A stretch of 64,000 nt of DNA from Bacteroidia bacterium (lineage in GTDB: Bacteria > Bacteroidota > Bacteroidia > 2-12-FULL-35-15): positions 1 to 64,000 of the forward strand of contig JAURXZ010000019.1 of the NCBI GenBank assembly GCA_030654175.1, written 5' to 3'. Positions 1 to 64,000 of the stretch are shown in pieces (within the stretch, counting starts at the first letter, position 1; each line of letters starts with the position of its first letter). The notes below the pieces were generated by a model that was given only the letters and a program-made list of their open reading frames with translations, was not told where the DNA came from and ran no database searches. Made by a program: the position numbers and the translations under genes.

Positions 1-96
1 ATATTGGATCAATTCAATATAAAGAGGGGCCCACCGATAACTTTTTCTTAAATTTTTTGTTACTTGAAGCGTATCCTGAGCGAACCTGTGGTGAGT

Positions 97-112
97 CCCG
101 CAATTCTGCGGG
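97..112. repeat. short perfect inverted repeat in the left-edge intergenic region
   Basis: CCCGCA, a 4-base loop, then TGCGGG: a 6-bp perfect stem. The flanks (CCTGAGCGAACC and GATCGAACC) resemble decayed copies of dispersed repeats seen elsewhere in the window. There is no gene in 1-413; apart from this hairpin and the terminator-like site at 217-237 nothing recognisable is present. Confidence 0.5.
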
Positions 113-216
113 ATCGAACCATAGAAGGATGAAAGACAAAATTCAGAATCTTAATCGGCCTAAGAATTCTATCCTAAAGCAATAAAACGATCCTTTCAAC
201 GCCCCCCGCCAAAAAC

Positions 217-237
217 AGCAATCTTATTGCTTTTTTT
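217..237 (+). terminator. terminator-like hairpin with T-tract
   Basis: AGCAAT, loop CTT, ATTGCT, followed by seven T. The stem is short (6 bp), but the T-tract makes it a plausible terminator of a gene lying left of the window. Confidence 0.4.
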
Positions 238-413
238 GATTTATTATCCTCATTTTTAGAGTTTTCACCAAAAAATCCGATTTTTTCATCCTCCTGCTTG
301 ACTTTATAAAAAAATTTGCTCAATTTTACTTAATCTTATTGGCCGTCTCAAAAATAAGACCGACCTTTCGTACTTGTATGTGCGATTTAGAATTATAACC
401 AAATTAGCGAAAG

Positions 414-2477
414 ATGAAAAGAAAACTATATTTAACAGTTGTGTTCTCCATGTTATTAGGATTGAGCATCAATGCCCAGTGGGCGCCAATTGGCCCCGGT
501 GGTGGAATTATTAAATGTTTTGCTTCTTCCGGATCTAATATTTATGCCGGAACTTTCGGGGGAGGTGTGTTCTTAACAAGCAATAACGGTTTGCTGTGGA
601 CCCCTGTTAATTCAGGCCTCACAAATACTGATGTTCAATCATTGGCTTCAACCACAAATGGTACAACTGTTTTTGCAGGTACTTATGGTGGTGGGGTTTT
701 CTTATCCACAAACAGCGGAACAAGCTGGACAGAGGTGAATACCGGTTTAACCAATCTTCAGGTTGCTGCACTTGCAATAAGCGGAACCAATATTTTTGCA
801 GGGACCAATGCCGGTGTGTTTGTTTCATCCAATAATGGAGGTACCTGGACGCCCGTAAATACTGGTTTAGGAACCACCTTAGATGTACTTTCATTAGCCA
901 TAAGCGGATCAACCATGTATGTTGGGATAGGTAGTGGTGGCGTGTTTTTATCTACCAACAATGGCGGACTTTGGAACCAGGTGAATACCGGTTTGGGAAC
1001 TAATACCTATGTAAAGGCTTTAGCTATTATGGGAACAACTGTTTTTGCAGGAACTGATGGCGGAGGAGTATATAAATCAGTAAATAACGGAGGGCTTTGG
1101 ACCTCATCTAACCCTACTGTTCACGCTACTTGCTTCGCAATTAGTGGAACTGACATCTATGCCGGATTTTGGGGTGGCGGAGTGTTAAAATCAAGCAATA
1201 ATGGCGGAGCTTGGGCTCAAGCCAGCACAGGATTGAATCTGGATGTTTTATCACTAATTGTAGGTGGAACCACCCTTTTTGCCGGTACCGATGGAAAAGG
1301 ATTATATACTTCCAGCAATAACGGAACCAGCTGGATTGCCGATCAGGGTATCACCAATACAAATGCACAATCATTAACATTAGCAACCAGTGGTACCAAT
1401 ATATTTGCCGGGGTTTTTGGTGGTGGTGTGTTTTTATCTTCAAACAATGGATCAGGCCCATGGACAGCTGTTAATACAGGTTTAACTTCTCCTTCTATCC
1501 AGGCATTAGCCTCCAGCGGAACAAATGTTTTTGCCGGTACTTATTCCAATGGTGTGTTTAGGTCAACCAATAACGGAACCCTTTGGGAAGCTGTAAATAC
1601 AGGCATCACAAATATGAACGTTACTTCATTGGTAATAAGCGGAACCGATATTTATGCCGGTACTTTTGGTGGCGGTGTATTTAAATCAGTTGATAATGGA
1701 GCAAATTGGACGGCCGTTAATACCGGTCTTACCAACAATACAATTCAGGCGTTGGCTGCTAATGAAACCAGCGTTTTTGCCGGCACTTTTTATGGTGGTG
1801 TATTTTATTCAAATGATGATGGAAATACATGGACACAGGTTAATAACGGTTTAACAAATACGAATGTAAGCACCCTTACCACCAGTGGTACCCGTGTTTA
1901 TGCAGGAACATTTGGTGGGGTATTTTCCTCCATAGATAACGGAACCAATTGGACAGCAAAGAATAACGGCTTAACTGATCTGGATGTAATGACCATCACC
2001 ATGTACGAAGAAAAAGTTTTTGCAGGTACTGACGGTGGTGGGATCTTTTTTTCAAGTGATACCGGAAATACATGGACAGCCGCTAATACTGGGTTAACAA
2101 GTTTTTCCGTTTTTGCTTCAGCAATAAGTGGATCAAGCATTTTTGCAGGAACCAAGGGTGGTGGTGTATTCAAACGCCCTTTAGCTGATTTTGGTATTTC
2201 AGCCGGCATTAATAAAACAAGCATCAATACTGCTCAGGTTAACATATACCCAAACCCTTTCAGCGACCATTCCACCATCGAAATAAAAGGAAATTCAGGA
2301 ACAGGAGAAATGGATCTCGTGATTTATGGTTTGCTGGGGCAAGAAGTAAAAAGAATAAAAAATATAAAAGGCAAAACTGCTACCATTGATAGGGTTAATT
2401 TGCCTGATGGAGCTTATTTTTATAAGCTATTGCAGGATAATAAACAAATTGCAACAGGTAAATTTATTGCCGAATAA
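414..2477 (+). CDS. T9SS type A secreted protein with 14 propeller-like repeats
   Basis: A secreted 687-residue protein. An N-terminal signal peptide ends in NAQ at about residue 22. It is followed by 14 units of about 40-45 residues with the pattern sGTxxFAGTxGGGVFxSxNNGxxWTxVNTGL, as in BNR/sortilin-like beta-propellers; 14 units would suit two seven-bladed propellers (inference). The last 75 residues are a type A T9SS sorting domain: VNIYPNPF, then LLGQEV, and a YFYKLLQ-type ending. In T9SS biology this domain is removed on export, leaving the protein secreted or surface-anchored. The binding target is unknown. A longer paralogue follows 125 bp downstream and shares the signal-peptide sequence MKRKL. 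No catalytic motif was recognised, and a glycoside hydrolase-like role is not supported. Confidence 0.85.
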   Translation: MKRKLYLTVVFSMLLGLSINAQWAPIGPGGGIIKCFASSGSNIYAGTFGGGVFLTSNNGLLWTPVNSGLTNTDVQSLASTTNGTTVFAGTYGGGVFLSTNSGTSWTEVNTGLTNLQVAALAISGTNIFAGTNAGVFVSSNNGGTWTPVNTGLGTTLDVLSLAISGSTMYVGIGSGGVFLSTNNGGLWNQVNTGLGTNTYVKALAIMGTTVFAGTDGGGVYKSVNNGGLWTSSNPTVHATCFAISGTDIYAGFWGGGVLKSSNNGGAWAQASTGLNLDVLSLIVGGTTLFAGTDGKGLYTSSNNGTSWIADQGITNTNAQSLTLATSGTNIFAGVFGGGVFLSSNNGSGPWTAVNTGLTSPSIQALASSGTNVFAGTYSNGVFRSTNNGTLWEAVNTGITNMNVTSLVISGTDIYAGTFGGGVFKSVDNGANWTAVNTGLTNNTIQALAANETSVFAGTFYGGVFYSNDDGNTWTQVNNGLTNTNVSTLTTSGTRVYAGTFGGVFSSIDNGTNWTAKNNGLTDLDVMTITMYEEKVFAGTDGGGIFFSSDTGNTWTAANTGLTSFSVFASAISGSSIFAGTKGGGVFKRPLADFGISAGINKTSINTAQVNIYPNPFSDHSTIEIKGNSGTGEMDLVIYGLLGQEVKRIKNIKGKTATIDRVNLPDGAYFYKLLQDNKQIATGKFIAE

Positions 2478-2602
2478 ATTAGTCAGTAGGCAATTAGTCA
2501 TTGGTCATTAGGCAATTATTCAATTTAACAATATCAGTTAAATCATTTTACTAATCTGTGTAATCGTTTACTAATCGGTGTAATCATTTTTAACAAACAA
2601 AT

Positions 2603-5600
2603 ATGAAAAGAAAACTACTCCTATCAATTATGTTCTCCGTTTTAATTGGATTGAACGCAAATGCACAGTGGCAAGGCATAGGCCCCGGTGGTGGAATTGT
2701 TAAATGTTTTGCCAAAGGCGGATCCAAAATTTATGCAGCAACCTTTGGTGGTGGTGTGTTTAAAACCACTGATAACGGTACTGTTTGGAATAGTGTCAAT
2801 ATCGGTTTAACAAACACTGATGTTCAGGCTTTAGCCGTAACTATCACCGGGGATACCGTTATTGCAGGAGTATATAATAATGGAGGTGTGTTTTTATCCA
2901 TAAATGGTGGAGCTACCTGGACGTCAATAGGTAGTAATTTAACTGGCCTCGGACTTCTCGTACAAGCTGTTGCCATAAAGGGGAATAAAATTTTTGCAGG
3001 AACTTCCGCAGGTGTTTTTGTATTATCAAATTATAGCGGCAATTGGACAGCAGTTAATACTGGTTTGACTAGTGTAGATGTTCTTTGTCTTTTAGTGAAC
3101 GGAGGGGATATATTTGTTGGAACGGGAGCAGGTGGCGTGTTTAAAACGACTGATGAAGGCCTCAATTGGGCAGTAAAAAATACCGGTTTGCCTACTTCGC
3201 CAAATAAAACCGTAAATGCACTGGCCGTAAATGGAACTAAGCTATATGCAGGAAAAGATGGAGGAGTATATAGCTCCACTGATAATGGGAACAATTGGTC
3301 TAGTTCGCATCCTACCCCCGGATTCCTTGTAAAATCAATTGATGTAAACATAAACGGGACAACAATTTATGCAGGTTATGGCAGCATGAGCAGCGGTGGA
3401 ATATCCCGGTCTCCGGATAATGGAAGCTCTTGGACAACGGTAAGTACCGGTTTGCCTGCTGGTAAAGGTATCCATGCTGTGTTACAAAGCGGAGCCATCG
3501 TTTTTTCAGGTACTGATGGCAAAGGGTTATATACTACTGTCAATGATGGAGCTAATTGGATATCTGATGATGGTATCACAAATACAAATGCTCAGTCATT
3601 ATCATTAGCTATAAGCGGGCCAAATGTATTTGCCGGAGTTTATGGAGGAGGCGTTTTTAAAACAACCCTTAATACAGGACCATGGAATTCAGCAAATTCT
3701 GGTTTACCTGCTACTAATTTAATCAATGCATTAATTACAAGCGGAACAACTATTTTTGTTGGAACCGAACAAAATGGGGTGTATCGTTCAACAGACGATG
3801 GAGCTAGCTGGACAGCCATGAATACCGGCCTTGGAACAAACCTGAATATATCTTCATTCGCTGTAGGAGGTGGGTATATTTATGCTGGTACGCAATTTGG
3901 AACTGGTGGTGGTGTGTATCGGTCAACTGTTGGTGGAACCTCCTGGACGCTAGTCAATACCGGCTTAACTAATACAGATGTAATTTCATTAGCGGTTATG
4001 GGAACAAAAGTTTTTGCAGGAACTTTTTATGGTGGAGTGTTTTATTCAAGTAATATTGGAAGTAGCTGGGTGCAGGTAAATAATGGCATGGGACTAGCTT
4101 ATGTCAACACATTGGCAATAAGCGGTACACGCATTTTTGCAGGAACAAATAATGGGGTATTTACCTCTAATGATGATGGAGCCAACTGGTACGACAGGAA
4201 TAACGGTTTGCCACAGCCCCCATTGCCAATTGCTAAGTCCTTATTCATTAGTGGCTACAACATTTTTTTAGGAACTGATGGTGATGGAGTGTTTTTATCA
4301 AATGATAGCGCAAACAACTGGACTGCTGTAAACACAAGTTTAGGAAATTATAATGTGTACGGATTAGCTGAAAGCGGTTCAGATATTTTTGCAGGAACTA
4401 AAGGGGGAGGTGTATTTAAGCGCCCAATGGCTGACTTTGCTTTTAACCTCATCACTAATTCAGTTGATGTTTCATCCTGTGGAGCGAGTGATGCTGTGTT
4501 TTCAGTTGCTGCAACCGGCATAAATATTACGTATCAATGGCAGTTTAGGCCTGATATTAATAGCCCTTTCAATGATTGTTATAACGATAGTGAACATAGT
4601 GGAGTATATACAAATACCCTCACTGTTTTAGGGGCGCAAATATCTTTTAAAAATAATTTCCAATATCGATGTGTAATCATAAGTGGACCTACTGTAAATT
4701 CTAATATCAGTACACTAACAGTAAATGATACTCCCATCCTTACTGTTACTGACACTGCAACCTGTTCGCCCAATATAATTGATATAACCACGAGCAGCAC
4801 ATATACTGCAACCAGCGGAACAATCACTTATTGGAACGATGCAATAGCTACAGATCCATTATTAACACCACAAAGTATAAGTATTGGTGGAACTTATTAT
4901 ATAAAGGCAACTGTGGGAACTTGTTCTGATATTAAGCCGGTAGTGGTAACAATAAATGCCCTACCAAATTTAAGTGTTACTGATCCTACAGCGGCATGTT
5001 CTCCGGCCACAATTGATATCACCGGCACATTTACTGACTTAAATTCAACTACCGGAGCAGTAACCTATTGGGCTGACGCTGGTGCAACGATTTCATTAAC
5101 AACACCAGGAGCTTTAGATTCCAGCGGAACGTATTACATTCAGAAAATAGCCACAGGAGGCTGTGCGGATATCAAGCCGGTATCAATAGTGATTGATACA
5201 ACGCCAGATTTAAACGTAATAGATCCGCCAGCGGTATGTTTTCCAACCACAGTGGATGTGACTAATACATATACTGATTTAAACTCAACCACGGGAACGG
5301 TAACTTATTGGACTGACATTATTGCAACAATTCCTTTAACTAATCCAACAGCTGTTGCAGTAAATGGTACCTATTACATAAAAAAATCGGTAGGTGGATG
5401 TTTTGATATAAAATCAGTTAAAGTAATTATAAGGCCATTACCGGTAGTTACTTATACCCAAACACCATTAATTGTTTGTGACAATGATTCACCGTTAACA
5501 TTAGCAGGTGGTAGTCCTGCCGGTGGCACCTATACTGGTACAGGGGTAACAGCAAACGTTTTTGATCCTGCAGTGGCAGGTTCCGGTAGCTGGCCTATTG

Positions 5601-5929
5601 TGTATACGTATTCAGATGTGTATACTTGTACCGACATGGCTTCACAAACTATACTTGTTGATTTATGTACCGGAATTGAGGCAGCAACTGCAAGTCAACT
5701 ATCTGTAGTTTCTGTTTTCCCAAATCCTTTTAGTGCTTCAATAACTTTAACAGGAATTGAAAATTCAGCGGATGTAGTGATGTACAATGTAATTGGCGCA
5801 CAAGTGGGTTCCTGGAGAATAGTAAACTCAGCGGCTACACTTCAAATGGAAAACGTTCCTTCCGGGGTATATTTTTTGCATATAAAAACGGATAGTGGAA
5901 CGCTGATTGAAAAAATAGTAAAAGAGTAA
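2603..5929 (+). CDS. T9SS type A secreted protein: 14 propeller-like repeats plus Ig-like modules
   Basis: A paralogue of the upstream gene, 1108 residues long. The signal peptide ends NANAQ. It also has 14 propeller-like repeats, with unit-specific marks shared with its neighbour: GTDGKGLYT in unit 7 and GTKGGGVFKRP with ADF in unit 14. That points to duplication of the whole propeller region. Unlike its neighbour it then carries about 400 residues of Ig-like modules, three of them related (CSP/CFP, SGTYYIKK and CxDIK motifs). It ends with a type A T9SS sorting domain (VFPNPFSA, VYFLHIKTDSG). It is probably displayed at or released from the cell surface; the ligand is unknown. A strong hairpin at 5977-6000 follows the stop. 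Confidence 0.85.
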   Translation: MKRKLLLSIMFSVLIGLNANAQWQGIGPGGGIVKCFAKGGSKIYAATFGGGVFKTTDNGTVWNSVNIGLTNTDVQALAVTITGDTVIAGVYNNGGVFLSINGGATWTSIGSNLTGLGLLVQAVAIKGNKIFAGTSAGVFVLSNYSGNWTAVNTGLTSVDVLCLLVNGGDIFVGTGAGGVFKTTDEGLNWAVKNTGLPTSPNKTVNALAVNGTKLYAGKDGGVYSSTDNGNNWSSSHPTPGFLVKSIDVNINGTTIYAGYGSMSSGGISRSPDNGSSWTTVSTGLPAGKGIHAVLQSGAIVFSGTDGKGLYTTVNDGANWISDDGITNTNAQSLSLAISGPNVFAGVYGGGVFKTTLNTGPWNSANSGLPATNLINALITSGTTIFVGTEQNGVYRSTDDGASWTAMNTGLGTNLNISSFAVGGGYIYAGTQFGTGGGVYRSTVGGTSWTLVNTGLTNTDVISLAVMGTKVFAGTFYGGVFYSSNIGSSWVQVNNGMGLAYVNTLAISGTRIFAGTNNGVFTSNDDGANWYDRNNGLPQPPLPIAKSLFISGYNIFLGTDGDGVFLSNDSANNWTAVNTSLGNYNVYGLAESGSDIFAGTKGGGVFKRPMADFAFNLITNSVDVSSCGASDAVFSVAATGINITYQWQFRPDINSPFNDCYNDSEHSGVYTNTLTVLGAQISFKNNFQYRCVIISGPTVNSNISTLTVNDTPILTVTDTATCSPNIIDITTSSTYTATSGTITYWNDAIATDPLLTPQSISIGGTYYIKATVGTCSDIKPVVVTINALPNLSVTDPTAACSPATIDITGTFTDLNSTTGAVTYWADAGATISLTTPGALDSSGTYYIQKIATGGCADIKPVSIVIDTTPDLNVIDPPAVCFPTTVDVTNTYTDLNSTTGTVTYWTDIIATIPLTNPTAVAVNGTYYIKKSVGGCFDIKSVKVIIRPLPVVTYTQTPLIVCDNDSPLTLAGGSPAGGTYTGTGVTANVFDPAVAGSGSWPIVYTYSDVYTCTDMASQTILVDLCTGIEAATASQLSVVSVFPNPFSASITLTGIENSADVVMYNVIGAQVGSWRIVNSAATLQMENVPSGVYFLHIKTDSGTLIEKIVKE

Positions 5930-5976
5930 ACTGTTAGTATCGTTTTAAACGGATACATTTTTTGACATTATCTCAC

Positions 5977-6000
5977 TAACCCCGCTTTTTGGCGGGGTTA
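5977..6000 (+). terminator. terminator-like perfect hairpin after the second propeller gene
   Basis: TAACCCCGC, a short T-rich loop, GCGGGGTTA: a 9-bp perfect stem 47 bp after the stop at 5929. The T-run is not immediate (it comes about 20 bases later), so the call is moderate. The same ACCCCGCC core occurs in the bidirectional palindrome at 31436-31463. Confidence 0.6.
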
Positions 6001-6190
6001 GAAGTTAAAAGGCTTTACCTTTTTTTGTCAGCGATGTCAATCCGGTTTGCTTTTTGCCCCTGCTGAATAGATGGGGAAATCAATAGCCAATAAGGTCAAT
6101 ATAAGCAACATAACCTGAATAAACGGTTTCACAGAAAAGATAAAGATTACGAGTTTTAAGAATTAGTAGTGTATTTACATAAAAATAAAA

Positions 6191-6198
6191 TATTTTTG
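6191..6198 (+). promoter_or_regulatory. Bacteroidota -7 element (TATTTTTG) upstream of porW
   Basis: TATTTTTG fits the Bacteroidota -7 consensus TAnnTTTG and lies 82 bp before the porW ATG. No convincing TTTG -33 box was seen at the right spacing, so this rests on one element. Confidence 0.35.
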
Positions 6199-6280
6199 CA
6201 TTTTTATAGTTGTATTGTTAATCTTGATGAATAATTGGGTTAACAAAAACGGGTGAGCCGGAATATTTGAAATTGATTAA

Positions 6281-8962
6281 ATGAAAAATAACAATACATT
6301 TTCTATACGTACCCTGTCTTTTTGTTGCTTTTTATTTCTTCTGACTGCCTGCACAACTAAAAAAAATACAGTTATGCACCGTGGTTGGCATAATATGAAT
6401 GCCCGCTACAATGGCTATTTTTATTCCGGAGAATACTTAAAAGAATCAATTAAAAAAGTAGAAACAGCCAATCAGGATGATTTTATAAAGATCCTTCCAC
6501 TTTTTATTTACCCGGATAACAAAAGCGCCAAAAATTTTTACAGCGATTTTGACAAGTCAATTAAAAAATCCTCTACCGTTATTCAGCGTCATGCTATAAT
6601 TAACCCTAAAACCAAGGAAGAGATCCCGAATGCCTGCCGCTGGATAGATGAAAATTATATGCTTATTGGCAAAGGCCATTTTTATAAACGTGATTTTTTC
6701 TCCGCCCTGGAAATGTTTGAATATGTTTCTAAAAAATATCCGAATCCGGAAGCAAAATACAGTGGAATGTTGTGGATGATCCGGACCAATAATGAAATAG
6801 GAAGTCTTTCCAAGTCCGAAACCATCATTGATGATATAAGAAATGCAAAAGATTTCCCCAAAGAAAAAGCCTTTCAGCGCGAGCTTGCAATCGTTTCGGC
6901 TGATTTTTATATTAAAAAAATTGATTACCCCAATGCGATCACCCACCTTACAAAGGCTATTGAACTTACAAGAAAAAAAACTACCAAGGCTCGTTATACG
7001 TTTGTTCTGGCGCAGTTATATGAAAAAATCGGTGATAATATAAGGGCATCTACCTATTATAGTTTAGTTCCGGCTTTGCATCCTTCTTATGAAATGGAAT
7101 TTACTGCTCAGATCAAACGAGGGAAGCTATATGATTCAGGATCAGGGGATAGTAAGCTTATAAAAAAGCAATTGAACCGTATGCTCAGGGATGATAAAAA
7201 TATAGAGTACCGCGATCAGATCTATTATGCACTTGCGGAAGTGGCTGATAAAGAGAAAGACACCCCTCTTGCTATTGCCTATTTGGATAAATCAATTCAG
7301 GAAAGCGTTTCAAATAATACACAAAAAGCATTATCATACCTGAAAAGAGCGGATATTTATTTTTATAAAACGAACTATAAATCTGCGGAAGCGAATTACG
7401 ACAGTGCAATGACGTTTTTACCGAAAGATTACCCTGATTATGCACTCATTGAGGCTAAGAAAAAGAGTTTAACCGCTTTGGTTGTAAATCTGAATGTTAT
7501 TACTCTTGAAGACAGTTTGCAAGCCATGGCCAAATTATCTGAAAAGGACCGCAACAAGGCTATTGAAGGAATAATTGCAAAAATAGAGGAGGATGAAAAA
7601 CTTAAAGAAGAACAGAAGCAGCAAGAATTAATCAATCCTCCACCATTGGTGCCGCCCAAAGGTACCACATCTGCAGATGGCTTTGGTGCCAGTGCATGGT
7701 ATTTTTATAACCCCACAACCGTTAATTTTGGGGTAGGAGAGTTTAATAAAAAATGGGGCCCCCGTAAGTTGGAAGATAATTGGCGCAGAAGTGAAAAAGA
7801 GCAGGAGTCAGTATCCAATGTAGTTGCGGAGGATGATGAACTTGTTGATACTACAGAAAGTAAGGATAACCTGATTGCAGAAAACAACGGGACTAAAAAT
7901 AAAAAAGACAAAAATTATTATTTAAAAAGTATCCCGCTTACTGCTGATGCGTTAGCTAAATCGAATACAAAAATAATAAATGCTTACTATAATATTGGTT
8001 CTATTTATAAGGAGCAATTATTAAATAATGCGAAATCTGTTGAAACATTTGAAGAGTTATTGAGGCGTTATCCCGATAATAAATTCAAGCTTGCATCCTA
8101 TTATCAGTTATATCGGACCTACTTAACAATGAATGATCAGACAAGATCAGATTATTATAAAAATATTTTGTTAAAGGATCATCCTGATTCTGAGTATGCC
8201 AAGATCATTCAAAACCCGGGTTATGCTAAAATTGCGATGGCAAGTAAAAGCCAGGTCGAAAATTTTTATGCCGAAACATACCAGCTTTATTCCGAAGGGA
8301 AATATAGCGCAGCTTTAGCCCGCTGCCAAACTGCGGATACATTGTATGCTAAAAATTACCTGATGCCACAGTTTGATTTTGTAAAAGCGCTTTGTATTGG
8401 TAGATTGCAGGATATAAATGCTTTTGAAAGAGCATTAACACAAGTGGTAATTAAATACCCAAAAGAGCCGGTTAAAGAAAAAGCACAGGAAATGCTGGAT
8501 CTGATCAGGAAACAGAAAAATCCTGAAATACCGGTAGCCGACACCGTAAAAAGTTCTTCAACTGCTATAATAAAGGATACAACACTGGCCCTGCCAAAAT
8601 TTGTTTTTAAAGCAGAGGGAGAGTATTATTGGCTGGTAATTGTTGAAAATGGCAAGGGGGATATTAATAAATTCAAAACAAAACTTTCTGATATTAATGA
8701 AGAGTCGTTTGGTACCGAAGAATTAGCCATTTCCAGCGTTTTTCTTGATATTGCCCATCAGATGGTTAGTGTTAAAAGCTTTGATGGTAAGGCGCAGGCA
8801 ATGAATTATTATGATTTTTTTAAAGATAACAAGGATGCATTTGCTGACCTGATACCGGGCACATATCAGGCGTTCATAATTTCAGCCGAAAATTATACCG
8901 TGTTTTATAAGGATAAGAACATTGAAGAATACCAAAAATTCTTCTCTGAAAATTTTAAATAG
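6281..8962 (+). CDS. porW: T9SS-associated TPR lipoprotein PorW/SprE
   Basis: An 893-residue outer-membrane lipoprotein of the PorW (Porphyromonas) / SprE (Flavobacterium) family, needed for type IX secretion and gliding in those organisms. The signal peptide ends in a lipobox LTAC with Cys24. The segment directly after it (HRGWHNMNARYNGYF) is a hallmark of the family. TPR-like helical repeats fill residues about 100-400 and 570-740 (for example SALEMFEYVSKKYP and NAITHLTKAIELT), separated by an acidic, low-complexity linker near 440-560. The order porW then bactofilin then atp genes is, from memory, common in Bacteroidota. It probably serves export of the many sorting-domain proteins in this window. 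Confidence 0.9.
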   Translation: MKNNNTFSIRTLSFCCFLFLLTACTTKKNTVMHRGWHNMNARYNGYFYSGEYLKESIKKVETANQDDFIKILPLFIYPDNKSAKNFYSDFDKSIKKSSTVIQRHAIINPKTKEEIPNACRWIDENYMLIGKGHFYKRDFFSALEMFEYVSKKYPNPEAKYSGMLWMIRTNNEIGSLSKSETIIDDIRNAKDFPKEKAFQRELAIVSADFYIKKIDYPNAITHLTKAIELTRKKTTKARYTFVLAQLYEKIGDNIRASTYYSLVPALHPSYEMEFTAQIKRGKLYDSGSGDSKLIKKQLNRMLRDDKNIEYRDQIYYALAEVADKEKDTPLAIAYLDKSIQESVSNNTQKALSYLKRADIYFYKTNYKSAEANYDSAMTFLPKDYPDYALIEAKKKSLTALVVNLNVITLEDSLQAMAKLSEKDRNKAIEGIIAKIEEDEKLKEEQKQQELINPPPLVPPKGTTSADGFGASAWYFYNPTTVNFGVGEFNKKWGPRKLEDNWRRSEKEQESVSNVVAEDDELVDTTESKDNLIAENNGTKNKKDKNYYLKSIPLTADALAKSNTKIINAYYNIGSIYKEQLLNNAKSVETFEELLRRYPDNKFKLASYYQLYRTYLTMNDQTRSDYYKNILLKDHPDSEYAKIIQNPGYAKIAMASKSQVENFYAETYQLYSEGKYSAALARCQTADTLYAKNYLMPQFDFVKALCIGRLQDINAFERALTQVVIKYPKEPVKEKAQEMLDLIRKQKNPEIPVADTVKSSSTAIIKDTTLALPKFVFKAEGEYYWLVIVENGKGDINKFKTKLSDINEESFGTEELAISSVFLDIAHQMVSVKSFDGKAQAMNYYDFFKDNKDAFADLIPGTYQAFIISAENYTVFYKDKNIEEYQKFFSENFK

Positions 8963-9094
8963 GCTTAGGCTAAGTGTTGATTATGAGCATTTTAAATGCT
9001 TCTGTTGAACAGGGGAACCAAAAATCAGAGTGCGATTGTTAATTTGTGGCAAAGCTCAATAATACCTGATAAATTCCTTTCAATCGAAAATGCC

Positions 9095-9184
9095 GCGTTA
9101 GGGATTGAAGCGAAAATCCTTTTCTTTTTAGAAAAGATTGAAGCGGAAAGCCCGCCAATTCTTTTTTTAAGAATTGGAACGCCC
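9095..9184 (+). repeat. structured intergenic repeat, copy A (GCGTTAGGGATTG...AACGCCC family)
   Basis: Starts GCGTTAGGGATTG and ends AACGCCC. Two hairpins: CTTTTCT/AGAAAAG (9119-9125 with 9130-9136) and CCAATTCTT/AAGAATTGG (9155-9163 with 9169-9177). A shared motif GATTGNAGCGNAAA occurs before each hairpin, and the outer GCGTT and AACGC can pair. Copies B and C lie at 22899 and 36200; stem sequences differ but stay complementary. It sits between porW and bactofilin. A 64-codon open frame over it is not treated as a gene. Confidence 0.85.
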
Positions 9185-9286
9185 CAATGAAAGAGATTTA
9201 GGGGAATTAATCTATTTTATTGATCGAACTCAGATCAAACGAATATCGTCTTAAACTTTATCAAAAAACTCCAAAAACGAAATAAT

Positions 9287-9318
9287 TTTGTTTTTTCACC
9301 ATTTTTCATTTAGTTTCG
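9287..9318 (+). promoter_or_regulatory. candidate promoter of the bactofilin-atp operon
   Basis: TTTG at 9287-9290, 20 bp spacing, then TAGTTTCG at 9311-9318, one base off TAnnTTTG. A second -7-like element, TAATTTTG, ends at 9290 and overlaps the -33 box. Transcription would start near 9325, just ahead of the bactofilin start. Confidence 0.5.
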
Positions 9319-9346
9319 CATTTATAAACATTTAAATTCACTCACA

Positions 9347-9763
9347 ATGTTCAATAGAGCTATGGCAAAAGAAAATAATTCAGAAACCCCATCGGTAAAT
9401 TTAATTGGTGCAGGAACTATTATTGAAGGCGATGTCACAACTAACGGAGATATCCGTATTGATGGTTCATTGAAGGGATCTATCACTGTAAAAGGGAAAT
9501 TGGTTATTGGAGTTTCCGGCAGTATAGATGGAGAAGCAATTTGCCAGAATGCAGATGTTTCCGGAACTGTAAAAGGGAAAATTTCCGTTTCTGAACTATT
9601 ATCATTAAAAGCTTCAGCAAAACTAACAGGTGATATTATCACCAATAAAATAGCTGTTGAACCGGGAGCTGTATTTTCAGGTTCATGCAGCATGGGTGGG
9701 GTAATAAAAGATATAAAAGGTGAGCGAACAGACAAACAAAAACTTGCCGAAAAAACGGCCTAA
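9347..9763 (+). CDS. bactofilin family cytoskeletal protein
   Basis: A 138-residue bactofilin (polymer-forming cytoskeletal family). The central region from about residue 20 to 115 is a run of short beta-helix rungs (GAGTIIEGDV, GDIRIDGSLKGSI, SGSIDGEA, ADVSGTVKGKI, AKLTGDI), typical of the family, flanked by short polar ends. Bactofilins self-assemble into filaments at the inner membrane and scaffold cell-shape or envelope functions. A second ATG at 9362 (MAKENN) is equally possible as the start. The 3' end overlaps atpZ by 44 bp in another frame, suggesting translational coupling with the ATP synthase operon. Confidence 0.88.
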   Translation: MFNRAMAKENNSETPSVNLIGAGTIIEGDVTTNGDIRIDGSLKGSITVKGKLVIGVSGSIDGEAICQNADVSGTVKGKISVSELLSLKASAKLTGDIITNKIAVEPGAVFSGSCSMGGVIKDIKGERTDKQKLAEKTA

Positions 9764-9947
9764 CGATTACCTTAAATACTCCGGTATGGGCATACAAATG
9801 GCTGCCATCATTACCGGAGGGGTATTGGCCGGGATCCAGTTGGATAAATGGCTTCAATTAAAATTTCCGATTTTTACATTAGTACTTACACTTCTCTCCG
9901 TGTTTTTGGCTATTTATTATTTCATTAAAGATATACTCAAAAAATAG
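9720..9947 (+). CDS. AtpZ-like F0F1 ATPase accessory protein
   Basis: A 75-residue protein with two membrane segments (about residues 24-40 and 50-68). The N-terminal NDYLKYSGMG followed by a glycine-rich first helix (ITGGVLAGIQLDKW) is characteristic of AtpZ / putative F0F1-ATPase subunits near atp operons. The start is a GTG inside the bactofilin gene; a TTG at 9744 would also keep the conserved part. It ends one base before the next ATG. AtpZ proteins are thought to help assemble or supply ions to F0; the exact role here is inferred. Confidence 0.8.
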   Translation: MSEQTNKNLPKKRPNDYLKYSGMGIQMAAIITGGVLAGIQLDKWLQLKFPIFTLVLTLLSVFLAIYYFIKDILKK

Positions 9948-9948
9948 C

Positions 9949-10329
9949 ATGCTTTCCTCATTCAGATCATTTTTTATTCAACTTGCCTTATTTTCGATCT
10001 TTACCATGGGAGTGTTGTACTTCTGGCAGCAGTATGCATCTCTTCGTTTTCAAACCGATCTGGGCTGGTTGCTTTGGGGCTTTTTCATTATTGTAACGGC
10101 ATTTATCCATATTGTTTTGGTAAGATCATCAGAACAAAGTCCACGAAAATTCATTACCAATTTTATGGCGCTTTCCGCCACAAAGTTATTCGTATACCTT
10201 ATGGTAATTGTAATTTATGCCTTATTAAAAGGCAAAGCAGCACTGGGCTTTGTCATCTTATTTTTAGTGCTGTATTTTTTATACAGCATCTTTGAAGTTG
10301 TTACTCTCCTAAAACACTTTAAAAAGTAG
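9949..10329 (+). CDS. AtpI-like four-helix membrane protein of the atp operon
   Basis: A 126-residue protein with four hydrophobic segments (about 6-25, 38-58, 75-93, 98-118) and a basic end (LLKHFKK). Its position between atpZ and atpB, with a 1-bp gap after atpZ, matches the small hydrophobic atpI-like gene that precedes atpB in many bacteria. Sequence identity to classical AtpI cannot be judged by eye, so the name rests mainly on topology and context. A role in F0/c-ring assembly is likely but not shown. Confidence 0.65.
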   Translation: MLSSFRSFFIQLALFSIFTMGVLYFWQQYASLRFQTDLGWLLWGFFIIVTAFIHIVLVRSSEQSPRKFITNFMALSATKLFVYLMVIVIYALLKGKAALGFVILFLVLYFLYSIFEVVTLLKHFKK

Positions 10330-10431
10330 ATTTGTCGTTCAAAATCAGCCGTTTGTGCTTCCCGATTTTTAACTGATAGAAATCATAAAAAAAAGCTTTT
10401 AAATCTTTTAACATATTTGATTTTAATTGTC

Positions 10432-10439
10432 TAAATTTG
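10432..10439 (+). promoter_or_regulatory. Bacteroidota -7 element (TAAATTTG) upstream of atpB
   Basis: TAAATTTG exactly fits TAnnTTTG and lies 39 bp before the atpB ATG, in the 148-bp gap after the atpI-like gene. The -33 region is TTTG-like but at a non-ideal distance. It may be an internal promoter of the atp operon. Confidence 0.45.
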
Positions 10440-10477
10440 CATCCGAATTAAAAAATTGATGTAAAGTTTAACGTGCA

Positions 10478-11620
10478 ATGACCAACAAAATCAATATTTT
10501 CAAACGTTTTTTACTTGTTTTCGCCCTGCTCTTTATTTCTTATAAAGGATTTGCAGAGGAACCTGAAACTACTCCAGCAGCTGAATCAGCGCCTGTGCAC
10601 CAGGAAGGCGAGCATGGAGTTAAACCTTTTAACGCTGGAGAAACGATCATAGAGCACGTTGCAGATAATCACCAATGGCATTTATTCGGCCATACCTCTA
10701 TCTCATTGCCGGTAATTGCTAAAACAGATAAAGGTTTTGAAGTTTTTTCTTCTTCTCATTTTGGGCACGATGGAAAAGAACATTACCACGGAGTAAATTA
10801 CATCTACGCGCTTGAAGAAGGCAGCCTTGTTGTGATAGATGAATTGACAGATACGGTTTCAGAAGAAGCTACTGCCAATTTATGGGATTTTTCAATTACA
10901 AAAAATGCAATGGCAATGTTCATCAGCATGTTGTTGATGATATGGATCTTTGTTTCCGTAGCCAGAGCATATACCCGCAACCAGGGGAAAGCACCACGCG
11001 GGTTGCAATCTTTTATTGAACCATTAATTCTTTTTATCCGTGATGATGTTGCTAAAGTGAGTATTGGTGAAAAAAGATACCAGCAATTTCTTCCTTTTCT
11101 TTTAACTGTATTTTTCTTTATCTGGATAAACAATTTATTAGGATTGGTGCCATTCTTTCCGGGTGGTGTAAATGTTACAGGAAGTATTTCAATTGCAATG
11201 GTATTAGCCGGGTTTGTATTGCTGATCACTTTTGTGGTTGCAAATAAACATTATTGGCGACACGTATTTGCAATGCCGGGTGTTCCCGTTGGTGTATTGG
11301 TTATCCTTACACCTATTGAGATTTTAGGTGTGTTTTTGCGTCCCTTCGTATTGATGATACGTTTGTTTGCAAACATTACTGCCGGTCACATTATTTCATT
11401 GGCATTTTTTAGTTTGATATTTATTTTTGGTGAAATGAATGTAGGACTTGGTTTTGGAGTTTCTATCCTTTCATTGGTTTTTACCATATTTATGGGGGCA
11501 TTGGAGTTGCTGGTAGCATTCTTACAGGCGTATGTGTTTACTTTATTGGCCGCAATTTATTTTGGTGCAGCAGTAGATGAAGGGCATGAAATTCACAATC
11601 ACGTTGACGATCACGCATAA
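10478..11620 (+). CDS. atpB: ATP synthase F0 subunit a
   Basis: Subunit a, the proton half-channel of F0F1 ATP synthase, 380 residues. The conserved helix RPFVLMIRLFANITAGHI near residues 288-305 holds the essential arginine that faces the c-ring. Earlier, LFIRDDVAK and the loop KRYQQFLPFLLTVFFFIWINNLLG are typical. The first 140 residues are an extension with a signal-peptide-like start (MTNKINIFKRFLLVF...GFAEE) and a His-rich stretch, as commonly seen in Bacteroidota and longer than in E. coli (about 271 residues). The tail is His/Asp-rich (HEIHNHVDDHA). Followed by atpE. Confidence 0.95.
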   Translation: MTNKINIFKRFLLVFALLFISYKGFAEEPETTPAAESAPVHQEGEHGVKPFNAGETIIEHVADNHQWHLFGHTSISLPVIAKTDKGFEVFSSSHFGHDGKEHYHGVNYIYALEEGSLVVIDELTDTVSEEATANLWDFSITKNAMAMFISMLLMIWIFVSVARAYTRNQGKAPRGLQSFIEPLILFIRDDVAKVSIGEKRYQQFLPFLLTVFFFIWINNLLGLVPFFPGGVNVTGSISIAMVLAGFVLLITFVVANKHYWRHVFAMPGVPVGVLVILTPIEILGVFLRPFVLMIRLFANITAGHIISLAFFSLIFIFGEMNVGLGFGVSILSLVFTIFMGALELLVAFLQAYVFTLLAAIYFGAAVDEGHEIHNHVDDHA

Positions 11621-11673
11621 TTAAAATATTGGTTTTGGTTGGGTAGTTTTGCCGGCAGCCAAAGCAACAGTAA

Positions 11674-11955
<282 letters not shown>

Positions 11956-11965
11956 AAATCTCAAG

Positions 11966-12005
11966 AACCATTATCTGCAAGGTTGTTGCAGATAATGGTT
12001 TTATT
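11966..12005 (+). terminator. hairpin with T-rich tail after atpE
   Basis: A 15-bp perfect stem (AACCATTATCTGCAA with its complement, loop GGTTG) just 11 bp after the atpE stop, followed by TTTATT. It may act as an attenuating terminator or an mRNA-stabilising 3' end that raises the subunit c share. Confidence 0.75.
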
Positions 12006-12009
12006 AAAA

Positions 12010-12112
12010 AAGTGTTAAGTACGATGTATAATGTACAAAGTATTAAATACAACAAATAAGGAACATTAAACTATATCTTAATACATAATACTTACATCTT
12101 AATACTTTAAAC
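12010..12112 (+). repeat. low-complexity inverted-repeat leader before atpF
   Basis: The atpE-atpF gap is built of repeated words related to TAATACATAATAC and their complements (GTATAATGTAC, TATCTTAATAC, ACATCTTAATAC). The two halves are roughly complementary and end three bases before the atpF ATG. Similar but differently worded blocks precede atpH, atpG and the TPM gene at 25963. Confidence 0.5.
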
Positions 12113-12114
12113 AA

Positions 12115-12609
12115 ATGGAATTAGTAAAACCATCGATAGGCTTGATATTTTGGATGATCGTTTCTTTCTCTATCATTCTTTTTTTATTGAAAAAATTTGC
12201 CTGGGCTCCAATTCTTGGAATGATCAAAGAACGTGAAGATTCTATTGAACTGGCTCTTGCTTCTGCTGAAAAAGCAAAACAGGAAATGAAAATGTTGCAA
12301 TCCAACAACGAGCGTATTTTGTCGGAAGCAAAAACAGAACGTGAGTTATTATTAAAAGATGCCCGTGAGATCAGAGAAAAAATGATAGCAGAAGCAAAAG
12401 GAATGGCTACCAAAGAAGGAGAGCGTTTATTAAAAAGTGCACGTGAAAATATTCAAAACGAAAAGATGGCAGCTATTACCGAATTAAAAAATCAGGTGGC
12501 TACACTTTCAATTGATATTGCTGAAAAGATATTAAAATCAGAGTTATCAAGTGATGAAAAACAAAAAAGTTTAGTAAATACTTTATTAAAAGACGTTAAT
12601 TTGAATTAA
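12115..12609 (+). CDS. atpF: ATP synthase F0 subunit b
   Basis: A 164-residue stator stalk subunit. One N-terminal membrane helix (about residues 8-25, LIFWMIVSFSIILFLLKKF) is followed by the family motif AWAPILGMIKEREDSIELAL and a long charged amphipathic helix (residues 35-150) that dimerises as a right-handed coiled coil and binds subunit delta. Length and layout match typical AtpF. It lies between atpE and atpH in the usual order. Confidence 0.95.
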   Translation: MELVKPSIGLIFWMIVSFSIILFLLKKFAWAPILGMIKEREDSIELALASAEKAKQEMKMLQSNNERILSEAKTERELLLKDAREIREKMIAEAKGMATKEGERLLKSARENIQNEKMAAITELKNQVATLSIDIAEKILKSELSSDEKQKSLVNTLLKDVNLN

Positions 12610-12700
12610 GTTGGAAAGTTAGAAAGTTTAAAGTTGGAAAGTTAAACATTGCCAACTTTTAACTCTAAACTTTCTAACTTTAAACTTTCTAACTTTAAAC
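12610..12700 (+). repeat. low-complexity inverted-repeat leader before atpH
   Basis: The gap is made almost only of AAAGTT-type words in the left half (GTTGGAAAGTTAGAAAGTTT) and their complements in the right half (ACTTTCTAACTTTAAACTTT), giving several registers of a long hairpin with CATTGCC near the centre. It ends 10 bp before the atpH ATG. Confidence 0.6.
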
Positions 12701-12710
12701 TAATTAAAAA

Positions 12711-13268
12711 ATGCAAGGAACAAGAGTAGCAGCACGATACGCAAAATCATTCATAGATCTTACTATGGAGCAAGGTGTTTTAGAACAGGCATATGCTGAT
12801 ATGCAAACTATTGTTCACCTGAGCGAAACTAACCACGATTTCATTACTTTCTTAAAAAGCCCTATCATTAATACAGATAAAAAACAAGCTGTTTTAAAAG
12901 AGATATTTGCCGGGAAATTGAATAAAGTAACAGATGCTTATATTCAACTGATCACCAATAAAAAACGTGAAATTTATCTTGCTGAAATTGCCATTGAATT
13001 TGTAAATCAATATAAAGAAAAGAAAAAAATATTAACTGCTGTTGTTACTACTGCAAGTGGGATTGATGATGTCATTCGTAAAAAAGTGATGGAAATTGTA
13101 AAGGGCGTTAGCAACAGTGATGTTGAGATCCAGGAAAAAATAGATAAAAATATCATCGGAGGATTTATCATTCGTGTAGGTGATAAACAAGTAGATGCAA
13201 GTATTGCAAGAAAGATCAACAACTTAAAACATACATTTAAAGAAAACGCATTCATCAAAGGATTTTAA
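12711..13268 (+). CDS. atpH: ATP synthase F1 subunit delta
   Basis: A 185-residue OSCP/delta subunit that links the b stalk to the top of the alpha/beta hexamer. The N-terminal region (RVAARYAKSFIDLTMEQG) and the C-terminal motif IIGGFIIRVGDKQVDASIARKI are diagnostic. The spacing to atpA (75 bp) is normal for one operon. No anomaly was seen. Confidence 0.95.
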   Translation: MQGTRVAARYAKSFIDLTMEQGVLEQAYADMQTIVHLSETNHDFITFLKSPIINTDKKQAVLKEIFAGKLNKVTDAYIQLITNKKREIYLAEIAIEFVNQYKEKKKILTAVVTTASGIDDVIRKKVMEIVKGVSNSDVEIQEKIDKNIIGGFIIRVGDKQVDASIARKINNLKHTFKENAFIKGF

Positions 13269-13343
13269 TAATCGTATGATTGAAAACAATTATCAATCTT
13301 TTTAAGACATAAAACTAAAACTAACAACCAATAAGTAATCACA

Positions 13344-14924
13344 ATGGCAGAAGTTAAACCAGCAGAAGTATCTGCGATATTAAGACAACAATTATCTGGT
13401 TTCAAATCGGAACAGGAATTGGAAGAAGTTGGTACCGTATTACAAGTAGGTGACGGTATTGCCCGTATTTACGGACTTTCTAAAGTTCAGTCAGGTGAGT
13501 TGATCGAATTTGCAAGTGGATTAAAAGGAATTGTATTGAATTTAGAGGAAGACAACGTAGGCGCTGTAACTTTAGGTTCGTCAAACGAAGTAAAAGAAGG
13601 TGATATTGTAAAACGTACCGGTAAAATTGCTTCTATCCAGGTTGGTGAAGGGATGTTAGGCCGTGTGGTTGATACAATGGGACACCCAATTGATGGTAAA
13701 GGACCCATTACAGGAACATTATATGAAATGCCTTTGGAGCGTAAAGCACCGGGTGTAATTTATCGTCAGCCGGTAAACGAGCCATTGCAAACTGGTTTGA
13801 AAGCGATCGATGCAATGATCCCTATTGGCCGTGGTCAGCGTGAGTTGATTATTGGCGATCGTCAAACAGGTAAAACAGCAGTTGCTATTGATACCATCAT
13901 TAATCAAAAAGAATTTTACGAAGCAGGTCAACCTGTATTTTGTATATATGTTGCTATCGGTCAAAAAGGATCGACTGTAGCAAACATTCAACGTGTATTA
14001 GAAGAAAATGGTGCAATGGCTTATTCTGTTATCGTATCGGCAACAGCATCTGATCCTGCTCCAATGCAGTTTTATGCTCCATTTGCAGGTGCTGCTATTG
14101 GTGAGTTCTTCCGCGATAGCGGTCGTCCGGCATTGATAGTTTATGATGATCTTTCTAAGCAAGCAGTTGCTTATCGTGAGGTTTCATTGTTGTTGCGTAG
14201 ACCTCCGGGACGTGAAGCATATCCTGGTGACGTATTTTACTTACACAGCCGTTTATTAGAGCGTGCCGCTAAGATCAATGCGAATGATGATATTGCGAGA
14301 GATATGAATGACCTGCCTGATTCTATTAAAGGAATTGTAAAAGGTGGTGGATCTTTAACAGCTTTGCCAATTATTGAAACACAAGCTGGTGACGTTTCTG
14401 CATACATTCCTACAAACGTTATTTCTATTACCGATGGGCAGATATTTTTGGAGTTGAATTTATTTAATGCGGGTGTTCGTCCGGCCATTAACGTAGGTAT
14501 TTCGGTATCACGTGTTGGAGGTAATGCTCAAATTAAATCAATGAAAAAAGTGTCTGGTACTTTAAAGTTGGATCAGGCACAGTATCGTGAATTGGAAGCT
14601 TTCTCTAAATTTGGTTCTGACCTTGATGCTGCTACTAAATCAGTACTTGATAAAGGTTCCCGTAACGTTGAAATTTTGAAACAAGCACAGTTTTCTCCTT
14701 TCCGTGTAGAACAACAAGTTGCCATTATCTATTGTGGTACAAAAGGTTTATTGCGTGATGTACCCGTAAATAAAGTGAAAGAATTTGAAGCAGATTTTAT
14801 CGCCTTTTTAGAAGCAAAACATAAAGACGTGTTGAATCAATTAAAAGCAGGCAAATTCACTGACGAATTAACAAACGTTCTTGAGGCTGTTGCAAAAGAT
14901 TTATCAGGTAAGTATAAAAAGTAA
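13344..14924 (+). CDS. atpA: ATP synthase F1 subunit alpha
   Basis: The regulatory nucleotide-binding subunit of F1, 526 residues. An N-terminal beta-barrel (to about 95) is followed by the nucleotide-binding domain with the P-loop GDRQTGKT near residues 171-178, a Walker B-type [15 protein letters not shown], and the alpha-specific arginine in SVSRVGG. The C-terminal helical domain is intact. It is located between atpH and atpG. The catalytic beta subunit gene is not in the window. Confidence 0.97.
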
Positions 14925-14996
14925 AGTATAGAGATTTGAGATATGAGTATTGAGAAAAAATCTCATATCTTATATCTCATATCTCACATCTATATA
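14925..14996 (+). repeat. low-complexity inverted-repeat leader before atpG
   Basis: The left half AGATTTGAGATATGAGTATT and the right half of TCTCATATCT words are near-complementary, with AAAAAA between. Words very like the left arm recur at 25874 before the TPM gene, 11 kb away, so this is a dispersed type rather than a unique attenuator. Confidence 0.6.
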
Positions 14997-14998
14997 AA

Positions 14999-15877
14999 AT
15001 GGCAAATTTAAAAGAGGTTCGTAACCGTATTACATCTGTAAGTTCTACACAGCAAATTACCAGCGCCATGAAAATGGTTAGCGCTGCAAAATTGCGTAGA
15101 GCACAAGATGCTATTGTTCAAATGCGTCCTTATGCAGGGAAACTAAAAGAAATTTTAGAAAACCTAAGTGCAAGTTTGGATAGCTCTGATGGTGTTTACT
15201 CAAAACAACGCCCTCTAAAAAATGTGTTGATAGTGGTAATAACCTCTAATCGTGGATTGTGTGGCGGTTTTAATGCGAATGTAATTAAAGCAGCAAACCG
15301 TTTGGCGAAAGAGCAATATAGTGGTTCTAAAGTAAGTGTTTTAGCTATTGGTAAAAAGGCTTCAGACTTTTTTAAGAAAACAGAGTACGGAATTGTTGGT
15401 TCTGATATGCCACGTGGCTTAAACGAATTATTTGATAATTTAACATTCGCAAACGTAGCACCTGTTGCCGAAAAAATAATGTCTTTATTTACCGATGGAC
15501 AATTTGATAAAGTAGAATTGGTGTATAACCAATTTAAAAATGCTGCGGTTCAAATTACTACAGTTGAACAGTTTTTACCTGTACAAGCTCCTATAACTGC
15601 TAAAGATACTAAATCAAACGATTATATTTTTGAACCGAATAAAGAATTCATTGTTGCCGATTTGATCCCACGTTCATTAAAAACACAATTGTTCAAAGCA
15701 TTATTGGACTCACACGCAGCAGAACATGGAGCACGTATGACTTCTATGCACAAAGCAACTGATAATGCGGGTACGCTTATTAAAGAATTAAAATTGATGT
15801 ATAACAAAGCTCGTCAGGCTGCGATCACAAACGAAATTTTAGAAATTGTTGGCGGTGCAGAAGCATTGAATGGCTAA
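14999..15877 (+). CDS. atpG: ATP synthase F1 subunit gamma
   Basis: The 292-residue central rotor shaft. The N-terminal coiled-coil helix (RNRITSVSSTQQITSAMKMVSAAKL) and the C-terminal helix (NAGTLIKELKLMYNKARQAAITNEILEIVGGAEAL) are canonical, as is the middle motif SNRGLCGGFN. It is the last gene of the operon: a strong bidirectional terminator follows at 15904 and the next gene is on the other strand. Beta (atpD) and epsilon (atpC) must be elsewhere, as is common in Bacteroidota. Confidence 0.96.
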   Translation: MANLKEVRNRITSVSSTQQITSAMKMVSAAKLRRAQDAIVQMRPYAGKLKEILENLSASLDSSDGVYSKQRPLKNVLIVVITSNRGLCGGFNANVIKAANRLAKEQYSGSKVSVLAIGKKASDFFKKTEYGIVGSDMPRGLNELFDNLTFANVAPVAEKIMSLFTDGQFDKVELVYNQFKNAAVQITTVEQFLPVQAPITAKDTKSNDYIFEPNKEFIVADLIPRSLKTQLFKALLDSHAAEHGARMTSMHKATDNAGTLIKELKLMYNKARQAAITNEILEIVGGAEALNG

Positions 15878-15903
15878 AGTTTGATCTTTCTCTGAAAAGA
15901 AGA

Positions 15904-15941
15904 TAAAAAAAAGTCCCGCAGTATTTGCGGGACTTTTTTTT
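15904..15941. terminator. bidirectional terminator between atpG and the CvpA gene
   Basis: Nine A, GTCCCGCA, loop GTATT, TGCGGGAC, eight T: an 8-bp GC-rich stem with A and T tracts on either side. It serves both the + strand atp operon and the - strand CvpA-family gene. Confidence 0.9.
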
Positions 15942-15988
15942 GAATTCATTTATCAGGTTTTGAGTTTATTTAAGGGCAAGCGCGTAAA

Positions 15989-16543
15989 TTATTTTTTCTC
16001 TTTCAAATCAATATTTACATCCACATCAATGTCTTTTTCTGTCGGAATTAATTCTCCTATTTTACTATCCTTTAAAGTAGGAATAAGTAAAGGTGCAATT
16101 TTGCCAATTGGTTCATACAGCAGTGATCCTTTTTTCGCTTCGAATGAAATAACCGGATAACTTTTTTCAATTGCATTCAAAACGAATATTACAACACTCA
16201 TCACTAATGCAAATTTTAAGGAGCCGAATATCGCTCCACCAATCTTATTGATGGCACCCAATGCCATTCCTTCAACCATGCGTTGTATGAGCTTTGCAAT
16301 GAAATACACAACAATAACAATTATTAAAAAAGTAAGGGCAAAGGAAACTATTGGAAGATAAGGCGATTGCCAATTGAACCACCCGCTGATTTTGCCTGCC
16401 GAAAAATCCGAAAAACGGATCCCCCCCAAAACGCCCAATCCGAAAGCAATTAATGATGCCGCTTCAATAATTAAACCTTTTGTAAAGCCTTTGTAAAGTC
16501 CCCAAACTAATGGGATGCAAAGAATGATGTCGATATAATTCAT
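15989..16543 (-). CDS. CvpA family membrane protein
   Basis: A 184-residue inner-membrane protein with four hydrophobic segments. The N-terminal MNYIDIILCIPLVWGLYKGFTKGLI is the typical start of CvpA (colicin V production / DedE-related) proteins in Bacteroidota, which have a conserved glycine and lysine in the first loop. The frame is open 25 codons further upstream, but the homology-like start at 16543 is preferred. CvpA affects colicin V release and envelope homeostasis in E. coli; the biochemical role is unclear. The tail is short and charged (DVNIDLKEKK). Confidence 0.82.
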   Translation of the reverse strand: MNYIDIILCIPLVWGLYKGFTKGLIIEAASLIAFGLGVLGGIRFSDFSAGKISGWFNWQSPYLPIVSFALTFLIIVIVVYFIAKLIQRMVEGMALGAINKIGGAIFGSLKFALVMSVVIFVLNAIEKSYPVISFEAKKGSLLYEPIGKIAPLLIPTLKDSKIGELIPTEKDIDVDVNIDLKEKK

Positions 16544-16919
16544 AAACAGTTTTTGTTTTTTCTTATTTATTGAAAAAGAACTGATGGTCTTTATTCCGGC
16601 TAACGAATTGATCAACAATTAACCGTTCAATTTAAATATCCTACCACAAAAGAAAGGCTTAATGTATTAAAATTAATGTCCGACAAAAAAACTTATTAAA
16701 AAAGCATAGTTTAAATTTGTCAATATCCGTCTAATAAATAGCGCGTTCAATTTTCTACTTTTGTAAATAAGGAGAAGGTATTCACTCATATACTCTGATT
16801 TTAATGAACTATTCCTATCAATTAAGATATCAATAATAATTCACAAATATATTTAGCCCCCATGCAACTAATTAATTAAAAAGTTCATCAATGCAGAAGT
16901 AATATTAAAACTAAAAACC
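16544..16919. other. intergenic region between divergent genes
   Basis: AT-rich region between the CvpA gene (-) and the secreted protein gene (+). The only recognisable element is a -7-like TACTTTTG at 16756-16763 on the + strand. No open frame, repeat or RNA gene was seen. Confidence 0.5.
16756..16763 (+). promoter_or_regulatory. Bacteroidota -7 element (TACTTTTG)
   Basis: TACTTTTG fits TAnnTTTG, but it is 157 bp upstream of the ATG at 16920 and no -33 TTTG is found at 19-21 bp. It would imply a long leader. Confidence 0.3.
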
Positions 16920-18782
16920 ATGAAAAAAATATACAATTTATTTGCAATTGCTATCAGCATATTTGCATTACAGGCTAAAGCTCAAACTCAGGGTGATATT
17001 GCATTGGTGCAGACATCTAATTTTATGCATGATCAGAATTCCTGTATTTCAATGGGGCAGATGTATTATACAATTACCATAGCAAATTCATTTTTAGGTG
17101 ATACTGTTAAGATAATTGATGTATACAATCAAACTCTTATTGATACCGCTACAAATTACGCAGGACAGAATCCATGGGTCATTTCATTTAATATTCAAGG
17201 GAATTACTTTATGCCCGATGAATTTTTGAACAATTTGGCTGGTCCGGTTTTTTTACCGGGTCAAATGACTAAAATTATTAATGTCCATTCATACTCTTCT
17301 CTTGACACCATGTATAATATCAATAATGATATTAATGGTTTTGTGAGCAATCCATGTATGTATGGCGATGTTTCCGGAAAAGTTTACATTGACTATAACA
17401 GCAATTGTATATTTGACGGTTCGGATTCTCCTTTACAAGCTATTGCCGTGGCTGGTGATGCAAATTTAGCCAGCCCATCTTCTTTTCCAAATATAGGTGC
17501 TTCGGGTTATACTGATGGTAGTGGGAATTATAACATGTCAGTTCAACAAACTTTTATGACAAATTACTCAGTTAAAATCCCCTCAAACTACCAATTTATT
17601 TTCCCCTCTACTTTTTGTTCCCCTTTAATGTATTCTGATTCTACATTGCCACAAACTAATTTTGATTTTTCCTTACAATGCACAAGCAATATTGATGTGC
17701 AGTGTTATGCTAATTCTATGGGAGTTGCCCGTCCCAATCAGGCTTTTTTTATGTACCCTTATGTTAGCAATACAGGTTGTGTTTCTGCCTCAGGAAAGCT
17801 GAAATTTGTTTTAGATAGCCGGGTGAATTATAATGCCGGGTTGAGTTCAAATCCGGCAACCACAATAAGTGGTGATACGCTGATCTGGAATTATACGAAC
17901 CTTACTAATTTAAGTAACGGTGGCTATTGGAATAGTTTTTTTGCAGGTGTGCATTTAACTCCAAATTCTTCTGTAAATATTGGTGATACCTTGTGTTTTA
18001 GAGTATTAACAAATATTCCATCCAATGATTTGAACACAACTAATAATGATTATACAATTTGTTTACCGGTTGTAAATTCATACGACCCCAATGTAAAAGA
18101 AGTTGCTCCTAAAGGTTCCGGAATTAACGGGAATATACCTATGTCAACCGATATACTGACGTATACAATTCATTTTCAAAATACCGGCAATGCTGTTGCT
18201 TATAACGTAAGTATTATTGATACACTTGATAACGCTATTGCAACAAATGGTTTGCAAATTTTGGGTGCGAGCCATAATGTGAGCCCTGAATGGCTGGCTC
18301 CTGGCATTGTTAAATTTAATTTTTCTAACATTTATTTAGCTGACAGTACCAGCAATGAACCTGCAAGTCATGGTTCTATCCGGTTTAGCGTTAAATTAAA
18401 CCAGCCATTACCTGTTGGTACACAAATCAAAAATAAAGCGGAGATCTATTTTGATTTCAATACAGCAATTGTAACCAATACTACTATTAATACTTTAGTG
18501 TCTCCTCTTGGGATTGATGATTTAACAGGCTCTTTGGCAGCAATTAAAGTTTATCCTAATCCATTTAGTGATAATACCACATTCATGATCCAGTCGGATA
18601 GGTCAAATGAAATATATTCATTTGAGATGTTTGATGTGTTGGGTAAAAATGTAAAAACGCTAAAAGGGATCTCAACTAAAGAATTTCAGATATCCCGAAA
18701 TGGTTTAGAAAATGGCGTTTATTTCTATAAAATATATAGCGTTGAAGGGGTTTTAGGTATTGGGAAATTGATTGTTCAATAA
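16920..18782 (+). CDS. T9SS type A secreted protein with DUF11-like domain
   Basis: A 620-residue secreted protein. The signal peptide ends QAKAQ near residue 22. A CNA-B/SdrD-like segment near residue 155 (SGKVYIDYNSNCIFDGSD) is followed by a domain at about 390-530 with the signature SYDPNVKEV, ILTYTIHFQNTGNAVAYNV and IKNKAEIYFDFN, shared by many Bacteroidota surface proteins (DUF11-like/DUF7619 type). The end is a type A T9SS sorting domain (IKVYPNPFSD, FDVLGK, YFYKIYS). It is likely displayed on the surface or released; the ligand is unknown. It stands alone, with a terminator at 18805. Confidence 0.85.
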   Translation: MKKIYNLFAIAISIFALQAKAQTQGDIALVQTSNFMHDQNSCISMGQMYYTITIANSFLGDTVKIIDVYNQTLIDTATNYAGQNPWVISFNIQGNYFMPDEFLNNLAGPVFLPGQMTKIINVHSYSSLDTMYNINNDINGFVSNPCMYGDVSGKVYIDYNSNCIFDGSDSPLQAIAVAGDANLASPSSFPNIGASGYTDGSGNYNMSVQQTFMTNYSVKIPSNYQFIFPSTFCSPLMYSDSTLPQTNFDFSLQCTSNIDVQCYANSMGVARPNQAFFMYPYVSNTGCVSASGKLKFVLDSRVNYNAGLSSNPATTISGDTLIWNYTNLTNLSNGGYWNSFFAGVHLTPNSSVNIGDTLCFRVLTNIPSNDLNTTNNDYTICLPVVNSYDPNVKEVAPKGSGINGNIPMSTDILTYTIHFQNTGNAVAYNVSIIDTLDNAIATNGLQILGASHNVSPEWLAPGIVKFNFSNIYLADSTSNEPASHGSIRFSVKLNQPLPVGTQIKNKAEIYFDFNTAIVTNTTINTLVSPLGIDDLTGSLAAIKVYPNPFSDNTTFMIQSDRSNEIYSFEMFDVLGKNVKTLKGISTKEFQISRNGLENGVYFYKIYSVEGVLGIGKLIVQ

Positions 18783-18804
18783 GTTCATACCAATTTGATG
18801 TTTT

Positions 18805-18840
18805 AAAAAAGGCTTTCTGTTTTTTCAGAAAGCCTTTTTT
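18805..18840. terminator. bidirectional terminator
   Basis: AAAAAA, GGCTTTCTG, T-rich loop, CAGAAAGCC, TTTTTT. It lies between the convergent secreted-protein gene (+) and glycosyltransferase gene (-). Confidence 0.9.
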
Positions 18841-18873
18841 ATTATTGTAATGTATCGTCCTTAAATCGGATCT

Positions 18874-19989
18874 TTAAATCAGGGCAATTAGTTTTTTTAC
18901 ATTAGTAGCATTTGAAAAATTTTCGGAAAGAATTTGTTCACGCTTTTGTTTTTCCTGCATATTAAAGGATTTTCCAAACAAGTTGATAATTTCTTTTATT
19001 ATTTCTTCAGAAGAATCTTTGATTGAACATAACCCTTCTAGACCAGTATTGGTAACCATTGGTGAATTCACTATACAATATCTTCCATTAAATAAAGCAG
19101 CCAGTAATTTTAATTTTATTCCGGTTGCCTGAAAAGTAGGTAGTGTATTTATTTGTGCATTGCTAATTAAGTCATCAATTTCTTTTGTACTAATATTGCC
19201 TTTCAATTGTATATGTGAATAGTTGGCAACAATAGCAATCAATTCAGCAGATGGCTTTTTACCTGCAATAATTAAAGGTGTTTTTATTTTTGAGAATACT
19301 TCATTCACCAGATACAGCGCAGCTTCATTGTTTTCTCCAACTTCTAAATTTCCATGATACAAACAAAATTCACCTTTCCCTTCTTTTATTTTTACCTGTT
19401 CATTTGGGTGAAATGCTGTGATGTGATGTACATTTTTGTAGCGTTCTGATAATTGTTTTGCATCTTCCCTGGAAATTGCGGCAACATGTGTGGCATTATT
19501 TAAAATACTTTCAAAGCTTTCAAGTTTTTTTGCCTCTCTTCTGAAATAAATTTTCCTGAAGAATGATTTTTCTACTTTTTCAAGATTTTTGTAATAATCA
19601 TGTTCAATATTATGAGTACGAACTATTGTTAGTCGATCCTTTAAACGCACGTCATTCAAATGGAAACAACAATGCAAACCTTCAAATAATATAGGGTATT
19701 GATCATGTAATAAATTTTCCATTAGTTTTTCGGAGGAGCGTGTGACCACAACAAATGGCAATGAATTAAACAAGTTCGTTTTATTCATTTTACGTTTATA
19801 GTAAACTACTTTTTCGCAAATGTTTTCCAGGATCAATGCTTCAGCTCTGCCGTATTCAAAACAATGCAAATGGACTTTTATACCTTCCTGATGTAATGCT
19901 TTTATTTTATAAAATACATCGATCACCCCGCCATAGTCAGCAGGGTAGGGGATATCAAAAGAAATAATATGTAAATGTTTCGAATTCAA
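18874..19989 (-). CDS. glycosyltransferase (GT4-like, GT-B fold)
   Basis: A 371-residue cytoplasmic glycosyltransferase. The N-terminal half begins HIISFDIPYPADYGGVIDVFYKIKAL, a GT-B start with the acceptor-side glycine loop, and has VRTHNIEHDYY near residue 125. The C-terminal half contains FCLYHGNLEVGENNEA and a donor-binding region ending near TFQATGIKLKLLAALFNGRYCIV, in which the family Glu is not in the classical EXFG form. The sugar and acceptor cannot be told. It is 110 bp downstream of a second glycosyltransferase on the same strand, so the two probably act together in making a surface polysaccharide or glycan. Confidence 0.8.
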   Translation of the reverse strand: MNSKHLHIISFDIPYPADYGGVIDVFYKIKALHQEGIKVHLHCFEYGRAEALILENICEKVVYYKRKMNKTNLFNSLPFVVVTRSSEKLMENLLHDQYPILFEGLHCCFHLNDVRLKDRLTIVRTHNIEHDYYKNLEKVEKSFFRKIYFRREAKKLESFESILNNATHVAAISREDAKQLSERYKNVHHITAFHPNEQVKIKEGKGEFCLYHGNLEVGENNEAALYLVNEVFSKIKTPLIIAGKKPSAELIAIVANYSHIQLKGNISTKEIDDLISNAQINTLPTFQATGIKLKLLAALFNGRYCIVNSPMVTNTGLEGLCSIKDSSEEIIKEIINLFGKSFNMQEKQKREQILSENFSNATNVKKLIALI

Positions 19990-20099
19990 AAAGTAATGTT
20001 TTATTTAGAATACCAGCTTTCGCACTATTTTTTCTCTGCGAGACTCTTAAAACTCTGTGGTCTCTGTGTTAAACCAGTTTTTTCAAAATCCTTAAAGTT

Positions 20100-21221
20100 T
20101 TACAGAAATTTCTCATAAACAGTGATCAATTGTTGCTCTTCAGTTTCCCAGTTTAAATCCTCGGCTGCAATTTTAGTATTTTTTTTCCACATTTGAAGCG
20201 TCTCTGTATCATCTAGAATACGATTTATTTTATCGGCAATGTGGCGCGGATCATGACTGTCGATACAATCACCGATAGAATACTGAACAATTATTTTTTT
20301 TATTTCCACCAGATCAGATGCCAATACTGGTACTCCTGCATGTATGTAATCAAACAGTTTATTTGGCAAACTATACCGATAATTGATATTGGTATCTTTA
20401 TCCAGCGTCAAGCCCAAATCGGCATGATACGTGTATTGCTGGAGATTCTCAAAGGTTACTTTACCAATAAATTTCACCTTGTCACTCAGTTTTAAATCGA
20501 TCACTTTTTGTTTTAAAATATCCAATACATCACCACTTCCGATGATCAGCAATACCGCATTGTTCACATACTGCATTGATTCCACAGCTTCTTCTGCTCC
20601 TCTGTCAATATTAATTCCGGCACCTTGTAATACAATTATTTTTTTTTCAGATGGTAAGTTCAGATCAGATTTACTAAGTGGATGAATTTTTATTTGATTG
20701 GAAAGAAGTGGAATATTACGAACCACTTTAAGTTCCATATTGTATTCGTCACCATAAATTTTTGCGATAGAATCATTAACAGTAAAAACGTTTTTTAATT
20801 TTGGAAAGATCCATCGCTCCAAATGTTTCCAGATGTTTTTTTTTGTCGGGTTGGCTTGTAATTCCGGTACTTCGCAAAAAAGTTCGTGGCTATCGTAAAC
20901 TAAATCTGCTGATTTTAATTTTGAGATCAGATAATTCGGTAAAAGCGTATCCAGGTCATTAGCAACCAATACATCTGCTCTGTGAAACAACAGATACATA
21001 AATAAATGGATTTGATATTCTGCGTAAAAAAATGGGCCTTTTTCAAAAAATAAAAGCATCCGTTTGGTTGTATAGTCACGCTGGGGAAGTGGCAAGCTTT
21101 TGCGCTGTTCCCTGCCTACCAGAGTGACCTCATAACCAAGTTTATGTAAAGTATTACAAACTTTGTGTACACGCTGATCAGTGCTTAAATCATTAATTAC
21201 AGATACTATTGCTCTTTTCAT
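20100..21221 (-). CDS. glycosyltransferase (GT4-like, GT-B fold)
   Basis: A 373-residue glycosyltransferase. The N-terminal domain starts AIVSVINDLSTDQRVHKVCNTL, a form frequent in Bacteroidota GT4 enzymes, and has VYDSHELFCEVPEL near residue 130. The C-terminal donor domain shows LQGAGINIDRGAEEAVESM, VKFIGKV and the end SLPNKLFDYIHAGVPVLAS, equivalent to the EXXXXXPLKLFEYMAAGKPVV nucleotide-sugar site. Donor and acceptor are unknown. It is the first gene of a two-gene - strand unit with the gene at 18874-19989. Confidence 0.82.
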   Translation of the reverse strand: MKRAIVSVINDLSTDQRVHKVCNTLHKLGYEVTLVGREQRKSLPLPQRDYTTKRMLLFFEKGPFFYAEYQIHLFMYLLFHRADVLVANDLDTLLPNYLISKLKSADLVYDSHELFCEVPELQANPTKKNIWKHLERWIFPKLKNVFTVNDSIAKIYGDEYNMELKVVRNIPLLSNQIKIHPLSKSDLNLPSEKKIIVLQGAGINIDRGAEEAVESMQYVNNAVLLIIGSGDVLDILKQKVIDLKLSDKVKFIGKVTFENLQQYTYHADLGLTLDKDTNINYRYSLPNKLFDYIHAGVPVLASDLVEIKKIIVQYSIGDCIDSHDPRHIADKINRILDDTETLQMWKKNTKIAAEDLNWETEEQQLITVYEKFL

Positions 21222-21267
21222 TGATCAGGTATACGCCTTCAGCTTGAGAAAGGGTGTTTCTTTTGTA

Positions 21268-21275
21268 CGAAGATA
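21268..21275 (-). promoter_or_regulatory. -7-like element (TATCTTCG) upstream of the glycosyltransferase pair
   Basis: On the - strand TATCTTCG is one base off TAnnTTTG and 47 bp before the ATG at 21221. The same octamer is used in the better promoter at 54767. No clear -33 box was found here. Confidence 0.35.
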
Positions 21276-21302
21276 ATAATTAAACTCATTCATTTTTTTA
21301 CT

Positions 21303-21444
21303 CTGACAGGTTTTCAATCCTGTTGGACGTAAATTATATTTGCCAATAAAAATAACCCAATTGAGTTTGAAAACTTTGTTAAAGGGTTTGAAAATTAACT
21401 CGAATTTTAAAATAACCCTAACAGGGTTTTAAACCCTGTCAGGG
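21303..21444. repeat. CCCTGACAGGGTTTAAAACCCTG-type palindromes, two copies
   Basis: A degenerate copy at 21303-21326 (CTGACAGGTTTTCAATCCTG) and a near-perfect palindrome at 21416-21444 (CCCTAACAGGGTTT paired with AAACCCTGTCAGGG, one mismatch). A third copy lies at 34416-34444. Both sit in the divergent gap between the glycosyltransferase pair and purD; such a pair of arms with C-rich ends could also stop transcription. Confidence 0.7.
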
Positions 21445-21559
21445 TGGGACTCCTGATAATGGGGGCAAATTAAAATGGATTTTGTGTTAAGGGATTATCG
21501 CTTTTCGGAAATTTGCTAATAGCAAAATCTTTTTTCGTTTCTTTGCAAAAAAAATCAAA

Positions 21560-22846
21560 ATGAATATTTTAATTCTTGGTTCGGGTGGTCGTGAACATGC
21601 ATTTGCATGGAAGTTGGCACAAAGCAAAAAGCTCAGCAAATTATTTATTGCTCCTGGGAATGCAGGTACAGCAAGTTTTGGGACAAATGTAAATATCTCA
21701 ACAACAGATTTTGAAGCCGTTAAAAAATTGGTGTTAGAAAACAATATTAATATGGTGCTCGTTGGCCCCGAAGATCCATTGGTAAAAGGTATTCACGATT
21801 TCTTTTTGGCGGATGTACAACTGAAAAATATTCCTGTGATCGGACCCAAAAAGGATGGAGCCCAATTAGAAGGAAGTAAAGATTTTTCGAAACGCTTTAT
21901 GATCCGTCATCAGATCCCAACAGCACGTTACGAGACATTTACAAAAGATACGTTAGTGGAGGGTTTGAAATTCCTTGAAACACTTCAGCCCCCCTATGTA
22001 TTAAAAGCGGATGGTTTAGCCGGAGGTAAAGGTGTTGTAATTCCAACTACTCTGGAAAATGCTAAATTGGAACTCACTGAAATGCTTGGTAATTCCAAAT
22101 TTGGTGTTGCTTCCAATAAAGTGGTAATTGAAGAATTTTTAAAAGGTATTGAACTTTCGGTATTTGTTTTAACTGATGGGAATTCATATAAAATATTACC
22201 TTCTGCAAAAGATTACAAACGTATTGGTGAAGGCGATACTGGATTAAATACAGGTGGAATGGGTGCCATATCTCCGGTTCCTTTTGCAGACGATGTCTTT
22301 ATTAAAAAAGTGGAAGAACGTGTCATTATCCCAACTATAAATGGTTTGAAGCAGGAGGGGATTGATTACAAAGGGTTTATTTTTATCGGTTTGATGAATA
22401 ATAACGGTGAACCTTTTGTGATTGAATACAATGTGCGCATGGGGGATCCCGAAACAGAGGTCGTGATTCCGCGCATAAAATCTGATTTGTTAGATCTATT
22501 TGAAGGCGTGGCCAATGGGAATTTGAATGAAAAAAATATTGAATTAGATAGCCGTTTTGCCACCACAGTGATGCTTGTTGCAGGTGGTTATCCCGAAGAG
22601 TATAAAAAAGGTGACCTCATAACCGGATTGGACTTGGTTGAAGGCAGTATTGCTTTTCAGGCTGGCACAATTTTAAATTCAGAACTTCAAACTGTAACCA
22701 ATGGTGGGCGGGTGATCGCTATTACATCCTATGGTGATACCATGGAAGAGGCATTAAAAAAATCCTTTGCTAATGCCCAACGTATCGAATATAAAGATAA
22801 ATATTACCGAAGAGATATCGGAAATGATCTTAAAGGGTATTACTAA
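21560..22846 (+). CDS. purD: phosphoribosylamine--glycine ligase
   Basis: GAR synthetase, second step of de novo purine synthesis: phosphoribosylamine + glycine + ATP to GAR. 428 residues, full length. N-domain motif [15 protein letters not shown] at residues 4-18; ATP-grasp region with [13 protein letters not shown] near 148-160 and [17 protein letters not shown] near 225; metal-binding [17 protein letters not shown] near 290-306. All expected motifs are present. It stands alone, not in a pur operon, with other purine genes presumably elsewhere. Confidence 0.97.
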
Positions 22847-22898
22847 AGTTACGGTGAGCTATTTATAAAGATATTCAATCGGTCTGATTGGTAATGCT

Positions 22899-23000
22899 GC
22901 GTTAGGGATTGTAGCGTAAATCCTTCCCTTCCACTAATAGTGGAAGGGAAGATTGCAGCGAAAAGCCCGCCCCTTTCTTCTTTAAGAAAGGGAAACGCCC
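22899..23000 (+). repeat. structured intergenic repeat, copy B (GCGTTAGGGATTG...AACGCCC family)
   Basis: Same conserved blocks as copy A. Hairpin 1 is longer here, CTTCCCTTCCACT with AGTGGAAGGGAAG (22923-22935/22939-22951, 13 bp). Hairpin 2 is CCCTTTCTT with AAGAAAGGG (22971-22979/22984-22992). Neither stem shares sequence with copy A, yet both are perfectly paired. It sits between purD and htpG. Confidence 0.88.
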
Positions 23001-23104
23001 AAATGAATTAAATATATTACTTCTTTAAAACCGAAAATCTACCTCAATCTCTCCAATATTATAAAAACAACCCTCAAACAAGTCATCTTGTCAGTTAAAT
23101 GGCA

Positions 23105-23121
23105 CTGGCACATGATTTGAA
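23105..23121 (+). promoter_or_regulatory. sigma-54-like promoter upstream of htpG
   Basis: CTGGCAC, 5 bases, TTGAA: GG at 23107-23108 and GA at 23119-23120, exactly the 12-bp step of -24/-12 promoters (consensus TGGCAC-N5-TTGCW). The only departures are at the -12 C and the base after CAC. It lies 52 bp before the htpG ATG. Confidence 0.5.
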
Positions 23122-23172
23122 AAGGATTCTGCGTCAAAAAAATAGCTACTAACCAAATAAATCCAAAATACA

Positions 23173-25047
23173 ATGCAAACCGGTAAAATTAACGTTCAAA
23201 CCGAAAACATTTTCCCAATCATTAAAAAATTTCTTTACAGCGATCACGAAATATTTTTGCGTGAATTAGTTTCTAATGCTGTTGATGCTACTCAAAAATT
23301 GAAAACACTATCGGCTATTGGTGAAGCAAAAGGAGACATGGGCGATCTGAAAGTGGAAGTTGTAATTGATAAAGAGGCAAAAACGCTTACTATTAAAGAT
23401 CATGGTATTGGTATGACTGCGGAAGATATTGAAAAATATATTACACAGATCGCATTTAGCGGTGCTGAAGAGTTTGTTCAGAAATACAAGGATAAAACAT
23501 CAGAAACAAATGCTATTATCGGGCATTTTGGATTGGGTTTTTATTCAGGATTCATGGTTGCAAAAAAGGTAGAGATATTTTCTCTTTCCTTTAAAGAAGG
23601 TTCAAAAGCAGTACGTTGGGAGTGCGATGGCAGCCCGGATTATACATTAGAAGAAATAGAAAAAGCAGAAAGAGGTACCAACATTGTTTTACATATTGCT
23701 GATGATTCCGAAGAGTTTTTGGAGGAATATCGTATTCAGGAATTGCTTACAAAATATTGTAAGTTTTTACCTGTCGAAATTAAATTCGGCACTAAAAAAG
23801 AAACAAAAAAGGAAGGCGATAAAGAAACCGAAGTAGAAATTGACAATATCGTTAACAATCCAACCCCTGCATGGACAAAGAAACCTGCCGATCTAACGGA
23901 TGAGGATTACAAAAAATTCTATCACGAATTATACTCGATGAGTTTTGAAGATCCTTTGTTTCATATTCATCTGAACGTGGATTATCCGTTTAATCTTACC
24001 GGTATTTTATATTTTCCAAGAATTAAAAAATCATTTGAAACACAAAAAGATAAAATACAATTATACAGCAATCAGGTATTTGTAACCGATTCGGTAGAGA
24101 ATATTGTACCTGACTTTTTAACTTTATTACGCGGTGTTATTGATTCCCCGGATATCCCACTAAACGTTAGCCGCAGCTATTTACAAAGCGATGCAAGTGT
24201 TAAAAAAATATCCGGACACATTACAAAAAAAGTTGCTGATAAATTAGAAGACCTCTTTAAAAAAGATCGTACCGATTTTGAAAGTAAATGGGAGGATATT
24301 AAAATATTTGTACAGTACGGAATGCTTTCAGACGAGAAGTTTTATGATAAAGCTCAAAAATTTGCCTTGCTGAAAAGTGCTGATGGAAAATATTCTACTT
24401 TAGAAGAATATGCTGAAAAAGTTAAACCAACACAAACGAATATAGATAAAAAAGTAATTTATTTATATACCACTAATGTGGATGAACAGCACAGTTTTAT
24501 TGAAACTGCAAAGGACCGTGGTTATGATGTATTGGTGTTCGACAGCCCTATTGATTCACATTATATTAATCAATTAGAATCTAAATTAACGGATACATCT
24601 TTTGTTAGAGTTGATGCAGATACAATTGACAAGATCATTAAGAAAGAAGAAGCACAACCTTCAAAGCTTTCTGAAGACGAACAAAAACAATTACAACCAA
24701 TTATAGAAGGATTAGTTGCTAAAGAAAATTTCAGTGTTGTATTTGAAAGTCTGAGCGAAAAAGATGCACCTATCCTTATCACTAAACCGGAATTTATGCG
24801 CAGGATGAAAGATATGAGCGCAATGGGTGGTGGAGGAATGGCTTTTTATGGCTCCATGCCTGATATGCACAATCTGGTTGTAAACAGCAATCACCCGCTT
24901 ATTTCTAAAATACTAAAGGAAAAAAATGCTGATAAACAAAAGCAACTGGCAAAACAGGCTGCTGATCTGGCAATGCTTTCCCAAGGCTTATTAAAAGGCG
25001 AGGAATTGACCAGGTTCATCAAACGAAGCGTAGAATTGATAGACTAA
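23173..25047 (+). CDS. htpG: molecular chaperone HtpG (Hsp90)
   Basis: Bacterial Hsp90, an ATP-driven cytosolic chaperone dimer; 624 residues, normal for the family. GHKL ATPase domain: FLRELVSNAVDATQKL near residues 28-43 with the catalytic Glu and Asn, DHGIGMTAEDI near 76-86, and GHFGLGFYSGFMV near 117-129. The middle domain has the LLRGVIDSPDIPLNVSRSYLQ block near 318-338 with the conserved Arg. A C-terminal dimerisation region follows. It is preceded by a sigma-54-like site at 23105, which would fit stress control. Confidence 0.97.
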   Translation: MQTGKINVQTENIFPIIKKFLYSDHEIFLRELVSNAVDATQKLKTLSAIGEAKGDMGDLKVEVVIDKEAKTLTIKDHGIGMTAEDIEKYITQIAFSGAEEFVQKYKDKTSETNAIIGHFGLGFYSGFMVAKKVEIFSLSFKEGSKAVRWECDGSPDYTLEEIEKAERGTNIVLHIADDSEEFLEEYRIQELLTKYCKFLPVEIKFGTKKETKKEGDKETEVEIDNIVNNPTPAWTKKPADLTDEDYKKFYHELYSMSFEDPLFHIHLNVDYPFNLTGILYFPRIKKSFETQKDKIQLYSNQVFVTDSVENIVPDFLTLLRGVIDSPDIPLNVSRSYLQSDASVKKISGHITKKVADKLEDLFKKDRTDFESKWEDIKIFVQYGMLSDEKFYDKAQKFALLKSADGKYSTLEEYAEKVKPTQTNIDKKVIYLYTTNVDEQHSFIETAKDRGYDVLVFDSPIDSHYINQLESKLTDTSFVRVDADTIDKIIKKEEAQPSKLSEDEQKQLQPIIEGLVAKENFSVVFESLSEKDAPILITKPEFMRRMKDMSAMGGGGMAFYGSMPDMHNLVVNSNHPLISKILKEKNADKQKQLAKQAADLAMLSQGLLKGEELTRFIKRSVELID

Positions 25048-25062
25048 ATAACTATCATAATT

Positions 25063-25079
25063 CCCCCTTGAAAAGGGGG
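25063..25079. repeat. CCCCCTT/AAGGGGG hairpin after htpG
   Basis: CCCCCTTGAAAAGGGGG, 16 bp after the htpG stop, followed by GGCGCG...GCAGGGGGATTT. This is a dispersed-repeat type; a related one (CCCCCTCTTT...GGGGCGG) occurs at 38481. It may double as an htpG terminator, but no T-tract follows. Confidence 0.5.
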
Positions 25080-25200
25080 GCGCGAAGGCAATAGCGTTGC
25101 AGGGGGATTTGAATCCACTTGAAAATCGTGAATGCTTTATCGATTGAACGATTCAGAGGGATTGACTGACAAAAAACGCCAGCATGACATTAATGATAGC

Positions 25201-25217
25201 TTGGTACGTGCTTTGAC
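25201..25217 (+). promoter_or_regulatory. sigma-54-like promoter upstream of lemA
   Basis: TTGGTACG, 4 bases, TTGAC: GG at 25203-25204 and GA at 25215-25216, a 12-bp step as in -24/-12 promoters. It is 46 bp before the lemA ATG. It shares the TTGA variant of the -12 box with the htpG site. Confidence 0.45.
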
Positions 25218-25262
25218 AAATTTGATACACATTTATAATTAAACTTAAAAAAACAAAACGAA

Positions 25263-25868
25263 ATGAAAAGAGGTACTATTATTTTATTAGCAATTGCGGG
25301 TATATTCCTGCTTATTGGTTTTAACGGTTGTGGTTCATACAACTCCATGGTAACAATGCAAGAAGGCGTTACTGCACAATGGCAACAAGTAGAAGTTGCT
25401 TACCAGGCACGTATGGATAAAACCAAAAATTTGTTTGAAATTGTTCAAAGTGCTGCTGATTTCGAACAGGAAACACTGAAACAAGTAATGGAAGCTCGTA
25501 GTAAGGCAACCAGCATTCGAATTGACCCTACTAATTTAACTCCGGAAAAAATGGCGGAATTTGAAAAAGCTCAGGGAGCTTTCGGTCAATCTTTAGGACG
25601 CTTGATGGCGGTAGCTGAAAACTACCCTCAGTTACAGGCAGTAGGAGCTTTTCGCGATTTCCAGGCACAATATGAAGGGATGGAAAATCGTATAGCCACT
25701 GAACGCAGACGTTTCAATGAAACAGCGCAGGAGTATAACACCTACATACGTAAATTCCCCAAAAACATCTGGGCTGGTATCTTTGATTTCGATAAAAAAG
25801 CATATTTCGAATCAGTTGAAGGTGCTGAAACTGCTCCGGATATTAAGAGTATGAGAGATAAGAAATAA
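25263..25868 (+). CDS. lemA: LemA family protein
   Basis: A 201-residue LemA-family protein. A short N-terminus and one hydrophobic segment (residues 5-22) are followed by GCGSYNSMVTMQEGVTAQWQQVEVAYQARMD, the conserved opening of the LemA helical bundle, and by NTYIRKFPKNIWAGIF near 165-180, the conserved NxxxxxFP block. LemA proteins are membrane-anchored helical proteins of unknown function, often next to TPM-domain proteins, as here. It is probably the first gene of a three-gene cluster with the genes at 25963 and 26538. Confidence 0.92.
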   Translation: MKRGTIILLAIAGIFLLIGFNGCGSYNSMVTMQEGVTAQWQQVEVAYQARMDKTKNLFEIVQSAADFEQETLKQVMEARSKATSIRIDPTNLTPEKMAEFEKAQGAFGQSLGRLMAVAENYPQLQAVGAFRDFQAQYEGMENRIATERRRFNETAQEYNTYIRKFPKNIWAGIFDFDKKAYFESVEGAETAPDIKSMRDKK

Positions 25869-25958
25869 GGAATAAGATTTGAGATAGGAGATGTGAGTAT
25901 TGAGTTTTTTTCAAACTCGCATCTCATATCTTGTATCTCAATACTCAAATCTATACAA
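25869..25958 (+). repeat. low-complexity inverted-repeat leader between lemA and the TPM gene
   Basis: The outer arms AGATTTGAG and CTCAAATCT pair perfectly. Inside are alternating GAGAT/GAGTATT words on the left, complementary words on the right, and GAGTTT/AAACTC at the tip. The words match those in the atpA-atpG gap at 14934. An open frame running through it upstream of 25963 is not used as coding. Confidence 0.6.
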
Positions 25959-25962
25959 AACA

Positions 25963-26400
25963 ATGAGCGCAAAAAACTTTTTTACCGAAGAGCAGAAACA
26001 TACCATTCAAAAGGCCATTGCTGACGCTGAACTTAATACATCAGGCGAAATTCGTGTGCATATTGATGATGTGTGTAAAGAAGATGTGCTGGATAAAGCT
26101 GCCAACATTTTTCATGGCTTAAAAATGGATGCAACAGCTTTGCGTAATGGTGTTTTATTTTATTTAGCAGTTAAAGACCATAAATTTGCGATACTGGGTG
26201 ATAAAGGAATTAACGAAAAAGTACCTGCTGATTTTTGGGATCATATTAAACTTACCATGCTTGAACACTTCAAAAAACACGAATTTACTGAAGGTTTAAC
26301 AATAGGAATTAATATGGCAGGCGAAAAACTAAAAGCACATTTCCCTCTGCATCATACCGATACCAATGAATTAAGTAACGATATGAGTTTTGGAAAATAA
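25963..26400 (+). CDS. TPM-domain protein (YgcG/DUF477-type)
   Basis: A 145-residue protein with one TPM domain: FTEEQKHTIQKAIADAELNTSGEIRVHIDDV, LRNGVLFYLAVKDHKFAILGDKGINEKV and the later helical part. No signal peptide or membrane helix, unlike its paralogue at 26538. The start is set at the ATG of MSAKNFFTEE; the frame is open 21 codons upstream but those codons lie in the inverted-repeat leader. TPM domains occur in thylakoid PSII-repair and bacterial membrane-associated phosphatase-like proteins; the activity here is unproven. Confidence 0.85.
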   Translation: MSAKNFFTEEQKHTIQKAIADAELNTSGEIRVHIDDVCKEDVLDKAANIFHGLKMDATALRNGVLFYLAVKDHKFAILGDKGINEKVPADFWDHIKLTMLEHFKKHEFTEGLTIGINMAGEKLKAHFPLHHTDTNELSNDMSFGK

Positions 26401-26537
26401 ATTTTACAATTTTACAATAGGCAATTTAACAATTATAATTCTCGAAAAATTCGAATCTTAGTCCTGTTCCATCGGCATCTAAATTTGCTTTTACACAGTT
26501 TCGTAAATTTGTAATGATTCGTTATCCGTAAAATCAA

Positions 26538-27329
26538 ATGCTAAAAAAACAGTTCTCACTTTTAATATTAATTCTGTTAGTATCAGTTACCGCATTCGCA
26601 CAAGTGGCCGGTATTCCTGAGCGTCCGAGTCCTCCCCGTTTGGTAAATAACCTTTCAAAAGAGATGCCAGACTTTTTATCTCCGGATGAAGTGGAAAGGC
26701 TGGAGCGTAAACTTTCTGATTTTGCAAATCAAACATCCAACCAAATAGTTATTGTTATTGTTGACGATCTGGGTGGCGATGAACCCTGGAGTTATGCTAC
26801 TGAACTAGGGCAAAAATGGGGCGTAGGACAAGGTAAATTTGATAATGGTATTGTTATCCTCGTGAAGCCAACAGGTGGTGAAGGACAGCGTAATTTGCAT
26901 ATTGCTGTAGGTTACGGGCTTGAAGGAGCTATTCCCGATCTAACCACCAAACAAATTCGTGAAAACGAAATGTATCCCTACTTCAAAAAAGGAGAATATT
27001 ATACTGCTTTGGATAAAGCTACCGATGTATTGATGGCAATGGCCAAAGGCGAATATAGTTCCGATGCCTATGGCAAAAAAAATAAAAAATCATTTCCAAA
27101 AGGAATTATAATTCCGCTCATATTATTTATTCTGTTCATTGTTTTCAAAGCCAGCAAACGTGGTGGAGGCGGTGGAGGTTTAACAATGGGCGCAGCAGGA
27201 TTTATACTTGGTAATGCATTCGGCCATAGAGGTGGTGGCGGAGGTTTTGGTGGTGGTGGTTCTTCTGGTGGCTTTGGCGGTTTTGGTGGTGGCGGATTCG
27301 GTGGCGGTGGTTCCGGTGGGAATTGGTAA
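26538..27329 (+). CDS. membrane-anchored TPM-domain protein with Gly-rich tail
   Basis: 263 residues. The signal peptide ends AFAQ near residue 22, then a TPM domain at about 40-170 (LSPDEVERLERKLSDFANQTSNQIVIVIVDDLGG, NGIVILVKP, GYGLEGAIPD). One transmembrane helix follows (about 190-204), and then a tail of over 50 residues of Gly-rich GGGG/GGFGG repeats ending GGSGGNW. This is the classic YgcG-like layout that pairs with LemA. It presumably sits in the inner membrane with the TPM domain in the periplasm (inference). It completes a LemA-TPM-TPM cluster. Confidence 0.9.
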   Translation: MLKKQFSLLILILLVSVTAFAQVAGIPERPSPPRLVNNLSKEMPDFLSPDEVERLERKLSDFANQTSNQIVIVIVDDLGGDEPWSYATELGQKWGVGQGKFDNGIVILVKPTGGEGQRNLHIAVGYGLEGAIPDLTTKQIRENEMYPYFKKGEYYTALDKATDVLMAMAKGEYSSDAYGKKNKKSFPKGIIIPLILFILFIVFKASKRGGGGGGLTMGAAGFILGNAFGHRGGGGGFGGGGSSGGFGGFGGGGFGGGGSGGNW

Positions 27330-27335
27330 TGCGGG

Positions 27336-27599
27336 GTCATCCCGAGCGGTAGCCGAGGGATCTTTTTATTGATTATGGTAAATGTGATTACTAGGAATGA
27401 ACTTATTTTCTGCAATGAACTAACAAGATTCCTCCACTTCGGTCGGAATGACTCTATAGGAAATGACATTATTGGGAAGTCATCCCGAGCGGTAGCCGAG
27501 GGATCTTTTTATTGATTATGGTAAATGTGATTACTAGGAATGAACTTATTTTCTGCAAATGAACTAACAAGATTCCTCCGCTTCGGTCGGAATGACTCT
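27336..27599. repeat. tandem pair of a MITE-like intergenic element
   Basis: Two nearly identical copies, 27336-27455 and 27479-27599, with a 143-bp period; they differ by one inserted A and one A/G change. Each begins GTCATCCCGAGCGGTAGCCG and ends with GATTCCTCC(A/G)CTTCGGTCGG followed by AATGAC. The ends are imperfect inverted repeats about 26 bp long, opening with the same GTCAT. A decayed end (GGTCTGAATGACCTCT) follows near 27635. No transposase is present. It fills the gap after the TPM gene. Confidence 0.85.
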
Positions 27600-27658
27600 G
27601 TTTTTTATTGGCTTATTAGCAATGAGCTAAACTTTGGTCTGAATGACCTCTGGGCCTT

Positions 27659-27967
27659 TTAAAAAGCACCTTCTGCAAAAACTTCAGAGTTCAAAAAATT
27701 CCATTTCGGATTTAATGTTTGAATTAAAACCTCTTTCTTTTTTCTATTCCAATTTTTGAGTTGCTTTTCTCGAGCAATTGCGTCTTCTGCTTTAACAAAA
27801 CGTTCCCAATAGACTAATTTGTAACAATAATACTTCCCGGCAAATGTTTCAGGATTTCCTTTATTTTCCTGATGTTCGAATAGTCTTCTTTTTAAATCAT
27901 TCGTTATTCCAATATACAAAACTTCCTTTTCAGGGTTGGTTGTAATATAAATGAAATAACTTCTCAT
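27659..27967 (-). CDS. GIY-YIG family small nuclease-like protein
   Basis: A 102-residue protein with the single GIY-YIG domain: YFIYITTNPEKEVLYIGITNDLKRRLFEH (the YIT...YIG motif plus catalytic Arg), ERFVKAEDAIAREKQLKNWNRKKKEVLIQTLNP with the metal-binding Glu. This matches the UPF0213/YhbQ-like group, whose proteins are predicted endonucleases of uncertain role, common in Bacteroidota and often encoded in repeat-rich gaps. It is next to the tandem MITE-like repeats. No partner gene is apparent. Confidence 0.85.
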   Translation of the reverse strand: MRSYFIYITTNPEKEVLYIGITNDLKRRLFEHQENKGNPETFAGKYYCYKLVYWERFVKAEDAIAREKQLKNWNRKKKEVLIQTLNPKWNFLNSEVFAEGAF

Positions 27968-28064
27968 ATAAATCTTTTTTTAATATTGCTGAGGTCTTCG
28001 GTTAACACTGCTTTTGGGGAGTTTGAATGTCATAGTAAAAAGTGTAAAATAGTTTTTCGGGATA

Positions 28065-29006
28065 CTATTCTCCCAACCACTTCTCAATTTCTCCCTGATC
28101 CAGATCAATATAATAAACAGTGTGTTCCACAATACTATTATTCACCAAATAGATGGCAGGCATCTCTGTTCCGGCTAAGTATATAAAATGATTTATGGGC
28201 TTTCCGCCTACCAGCATACAATGTGGAATATCTTCTGTATGTGTTTCTTCAAAAAATGATTTTAAATTTTTTTCGTCACCGTTAAGTACAAAGTAAAAGG
28301 GGATAGAAGGATTACGTTCATGAATAATTCTGATCTTATTAGCCGCTATCCTACAATGCGGGCATTTTAAACTCATAAATGCAATAATATGCTTTCCTTG
28401 CGAAAGTGTTTTTGGTGGGACGTTAAGCGTTGCATGTTGATAAAGGGTGTCCAATTCAATTTTAAAATTTTCTTCCGCTTTATTGAGATATGCTTCTGAA
28501 TAGTTTAATTCAACAGTGTTAAGTATAAAGGGCATTGCAAATGCTGAAAGGAATAGCAATGTATTTATAATGGCAGGTCTTTTACTAAAATTCCAACCAT
28601 CGTGATACTTATACAAAATAAAAAAGCCAACAAGCATAATTGCATTTTTTATCAATGCCTGCAAAGGTGTCATTTGTATAAAAGTGCCAAAGCAACCGCA
28701 ATTGCCTTTATTGCCGGTAAAGAAAATCAATAAAATAAGATAAACAGAAAATATAAGCAACACTGCAATGCCAGATCTATAAGCAATTTTGCGAAGACTG
28801 ATATTGAAGAGCAGAAGAACACCTATAAAAAATTCAAGACCTATTAGGATTCGTGAAATAAATGGAGCAACCTGCCAATTAATAAAACCAAGATCTACAA
28901 AAGTATATTCAAAAGGCTCAATAGGATATAGTTTTGTATATCCTGAAAACAAGAATACTGCACCTAAAAAGGCGCAAAGAAATACGAGTGCAATTTTTTT
29001 TAACAT
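28065..29006 (-). CDS. MauE/DoxX-type membrane protein fused to a thioredoxin-like domain
   Basis: A 313-residue two-domain protein. The N-terminal part (about residues 1-145) has four transmembrane helices with a conserved Cys-Gly-Cys-Phe-Gly (CGCFG) near 100-104, as in MauE/DoxX proteins. After a linker, a thioredoxin-like domain carries a SLKCPHC active site near 211-217 and an EMPAIYLV end-motif near 283-290. MauE-family proteins are linked to periplasmic disulfide formation, and the fusion suggests redox transfer across the membrane to an exported Trx domain. The start at 29006 is preferred; an upstream extension would run into the terminator hairpin. Confidence 0.85.
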   Translation of the reverse strand: MLKKIALVFLCAFLGAVFLFSGYTKLYPIEPFEYTFVDLGFINWQVAPFISRILIGLEFFIGVLLLFNISLRKIAYRSGIAVLLIFSVYLILLIFFTGNKGNCGCFGTFIQMTPLQALIKNAIMLVGFFILYKYHDGWNFSKRPAIINTLLFLSAFAMPFILNTVELNYSEAYLNKAEENFKIELDTLYQHATLNVPPKTLSQGKHIIAFMSLKCPHCRIAANKIRIIHERNPSIPFYFVLNGDEKNLKSFFEETHTEDIPHCMLVGGKPINHFIYLAGTEMPAIYLVNNSIVEHTVYYIDLDQGEIEKWLGE

Positions 29007-29018
29007 ATTTGGGTGAAA

Positions 29019-29052
29019 AAAAAGCGTTCCCGACTGATCTGGAACGCTTTTT
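29019..29052 (-). terminator. terminator hairpin of the small lipoprotein cluster
   Basis: AAAAAGCGTTCC, loop of 10, GGAACGCTTTTT. On the - strand it lies 21 bp after the stop of the last small lipoprotein (29073) and upstream of the MauE/Trx gene, so it separates the two units. Confidence 0.85.
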
Positions 29053-29072
29053 AATAAAAATTTCAATAAAAA

Positions 29073-29315
29073 TTATTTAAGATCGCAAGTGTTTGTCCAT
29101 ACATAACTTGTTCCGCCAAAATCATAAGTACCGGATGTGCTAAGGCATGCTGCTCTTGCATCAGCTTTTTTAGCATCTGTATAAGTTTTTATGCTTGTAG
29201 AAGAAGTGCTGCCAGGAGCTGTGCTAGTGGTTGTACAAGTACAAGTACGGTCTTTTTTGCATGAAGCAAAAGAAAATGCAGATATAACTGCAACAAATAA
29301 TAATACTTTTTTCAT
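29073..29315 (-). CDS. small Cys-rich lipoprotein, paralogue 1 of 3
   Basis: 80 residues. N-terminal MKKVLLFVAVISAFSFASC with lipobox Cys19, then KKDRTCTCTT. The mature part holds a CTC pair (C25, C27), a further Cys in RAACLS, and a terminal TCDLK. Two near-copies lie upstream on the same strand with the same four extra Cys positions. It is likely a small outer-membrane lipoprotein with disulfides. Function unknown; no matching named family was recognised. This copy has a longer Ser/Thr insertion after the CTC motif (TTTSTAPGSTSSTSIKT). Confidence 0.8.
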   Translation of the reverse strand: MKKVLLFVAVISAFSFASCKKDRTCTCTTTSTAPGSTSSTSIKTYTDAKKADARAACLSTSGTYDFGGTSYVWTNTCDLK

Positions 29316-29367
29316 GTTTTTTTTAATTTTTTAAAATGATTAAATAGGTAAATTAATTGTATACAAT

Positions 29368-29595
29368 TTATTTTAGTTCGCAGGTAGTTGTTTCTAAATC
29401 AGTACCAGTGCCTGTTGTATGATCTATACAAACTTTTTTAGCATCACCTTTTTTAGAGTCAATAATAGTAACAACGTCAGTAGTGGCTGGTGATCCATCA
29501 GTATATACAGTAGTACAAGTACAAGTACGGTCTTTTTTACAAGAAGCAAAAGAAAAAGCAGAAATAACTGCAACACATATAAATAATTTTTTCAT
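29368..29595 (-). CDS. small Cys-rich lipoprotein, paralogue 2 of 3
   Basis: 75 residues, paralogous to its two neighbours: MKKLFICVAVISAFSFASC then KKDRTCTCTTVYTDGS, with later Cys in KKVCID and in the end TTCELK. The lipid-attachment Cys19 is followed by Lys-Lys-Asp, a charged start often seen in Bacteroidota lipoproteins. A mid-section VTIIDSKKGDAKK aligns with TYTDAKKADARA in paralogue 1. It is 52 bp from paralogue 1 and 56 bp from paralogue 3; no promoter was seen in either gap, so one operon is likely. Confidence 0.8.
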   Translation of the reverse strand: MKKLFICVAVISAFSFASCKKDRTCTCTTVYTDGSPATTDVVTIIDSKKGDAKKVCIDHTTGTGTDLETTTCELK

Positions 29596-29651
29596 GTTTT
29601 TTTAGTTTTTTTAGTTTGATTAAAAAAAAATAGTAATATCTGATTTTTCAA

Positions 29652-29879
29652 TTACTTCAGTTCACAAGTTCTTATAGTTGTAACAGTACCGTCCACTTTA
29701 GTTGAACTTAAACAATTCGCTCTTGCAGCAGCTTTTGTAGCTTTTGGAAAAGTTGTAACATCAGCGGTTCCACCTGCTACACCGTTATAAGTTGATGTAC
29801 AGGTACAAGTTTGATCTTTTTTGCAAGAAGCAAAAGAAAATGCAGAAATAACTGCAACAAATAATACTACTTTTTTCAT
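29652..29879 (-). CDS. small Cys-rich lipoprotein, paralogue 3 of 3
   Basis: 75 residues and the first gene of the triplet. MKKVVLFVAVISAFSFASC then KKDQTCTCTSTYNG; it keeps the Cys of ARANCLS and the terminal RTCELK. A good Bacteroidota promoter lies at 29911-29941, 32 bp before its ATG. The N-terminal 19 residues are almost identical among the three while the middle diverges, suggesting repeated duplication under constraint for export signal and Cys frame. Function unknown. Confidence 0.8.
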   Translation of the reverse strand: MKKVVLFVAVISAFSFASCKKDQTCTCTSTYNGVAGGTADVTTFPKATKAAARANCLSSTKVDGTVTTIRTCELK

Positions 29880-29910
29880 GTTTTTTTTATTTTTTGGGTT
29901 AATACGGGTG

Positions 29911-29941
29911 CAAACCTAATACATTTATTCTAATCTACAAA
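29911..29941 (-). promoter_or_regulatory. strong Bacteroidota promoter for the small lipoprotein triplet
   Basis: On the - strand TTTG (29938-29941), 19 bp spacing, then TAGGTTTG (29911-29918): an exact match to TTTG-N19-TAnnTTTG. The ATG of the first lipoprotein gene is 32 bp away, giving a leader of about 25 nt. Confidence 0.75.
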
Positions 29942-29987
29942 AAAGATAAAAAAAGTTAAGGTTTTATTTAGAATCCTTCTAAATTAA

Positions 29988-30386
29988 CTATTGCTGCTTA
30001 ACAGGAATAGCACTATAAACACTTGTTCCATTCACCGCTGTAATGTTTACCGGTAGGCCATTCGAACTGATAGAACTTCCATTAACCTCTTTGAAATTAA
30101 CAGGTAAAGCACCATGAATGCTGCTGCCTCCTATTTCTTTTAAATTGATAGGCAATGCTCCATATACACTGCTGCCTCCTATACTTTTTAAATTTACATC
30201 CAATTGATCGCTTACTAACTTCACATTAATAGAACCATCATTATTTACAGGAACGGTTGCAAATTTGTTAAAATTGGTTTTATCGGCTTTGGCTTCATTA
30301 ACTATGGTGGTGTTTTGAATAACAAGCAGTACAAGGGCTACCGCGATTACTGTCAAAATTGTTTTAGTATAAATATCTGTTTTCAT
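29988..30386 (-). CDS. membrane-anchored short-repeat protein
   Basis: 132 residues. One N-terminal transmembrane helix (about residues 10-27, TILTVIAVALVLLVIQNTT) and then, from about residue 60, four tandem units of 16-17 residues: LDVNLKSIGGSSVYGA, LPINLKEIGGSSIHGA, LPVNFKEVNGSSISSNG, LPVNITAVNGTSVYSA, plus a final IPVKQQ. The regular L-P-V-N-hydrophobic beat suggests a small beta-solenoid or strand-repeat fold outside the membrane (inference). No family was recognised. It lies upstream of the small lipoprotein triplet on the same strand, 108 bp away, with its own -7-like TAATTTCG at 30411-30418. Confidence 0.75.
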   Translation of the reverse strand: MKTDIYTKTILTVIAVALVLLVIQNTTIVNEAKADKTNFNKFATVPVNNDGSINVKLVSDQLDVNLKSIGGSSVYGALPINLKEIGGSSIHGALPVNFKEVNGSSISSNGLPVNITAVNGTSVYSAIPVKQQ

Positions 30387-30614
30387 TTTTTTATGTGTTT
30401 TTGTGATTTACGAAATTACAATTTATAATTCAATGTCCTTCAGGTGTCAGGCTAAAGGTGAAATGTCGATTGTTGTTAGTTCTTCGCCACAGATTTCACA
30501 AATTATTTCAAATTTATATGTGTGAATCTGTGCAATCTGTGGCAAATATTACCTCGGGGGTATTCATTTTGTCCCCGGCAAAATCGGCTCTGTAAATTGT
30601 TTAATTGCCTACTG

Positions 30615-30645
30615 TTGAATTGCCAAATTGAAAAGATTATCTTTG
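30615..30645 (+). promoter_or_regulatory. Bacteroidota promoter upstream of the TerB-DnaJ gene
   Basis: TTG at 30615-30617, 20 bp spacing, TATCTTTG at 30638-30645, 21 bp before the ATG. A good match to TTG-N20-TAnnTTTG. Confidence 0.6.
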
Positions 30646-30666
30646 CGCCTCAAAAATTAATTAATT

Positions 30667-31413
30667 ATGGCAAAAGTACAGTTTGGTAAATGGTTAGGCG
30701 GAGGTTTGGGATGGGCCCTGGGTGGCCCTTTAGGAGGTATTCTTGGTTTCGCTTTAGGTTCTGCATTTGATGCTGCAAGTGTTACTGTTAAAGATGATGG
30801 TAAAACAAAATATATTTCTGGCGGAGCTCCGCATGTAGGTGATTTTACTGCGAGTTTATTGGTATTGTCGGCCGCTGTGATGAAAAGCGATGGAAAAATA
30901 CTGAAGAGTGAATTGGATTATGTAAAAAAGTTTTTAGCCCGGCAGTTTGGGGAAGATCATGCTCAGCAGCAATTACTAATGCTGAAAGAAATTTTAAAGC
31001 AAGAAATTCCATTGCACCAGGTTTGTACTCAGATCAAGCAATTTATGCCGCATTCTGAAAGATTGCAGATCATTCATTATCTTTTTGGCATATCAAAAGC
31101 CGATGATCATGTGCATGAGTTGGAATTACAAACAATTCATACAATTGCTAATTACCTTGGTATAAGCGCTGCTGATTTTAATTCACTGAAGGCAATGTAT
31201 TTCAAGGATGCAACAAGCGATTACAAGATCCTTGAAATAGAAACTTCTGCAACGGATGAAGAAGTGAAAAAAGCATATCGTAAAATGGCTGTGAAATTTC
31301 ACCCTGACAAAGTAGCAGCACTTGGCGAAGAGGTTCAGAAAGCGGCAAAAGAAAAATTTCAAAAAGTACTGCAGGCTTACGAAAACATTAAAAAGCAACG
31401 TGGGTTCTCTTAG
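30667..31413 (+). CDS. TerB-like plus DnaJ-domain protein (DjlA-like)
   Basis: 248 residues. A glycine-rich N-terminus with membrane-insertion potential (GKWLGGGLGWALGGPLGGILGFALGSAFD), a TerB/tellurite-resistance-like helical domain at about 60-170 (VMKSDGKILKSELDYVKKFLARQFGE, ISKADDHVHELELQTIHTIANYLGI), then a C-terminal J-domain with the HPD tripeptide at 212-214 (KAYRKMAVKFHPDKV). This matches the DjlA-type layout, a co-chaperone that stimulates DnaK at the membrane. Solitary gene with a promoter at 30615 and a palindromic terminator at 31436. Confidence 0.9.
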   Translation: MAKVQFGKWLGGGLGWALGGPLGGILGFALGSAFDAASVTVKDDGKTKYISGGAPHVGDFTASLLVLSAAVMKSDGKILKSELDYVKKFLARQFGEDHAQQQLLMLKEILKQEIPLHQVCTQIKQFMPHSERLQIIHYLFGISKADDHVHELELQTIHTIANYLGISAADFNSLKAMYFKDATSDYKILEIETSATDEEVKKAYRKMAVKFHPDKVAALGEEVQKAAKEKFQKVLQAYENIKKQRGFS

Positions 31414-31435
31414 AGCTTGCTTGGCAGGTTTTTTA

Positions 31436-31463
31436 ATAACCCCGCCTTTAAAGGCGGGGTTAT
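31436..31463. terminator. perfect 28-bp palindrome, bidirectional terminator
   Basis: ATAACCCCGCCTTT with its exact complement and no loop offset. It lies between the convergent TerB-DnaJ gene (+, stop 31413) and the small gene at 31538 (-). Confidence 0.75.
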
Positions 31464-31477
31464 ATAGAAACACAATG

Positions 31478-31500
31478 AACCTGGGACTTTAGTCCCGGTT
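31478..31500. repeat. AACCTGGGACTTTAGTCCCGGTT hairpin
   Basis: GGGAC/GTCCC with AACC/GGTT outside and a T/G mismatch between them. A dispersed-type hairpin sharing the small gap with the palindrome above. Confidence 0.45.
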
Positions 31501-31537
31501 TGTAAAAACACACAAACTATTTGTTATAAGAGAGCTC

Positions 31538-31765
31538 CTATTTAAGATTAGTATCAATAGAAGCAATCAATTTGCCGGGCACTATTTCAATAAACTCAGG
31601 ACTATTCGTTTCCTGGAATAAATGAAAATTGGTATTGCAAATAAAATGGAAAGCATCATTTCTTCGCAAACTGTTATCTACCAACACCCCATGCTTTCTT
31701 GTTCCGTTCTTTAAATAGATCACTGCATCTATAGCCGGATTGTTTTTTAAATAATTAGTCATCAT
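31538..31765 (-). CDS. small conserved-looking protein downstream of the TonB receptor
   Basis: 75 residues, no signal peptide or membrane helix. AIDAVIYLKNGTRKHGVLVDNSLRRNDAFHFICN is followed by a short acidic region. The run of alternating hydrophobics (VIYLKNGTRKHGVLV) resembles the first strands of an Sm-like/SH3-like barrel; this is only an impression. Two ATG codons in tandem could start it. It ends the - strand unit begun at 34998, 72 bp after the TonB receptor stop. A real but unassigned gene is the likeliest reading. Confidence 0.55.
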   Translation of the reverse strand: MMTNYLKNNPAIDAVIYLKNGTRKHGVLVDNSLRRNDAFHFICNTNFHLFQETNSPEFIEIVPGKLIASIDTNLK

Positions 31766-31837
31766 AATATAAAATTTTTATGATGCAAGATTACCGAACC
31801 GACATTACTGAAATGTTAATGAGAGATTACTAAACAA

Positions 31838-34255
31838 TTAAAATTGCGCTCTCAGAGAAATTATGAAATTTCTGCCTGCAGCGCTTATCCCCGATGAATA
31901 GGGGCGGTACAGTTGATCTGTTATGTTTTCCACCCCGGCATTCAATGCAACATATTGATTAATATAATAAGCCGCTTTGAAATTAAGTGTGTACCAAGCC
32001 GGAGTAAAAGGGAGCCCATTCGCATCTTTAGCATAAGGCACATTGTCTGTACGGTCAACTAAAGGGAGATCTTTGAATTCCATTTTTTTGTTATACTGTG
32101 CATACAGATCAAGTCTAAGTTTTTTGCGGACGTATGTTAAATGTGTACTGCCAAACAAAGGTGCAACATGTGGTTTTGGATAATAGATTAAACTATCCTC
32201 ACTTTGCTCTTCCCCTTTTTGATAGCTGATCTTAGTACTCATTCCAAACCCTTTACCAAAACTGATATCAGCGCCAGCCTGAACACCATATACATAAGCG
32301 CCTGTGATGTTCTGAATGGCAAGCACCTGGCTCAGTTGGCCATCATAATCGATGCTGTCTTGCCCATTGTATTGAAACGCTCTCCGTGCCAAAGCATTTT
32401 TAAGCAAGGTATAATAACCTGCAAAATCCACTTTTAAAAAGTGACCAAATGTTTTAGCCATTCCTATTTCCGCATTATAAGCATATTCTGGTTTAAGATC
32501 AGCATTAGCAACCACAACTGTTCCGGGCTGAGAATCAAAAACTTTGCCCATATCATCCAGGTTTGGTGCTCGGAAACCCGTTGCTGCATTGACGTATACT
32601 TGCCAGGTTGTATTCGGACTATAAACCATACCCAGACTGCCATTCAATGCTCCACTGCTGTTTTCGGCATGAACAAAAGGGAAGGGAAATAAGGTGGTAT
32701 CAAAATCAGCTTTAATTGTATAATGAGTGTAACGTGCTCCGGCATTCAGGATCATTTTTGGATTGATCTTATATTTAAAATTTGCATAAGCTCCATACGC
32801 CTGCCATGTTGAACCGTCCGGATATCGGGTAGTAGTAGGCGTTTCTTTTTGTGTTACAATATGTATCCTGTTCGCTACAGAACCAATTTTATTGTAAATC
32901 ACTTCTGCTCCATAGAACAACGTTGCTTTTTCATTTAATTTTTTATCAAGATCTAAATTGAAAGAATAAGCATCAACTGTTTCTGTTTGATTACGAAGTT
33001 GTTTATTGTTGAATTTCCTGTCGTGACGGCTTTCTTCGTTGTTTTGAACTGCAACAACAAAACGCAACTGGTCGTATATTTTATTGCTTTTTGTATTGAT
33101 AAAACCCAGGCGGTTCATCATCCATTTTTGAGGACCGTAATACCATTCCGCATTATCAAGTACCGCATCATTATTGGCATCTAAGTATAAACGGTCATAA
33201 CGGGGAGCATCTGATGTAGCTGAATAATGAAATGCGTAATCAATGTTCCAGGCTTTGTTGGGTTGAAAACGAATTTTTTGCATCAGATTCAGTTGACTGA
33301 ATGCTGAACCAACTTGCAACGAGGGGTCGTTATTTATAACTGTAGAATCTTTCCCATCAAATGTTTGTGCGTAGGAAGGACGCAGGAAATAAGCGTTTCC
33401 ATCAGAACCGGCACGTAGATCATCATAATCAGCGTAAGTAACACTGGTAAGAAACGACCATTTTTTAGATCCGATATTAAAATCAAGGTGTCCCGTTTTT
33501 TCAGTGTTTGCAGATGAAAAGCGTCCAAAGGTACTACCTGTGACAAGTGTTTTGCTACTGTCAGCAAACTTTGGCTGTAAGGTATGGAAATCCATTACCC
33601 CGCCAATCGCATCACTGCCGTACATTACAGCACCAGGGCCAAACAACACTTCAGTGTTTTCAAGAGCTGATGCATCAATTGAAATAACATTTTGCAAGTT
33701 CCCTGCCCTGAAAATAGCATTATTCATCCGAACACCATCAACTACCAACATTACACGGTTAGTGGAAAAACCTCTCAGGTTAGGTGATCCTCCTGCCAAC
33801 TGGCTTTTTTGAATGTAAACATAGCCACTTGTTTCCAATAGATCCGCTGATGTTTGAGGGTTTTGAAAAGCCACATCTTTTTTACTGATCTTTTCGATCC
33901 GGTTAGGCGTTTCAATTTTCTTTTCTTCCCAACGGTTTGATGAAACGACCACTTCACCAAGTGAAATACGTGTTTCAGTCAATTCAATTTTAAATTTCAT
34001 TGATTCAAGCTGTTGATATGAATAGGAGGGGGATTCATAACCTACCAGTTTAAAATAAACGCTGTCAGCAGCTTTAAAGATGGATGCATCAATTTGTCCT
34101 TTAGAATTGGCATAGGTGGAGTGTGGTGGATTATTAGAATAGACAGCTACACCCGGTATGGTTTGCCGGGTAGTTTTATCCACAATCGTTAATGTTTGAG
34201 CTCCCGAAATTAATGCATAAAGCATCATTGCCATTGAGAGTATATTTTTTTTCAT
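31838..34255 (-). CDS. TonB-dependent outer-membrane receptor (haem/siderophore-type)
   Basis: An 805-residue outer-membrane receptor. Signal peptide, then a CarboxypepD-regulatory-like domain (about 20-95), a plug domain with VVSSNRWEEKKIETPNRIEKISKKDVAFQNPQTSADLLETSGYVYIQKSQ and GSPNLRGFSTNRVMLVVDGVRMNNAIF near residues 100-185, then a barrel ending YRPYSSGISAAGRNFIISLRAQF with a terminal Phe. The sequence suggests the haemoglobin/haem-type group, but substrate assignment is inferred. A small membrane-associated gene precedes it (34998) and another small gene follows. Confidence 0.92.
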   Translation of the reverse strand: MKKNILSMAMMLYALISGAQTLTIVDKTTRQTIPGVAVYSNNPPHSTYANSKGQIDASIFKAADSVYFKLVGYESPSYSYQQLESMKFKIELTETRISLGEVVVSSNRWEEKKIETPNRIEKISKKDVAFQNPQTSADLLETSGYVYIQKSQLAGGSPNLRGFSTNRVMLVVDGVRMNNAIFRAGNLQNVISIDASALENTEVLFGPGAVMYGSDAIGGVMDFHTLQPKFADSSKTLVTGSTFGRFSSANTEKTGHLDFNIGSKKWSFLTSVTYADYDDLRAGSDGNAYFLRPSYAQTFDGKDSTVINNDPSLQVGSAFSQLNLMQKIRFQPNKAWNIDYAFHYSATSDAPRYDRLYLDANNDAVLDNAEWYYGPQKWMMNRLGFINTKSNKIYDQLRFVVAVQNNEESRHDRKFNNKQLRNQTETVDAYSFNLDLDKKLNEKATLFYGAEVIYNKIGSVANRIHIVTQKETPTTTRYPDGSTWQAYGAYANFKYKINPKMILNAGARYTHYTIKADFDTTLFPFPFVHAENSSGALNGSLGMVYSPNTTWQVYVNAATGFRAPNLDDMGKVFDSQPGTVVVANADLKPEYAYNAEIGMAKTFGHFLKVDFAGYYTLLKNALARRAFQYNGQDSIDYDGQLSQVLAIQNITGAYVYGVQAGADISFGKGFGMSTKISYQKGEEQSEDSLIYYPKPHVAPLFGSTHLTYVRKKLRLDLYAQYNKKMEFKDLPLVDRTDNVPYAKDANGLPFTPAWYTLNFKAAYYINQYVALNAGVENITDQLYRPYSSGISAAGRNFIISLRAQF

Positions 34256-34415
34256 TGAATATATTTAAAAAGATTTTATAATAGTGATTTGTTTTGCTTT
34301 CTACAAACGATATAGTTATAGCGCAAACAGAATTTAATACTTTCTTATTCAGTAGGATGCATAATAGCAAACGCTGAAAAAAATCAGATAGCAAATAATT
34401 GTTTTGCTTTTTCAA

Positions 34416-34444
34416 CCCTGACAGGGTTTAAAACCCTGTTAGGG
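34416..34444. repeat. CCCTGACAGGGTTTAAAACCCTGTTAGGG palindrome
   Basis: 14-bp arms with one mismatch and a TA centre. The third member of the family also found at 21303-21444. It sits between the small gene at 34465 and the TonB receptor gene. Confidence 0.75.
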
Positions 34445-34464
34445 GTATAGAACTGAAAACGAAA

Positions 34465-34998
34465 TTAAACAAATTCAGGGGGAGGAGAATCAGTTTCGAT
34501 TAATGTAGATCGGTAATTTAGATTAGTTGAGGAAAGCTGTGTTAAGTTGAACGAAACAATATTAAATTTAGTTAATTCCTCATTCAAAAAATACAGCTTA
34601 GCAAACTTATCTGCTAATTTTTTAGAACCCTGATTTTTTATTGGCTTGTTAGCTGCAATGTGGGTAGCTATATGTTCTTCAAGATTGGCGAATAATAATT
34701 CTTCCTGCTTGTCATTGATACAATAATAGGTAATGGAAGTGTCATTTTTAGTAAGTCTTACAACATCATAAAGTTTGCCTTTGTAGTACATTTCTTTCCC
34801 TTCTTGCTGCCAATCAATTTTGTTGATTTGTTTCTTGTCAATAACAATGGCAGTTAGTTCATTAGGATTTACGTTCCTTTTTATTTCTGCTTTTATTTCT
34901 TTTTTTATTTGATATTGAAAAGATTTAAATGCAATAATATAACCTGCCATATTGAACAGGAAAATGCCAAATAAAAATATAGAAATTACTTTTTTCAT
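34465..34998 (-). CDS. small membrane-associated protein upstream of the TonB receptor
   Basis: 177 residues. N-terminal signal/anchor (MKKVISIFLFGIFLFNMAGYIIAF), then a charged mid-section with YYKGKLYDVVRLTKNDTSITYYCINDKQE and a C-terminal ETDSPPPEFV. Bacteroidota often encode a short anchored protein with a Pro-rich PPPE tail immediately before a TonB receptor; this one has that layout, but no named family is asserted. The start at 34998 is chosen because a promoter (35014-35044) lies just upstream; the frame is open to 35061. It is probably co-transcribed with the receptor. Confidence 0.7.
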   Translation of the reverse strand: MKKVISIFLFGIFLFNMAGYIIAFKSFQYQIKKEIKAEIKRNVNPNELTAIVIDKKQINKIDWQQEGKEMYYKGKLYDVVRLTKNDTSITYYCINDKQEELLFANLEEHIATHIAANKPIKNQGSKKLADKFAKLYFLNEELTKFNIVSFNLTQLSSTNLNYRSTLIETDSPPPEFV

Positions 34999-35013
34999 AA
35001 CGCGGAACCGAAA

Positions 35014-35044
35014 CAAATATAAATGAAATACTTTTAAAATCAAA
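35014..35044 (-). promoter_or_regulatory. Bacteroidota promoter of the TonB-receptor unit
   Basis: On the - strand TTTG (35041-35044), 19 bp, TATATTTG (35014-35021): an exact consensus with the right spacing. The leader to the ATG at 34998 would be very short (about 9 nt). Confidence 0.65.
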
Positions 35045-35070
35045 CAATGTCTTTCTGTCACGCTTTATTT

Positions 35071-35087
35071 TTGGTACAAACATTGCC
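35071..35087 (+). promoter_or_regulatory. sigma-54-like promoter in the gap before the rhomboid gene
   Basis: TTGGTACA, 4 bases, TTGCC: GG at 35073-35074 and GC at 35085-35086, a 12-bp step with both core dinucleotides intact. It points toward the rhomboid gene, 196 bp away, and overlaps none of the opposite promoter at 35014-35044. Confidence 0.5.
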
Positions 35088-35282
35088 ACTATGAATTACT
35101 GATTTAATATGGTTACGAATAACGGATGTTTAGGAGATTGTCCATTAAGAATTGAATGTCCGTCAGAACGATGAAGCCGAGCAGAGAATCCTTATCATTC
35201 GGGGTTTGTGTTTGTTGCTTTTAAACATATAGTTTCGTAAATTCGTAAAGATTAGTTATTCGTAACCGTAATTCGTTGAACT

Positions 35283-35996
35283 ATGCGTAATACTACATCA
35301 AAATTATTCTTCAGTATTCTTTATCCTGCCTTATTTTTATTAATACTGTGGGGCATAAAATTATTTGAAACTGTTGAGAACGTAAATTTATCCTGGTATG
35401 GTTTATATCCTCGCACTTTTCATGGTTTATTTGGAATAATTACCTCCCCGTTATTACATGCCGATTTCTCCCATTTGATTGCCAATTCTGCCCCATTGTT
35501 GATCTTGGGGCCTGTTATTTTTTATTTTTATCGTTCAATTGCATTCCAGATATTTTTCTGGGTGTATTTAATGACAGGTATTTGGGTTTGGGCAATTGGA
35601 CGTGATGCTTACCACATTGGAGCCAGTGGAATTATTTATGGTTTTGTCACTTTTTTGTTTTTTAGTGGAGTATTTAGAAAAGATACCCGTTTACTTGCTT
35701 TATCCATGTTCGTTGTTTTTCTTTATGGTGGTACTGTTTGGGGGATATTACCACTGAGAAGCGGTATGTCATGGGAATCGCATTTACTGGGCGCTTTGGC
35801 CGGATTAACAACAGCCTACCATTTCCGTAAAGAAGGACCGGTTAGCCGTGTTTATGATTTTGGTGATGATGAAGAAAATGAGAAAATTGATGTAAGTGAA
35901 GATTACGAATCCTCTGAAACCGAGGACGAGCCTGCCGATGATACCACTATCACTTATAATTTTGTTCCAAAAGAAAAAGAGAAAGATCCCGAATAA
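35283..35996 (+). CDS. rhomboid family intramembrane serine protease
   Basis: A 237-residue polytopic membrane protease. Catalytic motifs in order: HLIANSAP (H64, N68, oxyanion side), GASG with nucleophile Ser115 (HIGASGIIYGF), and the catalytic His167 in SWESHLLGALAG. Six or so transmembrane segments span residues 10-180, followed by an acidic cytoplasmic tail (ENEKIDVSEDYESSETEDEPADD). Rhomboids cut transmembrane helices of substrate proteins; the substrate here is unknown. The tail of about 55 residues is longer than in GlpG-like minimal forms. Confidence 0.93.
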   Translation: MRNTTSKLFFSILYPALFLLILWGIKLFETVENVNLSWYGLYPRTFHGLFGIITSPLLHADFSHLIANSAPLLILGPVIFYFYRSIAFQIFFWVYLMTGIWVWAIGRDAYHIGASGIIYGFVTFLFFSGVFRKDTRLLALSMFVVFLYGGTVWGILPLRSGMSWESHLLGALAGLTTAYHFRKEGPVSRVYDFGDDEENEKIDVSEDYESSETEDEPADDTTITYNFVPKEKEKDPE

Positions 35997-36093
35997 TTTT
36001 TGTTTTTCTCCTTTTGCATTTATTTTGAAATCCAATATCTCCTTTTTTCTGTAAAACAGTATCAAACAGATAGTATTTATGCACTATTTTAGG

Positions 36094-36101
36094 TACCTTT
36101 G
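36094..36101 (+). promoter_or_regulatory. -7-like element (TACCTTTG) upstream of repeat copy C
   Basis: An exact TAnnTTTG match on the + strand, about 260 bp before the ABC-F start. No -33 TTG at the proper distance. If used, repeat copy C would lie in the leader. Confidence 0.3.
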
Positions 36102-36199
36102 TTGGCTGTTATTAGTTATGGGTAACGAATGTTTTTTTACGTATACTAAATAAAAAATTACTATTTGGAGTACCAAACATCCTTTGGGGCTATAAAGTT

Positions 36200-36291
36200 G
36201 CGTTAGGGATTGCAGCGTAAATCCTTTTCGTTTTAGAAAAGATTGCAGCGTAAAGCCCGTCCACTTTCTTTTTGGAGAAAGCGGAACGCCC
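36200..36291 (+). repeat. structured intergenic repeat, copy C (GCGTTAGGGATTG...AACGCCC family)
   Basis: Same conserved blocks as copies A and B. Hairpin 1: CTTTTC with GAAAAG (36224-36229/36236-36241). Hairpin 2: CCACTTTCT with AGAAAGCGG (36261-36269/36276-36284), one A-C mismatch. Located between the rhomboid and ABC-F genes. The open frame on the - strand across it is not treated as a gene. Confidence 0.85.
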
Positions 36292-36360
36292 AAAAACATA
36301 ATTTCGAAATTTCAAAAACTTATATCAACACCAAATTCATTTACTTAAAATTTTTAAAAA

Positions 36361-38295
36361 TTGAACTATCTATCAGTAGAATCCGTTTCAAAATCATACG
36401 GATCAAAAGTATTATTCGATAAAATAAGCTTTGGACTTAATCAGGGCCAGCGTATGGCGTTGATCGCTAAAAATGGTGCAGGAAAATCAACACTGCTTAA
36501 GATCATCACAGGCAAAGAGATATCAGACGGTGGTTCGGTTACCTTCCGAAAAGATATCACAGTTACTTACCTGGATCAAAATCCTTTGTTTGATGCAAAC
36601 AGCACTGTGATTGAAGCTATTTATAATACCGACAATCCAATGTTGAATGCCGTTCGCAATTATGAAACTGCTTTAACCGAATTCGAAAAAGATTATAATG
36701 ATAAAACGTCTGAACAGCTTGAGCTGTGCAGCGCACAGATGGATAAGCTGGAAGCCTGGGATTTTGAAGCGAAGGTGCATGAAATTTTGCAACGTTTGAA
36801 AATTGCTTTTCTGGATAAACAAATATCTACCCTTTCCGGTGGACAAAAAAAGCGTGTTGCATTAGCGAAAGTGCTGATTGATGAGCCTCATTTGCTTATA
36901 CTCGATGAGCCTACCAACCATCTGGATGTAGAAATGATCGAATGGCTGGAAAATTATTTGGTATCCAGAGATCTTACCTTATTACTTGTTACGCACGACC
37001 GCTATTTTTTAGATAGCGTTTGTACCGAAATTGTTGAGATAGACGCAGGTAAATTATTTCATTACAGGGGCAATTTTCAATATTTTGTTGAGAAAAAGGC
37101 TGAACGTGAAATGATGGAAAACAGTGAGATCGATAAAGCAAAAAATTTATACAAAAGAGAATTGGAATGGGTGCGTAAAATGCCCCGTGCTCGCGGTACT
37201 AAAGCGAAATATAGAGTAGACTCCTTTTACGAGGTAAAAGACAAAGCATTCAGCAAACAAACAGAAGAAAAATTGGTGCTGGGAGTTCAAATGTCTCGTA
37301 TTGGTGGTAAAATATTAGAATTCAATAAGATCAAAAAAGCGTTTGACGAAACAAAAATAATTAACGATTTTTCTTACATTTTCAAAAAAGGGGAGAAAAT
37401 TGGTGTTATTGGTAAAAATGGGGTTGGGAAATCCACTTTTTTGAATATGGTAATGGGCTTGGAGATGCCTGATTCCGGAAGTATTTCAACAGGTGAAACC
37501 ATAGTATTTGGGTATTATTCCCAGGAAGGTTTAAAACTCAATGAAGATAAACGAGTAATTGATGTGGTAAAGGATATTGCTGAATTTATTCCTTTGGCAG
37601 ATGGTTCTAAACTTTCGGCATCAGGCTTACTTACGAAGTTTTTGTTTCCCCCTGATGTACAATACGGCTTTGTTTCCAAGCTGAGTGGTGGCGAAAGACG
37701 GAGGTTATATTTAATGACCATTTTGATAACAAATCCTAATTTTTTGATCCTCGATGAGCCAACCAACGATTTGGATATTGTTACGCTAAGTGTATTGGAG
37801 GATTTTTTAACCAGTTTTCAGGGTTGCTTGCTTGTTGTAACACACGATCGTTACTTTATGGATAAAATGGTTGACCACTTGTTTGTGTTTGAAGGAGAGG
37901 GCGTTGTTCGTGATTTTCCGGGAAATTATACTGAATACAGGGATAAGAAAGAACAGGAGGAGAAAAAAATAGGGAAGGATGCCAAAGCAAGCCAACAGCA
38001 AACCGCTGCAAAGTCTGCTTCTATTGACGCTGCGCCTGTTTCATATACAGCCGATACAACTTCAAAAACGGCCACTCAAAAGAAAAAGTTAAGTTTTAAA
38101 GAAAAATTTGAATTCGAAGAGTTGGAAAAAGACATTGCTAAACTTGAAGCTCAAAAAGCTAAAATTACCGAAGACCTTAACACGAGTACTGATAACCATG
38201 ATGATATTGTAAAATGGACCGGTCAGATTGGCAATATCATTACTCAGCTTGACGAAAAATCTTTGCGTTGGTTGGAATTGAGTGAAGGGATTTAA
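36361..38295 (+). CDS. ABC-F family ATPase (Uup-like)
   Basis: A 644-residue soluble protein with two ABC domains and no membrane segments. Walker A: AKNGAGKSTLL near 35-46 and GKNGVGKSTFL near 350-361; signatures LSGGQKKR near 160 and LSGGERRR near 443; Walker B with the ABC-F LILDEPTN(H/D)LD in both. The inter-domain linker contains VRKMPRARGTKAKYR, and the C-terminus is a coiled coil (KEKFEFEELEKDIAKLEAQKAKITEDL) as in Uup. ABC-F proteins act on ribosomes, and some confer antibiotic resistance; the role here is unassigned. The start codon is TTG with no in-frame ATG before it. Confidence 0.92.
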   Translation: MNYLSVESVSKSYGSKVLFDKISFGLNQGQRMALIAKNGAGKSTLLKIITGKEISDGGSVTFRKDITVTYLDQNPLFDANSTVIEAIYNTDNPMLNAVRNYETALTEFEKDYNDKTSEQLELCSAQMDKLEAWDFEAKVHEILQRLKIAFLDKQISTLSGGQKKRVALAKVLIDEPHLLILDEPTNHLDVEMIEWLENYLVSRDLTLLLVTHDRYFLDSVCTEIVEIDAGKLFHYRGNFQYFVEKKAEREMMENSEIDKAKNLYKRELEWVRKMPRARGTKAKYRVDSFYEVKDKAFSKQTEEKLVLGVQMSRIGGKILEFNKIKKAFDETKIINDFSYIFKKGEKIGVIGKNGVGKSTFLNMVMGLEMPDSGSISTGETIVFGYYSQEGLKLNEDKRVIDVVKDIAEFIPLADGSKLSASGLLTKFLFPPDVQYGFVSKLSGGERRRLYLMTILITNPNFLILDEPTNDLDIVTLSVLEDFLTSFQGCLLVVTHDRYFMDKMVDHLFVFEGEGVVRDFPGNYTEYRDKKEQEEKKIGKDAKASQQQTAAKSASIDAAPVSYTADTTSKTATQKKKLSFKEKFEFEELEKDIAKLEAQKAKITEDLNTSTDNHDDIVKWTGQIGNIITQLDEKSLRWLELSEGI

Positions 38296-38793
38296 TTGTT
38301 TCAATCGGTAATAGGTTTTTGAATGCTGAAGTTCGATTGAAAAAGCGAGTTTTTCATGATATATCTCTAAAAAATTAATTCTAAAGGCCCTTTGATTCCA
38401 ATCAAAGTAGTATCTCATTTATCATTCCCGATCTTTTTGGAGGGATGTTTTTTCTAAATATAATTACCACAGCTCTTAAGCCCCCTCTTTAAAAGAGATG
38501 GGGCGGATGAGCCTTTTTCCTGCAAAAAACACCTTTTGCCCCAGACAGCCTTCCCGATATTGTTCAATGAACATTTTTATTCCTTTAGAAATGCTCTGCA
38601 ATAAATTTTACAAACCTCAAAAAAGGAACCCTCGATAAAAAATAAAAAATAATCAAAAGAAACAAAAATTATAAACAAAATTTCGTAGTTTCGTAGTAAA
38701 CATAAAATAAGAATAATAAGTTCCCAAGATAAGCCGTGAAATTTGTATGGTAATCCATTTGAAAATTTACAATTTCGGAACGTTTAAAAGAAT
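38296..38793 (+). other. intergenic region between ABC-F and the type B locus
   Basis: 498 bp without a gene. It holds a CCCCCTCTTT...GGGGCGG hairpin at about 38481 and two TTTCGTAG words near 38682-38694, one as TAGTTTCG, a -7-like variant 100 bp from the next ATG. Nothing else recognisable. Confidence 0.5.
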
Positions 38794-39558
38794 ATGATAA
38801 ATAAAATACTTAAACTATCCTTTCTTTGCCTTTTAACGCTGGGGTTGCATCATACCGCAGCAGCACAAGTGCAAAATGTTCCTCCAATGCGCCAGGTTTT
38901 GGGCACAGCAGGTGGTTCCGGGACTTTCCCCTGGGGTACGATTGATTATACTGTTGGAGAAGTGATGGTAACATCCGATTCAACTGCTTCTCCGTTTTCC
39001 AGTGTTAAATGGTTAACACAAGGTTTTCAGCAACCTGAAGATAATGCATTTAGTGTTGAAGCCGTTGGCGTAAACTCTACTTGTATTGGAGCAAGCAATG
39101 GAAGTGCTAATTTATCAGTAATTAATAATTCCGGGACAGTAACTTACAGTTGGCAAAACTCCGCTTTCGGACCTAAATTTTTATTTGAAGATCTTGCTCC
39201 CGGAACCTATTCTTACGTTGTTAAAGACGGAAATTTTTCTATTCCGGGTACTGTAACCATCACCGAAGATCAGGTGGATTGCGGAGCGCAATTAGTTATT
39301 TATAAAGGGATCACACCCAATCAGGATGGTCATAATGATAATTGGCAAATAGATGGAATCACCAATTTTAAAACAAATATTGTTTCTATTTACAACCGTT
39401 GGGGTGATTTGGTTTGGACAAAGAAAAATTATGATAATGAATCAGTAGTTTGGGATGGGAAAAATACAAAGGATTCCAATTTGCCCGATGCAACCTATTT
39501 TTATATTATTGAAGCTGGTGGAAAAGTTTATAAAGGCTGGGTGGAATTAACTCATTAA
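38794..39558 (+). CDS. T9SS type B (CHU_C) secreted protein with SprB-like repeat
   Basis: A 254-residue secreted protein. Signal peptide ends AAAQ near residue 25. A short mid-section resembles the SprB repeat (STCIGASNGSANLSV...VTYSWQNS, then APGTYSYVVKD). The C-terminal 80 residues are a type B T9SS sorting domain: GITPNQDGHNDNWQIDGI, VSIYNRWGDLVW, VWDGKNTKDSNLPDATYFYII. Such proteins are secreted and stay at the surface. Adjacent PorP/SprF and OmpA-like genes downstream suggest a shared export or anchoring unit. Confidence 0.88.
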   Translation: MINKILKLSFLCLLTLGLHHTAAAQVQNVPPMRQVLGTAGGSGTFPWGTIDYTVGEVMVTSDSTASPFSSVKWLTQGFQQPEDNAFSVEAVGVNSTCIGASNGSANLSVINNSGTVTYSWQNSAFGPKFLFEDLAPGTYSYVVKDGNFSIPGTVTITEDQVDCGAQLVIYKGITPNQDGHNDNWQIDGITNFKTNIVSIYNRWGDLVWTKKNYDNESVVWDGKNTKDSNLPDATYFYIIEAGGKVYKGWVELTH

Positions 39559-39563
39559 AAGGT

Positions 39564-39596
39564 CTCTTCTCTTAATTCCATAACAAAGGAGAAGAG
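39564..39596. repeat. CTCTTCTC/GAGAAGAG hairpin between the type B gene and the PorP gene
   Basis: 8-bp arms around a 17-base loop, in the 60-bp gap. It could be a weak terminator or a dispersed hairpin. Confidence 0.45.
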
Positions 39597-39618
39597 GCGA
39601 GATGTAAAAAAGGATACA

Positions 39619-40599
39619 ATGAAAAGGGTAACAAATATTGGGGCTATGCGTGGGTTCTTTTCCCTTTCAAAGAGGCTTGGAAGCGTGTTTTCTGTTTTGC
39701 TGCTCCTCCCAATAGGGGAAGCCGGGCTGAGCTTTGCTCAACAAGATCCTCAATACAGCCAATACATGTTTAACCAATTGTCTATTAATCCTGCTTATGC
39801 AGGAAGCAAAGAAGGCTTGAGTACCGCTGTTTTTTTACGTAACCAATGGACGGGAATTGATGGTGCGCCAAAAACGGAAACAATCACTATCCATGGCCCC
39901 ATGCGCAAAAAGAAAGCAGGTCTGGGTTTCACTGTTATTGCGGATCAGCTGGGACCTAAAAAGAGTATAGGCGCTTTAGGTTCCTACGCATATCGTATTA
40001 AGATCAGGGACGGGAAATTATCCATGGGATTGCGTTTTGGTATCTACCAATACAGCTATAATTACAATCTTGAAAATTTCTATAAAGACCCTCTCGATAA
40101 ATACAATGGGTATAACGCCTCGGTTATTGTTCCTACTGCTGATGCTGGATTATATTACTATACAAATTCAATGTATGCAGGCTTTAGTGCAACTCACTTA
40201 TATAGTGGCCGTTTAACAAGTGTTGATAATCTGAATGGGACAGACTCTCAATTATCACCCCACTTGTTTTTCACGGGTGGTAAAGCTTTGCTAATTTCAA
40301 AAAAATTAATTTTTAGTCCTTCATGTATGATCAAAGCCGCGAAAGGTTCACCGGCCTCTGCTGATCTTAATTTTAGTTTTTTGCTTGAAAATCGTTTATG
40401 GCTTGGTCTCTCTCTGCGTTCAAGATATGGAATAGTTGCTTATACTCAATTTAATATTACCGACAAATTTAAGATAGGTTATGCTTTTGATCTGGGGATC
40501 AATAAAATAGGCAGGGCTAGTGGTGGTAGCCATGAGATAATGTTAAGTTATGATTTTAAAATTTCAAAACCGAACTTTTTTTCACCCCGGTATTTTTAA
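39619..40599 (+). CDS. PorP/SprF family T9SS outer-membrane protein
   Basis: A 326-residue outer-membrane beta-barrel of the PorP/SprF family. The mature start QDPQYSQYMFNQLSINPAYAGSKEGLS is the family signature, then a barrel-like region with GLGFTVIADQLGPKKSIGALGSYAYRI. Family members are needed for secretion of type B sorting-domain proteins, often those encoded next to them, and several such proteins flank this gene. The predicted signal peptide is unusually long (about 40 residues, to FAQ) and includes GFFSLSKRLGSVFSVLLLLPIGEAGL; the leading MKRVTN is odd for this family and might derive from inserted repeat DNA. Confidence 0.92.
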   Translation: MKRVTNIGAMRGFFSLSKRLGSVFSVLLLLPIGEAGLSFAQQDPQYSQYMFNQLSINPAYAGSKEGLSTAVFLRNQWTGIDGAPKTETITIHGPMRKKKAGLGFTVIADQLGPKKSIGALGSYAYRIKIRDGKLSMGLRFGIYQYSYNYNLENFYKDPLDKYNGYNASVIVPTADAGLYYYTNSMYAGFSATHLYSGRLTSVDNLNGTDSQLSPHLFFTGGKALLISKKLIFSPSCMIKAAKGSPASADLNFSFLLENRLWLGLSLRSRYGIVAYTQFNITDKFKIGYAFDLGINKIGRASGGSHEIMLSYDFKISKPNFFSPRYF

Positions 40600-40720
40600 A
40601 ATTGATTTGTTCAGCACTTTTTTTTTAACTGCTTAATTCATATTAAATACCGCATATTACTTATTACATATTTACATAATACATAATACATAATACATAA
40701 TGCTTTTTTTTCGTCAATTT

Positions 40721-43381
40721 ATGAAAATATCATTCTTCCACATATTTTTATTTCTATTTATCTGCACTTCCTCTTTTGCACAGCTTGAGAAAGCCAATAA
40801 ATACTATACTAACAAAGAATATTCATTGGCCATCAAGCAATACGAGAATATTTTAAAAAAGGATGAAAGCCCCGAAGCACTTGAAAAAATAGCCAACTCC
40901 TACCGCTTAATAAAAAATTATAAACAAGCCGAATTATATTATGCCAGGCTGATGAACCAGAAAAATGTTAGTCCCATCAATCATCTTTATTATGGGATGG
41001 TACTTAAAAGCAATAATAAAATTGATGAAGCTAAAGCGGAATTTAAAGCCTATTCTATAGCAGTGCCCGATGATAAGATTGGAAAGTTGTTAATGAAATC
41101 GTGTGATGATATTAAATTACTTACAAAAAAAGCAAATCAGTTTGATGTAAGTCTTGTTTCAACTATCAATACAGAGCAATCCGAATTTTCCCCGGTATTC
41201 TTTAAGAATCAACTTGTTTTTATATCTGATAGGAATAAAAACCTGATGAATGAAAAAGAAAATTTTCTTCATGTATATTTTAGTGAAATGAAAAAAGGAT
41301 CTGATGGAGCTGCTCAGTTTTCGGAGGAAGTGAAACCTTTCCCTTGGCCTGTAAACTCCGATTTCCATGATGGTCCGGTAAGTTTTAATACCGAACAAAA
41401 TATGGTTCTTATTACCCACGTGGATCTGTTTAATAATAAAGACAAAAAATTTGTGAACCGTACTAAATTGTATTTTTCTTCTTTAAAAGATAACAAATGG
41501 TCTAAGGTAAAACCATTTCAATACAATAGTGATGAATTTTCTGTAGCACATGGACGTTTTTCAACCGATGGCCAGAAACTTTTCTTTGCTTCTGACATGC
41601 CCGGTGGACAGGGAGGTATGGATATTTACGTTTGTGAAAAAAATGGTGAAAATTGGGGTACACCTCAAAATTTGGGTAACAAAATAAATACTGCCGGTGA
41701 TGAGGTGTTCCCTTATTTGCGTAAAGACGAGGTTTTATATTTTTCTTCCACTGCACATGCTGGTTTTGGCGGGCTTGATGTTTTCTCCGCAACAAATGTA
41801 AAGGGTAAATATTCAAATGTGAAAAATCTTGGAGCCCTCCTGAATTCATCTGCTGACGATTTTGGAATTGTTTTTTCTGATGATTATAATACCGGTTATT
41901 TTTCATCTGACAGAACGGGAGGGAAAGGAAGTGATGACATATACAGTTTCTCCGCACTTAATAAATCAGTTACTATTTCAGGTAAAATAGTGATAAGTCA
42001 GAATCTCAATACCCCTTTAAAAAATAATGACATAATGCTTTTATCCGAGGGCGGGCAAATTTTAAATATGTCTTCAACGGATAGTAAAGGTTTCTTTAAA
42101 TTCGAGGATCTGGATCCTGATAAAAAATACCTGATAAAGTTGGATGACTCCGGTCCTAAATTTGTTGCTAAAGCAAAATATTATTTAGCAAATGAAAAGG
42201 AAGTTTTTATTCGCGAAACAGGTATTGATGGAAAAGGTGGGAAACTTGTATTCCGCAATTTGCCGGCCGATCCAAATGCTTTGCCCGAAATTTCTATAGA
42301 TGGAGTAACTTTTGCCGGTAATTTACTAGTTGGGAAAAATTCAACAAAACCATTAACAAATACCAAGGTTAATTTGTTGAATGAAAAAGGCGAAATAGTA
42401 CAAACTGTGTACACCAATTCTTTTGGTTCATTTGTATTCACAAATTTACCTTCGGATCAAAATTTTTTAGTGAAAGTGGATGAGAACGATACTCAATTAC
42501 CTGCAAATACTAAAATTATTATGACCAATAAAAGCGGTAAAGAAATGCAGGCAACCTCTTCCGGAGATAAAGGCAGTTTTAAATTTTCATTTCTTGCCTC
42601 AGATAAAACTACCTTAAAATTAATGGAAGTGGAAGATACCGAATTGCGCCTTGATTTTAAAGGGAAGTTAGTTTCAGACGATAAAACCCCCTTGGCAAAT
42701 TCAACAGTTAATTTAGTGAACGAAAAAGGAGAAGTGCTACAAACTACTAAAACCGATGCGTTCGGGGCTTTTAAATTTGAAAACCTTCCGGCCGATCAAC
42801 ATGTTCTGTTTCAACTTGACGAAACAGATACACAACTGAAAAAATTGAAAAAAATATATTTAACGGATAATAAAGATATTGTTGTTAAAGAGATCGTTCG
42901 CAATAGCGGTGCATTTAAGTTCGAAATATTGCCGAGTGAAAAACAAAAACTGGGCATTGTGTATGTTGACGATCCATGGTTGAAAGTTTTGCAATTGAAA
43001 ACCAGTGCTAATAAACAGGATCTGAAGATCATTGAAAATATATATTACGAGTATAGTAAATATGAAGTAACAGCGGAAGCTTCAAAAATTTTATATAAAG
43101 TAATTGATATTATGGAAAAAGATCCACAGCTGGTGATTGAAATTTCATCGCATACCGATTCTCGTTCTTCTTCCGAAACCAATATGAAACGCTCCAAGCA
43201 GCGTGCAGATGCTGCTGTAGATTATATTATAAATAACGGGATTTCTAAAGATCGGATTTCCGGTAAAGGGTATGGTGAAAGTAAATTGATCAATAGGTGT
43301 ATTGATGGAGTTGAATGTACCGAAGAAGAACACGCCAAAAATCGTAGAACTGAATTTAAAGTATCACGTAAAGAAAAATAA
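40721..43381 (+). CDS. OmpA-family protein with TPR, PD40 and Cna-type repeats (PorE-like)
   Basis: 886 residues. Signal peptide MKISFFHIFLFLFICTSSFAQ; N-terminal TPRs (about 20-130); PD40/WD40-like blades (about 140-420) with FSTDGQKLFFASDMPGGQGGMDIYV and SSDRTGGKGSDDIYSF; three regulatory beta-sandwich repeats (about 430-680) with TVNLVNEKGEVLQT-type cores; a C-terminal OmpA domain with SSHTDSRSSSETNMKRSKQRADAAVDYI and NRRTEFKVSRKEK, which binds peptidoglycan. This layout matches the T9SS accessory PorE. An ATG 7 codons upstream (40700) is possible, but the signal peptide fits better at 40721. Confidence 0.88.
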   Translation: MKISFFHIFLFLFICTSSFAQLEKANKYYTNKEYSLAIKQYENILKKDESPEALEKIANSYRLIKNYKQAELYYARLMNQKNVSPINHLYYGMVLKSNNKIDEAKAEFKAYSIAVPDDKIGKLLMKSCDDIKLLTKKANQFDVSLVSTINTEQSEFSPVFFKNQLVFISDRNKNLMNEKENFLHVYFSEMKKGSDGAAQFSEEVKPFPWPVNSDFHDGPVSFNTEQNMVLITHVDLFNNKDKKFVNRTKLYFSSLKDNKWSKVKPFQYNSDEFSVAHGRFSTDGQKLFFASDMPGGQGGMDIYVCEKNGENWGTPQNLGNKINTAGDEVFPYLRKDEVLYFSSTAHAGFGGLDVFSATNVKGKYSNVKNLGALLNSSADDFGIVFSDDYNTGYFSSDRTGGKGSDDIYSFSALNKSVTISGKIVISQNLNTPLKNNDIMLLSEGGQILNMSSTDSKGFFKFEDLDPDKKYLIKLDDSGPKFVAKAKYYLANEKEVFIRETGIDGKGGKLVFRNLPADPNALPEISIDGVTFAGNLLVGKNSTKPLTNTKVNLLNEKGEIVQTVYTNSFGSFVFTNLPSDQNFLVKVDENDTQLPANTKIIMTNKSGKEMQATSSGDKGSFKFSFLASDKTTLKLMEVEDTELRLDFKGKLVSDDKTPLANSTVNLVNEKGEVLQTTKTDAFGAFKFENLPADQHVLFQLDETDTQLKKLKKIYLTDNKDIVVKEIVRNSGAFKFEILPSEKQKLGIVYVDDPWLKVLQLKTSANKQDLKIIENIYYEYSKYEVTAEASKILYKVIDIMEKDPQLVIEISSHTDSRSSSETNMKRSKQRADAAVDYIINNGISKDRISGKGYGESKLINRCIDGVECTEEEHAKNRRTEFKVSRKEK

Positions 43382-43838
43382 TTCCCCAAGGTTATTATCG
43401 TAACCTAAATCTTGCATTGCTTAAGGTTTAGTTGATTATTGACTTTTCGAGCACATTTTGTATTAGACTTTATATAAGCTAAAATACATTGTAATGTTTA
43501 CAAAGAAATTGATGGTTAAAATGGGTACACACAATTTTTTCGACAAGCTCGAAATTACCACGCGCGCAGTCATTTCGAGCTTGTCGAGAAAGTGCGGCTG
43601 ATTGCCTTAACACTTTAACTTATATAAAGTCTGTTAGGTAACAACCCTTTCCTATAAAAAGGCCATTTGCATTTTTTTAAATTATTTCCCGGTTTCCCAA
43701 TCACATAAAAGCAAAATATAATGCAACTTAAAACGCATTAATTGCATCTTGGTTATAATCTAAAAAGCCTTAGCCGAATTCTTTTTTGTAACGAAAAAAT
43801 CAATATATTTATCTCAGTTTAAAACAAAATATTCCAAC
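43382..43838. other. intergenic region between the OmpA gene and the large type B gene
   Basis: 457 bp without a gene. It contains one long imperfect inverted repeat (entered separately at 43540-43587). The rest is AT-rich with no promoter of convincing spacing. Confidence 0.5.
43540..43587. repeat. TCGACAAGCTCGAAAT inverted repeat
   Basis: TCGACAAGCTCGAAAT and its exact complement ATTTCGAGCTTGTCGA, 16-bp arms around a 16-base spacer containing CGCGCGC. A transposon-end-like dispersed repeat type; no transposase nearby. Confidence 0.7.
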
Positions 43839-46800
43839 ATGTCAATTGTTAAAATAACTATTCCGTTGTTTAACAGAGCTTTCATGCTATTAATATTATT
43901 GTCGCTGTCCATATTCACGTATGGGCAGGAAATATGCAATAATGGAATAGATGATAATGGCAATGGATTGATTGATCTGAATGATTCTGTTGATTGTTCT
44001 TGCACACCTCCCACACCATCCCTGATTGCTAATGCTTCTTTTGAGTCAATGAACTGTTGTCCCAGCACATTCAGTCAGATGAATTGTGCACAGGGCTGGG
44101 TGCAGGCTTCAAGTGCTACAGCGGATTATATGAATACATGTGGTTTGGTTTTTGGTGGTGCTACAGCGGCAGGACTTGTTCCTTTTCCGGATGGAAATGG
44201 AATTGCCGGAGTGATCTCTGCTACTGGATATCAAGAGTACATCGGATCTTGCTTACTTTCGCCAATGCTCGCTGATACCGCGTATTCATTAGAAATGAGT
44301 ATTGCTTCCACTCCAATTTCAAATATGGGAGGGGTTTGTAACGGTGGGGTCATTAATTATCCTCCATCAAACATAGTTATCTATGGGAGCACAAGCTGTA
44401 CTAATCTTCCCTTTGCCGGACAGCTTTGTCCGCCTGCACCATGGCAGGTTTTAGGAACAGCACTTTATACCCCCGTAAATACATGGGGTACGATCACCCT
44501 TAATTTTACTCCAACAGTAAATATTAATGCTATAATTTTTGGCTCCCCATGCACTCTGCCGGCTGGCTATACAAATGGTCCATGTTATCCTTATTTTTAT
44601 TTTGATAATCTTTTTTTAAATAAAACAGCAGCTGTAAACTCTGCGATCATACAGTCAGGCAACTGGTGCAACAATACGGCACTTCTCACAGGAAATGCAG
44701 TTACAGGGGCTACCTATCAGTGGTATTTAAGCGGAGTTGCTCTGGTAGGAAAAACAGCATTAACATTGGATGTGTCTGGAAACAGCTTACCACAAGGGGC
44801 TTATACCTTGGTGACTACGGTCGGTTCTGTTTGTTCTCATGCTTCCGCCACTGTAACCGGATATTCTAATCCCCCTTCAATTTTTAATGCCGGTCCTTTC
44901 TGTACCTATGATCCTGCTGCAATTCTCAATGCGAATATTGCAGGAGGTGTTTGGAGCGGAACAGGTATTACTGATGCTACAAACGGAATATTTGATCCTG
45001 CAATTGCATCTTCCGGAAATCATTCAATTTTTTATACCCTCCCAAGTTCCGGTAGTTGTCCCCGTGCGGATACCCTCATAATTGTTGTTAATGATCCCCC
45101 TGTTTCAACTGCAGGTCTTGATACTACTATTTGTTCAGGAGCCTCAGGGAGTATTGGTGGGCCGCCTGTAATAGGTTATTTATATTCCTGGACACCTTCA
45201 ACTGGATTGAGTAGCTCAATCGCTTCAAATCCCGCTATTACAGAAGTAAATGCCGGAACCACACCTTTGGTTTTGAATTACTCAGTAATCACCACCGATG
45301 CGTTTTCGGGATGTATGTCATTGGATCAGGTAGTTGTAACTATAAATCCTACGCCTGCAATAACTCCGGCCGGACCTTTTTGTAACACCGATCCGGCAAT
45401 TACTCTTACTACAAATATTTCCGGAGGTATCTGGTCTGGAACAGGTATTACAAATACCTCCACAGGGGCTTTTGATCCTGCACTTGCAACTGCTGGAAAC
45501 AATTCGATAACTTATACCGCTTCTGGTATTTGTCCCGATTCCGACAACATTACAATTGTGGTTGGTGTTAAGCCCATATCTAACGCAGGTACTGATTTAA
45601 CAATATGTTCAGGAGCTGCCGGAAATATCGGAATTCCATTAACTGCAGGCAACTCCTATTCATGGCTGCCATCAGCAGGTTTGAGCAGTTCTTCCGTTTC
45701 TGATCCCGGTATTACAGCACTTAATACCGGCACGCTTCCTGTAGTAACTACGTATACGGTAACTACATCTGCCACCGGCACAAGCTGCCAATCGGTAGAT
45801 TCAGTAATAGTAACAGTAAATCCACAACCGGATTTAGTAATAACAGATCCTGTTGCAGTTTGCAGCCCTGCAACTGTTGATATAACATTAGCTGCAGTCA
45901 CATCTGGAACCACAGGGGGAGGGGTAATGTCTTATTGGTTAAATTCATTGGCAACTACTGCTTTATCATCACCGGCTGCAGTTGCAGCAAGTGGCACGTA
46001 TTACATAAAATTAACAGCAGTTGGAGGATGTACAGATATACAATCGGTAATTGTAACAGTTAATCCCGGTCAAGCCACAAATGCAGGTGCTGACATTGTT
46101 CTTTGTACCGGAGATACCGGAAATATAGGCGTTGCTGCAGTTCTTGGAAATACCTATTCCTGGAACCCTTCAGCAGGTTTGTCAAGCGCAACGATCTCCA
46201 ATCCTTCAATAACACTTACCAACTCAGGTACTTCTCCTGTAGTAACAACCTACACGTTAACCGCAACTTCTCCGAGCTGTGTATCCACTGATACCGTAAA
46301 TGTAACTGTTAACCCCATCGCAACAGCTGATGCAGGGCCTTCTCAAACAATCTGCGCAAGCAGTGGTGCCGTATTAGCCGGTGTTATTGGAGCTTCTGTT
46401 ACAAGCGGAACCTGGAGCGGTGGAAATGGAACCTATGCTCCAAACAATACTGATTTGAATACAATTTATACTCCTGATCTGGCTGAAATTATTGCCGGTT
46501 CGGTAACTTTAACTTTAACCACTAACGATCCTCCCGGCTCCTGCCTTCCTGCGTCATCATCGGTTATTATTTCGATTAATGTACCGGCAATAATAGATGC
46601 AGGGTTGGATGATACCATTTGCATTGGCAGCACTGCTGTTTTAGCAGGTGTAATTGGTGGAGTTGCAACTAGCGGAACATGGAGTGGGGGAGGAGGGACC
46701 TTTAGTCCTGATAATACCTTATCCAATGCGGTTTATACACCTGGTTTATCGGAAACGCAAGCAGGCACAGCTTCTTTGGTTTATACTTCTGATGATCCTT

Positions 46801-47924
46801 CCGGACCTTGTGCTTCTGCGGTGGATAGTATGATTATAAGCATAATGCCATCACCAATAGCCAATGCCGGGGCAAATCAATCCATTTGTGAGGGCTCAGT
46901 TATTACACTTGCAGGCACAATTGGAGGTTCGGCAACTAGCGGAACCTGGAGCGGTGGGGGTGGAACATATTCTCCAAACAGTTCAGTTTTAAACGCTGTT
47001 TATAATCCAAGCCCTGCCGAGTATGCTCAGGATTCGGTAGTGTTGTCATTAACAACAGATAATCCGGCCGGGTCGCCATGTACAGCCAGCACTTCAAATG
47101 TTGTTATTCATTTCTATAAAAGTCCGGTTGTTAATTTTACAGTTGATGATACTGCCGGATGCCCTCTGCACTGTGTGAATTTTAATGATTTAACTGTTGT
47201 TACTGGCGGGGCAACTATTGTTAGCTGGAACTGGAATTTTGGCGATAACAGCACTGGTTCTGACATTCCGGATCCTTCACATTGTTATTCGCAAACAGGC
47301 ACATATAATGTTACATTAACAACAACTTCCAGTAATACGTGTTCAGGCACTTTATCAATTTCTCAAATGGTGGATGTTTTTTCTAATCCTGTGGCAGGAT
47401 TTGATCCTTCACCAAACCCTTCAACAGTGACGCATCCGGAAATTACTTTTAGTGATCAGTCATCAGCAGATGTCAATAATTGGCTCTGGATTTTTGGTGA
47501 TGGAGATACATTAACAACAAATACTGCAAGTCCCATGCATTTATTTCCAAGTGATTCCGTAGGTATTTATTATACTTCTTTAATTGTGCAAAATGCTTAT
47601 GGTTGTTCTGATACAGCCATACATGAAATTGTGTTCGGGCCCGAATTCAGCTTCTTTATTCCCTCTTCATTTACACCCAATAATGATGGGATAAATGATA
47701 ATTTTTCCGGGCACGGGGTAGGTATTCTAAAATACGAATTAATGATTTTTGACCGATGGGGAAATCTGATTTTTCATTCCGATGATTTGAATAAAGTCTG
47801 GGATGGTAAGGCCAATCGTGGTGCCGATAAAGCACAGCAGGATGTGTATGCCTGGAAGGTGGTACTTACTGATGTATTCAGAAAAAAACATAATTATATT
47901 GGTACTGTAACAATTGTTAAGTAA
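43839..47924 (+). CDS. large T9SS type B protein with Ig-like and PKD domains
   Basis: 1361 residues. Signal peptide (MLLILLSLSIFTYG, about 16-30), then EICNNGIDDNGNGLIDLNDSVDCSC, an N-terminal Ca-binding-like segment; a first domain of about 220 residues; then Ig-like modules of two kinds, WSGTGIT-type and SYSWxPSxGLSS-type, and three repeats with SGTWSGGxGTY. Two PKD domains (WNWNFGDNSTGSD, WLWIFGDGDTLTT) precede the type B sorting domain (SSFTPNNDGINDNFSG, MIFDRWGNLIF, VWDGKANRGADKAQQDVYAWKV). It is likely a surface adhesin or glycan binder; ligand unknown. It is in the PorP/OmpA neighbourhood. Confidence 0.88.
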   Translation: MSIVKITIPLFNRAFMLLILLSLSIFTYGQEICNNGIDDNGNGLIDLNDSVDCSCTPPTPSLIANASFESMNCCPSTFSQMNCAQGWVQASSATADYMNTCGLVFGGATAAGLVPFPDGNGIAGVISATGYQEYIGSCLLSPMLADTAYSLEMSIASTPISNMGGVCNGGVINYPPSNIVIYGSTSCTNLPFAGQLCPPAPWQVLGTALYTPVNTWGTITLNFTPTVNINAIIFGSPCTLPAGYTNGPCYPYFYFDNLFLNKTAAVNSAIIQSGNWCNNTALLTGNAVTGATYQWYLSGVALVGKTALTLDVSGNSLPQGAYTLVTTVGSVCSHASATVTGYSNPPSIFNAGPFCTYDPAAILNANIAGGVWSGTGITDATNGIFDPAIASSGNHSIFYTLPSSGSCPRADTLIIVVNDPPVSTAGLDTTICSGASGSIGGPPVIGYLYSWTPSTGLSSSIASNPAITEVNAGTTPLVLNYSVITTDAFSGCMSLDQVVVTINPTPAITPAGPFCNTDPAITLTTNISGGIWSGTGITNTSTGAFDPALATAGNNSITYTASGICPDSDNITIVVGVKPISNAGTDLTICSGAAGNIGIPLTAGNSYSWLPSAGLSSSSVSDPGITALNTGTLPVVTTYTVTTSATGTSCQSVDSVIVTVNPQPDLVITDPVAVCSPATVDITLAAVTSGTTGGGVMSYWLNSLATTALSSPAAVAASGTYYIKLTAVGGCTDIQSVIVTVNPGQATNAGADIVLCTGDTGNIGVAAVLGNTYSWNPSAGLSSATISNPSITLTNSGTSPVVTTYTLTATSPSCVSTDTVNVTVNPIATADAGPSQTICASSGAVLAGVIGASVTSGTWSGGNGTYAPNNTDLNTIYTPDLAEIIAGSVTLTLTTNDPPGSCLPASSSVIISINVPAIIDAGLDDTICIGSTAVLAGVIGGVATSGTWSGGGGTFSPDNTLSNAVYTPGLSETQAGTASLVYTSDDPSGPCASAVDSMIISIMPSPIANAGANQSICEGSVITLAGTIGGSATSGTWSGGGGTYSPNSSVLNAVYNPSPAEYAQDSVVLSLTTDNPAGSPCTASTSNVVIHFYKSPVVNFTVDDTAGCPLHCVNFNDLTVVTGGATIVSWNWNFGDNSTGSDIPDPSHCYSQTGTYNVTLTTTSSNTCSGTLSISQMVDVFSNPVAGFDPSPNPSTVTHPEITFSDQSSADVNNWLWIFGDGDTLTTNTASPMHLFPSDSVGIYYTSLIVQNAYGCSDTAIHEIVFGPEFSFFIPSSFTPNNDGINDNFSGHGVGILKYELMIFDRWGNLIFHSDDLNKVWDGKANRGADKAQQDVYAWKVVLTDVFRKKHNYIGTVTIVK

Positions 47925-48263
47925 AAAACATGATTTTTCCTGTTAACATTTTAATCAGTTGATTTTTTAGTGTTAAAGTCCAAATTTTGCCTTGAAAGAA
48001 CTGAAATGCCTGGGAACTTTTTATTTCCGGATTTTTTTATAACTTTACCCTGTTCTTCATTAGTTGATTAATGTTTTTATGCCATTGCTGAATTTTGTAA
48101 ATGGCGTGGAATCTTATTTTTTATTACAAATTTTAATTCAGTCTTTTTGTTAAATATTGGATTTCCTATCTGATATTTTTATTAAAAAAAAAGGAAAACA
48201 GTTTTGTTTTTTTTCTAATTCAATATATATGAAGGCATTGTCGTAAGTTTATTTACAAGGTTT
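47925..48263 (+). other. intergenic region after the large type B gene
   Basis: 339 bp, AT-rich, with no repeat, terminator or promoter of convincing form. A possible upstream start codon for the LRR gene at 48264 falls at its right edge. Confidence 0.4.
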
Positions 48264-48305
48264 TTGAAGCATTTAATTTATAATAGTTTAATCCTTTTTT
48301 TTAAT

Positions 48306-49262
48306 ATGGAAAATAATATTATTTTTTTATCGAAATCTAAACTTATACTTGCTTTGGCCTTTTGGTCCTGCTTTTTTACTGTTCTGGCTCAATCAGAGGA
48401 CAAATCATATCTTAAGCAATTTGATCCTGCTTCTAAAACAGGTATCGATAATTTTATTCCGATTTCAAAATATGGCCCTGTTGTTACGCTCTCCAATTTA
48501 CCTGAAGCCATCAAAAATCCAACTTATTATCACAGTGCACGTTTTAGTAATTTAGCACTTGTTAATTTCCCTGACGAACTTTTCCTTTTTGTGAATTTGG
48601 AAGAAATTGATATTTCAGGTAATTCTTTAACTAAGCTGCCGTCCAGACTGAATGAATTAAAAAATCTAAAAGCGCTTCATGTAAATAAGAATCTGCTAAC
48701 ATCATTAAATACTGAAATAACGTCATGCAGCATGCTTGAAGTTCTTCAGATTCAGGATAATCCTCTTGAAAACATCAGTAAAGAAATTGGGAAAGTAACT
48801 ACTCTCAAAGAACTTACAATTGGGGGGATCTCGCGTAATTGTACTATTCCTGTTGAGGTATGGAATCTTACAAATCTTATAAAATTAAAACTTGTCAATG
48901 TAAATCTTACAGAAATACCACCTTCTGTTGCAGGTCTCAAAAAGTTGGATGAGCTTTGTTTGTCTAGCAATTCCATTACAGAGATCCCGGTTGAATTATA
49001 TTCACTTACAAACATTACTTATATTAATCTTGGGTATAATAAATTAAATGTAATTCCAGCTTCAATTAAAGCATTCGAAAATCTTGATTATCTCGGAGTA
49101 TATTATAACCCTGTAAATAAATTTCCTGAAGAGATCGGTAACTTGAAAAAGTTGTCTTTTTTAAGTTGCTGGGGAACCAGCCTGCCTCCTGCTGAAATTG
49201 AAAAAGTTAAAAAGAAATTGCCTTTAACTAAAGTACACGATACTGAAACGGATCTTCATTGA
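48306..49262 (+). CDS. secreted leucine-rich repeat protein
   Basis: About 318 residues with a signal peptide (IIFLSKSKLILALAFWSCFFTVLAQ). From about residue 90 there are about nine LRRs of 23 residues, for example LEEIDISGNSLTKLPSRLNELKN, LDELCLSSNSITEIPVELYSLTN and ITYINLGYNKLNVIPASIKAFEN. No T9SS sorting domain and no membrane anchor, so it is probably periplasmic or surface-bound through another route. The ORF also opens with an ATG 14 codons upstream (48264), but MENN gives the better signal peptide. The LRR face usually binds protein; partner unknown. It lies between two large type B genes. Confidence 0.8.
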   Translation: MENNIIFLSKSKLILALAFWSCFFTVLAQSEDKSYLKQFDPASKTGIDNFIPISKYGPVVTLSNLPEAIKNPTYYHSARFSNLALVNFPDELFLFVNLEEIDISGNSLTKLPSRLNELKNLKALHVNKNLLTSLNTEITSCSMLEVLQIQDNPLENISKEIGKVTTLKELTIGGISRNCTIPVEVWNLTNLIKLKLVNVNLTEIPPSVAGLKKLDELCLSSNSITEIPVELYSLTNITYINLGYNKLNVIPASIKAFENLDYLGVYYNPVNKFPEEIGNLKKLSFLSCWGTSLPPAEIEKVKKKLPLTKVHDTETDLH

Positions 49263-49332
49263 TTGGGGCAACTCAATTTGAAAAATGTAAATTTCAATAA
49301 TACTGATTTTAATATCAAATTAATATTGTACA

Positions 49333-52300
49333 ATGAAAAATAAAATTTACTTAATAATTTCTTTTGCAATCTTGTTTTTTTTTCATGGTCATTCACAAAA
49401 TGTTACCGTAGAAATTGATGGTGATAATTTGTCTTATACCGAACCGGGTTGTGATGATTGCAATGGAAACCCTGATCCAAGCTGGAGGGTAAGGGCAACT
49501 ACTCCTAGTGGTACTTATAATTGGAATGTTGATATTGATGAGCTGTGCGGATGGTCAGGCGCAACCAATTTTACCTGGGTGGCTCCGCAAACCCAGTTAG
49601 CTACTGCTCCCATTTCTATTTCAATGGATGGCTGGGAAAGGGATAGTTGGTTTTGTGGCTCTGATGATAATGTTTGTGGCGGTTACTCCACTTTAGGAAC
49701 TGTTATTATAAATACCAATCCCCCATGCCAGTGGAATTATAATACCTACCAAAGAAATTGTGGTGGTGATCCTGGAACATATGCTGTCAGATGGAGTTAC
49801 TATTGGTTTTATCAAACCATACTTCCTGGTAGTATTGCTGTTGATGATACCATTTGTGCCGGGGAAGATCCTGATAGCTTAAGCAGCATTACAGCCGGTA
49901 CTGTTTATGCTACTTATCAATGGCAATATAGTGATGATAATGGTACTACGTGGATCGATATTTTAGGTGCAACTGGTCTGAATTATGATCCACCGGCCGG
50001 GCTTGCAAATACACGATGGTTCAGAAGAAAAGCTTCTTCCTGCGGTGGTGTTGCAGATGTTTTTTCCAATATCGTAGTTATCACTGTTAACCCTACCCCG
50101 GTAGCCACTGCTACGCCTGCAACACAAATACTCTGTTCTGGAGATAGCTCTTCTATTGTTTTAACAAGTACACTGATTGGGACAACTTTTTCTTGGACGG
50201 TTGTAGAAACTGCTCCTTTAGGTGCATTTGCAAATACTGATTCAACTATTACCCAGCTTTTAACAACCACAGGTGTGGTTTCAGATACTGCCACATATAC
50301 AATTACCCCTGCAACTTTGCTTTGCACAGGTGCTCCAATAACTGCAATAGTCGTTGTTAACCCAATTCCCTTGGCTTTTGCAACACCTACATCACAAACT
50401 ATTTGTTCAGGGGATACCACGTCTATCGCATTAACCAGCAACGTTGCAGGTGCAACTTTTTCATGGACAGTTTTTCTTGCAGGTGTATCTGGTGGTACCC
50501 TTGGTTCTGATTCAAGTATGCTGGAACAAACACTTATAAATACAGGAACTACTCCTGGCACAGCTGTTTACGCAGTATCTGCAGTAGGAAGTGGATGTCC
50601 TGGAGCACCCGTTAATGTTGCAATTACAGTAAATCCTTTAGATAACGCTTCTTTTACCTATACCTCTGCCACATATTGCCAGTCAGGAAGTAACCAAACG
50701 CCTACCATTACCGGATTACCGGGAGGTGTCTTCACATCAACTCCAAGTGGTTTATCAATTAATCCTTTAACAGGTACTATCGATTTATCCACAAGTGCAT
50801 TGGGTGCTTATAATCTTTGTTATTCAACAAACGGAGTTTGCCCTCTTACCAGTTGTATTGTAATGACAATTACCAATGCTACTCCTTCAGCCATTTTCAG
50901 TTATATCGGTTCCCCATTCTGTCAAAATGGAATTAACCCTTTCCCTGTTTATGATGTTGGCGCAAGTGCCGGCATATTCTCTGCAACTCCCGCAGGTTTG
51001 GTATTTGCACATGTTAATACGGGTGAGATCGATTTATCAGCCTGCGCACCGGGTACATATACCATCACCAATACCATTCCGCCAAGTGGTTTTTGTCTTG
51101 GAGTGAGTGCATCAACTGTTGTTACAATAGTTCCTTCTGATGACGCTTCTTTTACATATCCATCAGCTACCTATTGTACTTCAGGGCCGGCTCAAACACC
51201 AACAATTACCGGCTTACCTGGTGGTACTTTTTCAGCGGTCCCTGCCGGCTTAACCATCAACCCCGTTACAGGAACTATTGATTTATCAACAAGTGCTTTA
51301 GGCGCATACACGCTCTCCTACACAACAAATGGTGCTTGTCCGAATATAAGTTCCATAACAATGACAATTATCAATAATAATCCTTCTGCAGGATATAGCT
51401 ATATTGGTTCTCCTTTTTGTCAAAATGGAAGTAACCCTAATCCTCTTTTTGTTACCGGTGCAAGTGCCGGAATATTTTCTTCCACCCCGGTTGGATTAGT
51501 ATTTGTGCATGTTAACACAGGTCAGATCGATCTGGCCGCCAGTGCCCCGGGTACCTATACTGTTACCAATAACATACCACCAAGTGGCTCATGTGGCCCT
51601 GTAAGTGCTGCAACCACTATAATAATAACTCCCGGTGATGATGCTTCTTTTCTGTATTCATCAGCCACCTATTGTACATCAGGAACAAATCAAACACCCG
51701 TAATTACTGGTTTGCCGGGCGGTACGTTTTCATCTACTCCTATTGGTTTGTCGCTTAATGCAACAACCGGTATGATCACGCTGTCAACAAGTGCTCTGGG
51801 TGTTTATACGCTTTTTTATACAACAAACGGATCTTGCCCAAATACAAGTTCTATTACAATGACGATCACCAATAGTACACCGTTTGCAATGTTCAGTTAT
51901 GCGGGGTCATCTCATTGCCAAAATGGAAGTAATCCTCTTCCGGTTTTTCCTCCGGGAGCAAGTGCTGGTATATTCTCCGCAACTCCTGCCGGTTTGGCTT
52001 TTGTGAATTTGAATACAGGTGAGGTCGACTTAGCTGCATGCACACCCGGTACATATACCGTTACCAATAATATTCCTGCAAGTGGCTTTTGTACTGCAAC
52101 AAGCGCAACCACAACAATTATTATAAACCCTTCTGATGATGCTGCATTCACTTACACTTCAGCAACATATTGCCAATCAGGGACTATCCAGGTACCTACC
52201 ATTACTGGTTTGCCGGGAGGGGCGTTTTCATCTGTACCTTCCGGTTTGTCAATTAATCCGGTAACGGGTGCCATTAACTTATCATTAAGTGCTTTAGGGG

Positions 52301-54666
52301 TGTATACTCTTTCTTATTCCACAAATGGAGGTTGTCCAAATACAAGCTCTATTACCATGACCATAATCAATGCTAATCCTGCTGCAAATTTTAGTTATAC
52401 AGCATCTCCATTCTGTCAGAATATTAATAATCCTTTCCCATCTTTCGGTTCAGGTGCCAGTGCAGGCACTTTTTCTGCTACTCCGGTGGGGATAGTATTT
52501 GCACATGTTAATACAGGTGAGATCGATCTGGCATCAAGTGCACCCGGTACCTATACAGTAACTAATACAATTCCGGCAAGTGGTTCATGTGGTCCGGTGA
52601 GCGCAACTTCCACAGTTGTAATTAATTCAGCTGATGATGCATCTTTTGTTTATTCTTCAGCAACTTATTGTACTTCCGGAACCAATCAGACTCCTGCAAT
52701 TACAGGTTTACCTGGAGGTGTCTTTTCTGCAATCCCTCCGGGTTTATCAATTAATCCATCAACAGGTGAGATCAATTTATCATCCAGTAATACCGGTGCT
52801 TATACACTTTCTTATACAACCAATGGTTCCTGTCCAAATACCAGTTCCATAACCATGACCATTATCAATAGCGGACCTGATGCGGTTTTTACCTATTCAA
52901 GTGTTTCGTATTGCCAGAATGGAATTGATCCCCTGCCAGTTTTTGGTTCAGGTGCAAGTGCGGGTACTTTTTCTGCTTTACCTGCTGGTTTAGTGTTTAT
53001 ACACGTTAATACTGGTGAAATTGATCTGGCATCAAGTTTACCGGGTACTTATATTGTTACCAATGATATTCCTGTTAGTGGCACCTGTGGGCTGGTGACT
53101 GCAACAACAACAGTTATTATTACGCCTTCTGATGATGCTTCTTTTACCTACCCTTCAGCCACTTATTGTACATCTGGAGTTGACCCCACACCTGCAATTA
53201 CAGGTTTACCGGGTGGTACTTTTTCATCTGTTCCTGTAGGGCTCTCAATTAATTCAACAACAGGTGCCATTGATTTATCATCCAGTGCTTTGGGAGCTTA
53301 TACACTAAGCTATTCAACATTTGGCACTTGTCCAAATACCAGTTCAATTATTATGACAATTGCCGATAGTATCACTTCAGCTAATTTTAGCTATTCAGGA
53401 TCCCCATTCTGCCAAAATATAAATAATCCTTTTCCAACTTTTGCAGTTGGTGCAAGTGCAGGGATTTTCTCAGCATCGCCTGCCGGATTGGTATTTGAGC
53501 ATGTAAATACGGGTGAGATTGATTTAGCATCAAGTGCTCCGGGAACGTATACTATTACCAATACAATCCCTCAAAGTGGCTTCTGTATTGGTGTTAGCGC
53601 AACAGCTACAGTGGTTATCAATCCTTCTCCAGTGGTAACAGCTACTCCTGCTTTTCAAAACATTTGCATTGGTGGAACCACCTCTATTCTGTTAACCAGC
53701 TCAATGCCTGGAACAAACTTTGCCTGGACGGTTATCCAAACAGGTACTTCAGGAGGTACTCCGGGAATGGGTTCCAGCATTTCTCAAACATTGAACATTA
53801 CAGGTACAATTCAGGGGATAGCTACTTACACAATTACTTCGGATGCCGGTGGCTGTACCGGGGCACCGGTGATAGTGCCGGTTACTGTTAATTTATTGCC
53901 TGTTTCAGATACGTCTGCGGTAGTAGTTACACTTTCCAATTGCGGTGGTCCAACAGGTGGAGTTTCTGGCGTTACAATGGCGTCTGGTCAGACCCCATTT
54001 CAATTTGAATGGAAAGATGCAGGTGGAGCTGTTGTTGGAACCTCTGCTGATCTGAGCAATGTGGTACCTGGTGTATATACTTTAAGTGTTACAGATGCCA
54101 ACGGATGTGTCATCACAGTAGGTTCATTTACTGTAAATCCCACACCGCCAATTACAGCTCAGTTTACTGCAAATCCCTTAACCGGTGAAACTCCATTAAC
54201 GGTTAATTTTACAAATACCAGCATTGGTGCGGCCAATTATTTATGGGAGTTTGGTACTGGCGATACATCTAATTTAGTTAACCCTGCTTACGTTTATGTT
54301 CCTCTAGGTGTATCCACCGTTTGCTTAACTGCAATTAGTGCTACCGGCTGTATAGATACCGCATGCGCTTTAATTGATGTTTATCTTAATTCTGTTTTTA
54401 TTATTCCCAATATATTTTCGCCAAATGATGATAACCTTAATGATGTATTTACCGTTCAAGGAATTGGTCTAATTAAAATGGATGCAGAGATATATAACCG
54501 TTGGGGGCATAAACAATTTGAGTGGCATGCCGTTAATGGTGGCTGGGATGGTAGAACTGCCAGCGGATTACAGGCTGCTTCAGGAACTTATTATTATATA
54601 ATTAAAGCTTCCGGAATTGATGGTAAAGAATACTCAGAAAAAGGATTTTTTGACTTGGTCCGATAG
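49333..54666 (+). CDS. giant T9SS type B protein with six exact-length tandem repeats
   Basis: 1777 residues. Signal peptide and an N-terminal Trp/Cys-rich domain (about 20-165), then an Ig-like module, two 90-residue A modules (50098-50637), six 166-residue B pairs (50638-53625), one more A module, a SprB-like repeat (NCGGPTGG...FQFEWKDAGG), a PKD domain (ANYLWEFGTGDTSN) and a type B sorting domain (NIFSPNDDNLNDVFTVQG, EIYNRWGHKQF, GWDGRTASGLQAASGTYYYII). A and B modules each carry two Cys (ICSG/GC; YC/SC). It is probably an extended, disulfide-stapled surface filament or adhesin; ligand unknown. It is followed by a promoter and a small secreted-protein gene. Confidence 0.9.
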   Translation: MKNKIYLIISFAILFFFHGHSQNVTVEIDGDNLSYTEPGCDDCNGNPDPSWRVRATTPSGTYNWNVDIDELCGWSGATNFTWVAPQTQLATAPISISMDGWERDSWFCGSDDNVCGGYSTLGTVIINTNPPCQWNYNTYQRNCGGDPGTYAVRWSYYWFYQTILPGSIAVDDTICAGEDPDSLSSITAGTVYATYQWQYSDDNGTTWIDILGATGLNYDPPAGLANTRWFRRKASSCGGVADVFSNIVVITVNPTPVATATPATQILCSGDSSSIVLTSTLIGTTFSWTVVETAPLGAFANTDSTITQLLTTTGVVSDTATYTITPATLLCTGAPITAIVVVNPIPLAFATPTSQTICSGDTTSIALTSNVAGATFSWTVFLAGVSGGTLGSDSSMLEQTLINTGTTPGTAVYAVSAVGSGCPGAPVNVAITVNPLDNASFTYTSATYCQSGSNQTPTITGLPGGVFTSTPSGLSINPLTGTIDLSTSALGAYNLCYSTNGVCPLTSCIVMTITNATPSAIFSYIGSPFCQNGINPFPVYDVGASAGIFSATPAGLVFAHVNTGEIDLSACAPGTYTITNTIPPSGFCLGVSASTVVTIVPSDDASFTYPSATYCTSGPAQTPTITGLPGGTFSAVPAGLTINPVTGTIDLSTSALGAYTLSYTTNGACPNISSITMTIINNNPSAGYSYIGSPFCQNGSNPNPLFVTGASAGIFSSTPVGLVFVHVNTGQIDLAASAPGTYTVTNNIPPSGSCGPVSAATTIIITPGDDASFLYSSATYCTSGTNQTPVITGLPGGTFSSTPIGLSLNATTGMITLSTSALGVYTLFYTTNGSCPNTSSITMTITNSTPFAMFSYAGSSHCQNGSNPLPVFPPGASAGIFSATPAGLAFVNLNTGEVDLAACTPGTYTVTNNIPASGFCTATSATTTIIINPSDDAAFTYTSATYCQSGTIQVPTITGLPGGAFSSVPSGLSINPVTGAINLSLSALGVYTLSYSTNGGCPNTSSITMTIINANPAANFSYTASPFCQNINNPFPSFGSGASAGTFSATPVGIVFAHVNTGEIDLASSAPGTYTVTNTIPASGSCGPVSATSTVVINSADDASFVYSSATYCTSGTNQTPAITGLPGGVFSAIPPGLSINPSTGEINLSSSNTGAYTLSYTTNGSCPNTSSITMTIINSGPDAVFTYSSVSYCQNGIDPLPVFGSGASAGTFSALPAGLVFIHVNTGEIDLASSLPGTYIVTNDIPVSGTCGLVTATTTVIITPSDDASFTYPSATYCTSGVDPTPAITGLPGGTFSSVPVGLSINSTTGAIDLSSSALGAYTLSYSTFGTCPNTSSIIMTIADSITSANFSYSGSPFCQNINNPFPTFAVGASAGIFSASPAGLVFEHVNTGEIDLASSAPGTYTITNTIPQSGFCIGVSATATVVINPSPVVTATPAFQNICIGGTTSILLTSSMPGTNFAWTVIQTGTSGGTPGMGSSISQTLNITGTIQGIATYTITSDAGGCTGAPVIVPVTVNLLPVSDTSAVVVTLSNCGGPTGGVSGVTMASGQTPFQFEWKDAGGAVVGTSADLSNVVPGVYTLSVTDANGCVITVGSFTVNPTPPITAQFTANPLTGETPLTVNFTNTSIGAANYLWEFGTGDTSNLVNPAYVYVPLGVSTVCLTAISATGCIDTACALIDVYLNSVFIIPNIFSPNDDNLNDVFTVQGIGLIKMDAEIYNRWGHKQFEWHAVNGGWDGRTASGLQAASGTYYYIIKASGIDGKEYSEKGFFDLVR
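50638..53625 (+). repeat. six tandem 498-bp (166-codon) repeat units
   Basis: Unit starts (GAT codon of DDASF) fall at 50641, 51139, 51637, 52135, 52633 and 53131; every spacing is exactly 498 bp. Each unit is two related halves of about 83 residues: one with SATYC..G..PTITGLPGG, the other with SPFCQN..GASAG and FAHVNTGEIDL. Units differ widely in codons but never in length. They are inside the gene at 49333-54666. Confidence 0.95.
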
Positions 54667-54743
54667 TTTTTCTAAGGCAATTTTTTATTTTTTTTGCTTT
54701 GTGAAATAAGTTTAAATGGTTAAAATTGAACGATAAACAAAAA

Positions 54744-54774
54744 TTTGATTATTTAAAGTTTTGTCATATCTTCG
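54744..54774 (+). promoter_or_regulatory. Bacteroidota promoter for the small secreted-protein gene
   Basis: TTTG at 54744-54747, 19 bp, TATCTTCG at 54767-54774 (one base off TAnnTTTG). It places transcription start near 54781, which rules out the upstream ATG at 54761 and supports the one at 54797. Confidence 0.65.
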
Positions 54775-54796
54775 CATAGAACTAATAAAAAGCAGT

Positions 54797-55249
54797 ATGA
54801 AAAAGATCATTTATTTAATAATTCCGTTGTTTGCTCTGTTTTTTTCGTTTTCATATAAAGCGGAGGCTCAGGCCATTATTGCTGATTGGACGATCTTAAA
54901 GCTGGATGTAGCTGGACGAACAAATGTTGGTGGTGTTGAAGCATTTGCTCAGGTGCGCAAGTGTAAAGAGGACGATGTGGTATATCTTAAAATTATTAAT
55001 CACAATGAACATACTGTAACTGTAAAATGGTATGATGCCGTTCTTACTCCTCAGCAAATTTGGATCAAGAAAGATAATGCTGCTGAACAAAAATCTATAA
55101 CCATTGAACCTAATAAAGAAGTGAAAGGTGATTGTGGAGCTGTAAGCTATACAGAATGTGTAATTAAATTAAAAGATTTTATCGACAAACCAGAATATTT
55201 CAAAGAATATGCCGTCTACCATTTTGAAGTTATAGCAGTTATGAAATGA
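54797..55249 (+). CDS. small secreted protein before the giant repeat gene
   Basis: 150 residues. Signal peptide MKKIIYLIIPLFALFFSFSYKAEAQ, then an uncharacterised domain of about 125 residues with three Cys (RKCKED, GDCGAV, YTECVIK) and mixed beta-type patterns. No sorting domain or lipobox. A frame-open ATG 12 codons upstream is excluded by the promoter position. It is 57 bp before the next gene with no terminator between, so it is probably co-transcribed with the giant repeat protein and may serve it; the function is unknown. Confidence 0.75.
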   Translation: MKKIIYLIIPLFALFFSFSYKAEAQAIIADWTILKLDVAGRTNVGGVEAFAQVRKCKEDDVVYLKIINHNEHTVTVKWYDAVLTPQQIWIKKDNAAEQKSITIEPNKEVKGDCGAVSYTECVIKLKDFIDKPEYFKEYAVYHFEVIAVMK

Positions 55250-55306
55250 TTTTCAAGCCTTAAGAGCTTTACAAAATTTGCACCTTATAACAGCAATAAC
55301 TAACAA

Positions 55307-58300
55307 ATGATTATAAAAACTACTCAATTCACGGGTCGTAATTCAAAAACTAACCGGAAGAATATTCTGGCTTCTCTGTTTTTGGCGTTTGTTCTTTTAT
55401 TGCCTTTTGTTGGTGCTTCTCAAACTGCTTGTAGAACGGTAAGCTGGTCTTCTGGTTGGTGTACCATTTGTGGTGGCTCTTCTTATGCATGTAATCCACC
55501 ATGGTCCGGAAGTGGAAACTGGAACAATGGTATACGCAATTTTACAGATCCTATCCCTGGCGGTAACAACATGACCAGCGTTTGTGTAACTGTTAGAAAA
55601 GCAGATTGTGGTTATGGAAGTTTATGCGTTTCAATAAATGGATTTACTTTACAGTGTAAGCCTCCGATAGGAGACTGTTGGTGTGGTAACTGTTGGCCTC
55701 AAACCTATTGTTTTACCGGAGTAGTTCCAGGTTACAATTATGGTGGAACCAATAGTTTACAAATCACTATTAGTGGAGGTGGCGGTTATCAGGCTGTTTG
55801 TGTTACTGATGCAAACATCTGTTTCAATTATGCTCCTTCATGTATACAATCCAATGCCCCATCATCTGCAAGTGCAAGTCCTAACCCTACTTGCGGGGGC
55901 TCTACAACATTAAGTGTTGGTGGAGGTTCTTTAGGAACAGGCGCTTCATGGAATTGGTACTCCGGTGGTTGTGGTGGATCTTTTGTTGGAAGCGGTTCTT
56001 CAATCAATGTATCGCCTTCATCCACTACCACTTATTATGTAAGAGCACAAGGGAATTGCAATACTACATCATGTGCTTCAGTTACAGTAACAGTTAATAC
56101 TCCATCTTCAGCTCCTTCATCTGCTTCGGCAAGCCCTAATCCTCTTTGCGGAGGTGGTTCAACAACATTAAGTGTAGGAGGAGGTTCTCTCGGAACCGGT
56201 GCTTCCTGGAACTGGTATGCCGGTAGTTGCGGTGGAACTTTTGTAGGCACGGGTTCCTCAATAAGTGTATCGCCCGGAACAACCACCACCTATTTTGTGA
56301 GGGCACAGGGAACTTGTAATACCACCGCCTGCGCTTCTGTTACTGTTACTTCAGGTGCTGTTTCTACAGCTCCGGTTTCAGCCACAGCAAGCCCTAATCC
56401 AACTTGTGGTGGTTCAACAACGTTAACACAAAATGGAGGATCGCTTGGATTGGGCGCATCGTATAAATGGTTTTCAGGAGCTTGCGGTGGAACCTTGATT
56501 GGAACGGGCCCTTCAATAAACGTTTCTCCATCATCCACTACCACTTATTATGTTCATGCCTCAGGAACCTGCAATACTACTGCTTGTGCACCCGTTACTG
56601 TTACTGTTAATTCAGCACCAGTAGCTACAGCATCTCTGTCAACACAATCAATATGTTCAGGTGGAACTACCTCTATCGGTTTAACTAGTTCAATTGGTGG
56701 AACAACTTTTACCTGGACAGTTGCTCAATCAGGTGTTTCAGGGGCTACTTCCGGGAGCGGAGCTTCTATTGCTCAAACGCTGTCAACCACTGGACCTGTT
56801 ACCGGAACTGCGGTATATACAATAACACCTACTGCAGGAGGTTGTGTTGGAAATTCAATAAATGTAACTATTGTTGTAAATCCAATACCTACTGCTACTG
56901 CAATTCCATCCACTCAGATAATTTGCTCCGGTGGTGTCACCTCTATTTCATTAACAAGTAATGTATCTGTAACATCTTTTAACTGGACGGTGGTCCAAAC
57001 AGGGACTTCTGGTGCTGCCAATGGTTCGGGTTCTACTATTTCTCAAACAATAGTTGCTACAGGAACGTCTCCCGGAACAGCTGTATATACAATTATTCCT
57101 TCAACCGTAACGTGTACAGGTCCTCCTCTGACTGTAACCGTTACTGTAAATCCAAAACCTGTTGCCACTGCGAGCCCTTCCACACAAACAATTTGTTCGG
57201 GAGATGCAACTGCAATTTCACTGACAAGTAACATTTCCGGTACTGTATTTAATTGGACAGCTGTTCAAACAGGTGTTTCTGGGGCTTCAGCTGGTAGTGG
57301 CGCCACAATTGGACAAACATTATCAGCAACAGGCACCACCACAGGTACTGTAACCTATACAGTTACTCCTTCAGTGGGCACGTGCTCTGGCATTCCAATT
57401 TTAGTTACTATTAGCGTAAATCCAAAGCCTGTTGTAACTGCAACTCCTTCATCACAAGCATTCTGTACCGGTAATTCCACGTCTATATCATTATCAAGCA
57501 GCGTACCGGGTACTACTTTTTCCTGGACAGTAGTTCAAACAGGCGTATCTGGAGCTACACCAGGGGCAGGTTCAAGTATTATTCAGGCCTTATCTACAAC
57601 AAGCTCTACAATGGGTACTGCTGTATATACCATAACTCCAACCGTTCCCGGAAGTGGCTGTACAGGAGCCCCAATAAATGTTACAATTACCATTAATCCA
57701 TACCCTCTTGCTATTGCTACGCCAACCTCACAAACGATTTGCTCCGGAAGTACTACAGGGATCTCTTTAACAAGCAATGTTAGTGGCGCAACTTTCGCAT
57801 GGACCATTAGTCAAAATGTGGTGAGTGGGGGATCTGCAGGAACCGGCTCATCCATTACTCAAACATTAACAACTACTGGGTCAACAGCGGGATCAGCGGT
57901 ATACACCATCACGCCTTCGGCTACCGGTTGTGTAGGTTTTCCTATTTCTGTTATTGTAAATGTAGATCGTACACCAATTGCAACTGCAACCCCAACTGCT
58001 CAAACAATTTGTGCCGGAGATGCAACCGCAATTACTTTAACAAGTGATATTCCGGGAAGTACTTTCGCATGGACAGTTGCTCAAACAGGTGCTTCCGGTG
58101 CTTCACCTGGAGGTGGTTCTGCCATTACTCAAGTTTTATCTGCAACAGGGATCACAGCAGGTACAGTAACATACACAATTACTCCTACTTCCGGAAATTG
58201 TCCCGGTGCACCTATTACAGTTACTATAACTGTAAACCCTAAACCTATTGTTACAGCTACTCCTGCATCTCAGGCAATTTGTTCTGGAAACAGCACTGCT

Positions 58301-61300
58301 ATTGCATTAACAAGTAATATTGTAGGGACTACTTTTTCCTGGACAGTTAACCAAACAGGTGTATCTGGTGCAACTGCGGGTTCCGGCTCTAATATAGCTC
58401 AGGCTTTAACACTTACAGGATCTGTAAATGGCAGCGTAGTATATACCGTTACCCCTTCAACTTCTAATGGATGTTTGGGAACTGCAATCACCATTGTAGT
58501 TACCGTAAACAAAGCGGATAACCCCTCATTTAATTTTGCTTTTTCAACCTATTGTCAAACTGAGCCTAACCCAACTCCTGCCATTACAGGTTTGGCCGGA
58601 GGGACTTTTACTGCAACTCCTGCAGGTTTAGTTTTTGTAAATGTTAATTCAGGACAGATTAATTTATCAGCAAGTACAATAGGTACTTATGTTATTACCT
58701 ATACAACAAATGGTCCCTGCCCAACAACTAGCACCACAAATGTCACTATTGTAACCTTGCCTTCATCGAGTTTCAGTTATACGCCTCCTCCATTTTGTCA
58801 GTATAGTCCCAACATTTTTCCAACCTTTCCTGTTGGTGCGAGTGCCGGAGTATTTTCGGCAACCCCTGCAGGTTTAGTATTTGTAAATCCGGCTACCGGT
58901 GAGATTGATTTAACATTAAGTACTCCCGGTACATATATGGTTAAAAATACCATAGCCCCGGGTCCGTGTCCAGGCGATATCGACTCAATGCCAATTACAA
59001 TTAATACCGCTCCTATAGTAACAGCAACTCCTTCGGCTCAATCGATCTGTTCCGGAATTACTACAGGAATTTCCTTAACGAGTACAATTGGCGGAACAAC
59101 TTTTGCCTGGACAGTAGTTCAAACAGGTGTTTCTGGTGCCTCAGCCGGAACGGGTGCTTCAATTGCCCAAACATTATCTACCACAGGCAACGTTACCGGA
59201 ACTGCTGTTTATACAATAATACCAACGACTCCTGGTGGTTGCCCCGGACAGGCAATTACTGTTACAATAACGGTAAACCCAATTATGGTTGCAACTGCAA
59301 CCCCTTCGGCACAAACAATTTGTTCGTTCGGAATAACATCTATTGCTTTATCAAGTACTGTTGTTGGAACTTTTTTCTCCTGGACAATGGTTCAAACAGG
59401 AGTTTCCGGGGCAGCAGCTGGTTCAGGCTCAACAATTGCTCAAACCTTAACCACAACTGGAACAGTGCCCGGCACGGTAACATATACAATTACACCGTCA
59501 GCTAATAGTTGTAGTGGAGCTCCAATAATTGTAACTATTACTGTAAATCCTGTACCTGTTTTAACCGCAACCCCATCAACTCAAACAATTTGTTCTGGCG
59601 ATCCTACTTCAATTGCAATAACAGCTGACGTTGCCGGAACAACATTTGCCTGGACGTTTAATCAGACGAATGCTTCCGGAGCATCTGATGGAACAGGTGC
59701 ATCTATTGCACAAACCTTGACCGCATTAGCCACCACACCGGGTATTGTAACATATACGGTTGTACCAACCGTTGGAGGTTGCAGCGGTACCCCGGTTATT
59801 GTTACAGTTACTGTAAATCCACGACCTGTTGTTACAGCAACTCCTCCTGTTGATGCATTTTGCTCTTTTGGTTCCACTTCAATGGCATTGACAAGTAATG
59901 TTGCAGGAACAACTTATGCATGGACAGTTGTTCAGTCGGGTGTAACCGGAGCTGCACCTGGTACCGGCCCAACTATCGTTCAAACCTTATCTACAACCGG
60001 CACTGTTGCCGGTACAGCTATTTACACAATTACACCAACAGCAAATGGTTGTGCAGGAACTCCAATAAATGACACAATAACTGTTAGTCCTATACCAGTT
60101 GCCACAGCCACTCCCGTTTCACAAACATTCTGTTCAGGAGGCATTACATCTATTGCCTTGGCAAGTAATGTTATCGGTACAACTTTTTCCTGGACGGTGG
60201 TTCAAACAGGTGTATCTGGAGCATCGGTCGGATCAGGTTCAGCGATCACTGATTCATTAACGGCTACCGGGATAGTGAATGGAACAGCCGCCTATACTAT
60301 TACTCCTTCTTCAGGTGGAGGGTGCTCAGGTTCCCCTATTTCTGTTACAATAACAGTAAAACCACGACCGGTTGTTACACCGATCCCTTCTGCAGTAACC
60401 ATTTGTTCCGGTGATACAACATACATTGTTTTAGTAAGCAATATTCCCGGAACTACTTTTGTTTGGACGGTAAATCAAACCGCGGTTTCGGGTGCGTTTG
60501 CAAGTTCCGGTAATACTATTGCACAAGGTTTGGCAGCAACAGGCACAACCTCGGGCACTGCAATTTATACAGTTACTCCTACTTTCGGTGCTTGTCCGGG
60601 TACTCCGGTTTCAGATACCGTTAAAGTGAACCCACGACCTGTTGTAACAGCAACTCCTTCATCAGACAGTATTTGTTCAGGTGACACCACTGCCATAGCA
60701 TTAACAAGTAATGTATTGGGTACAACTTTCCCTTGGACAGTCACCCAAACCGATGTTTCAGGCGCTACTGCAGGTTCAGGTTCCGTAATAGCTCAGACGT
60801 TAACAAATACAAGCTTCTTTGCACTGCCAGGCACAGCAGTGTATACAGTTACTCCTTTAGCGGATGGATGTTCGGGTAATCCTATTTCTGTTCCAATTGT
60901 TGTAAAACGTACCGATAACGCAGCTTATTCTTATACATCAGGAACCTATTGCCAATCAGCACCTAACCCAACACCAGTAATTACCGGTTTGGCTGGAGGA
61001 ACTTTTTCAGCAACTCCGGCTGGTTTATCTCTCAATCCGGTAACGGGGACTATTGTTAATGCAACAAGTGGCTTAGGTACCTATAATCTTTGTTATACAA
61101 CAAATGGCCCTTGTCCGAAAGCAAATTGTATGAATTTGACGATAACTGTGGCACCAATTGCACTTTTCAGTTATGCAGGTTCTCCATTCTGTCAGTTTGG
61201 GAGCAATAATCCTGTTCCTGTTTTTGGTGTTGGTGCAAGTGCCGGTATTTTTTCAGCTTCTCCGGCAGGCTTAGTTTTTGTACATGTGAATACAGGGGAG

Positions 61301-64000
61301 ATCGATTTATTATTAAGTGCCCCCGGAACCTATGTTGTAACCAATACAATTCCTGCAGGTGGTACCTGTGCTGCTGAAACGGCAACCTTTACAATTACTA
61401 TTAATCCCGGCCCAACAGTAACAGCAACTCCTTCAACGCAAACAATATGTTCAGGAGATTCCACTTCTTTTGCTTTAACAAGTACAATGCCTGGTACCGT
61501 TTATAGTTGGACTATAATTCAAACAGGTGTTTCCGGAGGATCTGCCGGAACAGGTACATCGATCAGCCAGGTTTTAGCAACTACAGGAACTGCTTCAGGA
61601 ACTGCTGTTTATATTATAACTCCAACAGCGGGTGGTTGTACCGGGCTTCCGATAACGGTAACGGTAACGGTTAATTCTATCCCTTCTGCTACTGCAGTTC
61701 CTTCTGCTCAGATAATATGTTCGGGCGATTCTCCATTAATTGTTCTTACAAGTGATATTATAGGAACTACTTATAGTTGGACAGTAACTCAGTCTGGAAC
61801 TTCAGGGGCTTCTCCGGGTTCAGGCTCAATTATTTCTCAGCCATTAACGGCAACAGGAACATCTGCAGGAACAGCAGTATATACAATTACTCCCACTGCA
61901 GGTGGCTGTATAGGTTCTCCGATTTCAGTTACAATAACTGTAAATCCAAAAGCGCTGGCAACGGCTACACCTTCTGTTCAAACTATTTGTTCAGGAGATT
62001 CAACTTCAATCGCTTTATCCAGTAACCTTGTAGGTACTACTTTCACATGGACCGTTGCTCAAAGTGGGGCTTCGGGTGCATCTGATGGAAACGGTAATTC
62101 AATTGTTCAGGTTTTGTCTGCAACCTTCGGAACCACTCCGGGTACGGTAACTTATACTATTACCCCTTCAACTAACGGTTGTCCCGGAGCACCAATTTTA
62201 GTGACCATTACGGTAAATCCAAACCCTGTTGTAACAATATCACCTGCGGCACAAACAGTTTGTTCCGGTACAGCCACATCTCTTGCTTTAACAAGTAATA
62301 TTTCAGGGACCACCTTTTCCTGGACAGTTGTTCAGGCAGGTGTATCCGGGGCAACTCCAGGAAGTGGTCAAAATATTGTTCAAACCTTAACGGCTACAGG
62401 TAGTGTTGGAGGAACAGCAATATATACAATAACACCTACAGCAAATGGTTGTCAGGGATTGCCAAAAAATGTTACGGTAACTGTTAATCCTACTCCTGTC
62501 GCAGTTGCTACTCCAACGTCACAAACTATCTGTTCAGGAAATATAACTTCAATCGCTTTGTCAAGCAATGTTTTAGGTACAACCTTTTCATGGACGGTAA
62601 GTCAGAATAATGTTACAGGGGCTACAGCAGGCGCGGGTTTCAATATCGCGCAAACATTATCAGCAACCACATCAGGAACAGCACTTTATATAATTACTCC
62701 TAATGCAGGTGGCTGTCCGGGAGCTCCTATTTCTGTTACTATTACAGTAAAACCTACATTGGTGGCGGTAGCGCTTCCTTCTTCTAAAACTATTTGCTCA
62801 GGAGATTCTGTTTTAGTCCTCTTAACAAGCAATATTCCCGGAACCACTTTTTCTTGGACAGTAAATCAAAATAACGCATTTGGTGCATCTAATGGAAGCA
62901 ATGATACCATTGCACATGCATTAACTGCAACAGGCACAACTCCGGGCCTTGTTACTTATACTGTTACTCCTGTTGCAGGTGGTTGTAATGGTTTACCTAT
63001 TTTAGTGAATATAACGGTTAATCCACCACCTGTTGTTACAGCAACACCTACATCACAAACAATATGTTCCGGTGCTACCTCCTCTTTGGCTTTATCAAGT
63101 ACTGTATCGGGGACCACTTTCTCCTGGACAGTCGTCCAAACGGGAGTGACAGGAGCAACAGCCGGCTCCGGTTCAATTATTTCTCAAACATTAACAACAA
63201 CCGGCCTTGTTTCAGGAACAGCTGTTTATACCATAACCCCTTCCGCAAACGGATGTCCGGGAACACCGATTAATGTTACCGTTAATGTTACTCTTTTGGA
63301 TGATGCTGATTTTACCTATCCATCGGCAACCTTTTGTATATCAGGAGCTGACCCAATCCCTACAATTACCGGTTTGCCGGGAGGAACTTTTTTATCAACA
63401 ACTCCTCCTTTTAGCTTATCTGTTAGTCCAACCACTGGTATTATCGATTTGTCAGCCAGTGCTTTGGGTGTATATACCCTTTCCTATACAACAAATGGGC
63501 CTTGTCCGAATACCAGTTCTATAAATGTTACAATTTCTAATACTGACCCATCTGCGAATTTTAGTTATTTGGGTTCTCCTTTCTGTCAGTACGGAACTAA
63601 TCCTACACCAATTTATGGTGCCGGTGCAAGTGCAGGTACCTATACTGCTGCCCCTGCAGGTTTAGTATTTGCGCATGTTAATACCGGTGAGATTGATTTA
63701 ACATTAAGTGCAGCAGGTACCTATTTAATTACCAACACTATCCCTGTAAGCGGATCATGTGCTGGTGCAATCGCAACATATTCAATTACTATTGATGCAG
63801 CTCCGGCAGCAACAGCAACACCTTCAGCACAAACGATCTGTTCCGGAAGCTCAACATTAATTGTATTAACCAGTTCAATGCCGGGTACAACCTATGCTTG
63901 GAGTGTAGTTCAGTCAGGTGTTTCAGGTGCATCTGCCGGAGCTAATGACTCCATCGTTCAAACATTATCTACTACAGGACTTGTATCCGGATCTGTAGTA
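55307..64000 (+). CDS. giant repeat surface protein, 3' end beyond the window
   Basis: At least 2898 residues, open to the last base with no stop. N-terminal signal anchor/peptide (LASLFLAFVLLLPFVGASQ), then a Cys-rich domain (SWSSGWCTICGGSS...DCWCGNCWPQTYC), three repeats of about 85 residues from 55856 (SASASPNP.CGGSTTL..GGSLG), and from 56618 a higher-order array: blocks of seven 90-residue A modules plus one B pair (165-168 residues). Modules carry ICSG...GC Cys pairs. It shares modules with the gene at 49333, so a T9SS type B end is expected past the window (inference). Likely an exported extended adhesin. Confidence 0.85.
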   Translation, partial: MIIKTTQFTGRNSKTNRKNILASLFLAFVLLLPFVGASQTACRTVSWSSGWCTICGGSSYACNPPWSGSGNWNNGIRNFTDPIPGGNNMTSVCVTVRKADCGYGSLCVSINGFTLQCKPPIGDCWCGNCWPQTYCFTGVVPGYNYGGTNSLQITISGGGGYQAVCVTDANICFNYAPSCIQSNAPSSASASPNPTCGGSTTLSVGGGSLGTGASWNWYSGGCGGSFVGSGSSINVSPSSTTTYYVRAQGNCNTTSCASVTVTVNTPSSAPSSASASPNPLCGGGSTTLSVGGGSLGTGASWNWYAGSCGGTFVGTGSSISVSPGTTTTYFVRAQGTCNTTACASVTVTSGAVSTAPVSATASPNPTCGGSTTLTQNGGSLGLGASYKWFSGACGGTLIGTGPSINVSPSSTTTYYVHASGTCNTTACAPVTVTVNSAPVATASLSTQSICSGGTTSIGLTSSIGGTTFTWTVAQSGVSGATSGSGASIAQTLSTTGPVTGTAVYTITPTAGGCVGNSINVTIVVNPIPTATAIPSTQIICSGGVTSISLTSNVSVTSFNWTVVQTGTSGAANGSGSTISQTIVATGTSPGTAVYTIIPSTVTCTGPPLTVTVTVNPKPVATASPSTQTICSGDATAISLTSNISGTVFNWTAVQTGVSGASAGSGATIGQTLSATGTTTGTVTYTVTPSVGTCSGIPILVTISVNPKPVVTATPSSQAFCTGNSTSISLSSSVPGTTFSWTVVQTGVSGATPGAGSSIIQALSTTSSTMGTAVYTITPTVPGSGCTGAPINVTITINPYPLAIATPTSQTICSGSTTGISLTSNVSGATFAWTISQNVVSGGSAGTGSSITQTLTTTGSTAGSAVYTITPSATGCVGFPISVIVNVDRTPIATATPTAQTICAGDATAITLTSDIPGSTFAWTVAQTGASGASPGGGSAITQVLSATGITAGTVTYTITPTSGNCPGAPITVTITVNPKPIVTATPASQAICSGNSTAIALTSNIVGTTFSWTVNQTGVSGATAGSGSNIAQALTLTGSVNGSVVYTVTPSTSNGCLGTAITIVVTVNKADNPSFNFAFSTYCQTEPNPTPAITGLAGGTFTATPAGLVFVNVNSGQINLSASTIGTYVITYTTNGPCPTTSTTNVTIVTLPSSSFSYTPPPFCQYSPNIFPTFPVGASAGVFSATPAGLVFVNPATGEIDLTLSTPGTYMVKNTIAPGPCPGDIDSMPITINTAPIVTATPSAQSICSGITTGISLTSTIGGTTFAWTVVQTGVSGASAGTGASIAQTLSTTGNVTGTAVYTIIPTTPGGCPGQAITVTITVNPIMVATATPSAQTICSFGITSIALSSTVVGTFFSWTMVQTGVSGAAAGSGSTIAQTLTTTGTVPGTVTYTITPSANSCSGAPIIVTITVNPVPVLTATPSTQTICSGDPTSIAITADVAGTTFAWTFNQTNASGASDGTGASIAQTLTALATTPGIVTYTVVPTVGGCSGTPVIVTVTVNPRPVVTATPPVDAFCSFGSTSMALTSNVAGTTYAWTVVQSGVTGAAPGTGPTIVQTLSTTGTVAGTAIYTITPTANGCAGTPINDTITVSPIPVATATPVSQTFCSGGITSIALASNVIGTTFSWTVVQTGVSGASVGSGSAITDSLTATGIVNGTAAYTITPSSGGGCSGSPISVTITVKPRPVVTPIPSAVTICSGDTTYIVLVSNIPGTTFVWTVNQTAVSGAFASSGNTIAQGLAATGTTSGTAIYTVTPTFGACPGTPVSDTVKVNPRPVVTATPSSDSICSGDTTAIALTSNVLGTTFPWTVTQTDVSGATAGSGSVIAQTLTNTSFFALPGTAVYTVTPLADGCSGNPISVPIVVKRTDNAAYSYTSGTYCQSAPNPTPVITGLAGGTFSATPAGLSLNPVTGTIVNATSGLGTYNLCYTTNGPCPKANCMNLTITVAPIALFSYAGSPFCQFGSNNPVPVFGVGASAGIFSASPAGLVFVHVNTGEIDLLLSAPGTYVVTNTIPAGGTCAAETATFTITINPGPTVTATPSTQTICSGDSTSFALTSTMPGTVYSWTIIQTGVSGGSAGTGTSISQVLATTGTASGTAVYIITPTAGGCTGLPITVTVTVNSIPSATAVPSAQIICSGDSPLIVLTSDIIGTTYSWTVTQSGTSGASPGSGSIISQPLTATGTSAGTAVYTITPTAGGCIGSPISVTITVNPKALATATPSVQTICSGDSTSIALSSNLVGTTFTWTVAQSGASGASDGNGNSIVQVLSATFGTTPGTVTYTITPSTNGCPGAPILVTITVNPNPVVTISPAAQTVCSGTATSLALTSNISGTTFSWTVVQAGVSGATPGSGQNIVQTLTATGSVGGTAIYTITPTANGCQGLPKNVTVTVNPTPVAVATPTSQTICSGNITSIALSSNVLGTTFSWTVSQNNVTGATAGAGFNIAQTLSATTSGTALYIITPNAGGCPGAPISVTITVKPTLVAVALPSSKTICSGDSVLVLLTSNIPGTTFSWTVNQNNAFGASNGSNDTIAHALTATGTTPGLVTYTVTPVAGGCNGLPILVNITVNPPPVVTATPTSQTICSGATSSLALSSTVSGTTFSWTVVQTGVTGATAGSGSIISQTLTTTGLVSGTAVYTITPSANGCPGTPINVTVNVTLLDDADFTYPSATFCISGADPIPTITGLPGGTFLSTTPPFSLSVSPTTGIIDLSASALGVYTLSYTTNGPCPNTSSINVTISNTDPSANFSYLGSPFCQYGTNPTPIYGAGASAGTYTAAPAGLVFAHVNTGEIDLTLSAAGTYLITNTIPVSGSCAGAIATYSITIDAAPAATATPSAQTICSGSSTLIVLTSSMPGTTYAWSVVQSGVSGASAGANDSIVQTLSTTGLVSGSVV
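56618..64000 (+). repeat. higher-order (7A+B) superrepeat array, three blocks and the start of a fourth
   Basis: Blocks 56618-59011 (2394 bp), 59012-61411 (2400 bp), 61412-63802 (2391 bp) and 63803 onward. Each has seven A modules of about 270 bp (the Cys codons of ICSG at about 56649, 56920, 57190, 57460, 57736, 58005, 58278 in block 1) and a B pair of 495, 498 and 504 bp. Position-specific marks are shared between blocks: AFC in modules 4 of blocks 1 and 2, and SIGGTTF in modules 1 of the same blocks. Confidence 0.92.

Follow-up and report, generated by a model that had tools for sequence, protein, structure and literature searches.

The small cysteine-rich lipoproteins A, B and C, encoded in tandem in the window (the whole 64-kb stretch of DNA analysed), belong to a large family without an entry in the curated libraries searched (Pfam, NCBIfam and PHROGs). 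An inner-membrane fusion of a MauE domain and a thioredoxin domain (MauE-Trx), encoded by the next gene, is the conserved partner of these lipoproteins in many Bacteroidia. With presumed disulfides and a presumed direction of electron flow, we consider it somewhat likelier than its negation that MauE-Trx is a dedicated oxidative-folding enzyme and that the lipoproteins are its clients. The features of the locus are listed in Table 1.

Table 1. Features of the locus in the window, in the order of transcription.
Feature	Position	Strand	Description	Basis
Putative Bacteroidota-type promoter before A, TTTG-N19-TAGGTTTG (listed as TTTG-N19-TANNTTTG)	29911..29941	minus		conserved position in relatives
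Lipoprotein A	29652..29879	minus	75 aa, transcribed first	ORF; family profile match 3.2e-27
Lipoprotein B	29368..29595	minus	75 aa, transcribed second	ORF; family profile match 1.6e-27
Lipoprotein C	29073..29315	minus	80 aa, transcribed third	ORF; family profile match 1.4e-29
Terminator-like hairpin and T-run, between C and MauE-Trx	29016..29052	minus		stem-loop 29024-29052, T-run 29016-29023
MauE-Trx fusion	28065..29006	minus	313 aa from ATG, next gene after C	Pfam MauE, thioredoxin fold

The lipoprotein family and its cysteine frame

The triplet of small ORFs described in the earlier note, with export signals, KKD, CTC, a mid Cys and TC(D/E)LK ends, was seen at the locus in all these details, and the middle part of the paralogues has indeed diverged within a kept Cys frame. 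When the window was scanned with a strict pattern (a lipobox followed by exactly five Cys, namely the lipid Cys, CxC, a Cys and a Cys near the end), A, B and C alone were selected. A and B share 61-62% identity with C and are its sole strong matches in the genome of origin (51 contigs, 5.1 Mb). The family profile adds one solo relative in this genome (C27:144990-145202), and the genes flanking it encode nothing similar to MauE-Trx.

Lipoprotein A is closest to the first cluster gene in four loci of relatives (L038, L039, L040 and L042), and the genes of L038 and L042 follow a recognisable A-B-C order, as do in part those of L039 and L040. In two pairwise comparisons, the dN/dS values were 0.16-0.68 for A, B and C and 0.08-0.09 for MauE-Trx. 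Rapid diversification by positive selection was rejected, as the lipoprotein values, though higher than those of MauE-Trx, stay below 1. The lipoproteins appear to be under purifying selection while evolving faster than MauE-Trx, and since their dN/dS is raised but still purifying, it would speak for divided labour among the paralogues and not for a free-running variable antigen.

With C as the query, matches at E 0.01 were obtained in 38 of 59 related genomes. The family profile, built from a 30-row alignment (A1), matched 125 of 295 Bacteroidia genomes at E 1e-3, which corresponds to 80 of 155 genera, and strong matches (E 1e-7, a cut-off chosen after inspection of the data) were found in 73 of the 295. 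Homologues beyond the source strain are widespread among Bacteroidia, and no characterised family was matched. The named genome collection contained 179 confirmed family places, 80 of which were retained for the analysis. Nearly all of the retained records are labelled Bacteroidota and they span several orders; the one labelled Azovibrio probably reflects a binning or naming error. The possibility of plasmid-borne spread was discarded, as C had no match in 72,556 plasmid records.

The lipobox pattern was passed by 171 of the 174 ORFs from the 80 named loci and the window, and the three that failed were left out of the cysteine count. Exactly five Cys (the lipid Cys and four others) are present in all 171 mature proteins, and the full Cys spacing pattern in 170; the exception is merely longer. 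The invariant or near-invariant mature positions are the five Cys, K2, K3, D4, K32 and A35. Two deviant relatives, both adjoining a MauE-Trx gene, were also seen: one has more than four extra Cys (L178:1198-1425), and the CxC frame of the other is degenerate (L197:1234-1422).

The libraries were searched with 95 mature members, hand-picked, mainly by length, from 148 non-redundant mature sequences (alignment A2). Neither Pfam nor PHROGs gave a shared family for them (one stray match each, at 0.008 and 0.0036, respectively), NCBIfam gave no match, and the earlier reader had not recognised the family either. In the PDB sequence search, the mature lipoprotein matched no chain at E 10. New_glue, DUF4995, VolA/Pla-1 and Rv1155_F420 were rejected as families of the lipoproteins, all these matches being sub-threshold and without weight.

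The 62-aa domain of mature C was modelled using AF2 and the 95-row alignment (mean pLDDT 95.5, pTM 0.72). The predicted fold is beta-beta-alpha-beta-beta (strands 3-13 and 21-30, helix 32-38, strands 42-48 and 51-61), with C7 and C9 in the first strand, C39 right after the helix and C59 in the last strand. Because this confidently predicted compact fold has a median I/L/M/F/W content of only ~7% and an S+T content of 32% in the mature family members, cross-links are expected in it. The fixed, even set of four exported Cys in such a hydrophobic-poor domain points to two structural disulfides. As the first predicted strand begins two residues past the lipid Cys, the domain should sit directly on the membrane, with hardly any linker. 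The model had no convincing relative in the PDB by Foldseek (best E 0.24), and the best VIA score was Z 4.5, with unrelated proteins tied; neither result implies a new fold.

The surface-export signal of Capnocytophaga canimorsus is given as C-X-K-(D/E)2 in the available text of PMC5080379. All 171 lipoproteins have K at +3, and 169 of them have at most one acidic residue at +2 to +6 and so lack this signal, a comparison that is merely suggestive as surface-export signals vary by genus. SusD (PF14322), sought in the genome of origin as a guide to the local signal, gave no match. The residues at +2 to +6 suggest, though weakly, that the lipoproteins face the periplasm.

Several other features were noted in the window. 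The exported 132-aa protein encoded at 29988-30386 (minus strand) contains GGSSVYGALPINLKEIGGSS-type repeats and has no above-cut-off family match; in L097, a relative with a similar start precedes the lipoprotein array. The region 27327-27599 contains an 89-nt stretch in two copies (96%) and a 42-nt stretch (98%) with a spacing of 143-144; these repeats carry TCATCCCGAGCGGTAGCCGAGGGATC and have the appearance of an intergenic repeat element. The ORF at 30667-31413 (plus strand) has TerB and DnaJ domains and is DjlA-like, with a score under the NCBIfam DjlA cut-off.

The MauE-Trx fusion as partner

Pfam MauE (PF07291) matched the fusion at 1.9e-21 (77.1 bits, cut-off 27), and the Pfam thioredoxin models matched it below threshold only. 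In the structure comparison, the thioredoxin part matched 1lu4 at E 1.6e-4, and ResA, TlpA, DsbE and M. tuberculosis DsbF are among the proteins it resembles. The fusion contains two putatively periplasmic motifs, CGC (103-105) and CPHC (215-218). The CxxC and the cis-Pro position (Pro283) are invariant in 36/36 aligned fusion relatives and the C-x-C of MauE is present in 34/36. In the model of the fusion (pLDDT 86.8, pTM 0.61), five long helices are followed by the thioredoxin domain, and CGC stands after the third helix. Since helices three and five precede them, CGC and the thioredoxin domain are predicted to share one side of the membrane, presumably the periplasmic one, whichever the orientation. 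Neither DsbB (PF02600) nor VKOR (PF07884) matched the fusion at E 1, and none of the Pfam-scanned neighbours in the window suggests a mau cluster with methylamine dehydrogenase subunits.

In 22 of the 29 loci of relatives other than our own, the gene directly following the lipoprotein is the fusion. Of the 80 named-collection loci, 34 have the fusion gene on the same strand no more than 2 kb downstream, and no MauE gene is adjacent in the other 46. The MauE search gave 74 places in 70 of the 295 genomes. Sixty of these align through the thioredoxin part (full-length) and 14 through the MauE half only, a division which rests on the aligned range and was made after inspection of the data. In the 1.5 kb upstream, a strict-pattern lipoprotein encoded on the same strand is present at 39 full-length places out of 60 versus none of the 14 (Fisher 5e-6); L186, which repeats L165, is not among the 39. 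Relaxed inspection revealed further lipoprotein relatives upstream at L174 and L178 and downstream at L188, L193 and L212, the last being a MauE-half-only place. As a separate observation, a lipoprotein gene in L109 (~742-2992, one strand) is flanked by two MauE-Trx genes.

At the level of genomes, the full-length fusion is present in 58, of which 55 have a strong lipoprotein match, versus 18 of the 237 others (Fisher 5e-40, genome kinship ignored); with the lipoprotein cut-off at E 1e-3, the table reads 55, 70, 3 and 167. Among the fusion genomes lacking a strong match, G253 has a divergent lipoprotein copy immediately before the fusion, truncated where the contig ends, the fusion gene of G101 is itself cut at a contig end, and no lipoprotein was found in G201. 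Full-length fusions were not found in 18 of the 73 genomes with strong lipoprotein matches, 16 of which have MauE-like or thioredoxin-like relatives by profile, mostly longer proteins encoded elsewhere. In G221 (L239), a thioredoxin protein without MauE occupies the place of the fusion beside the lipoprotein, and in G315 (L223) such a protein stands beside a divergent lipoprotein. Meanwhile, the C-x-C of MauE is absent at 11 of the 74 MauE places, all 11 of which have the lipoprotein. These places, together with the thioredoxin proteins without MauE, make the thioredoxin-lipoprotein pair the firmest core of the linkage, and the same 11 places indicate that the CGC step is probably not universal among the MauE-Trx relatives. 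Our search of open-licence papers found no report of the pair.

That the lipoprotein is so tightly linked to a membrane protein with a thioredoxin fold suggests that MauE-Trx makes or maintains the lipoprotein disulfides. The motif CPHC is that of DsbA and favours oxidation; the relatives of ResA, TlpA and DsbE are mostly reductases, which counts against an oxidative role. It is unlikely, in our estimate, that MauE-Trx is a reductase keeping the four Cys reduced for a metal, e.g., copper, and that the lipoproteins are metal buffers or chaperones. The nearest structures of the thioredoxin part do include ResA, TlpA and TlpA trapped with the copper chaperone Sco; TlpA-type proteins reduce Sco and CuA for metal binding, and CxC is a common soft-metal motif. 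However, the window thioredoxin motif is the DsbA-like one, and the lipoprotein family alignment contains no invariant His or Met as a further ligand. The SCO1/SenC gene downstream of the lipoprotein in L096, which would fit a metal role, is the sole metal-linked one among ten neighbours at MauE-less loci. These neighbours (Glyoxalase, PheS, AIR synthase, MORN, sulfotransferase, desaturase, PrmA, one unassigned, SCO1 and TrmA-type) are unrelated to one another, and another recurrent partner at such loci was rejected on this ground.

The lipoproteins might also have ordinary structural disulfides made by any oxidant, with MauE-Trx as a general periplasmic oxidase and a neighbourhood inherited without any private relation. 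DsbB was sought in the 295 Bacteroidia genomes and found in none, and VKOR was found in 22, so that the class needs some other general oxidase; in addition, at 21 of the 60 full-length places the strict pattern picks out no lipoprotein upstream. Yet the co-occurrence of fusion and lipoprotein in genomes (55/58) is tighter than a general oxidase predicts, and the 225 of 295 genomes without a MauE match still have to fold disulfide proteins. This makes a general role rather improbable. The dedicated oxidative-folding role of MauE-Trx is favoured by the presence of VKOR in only one of the 70 MauE-positive genomes; that this one is the window's own, in which the gene is free-standing (G000:C17:42941-43306), counts against it. 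The 46 named loci with no MauE gene adjacent, the 18 lipoprotein genomes in which no full-length fusion was found and the deviant relatives in L178 and L197 likewise count against that role.

Promoter and intergenic hairpin

Four occurrences of the strict promoter pattern were counted in the window, with an expectation of 0.84 and a maximum of 4 in 100 simulations. The consensus promoter that had been proposed before A is thus modestly founded on the window pattern alone, and its similar placement across relatives adds support: in 26 of 35 loci (27 by a slightly different rule), TANNTTTG precedes the first lipoprotein gene, mostly ~25-33 nt ahead of the ATG, against 15% of the shuffled upstream regions.

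The terminator expected after the last lipoprotein gene was found as a stem-loop with a T-run. The stem-loop escapes the standard terminator scan because its loop has 10 bases, and the T-run stops 9 nt ahead of the MauE-Trx ATG. A hairpin lies between the lipoprotein and MauE-Trx in 33 of 35 loci versus 2.6% of the shuffled gaps. As the median distance from the T-run to the MauE start is 16 nt (40 nt or less in 25 of the 33 loci), a promoter hardly fits between them, so MauE-Trx would be read by read-through or from a promoter farther upstream. With the terminator-like hairpin separating them, the lipoproteins and MauE-Trx probably do not form one plain operon, and simple co-transcription is not expected. 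The earlier note had described a neat operon of paralogues and the MauE/thioredoxin gene as a mere candidate for co-expression. The paralogues stand, but the closed unit is incomplete, as the MauE-Trx gene is a conserved partner; the status of a mere co-expression candidate does not hold, since the linkage is conserved and yet the hairpin intervenes.

The hairpin is not peculiar to the MauE junction: it also terminates 33 of 45 lipoprotein arrays without MauE behind and occurs between paralogues in 22 of 86 pairs. Since MauE-less arrays end in like hairpins, the locus is most simply read as giving a strong lipoprotein transcript that closes at the hairpin, followed by an enzyme gene of weak expression, and a role of the hairpin in the stoichiometry of client and enzyme is, for the same reason, a guess.

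Proposed oxidative folding and known systems

In the proposed mode of working, the lipoproteins would be exported by Sec and lipid-anchored, and their small Thr/Ser-rich domains would be held by two disulfides. MauE-Trx would oxidise the newly lipidated proteins while they are still within the inner membrane, and the client thiols would pass electrons to CPHC, from which CGC and then probably a quinone would receive them. The folded lipoproteins would then reach the outer membrane and most likely face the periplasm there; through its diverged loops, each paralogue may have a partner of its own. The intergenic hairpin would provide plentiful client and scarce enzyme.

We also considered that the lipoproteins could be redox-active carriers of oxidising equivalents from MauE-Trx to outer-membrane clients. 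Redox-active CxC motifs occur in Mia40 and Hsp33, the invariant CxC of the lipoproteins is six residues from the lipid anchor, at a membrane height like that of the MauE CGC, and the class is without DsbB. However, all four Cys are retained together, as though structural, and the sorting of lipoproteins to the outer membrane is one-way, so that recharging would need another route. Such carriers are highly improbable. We regard as quite improbable, too, a hitherto undescribed disulfide relay formed by MauE-Trx and the lipoproteins in Bacteroidia, in which the lipoprotein CxC ferries oxidising equivalents from the quinone pool of the inner membrane to outer-membrane proteins.

Between about a quarter and two fifths of the Bacteroidia genomes sampled (73 to 125 of 295) contain this family, which has a strict Cys frame and no entry in the curated libraries searched. 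The tie of the lipoproteins to a membrane thiol-disulfide enzyme offers a handle on how periplasmic disulfides are made in these Bacteroidia, in which DsbB is absent and VKOR mostly absent.

Dedicated oxidative folding by MauE-Trx can be compared with several known systems. In the available text of PMC7794033, MauE, which acts with MauD and the beta subunit of methylamine dehydrogenase, is speculated to take part in disulfide formation, and candidate RiPP clusters of Streptomyces have MauE/MauD beside precursors with at least eight Cys. As far as that text describes these systems, they share with ours a MauE-family membrane protein and a thioredoxin-like partner beside a small, exported, Cys-rich protein. 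Unlike them, MauE and thioredoxin form one chain here, and the putative client is a four-Cys lipoprotein instead of an enzyme subunit or a RiPP precursor. The BT_3928-type proteins (NCBIfam NF045576) have the MauE domain in common with the window fusion, but its 55 bits are below their cut-off of 250, and the longer proteins that match by the MauE half only differ from the fusion in having a lipoprotein upstream at 0 of 14 places. The lipoproteins resemble the PG1828 family lipoprotein (NCBIfam NF050142) in the signal peptide and the CKK start; however, the three window lipoproteins reach only 27.3, 27.4 and 23.8 bits against a cut-off of 50, and this match lies mainly in the signal, with 0 of the 95 mature members matching. 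The exported client, thioredoxin-fold oxidant and membrane dithiol of the proposed mode of working are like those of the DsbA/DsbB and VKOR systems, whereas the fusion is not homologous to DsbB or VKOR by the searches made. A dedicated thiol-disulfide enzyme with a small Cys-rich client is a known kind of system, of which the MauE-Trx and lipoprotein pair is most likely a variant.

Follow-up and report, generated by a model that had tools for sequence, protein, structure and literature searches.

A giant gene of nested module repeats, most likely encoding a cell-surface fibre, in an uncultured Bacteroidota

The giant gene g55 and its surroundings

The window, the whole 64,000-nucleotide stretch of DNA that was analysed, corresponds to positions 1-64000 of contig 44 (C44) in a genome of 5.1 Mb. 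The features listed below all lie on the forward strand.

39619-40599, forward: PorP/SprF family protein (PF11751, E=3.5e-75), candidate outer-membrane carrier for the giant proteins
49333-54666, forward: paralogue g49, with 2A, six B double modules, 1A, PKD_4 and CHU_C (module profiles, Pfam)
54761-55249, forward: predicted small secreted protein, immediately ahead of g55; ORFs like it stand in front of other giants
55307-64000, on to contig position 69235, forward: giant ORF g55 (open frame)
55436-55843, forward: N-terminal Cys-rich head domain, ~136 residues, conserved in orthologues
55844-56611, forward: three Ig_7-type modules (PF19081; sequence), boundaries approximate
56612-59005, forward: block 1 of 2394 bp, 7A plus one B double module (own-module profiles)
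58517-59008, forward: B double module (B1+B2) of block 1, no Pfam family
59006-61405, forward: block 2 of 2400 bp, 7A plus one B double module (own-module profiles)
60914-61405, forward: B double module of block 2 (module profiles)
61406-63796, forward: block 3 of 2391 bp, 7A plus one B double module (own-module profiles)
63299-63796, forward: B double module of block 3 (module profiles)
63797-64000, forward: beginning of block 4, whose five A modules run on beyond the window (own-module profiles)

The g55 frame is open from 55307 past the window end at 64000, runs on to contig position 69235 and comprises 4,643 codons. A likely signal peptide precedes the head domain, which matches no family in Pfam or NCBIfam above the cut-off. 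Over ten of its cysteines are invariant, and it carries a GDCWCGNCWP-like motif. The genes g87 and g93 begin with weaker relatives of this head. The A modules are PKD_5 domains in Pfam (PF19406; 21 stretches scored in the window, E=6.6e-232) and are ~58-63% identical to each other in protein. Each B double module consists of B1 and a related B2 of ~80 residues apiece, with no Pfam or NCBIfam family above the cut-off. Downstream of the last A module, the C-terminus holds a PKD domain followed by a CHU_C/TIGR04131 sorting domain. The product is most likely a cell-surface fibre of 4,643 residues, with ~50 small domains in nested repeats.

Measured from a fixed point in each leading A module, the blocks start at window positions 56612, 59006, 61406 and 63797. 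The initial annotation had described three 7A-B blocks of 2394, 2400 and 2391 bp with 21 complete A modules and part of a 22nd, all of which is confirmed by profiles built from the modules themselves. It had also taken the A count to be fixed at seven and had named a varying count in the continuing sequence as a refutation. The count does vary, as the A runs past block 3 contain 5, 2, 0, 0, 0 and 1 modules. The full order annotated with the own-module profiles is 7A-B-7A-B-7A-B-5A-B-2A-B-B-B-B-1A-CTD, a total of 29 A modules and eight B double modules. Because the complete pattern breaks after the third block, seven is not a general rule; the window end cut g55, so that its regular start looked like one. 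The initial annotation had suggested that the block may set the spacing of a structural or binding unit. Spacing between B double modules is regular for three blocks, after which they stand head to tail, and this argues against a simple ruler along the whole fibre. A tandem paralogue, g69, adjoins g55 beyond the window (contig C44 69583-86301, 5,573 codons) and likewise departs from seven, with a run pattern of 11-12-7-5-2-4B-1.

Small predicted secreted proteins of ~150-185 residues and similar sequence are encoded directly ahead of several giants in three species, and the tandem duplicate g69 has no such gene before its start. No Pfam family was found for the window copy. Relatives lie at 86378-86929 and 92197-92655 of C44, at 23660-24136 and 38381-38905 of contig C5 in genome G010, and at 54312-54773 of contig C25 in genome G018. 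The small protein may be a partner of the giants. Further upstream, a row of genes at 38794-49262 encodes a CHU_C protein, the PorP/SprF protein, an OmpA/PD40 protein, a PKD and CHU_C protein and an LRR protein. On contig C5 of G010, ORFs matching this row by size and order precede the giant cluster.

Similarity by position within the blocks

Identity between the 21 A modules in blocks 1-3 peaks at a lag of seven modules (mean 0.627, 14 pairs) and is 0.613 at lag 14, with 0.54-0.61 at the remaining lags except lag 20, for which there is one pair only. Modules at the same position of different blocks are more alike than other pairs in g55 alone, in both protein and DNA (p<5e-5), by a joint permutation test that preserves the overall similarity of every module; with the modules beside B removed, the values are 2e-4 to 7e-4. 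Synonymous codons alone carry the same-position signal (p=1e-4), and it is absent from them when only blocks 1 and 2 are compared. When four orthologues are averaged the signal reaches z=4.5 (p=2e-5), with positive same-position residuals at 7/7 positions. In the orthologue-averaged matrix the five A modules of block 4 fit positions 1-5 best, and positions 3/6, 4/7 and 1/4 are alike, revealing a period of three within the block. At the level of individual motifs, the initial annotation had pointed to AFC in module 4 and SIGGTTF in module 1; AFC and IGGTTF are both shared by blocks 1 and 2 and are absent from block 3.

A maximum-likelihood tree of the module positions agrees with these results. 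On this tree 11 changes suffice for the position label, where shuffles take 14.6 (p=0.007), and the position-modulo-3 label takes 5 against 9.8 (p=0.0008). The block label takes 13 changes against 10.4 in shuffles, i.e. worse than chance, so the A modules do not cluster by block. Clustering by block or neighbour was rejected on this result and on a lag-1 residual below zero. The A modules thus group by position in the block and not by neighbour, which the initial annotation had named as the outcome that would support block duplication. Individual branches are weakly supported, and the tree was set aside as a guide to the exact order of duplication because the branches are too weak.

The alternative to common descent is that the place of a module in its block imposes like constraints, with the 7-7-7 start being coincidental. 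Modules 1 and 7, which adjoin B, are among the position-specific ones in the orthologue-averaged matrix, and run lengths in relatives range from 5 to 12. However, the same-position signal persists when the modules beside B are left out and only interior modules 2-6 are used (p=2e-4 to 8e-4), and position-specific selection on the protein would not yield the synonymous-codon signal. This explanation is already disfavoured and is considered unlikely.

Duplication of whole blocks, as the initial annotation had suggested, is supported because the peaks at lags 7 and 14 in protein and DNA are shared by synonymous codons. The first interpretation therefore holds for block duplication and fails for the fixed number seven. 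Both marks of a multi-domain super-repeat are found in g55: similarity peaks at one block length, and the modules cluster by position. The sequence comparisons support an origin of the 7A+B blocks by duplication of whole blocks, with the period of three nested inside. On this model, a run would first have grown in steps of a few modules and the entire 7A-B block would have been copied afterwards, although this order is one that we infer. The resulting nested architecture comprises a period of about three A modules in the block, three copies of 7A+B, two shorter runs (5 and 2) and then B double modules arrayed head to tail.

The paralogue g69 retains part of this register. Block 3 of g69 is in register with block 3 of g55 (p=2e-4), as is block 4 with its counterpart (p=0.008); neither test can yield a lower p. 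The same permutation analysis found little or no lag-7 signal in g69. When its runs of 11 and 12 modules are mapped onto seven positions, only some of the eleven offsets fit, with a best p of 0.0014, uncorrected.

Module order and number in related species

Orthologues were sought within the same genus; the set searched contained one genus of the order only. ORFs of 4,655 and 4,653 codons were found in two other genomes, G018 and G010, and both have the order 7-7-7-5-2-4B-1 in single frames, identical to g55. In genome G011, 7-7-7 runs up to a contig edge and 5-2-4B-1 lies on a separate contig. An assembly error is an unlikely source of the g55 pattern, since two more genomes have the identical architecture in one frame each and a third has it over two contigs. 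Within the genus set searched, only a few species carry g55. In G010, a small ORF and then g87 follow g55, with no g69 between.

Pairwise, the orthologues are 64-70% identical with 12-28 gapped residues over ~4,640. The comparison dates the g55 architecture to before the split of at least three species, with the numbers kept while the sequence diverged to this degree. The best match of an A module of g55 is at the same position for 26/29 modules in G010 and 18/29 in G018, and hence the matches give no hint of strong concerted evolution. In G011, locus L054 (C102 1357-9686) has modules that match g55 by position, but its head shares 78% identity with the g69 head and 61% with the g55 head, which suggests that paralogues have exchanged heads.

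Giant repeat adhesins are usually treated as variable-length, fast-drifting genes. The module counts of g55 look frozen, not drifting. Other giants of the cluster also hold their counts across species (2A-6B-1A, 4A-4B-1A, 3A-B-2A-6B-1A and 1A-7B-1A), although two putative orthologues appear to differ in B number. Repeat number is constant over the three to four species compared. In a further group of giants from this genus the A modules form two runs, of 5/7, 7/9 or 8/10, indicating that run length does change over longer times. In L030 (G001:C69), L031, L033, L035 and L071 the second A run is always two modules longer than the first, and the A modules of G001 seem to alternate with a period of two.

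The longest exact DNA repeats in g55 are 28 and 23 bp, compared with 18-25 in synonymous shuffles of the same protein. Such short repeats leave little identical DNA for unequal recombination, and this lack of substrate could account for frozen counts without selection on length. The fixed counts would then reflect chiefly the divergence of the modules, which deprives unequal recombination of identical sequence. Selection on the length of g55 is possible and may add to this effect. A further proposal is that the order and number of A spacers and B joints encode the fibre length and the positions of the nodes, with module number under selection, as a bacterial counterpart of titin and nebulin; this proposal is given a fairly low probability.

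The main interest of g55 lies in an entire irregular module order, not visible within the window, that is identical in related species. Its 29 A modules and eight B double modules are kept in order in two further species, and over two contigs in a third, while about a third of the residues have changed. This offers a test of whether fibre length and node spacing are selected, or whether divergence alone freezes a repeat array. For such a test g69, in which the first two runs are longer, is the natural comparison.

Export, proposed role and comparison with known systems

The C-terminal domain of g55 is a type B sorting domain of the Type IX secretion system (T9SS), scoring 64.2 bits with PF13585 (cut-off 27) and 50.1 bits with TIGR04131 (cut-off 35). 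T9SS genes are present in the genome, with SprA at 2611 bits and GldL over its cut-off, and a GldJ-like protein lies just under its cut-off (440.9 vs 458.2 bits). On the cell surface, a type B substrate stays attached to its own carrier (PMC12635249). The PorP/SprF gene at 39619-40599 belongs to the same cluster as g55 and sits 15 kb upstream. As the two are 15 kb apart and the genome has 23 PorP/SprF matches, their pairing is a guess. The local PorP/SprF protein ends in SYDFKISKPNFFSPRYF, without a Cys-X-Cys tail, and such a tail is present in 0/14 recovered PorP/SprF tails.

AlphaFold predicts an all-beta structure for an A-B-B-A stretch, with a mean pLDDT of 90 in the best of five models and 55-71 in the other four. 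Its closest PDB matches are tandem beta-sandwich fibres, with GhpA fragments first and then cadherins. The g55 protein would be exported by the T9SS and held at its C-terminus by a PorP/SprF carrier. Its ~50 beta-sandwich domains would stand out as a fibre of ~150-200 nm, based on the usual length of 3-4 nm per domain, presenting the Cys-rich head as an adhesin. In this fibre the A modules may act as spacers, with the B double modules serving as joints or as nodes for binding.

GhpA is a T9SS-secreted hook protein (PMC11205867), and g55 could be a grappling-hook protein of this kind that serves prey capture, as in Aureispira, rather than a general adhesin. GhpA fragments are the best PDB fold matches of both structure models (E ~1e-11), and phmmer aligns the window part of g55 to the GhpA chain with E=2.4e-84. 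However, the phmmer score is probably one of composition, as the bias is 34-107 bits per stretch, and the fold matches have TM-scores of only 0.2-0.5 with cadherins and fibronectin close behind. None of the profiles for A, B, A-B-B-A and head matches GhpA, which indicates fold likeness and not membership. Membership by sequence was rejected on these negative profiles and the heavily biased phmmer match, and a GhpA-type hook is regarded as very unlikely.

A second possibility is a gliding adhesin of the SprB type, carried along the cell surface. Like SprB, the g55 product is a very large type B T9SS substrate; an SprF-family gene lies upstream of g55, and the genome has SprA, GldL and the GldJ-like protein. 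Against this, the GldJ score is below the cut-off, and movement in F. johnsoniae depends on a Cys-X-Cys tail of SprF (PMC12635249), which the local PorP/SprF protein and all 14 recovered tails lack. The missing tail on the local carrier candidate speaks against a gliding role of g55, which is considered doubtful. The features of the predicted protein make it most likely a long surface adhesin displaying its Cys-rich head. As a whole, we consider it likely that g55 specifies an SprB-like surface fibre, in which nested duplication has given an ancient, count-stable super-repeat of the titin style, and that this fibre is exported by the T9SS, held by PorP/SprF and uses its head as the adhesin.

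Several known systems share features with g55. In the openly accessible literature searched, nothing closer was found for higher-order repeats in bacterial surface proteins. SprB of Flavobacterium johnsoniae, with its carrier SprF, is likewise a giant tandem-domain surface protein with a type B T9SS sorting domain; a PorP/SprF-family gene lies in the g55 cluster, and the expected length of g55 is of the same order as the ~200 nm of SprB (PMC12635249). The likeness is one of features; the g55 modules are PKD_5 and the unnamed B type. SprB moves along the cell and is needed for gliding, and the local PorP/SprF differs from SprF in having no Cys-X-Cys tail. GhpA of Aureispira sp. CCB-QB1 is a giant T9SS-linked Bacteroidota protein with tandem beta-sandwich domains and the best fold match. 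It forms a heptameric hook; the modules and head of g55 have no profile-level match to it.

The periscope proteins (SasG, Rib and Sgo_0707) resemble g55 in having a tandem-domain rod that projects a terminal head. They show high DNA identity between repeats and variable repeat number (PMC9704523). In contrast, the g55 modules are diverged, with a longest exact repeat of 28 bp, and their counts are conserved between species. Nebulin, with its units of seven domains, and the titin super-repeats share with g55 the similarity peak at the block length. The domains are unrelated, the setting is a bacterial surface and not muscle, and g55 has only three regular blocks before it becomes irregular. Growth by copying several domains at a time, in nebulin in units of seven, has been described (PMC1553488), so this growth mode is already known; its fixed form in a bacterial surface fibre is the new part.
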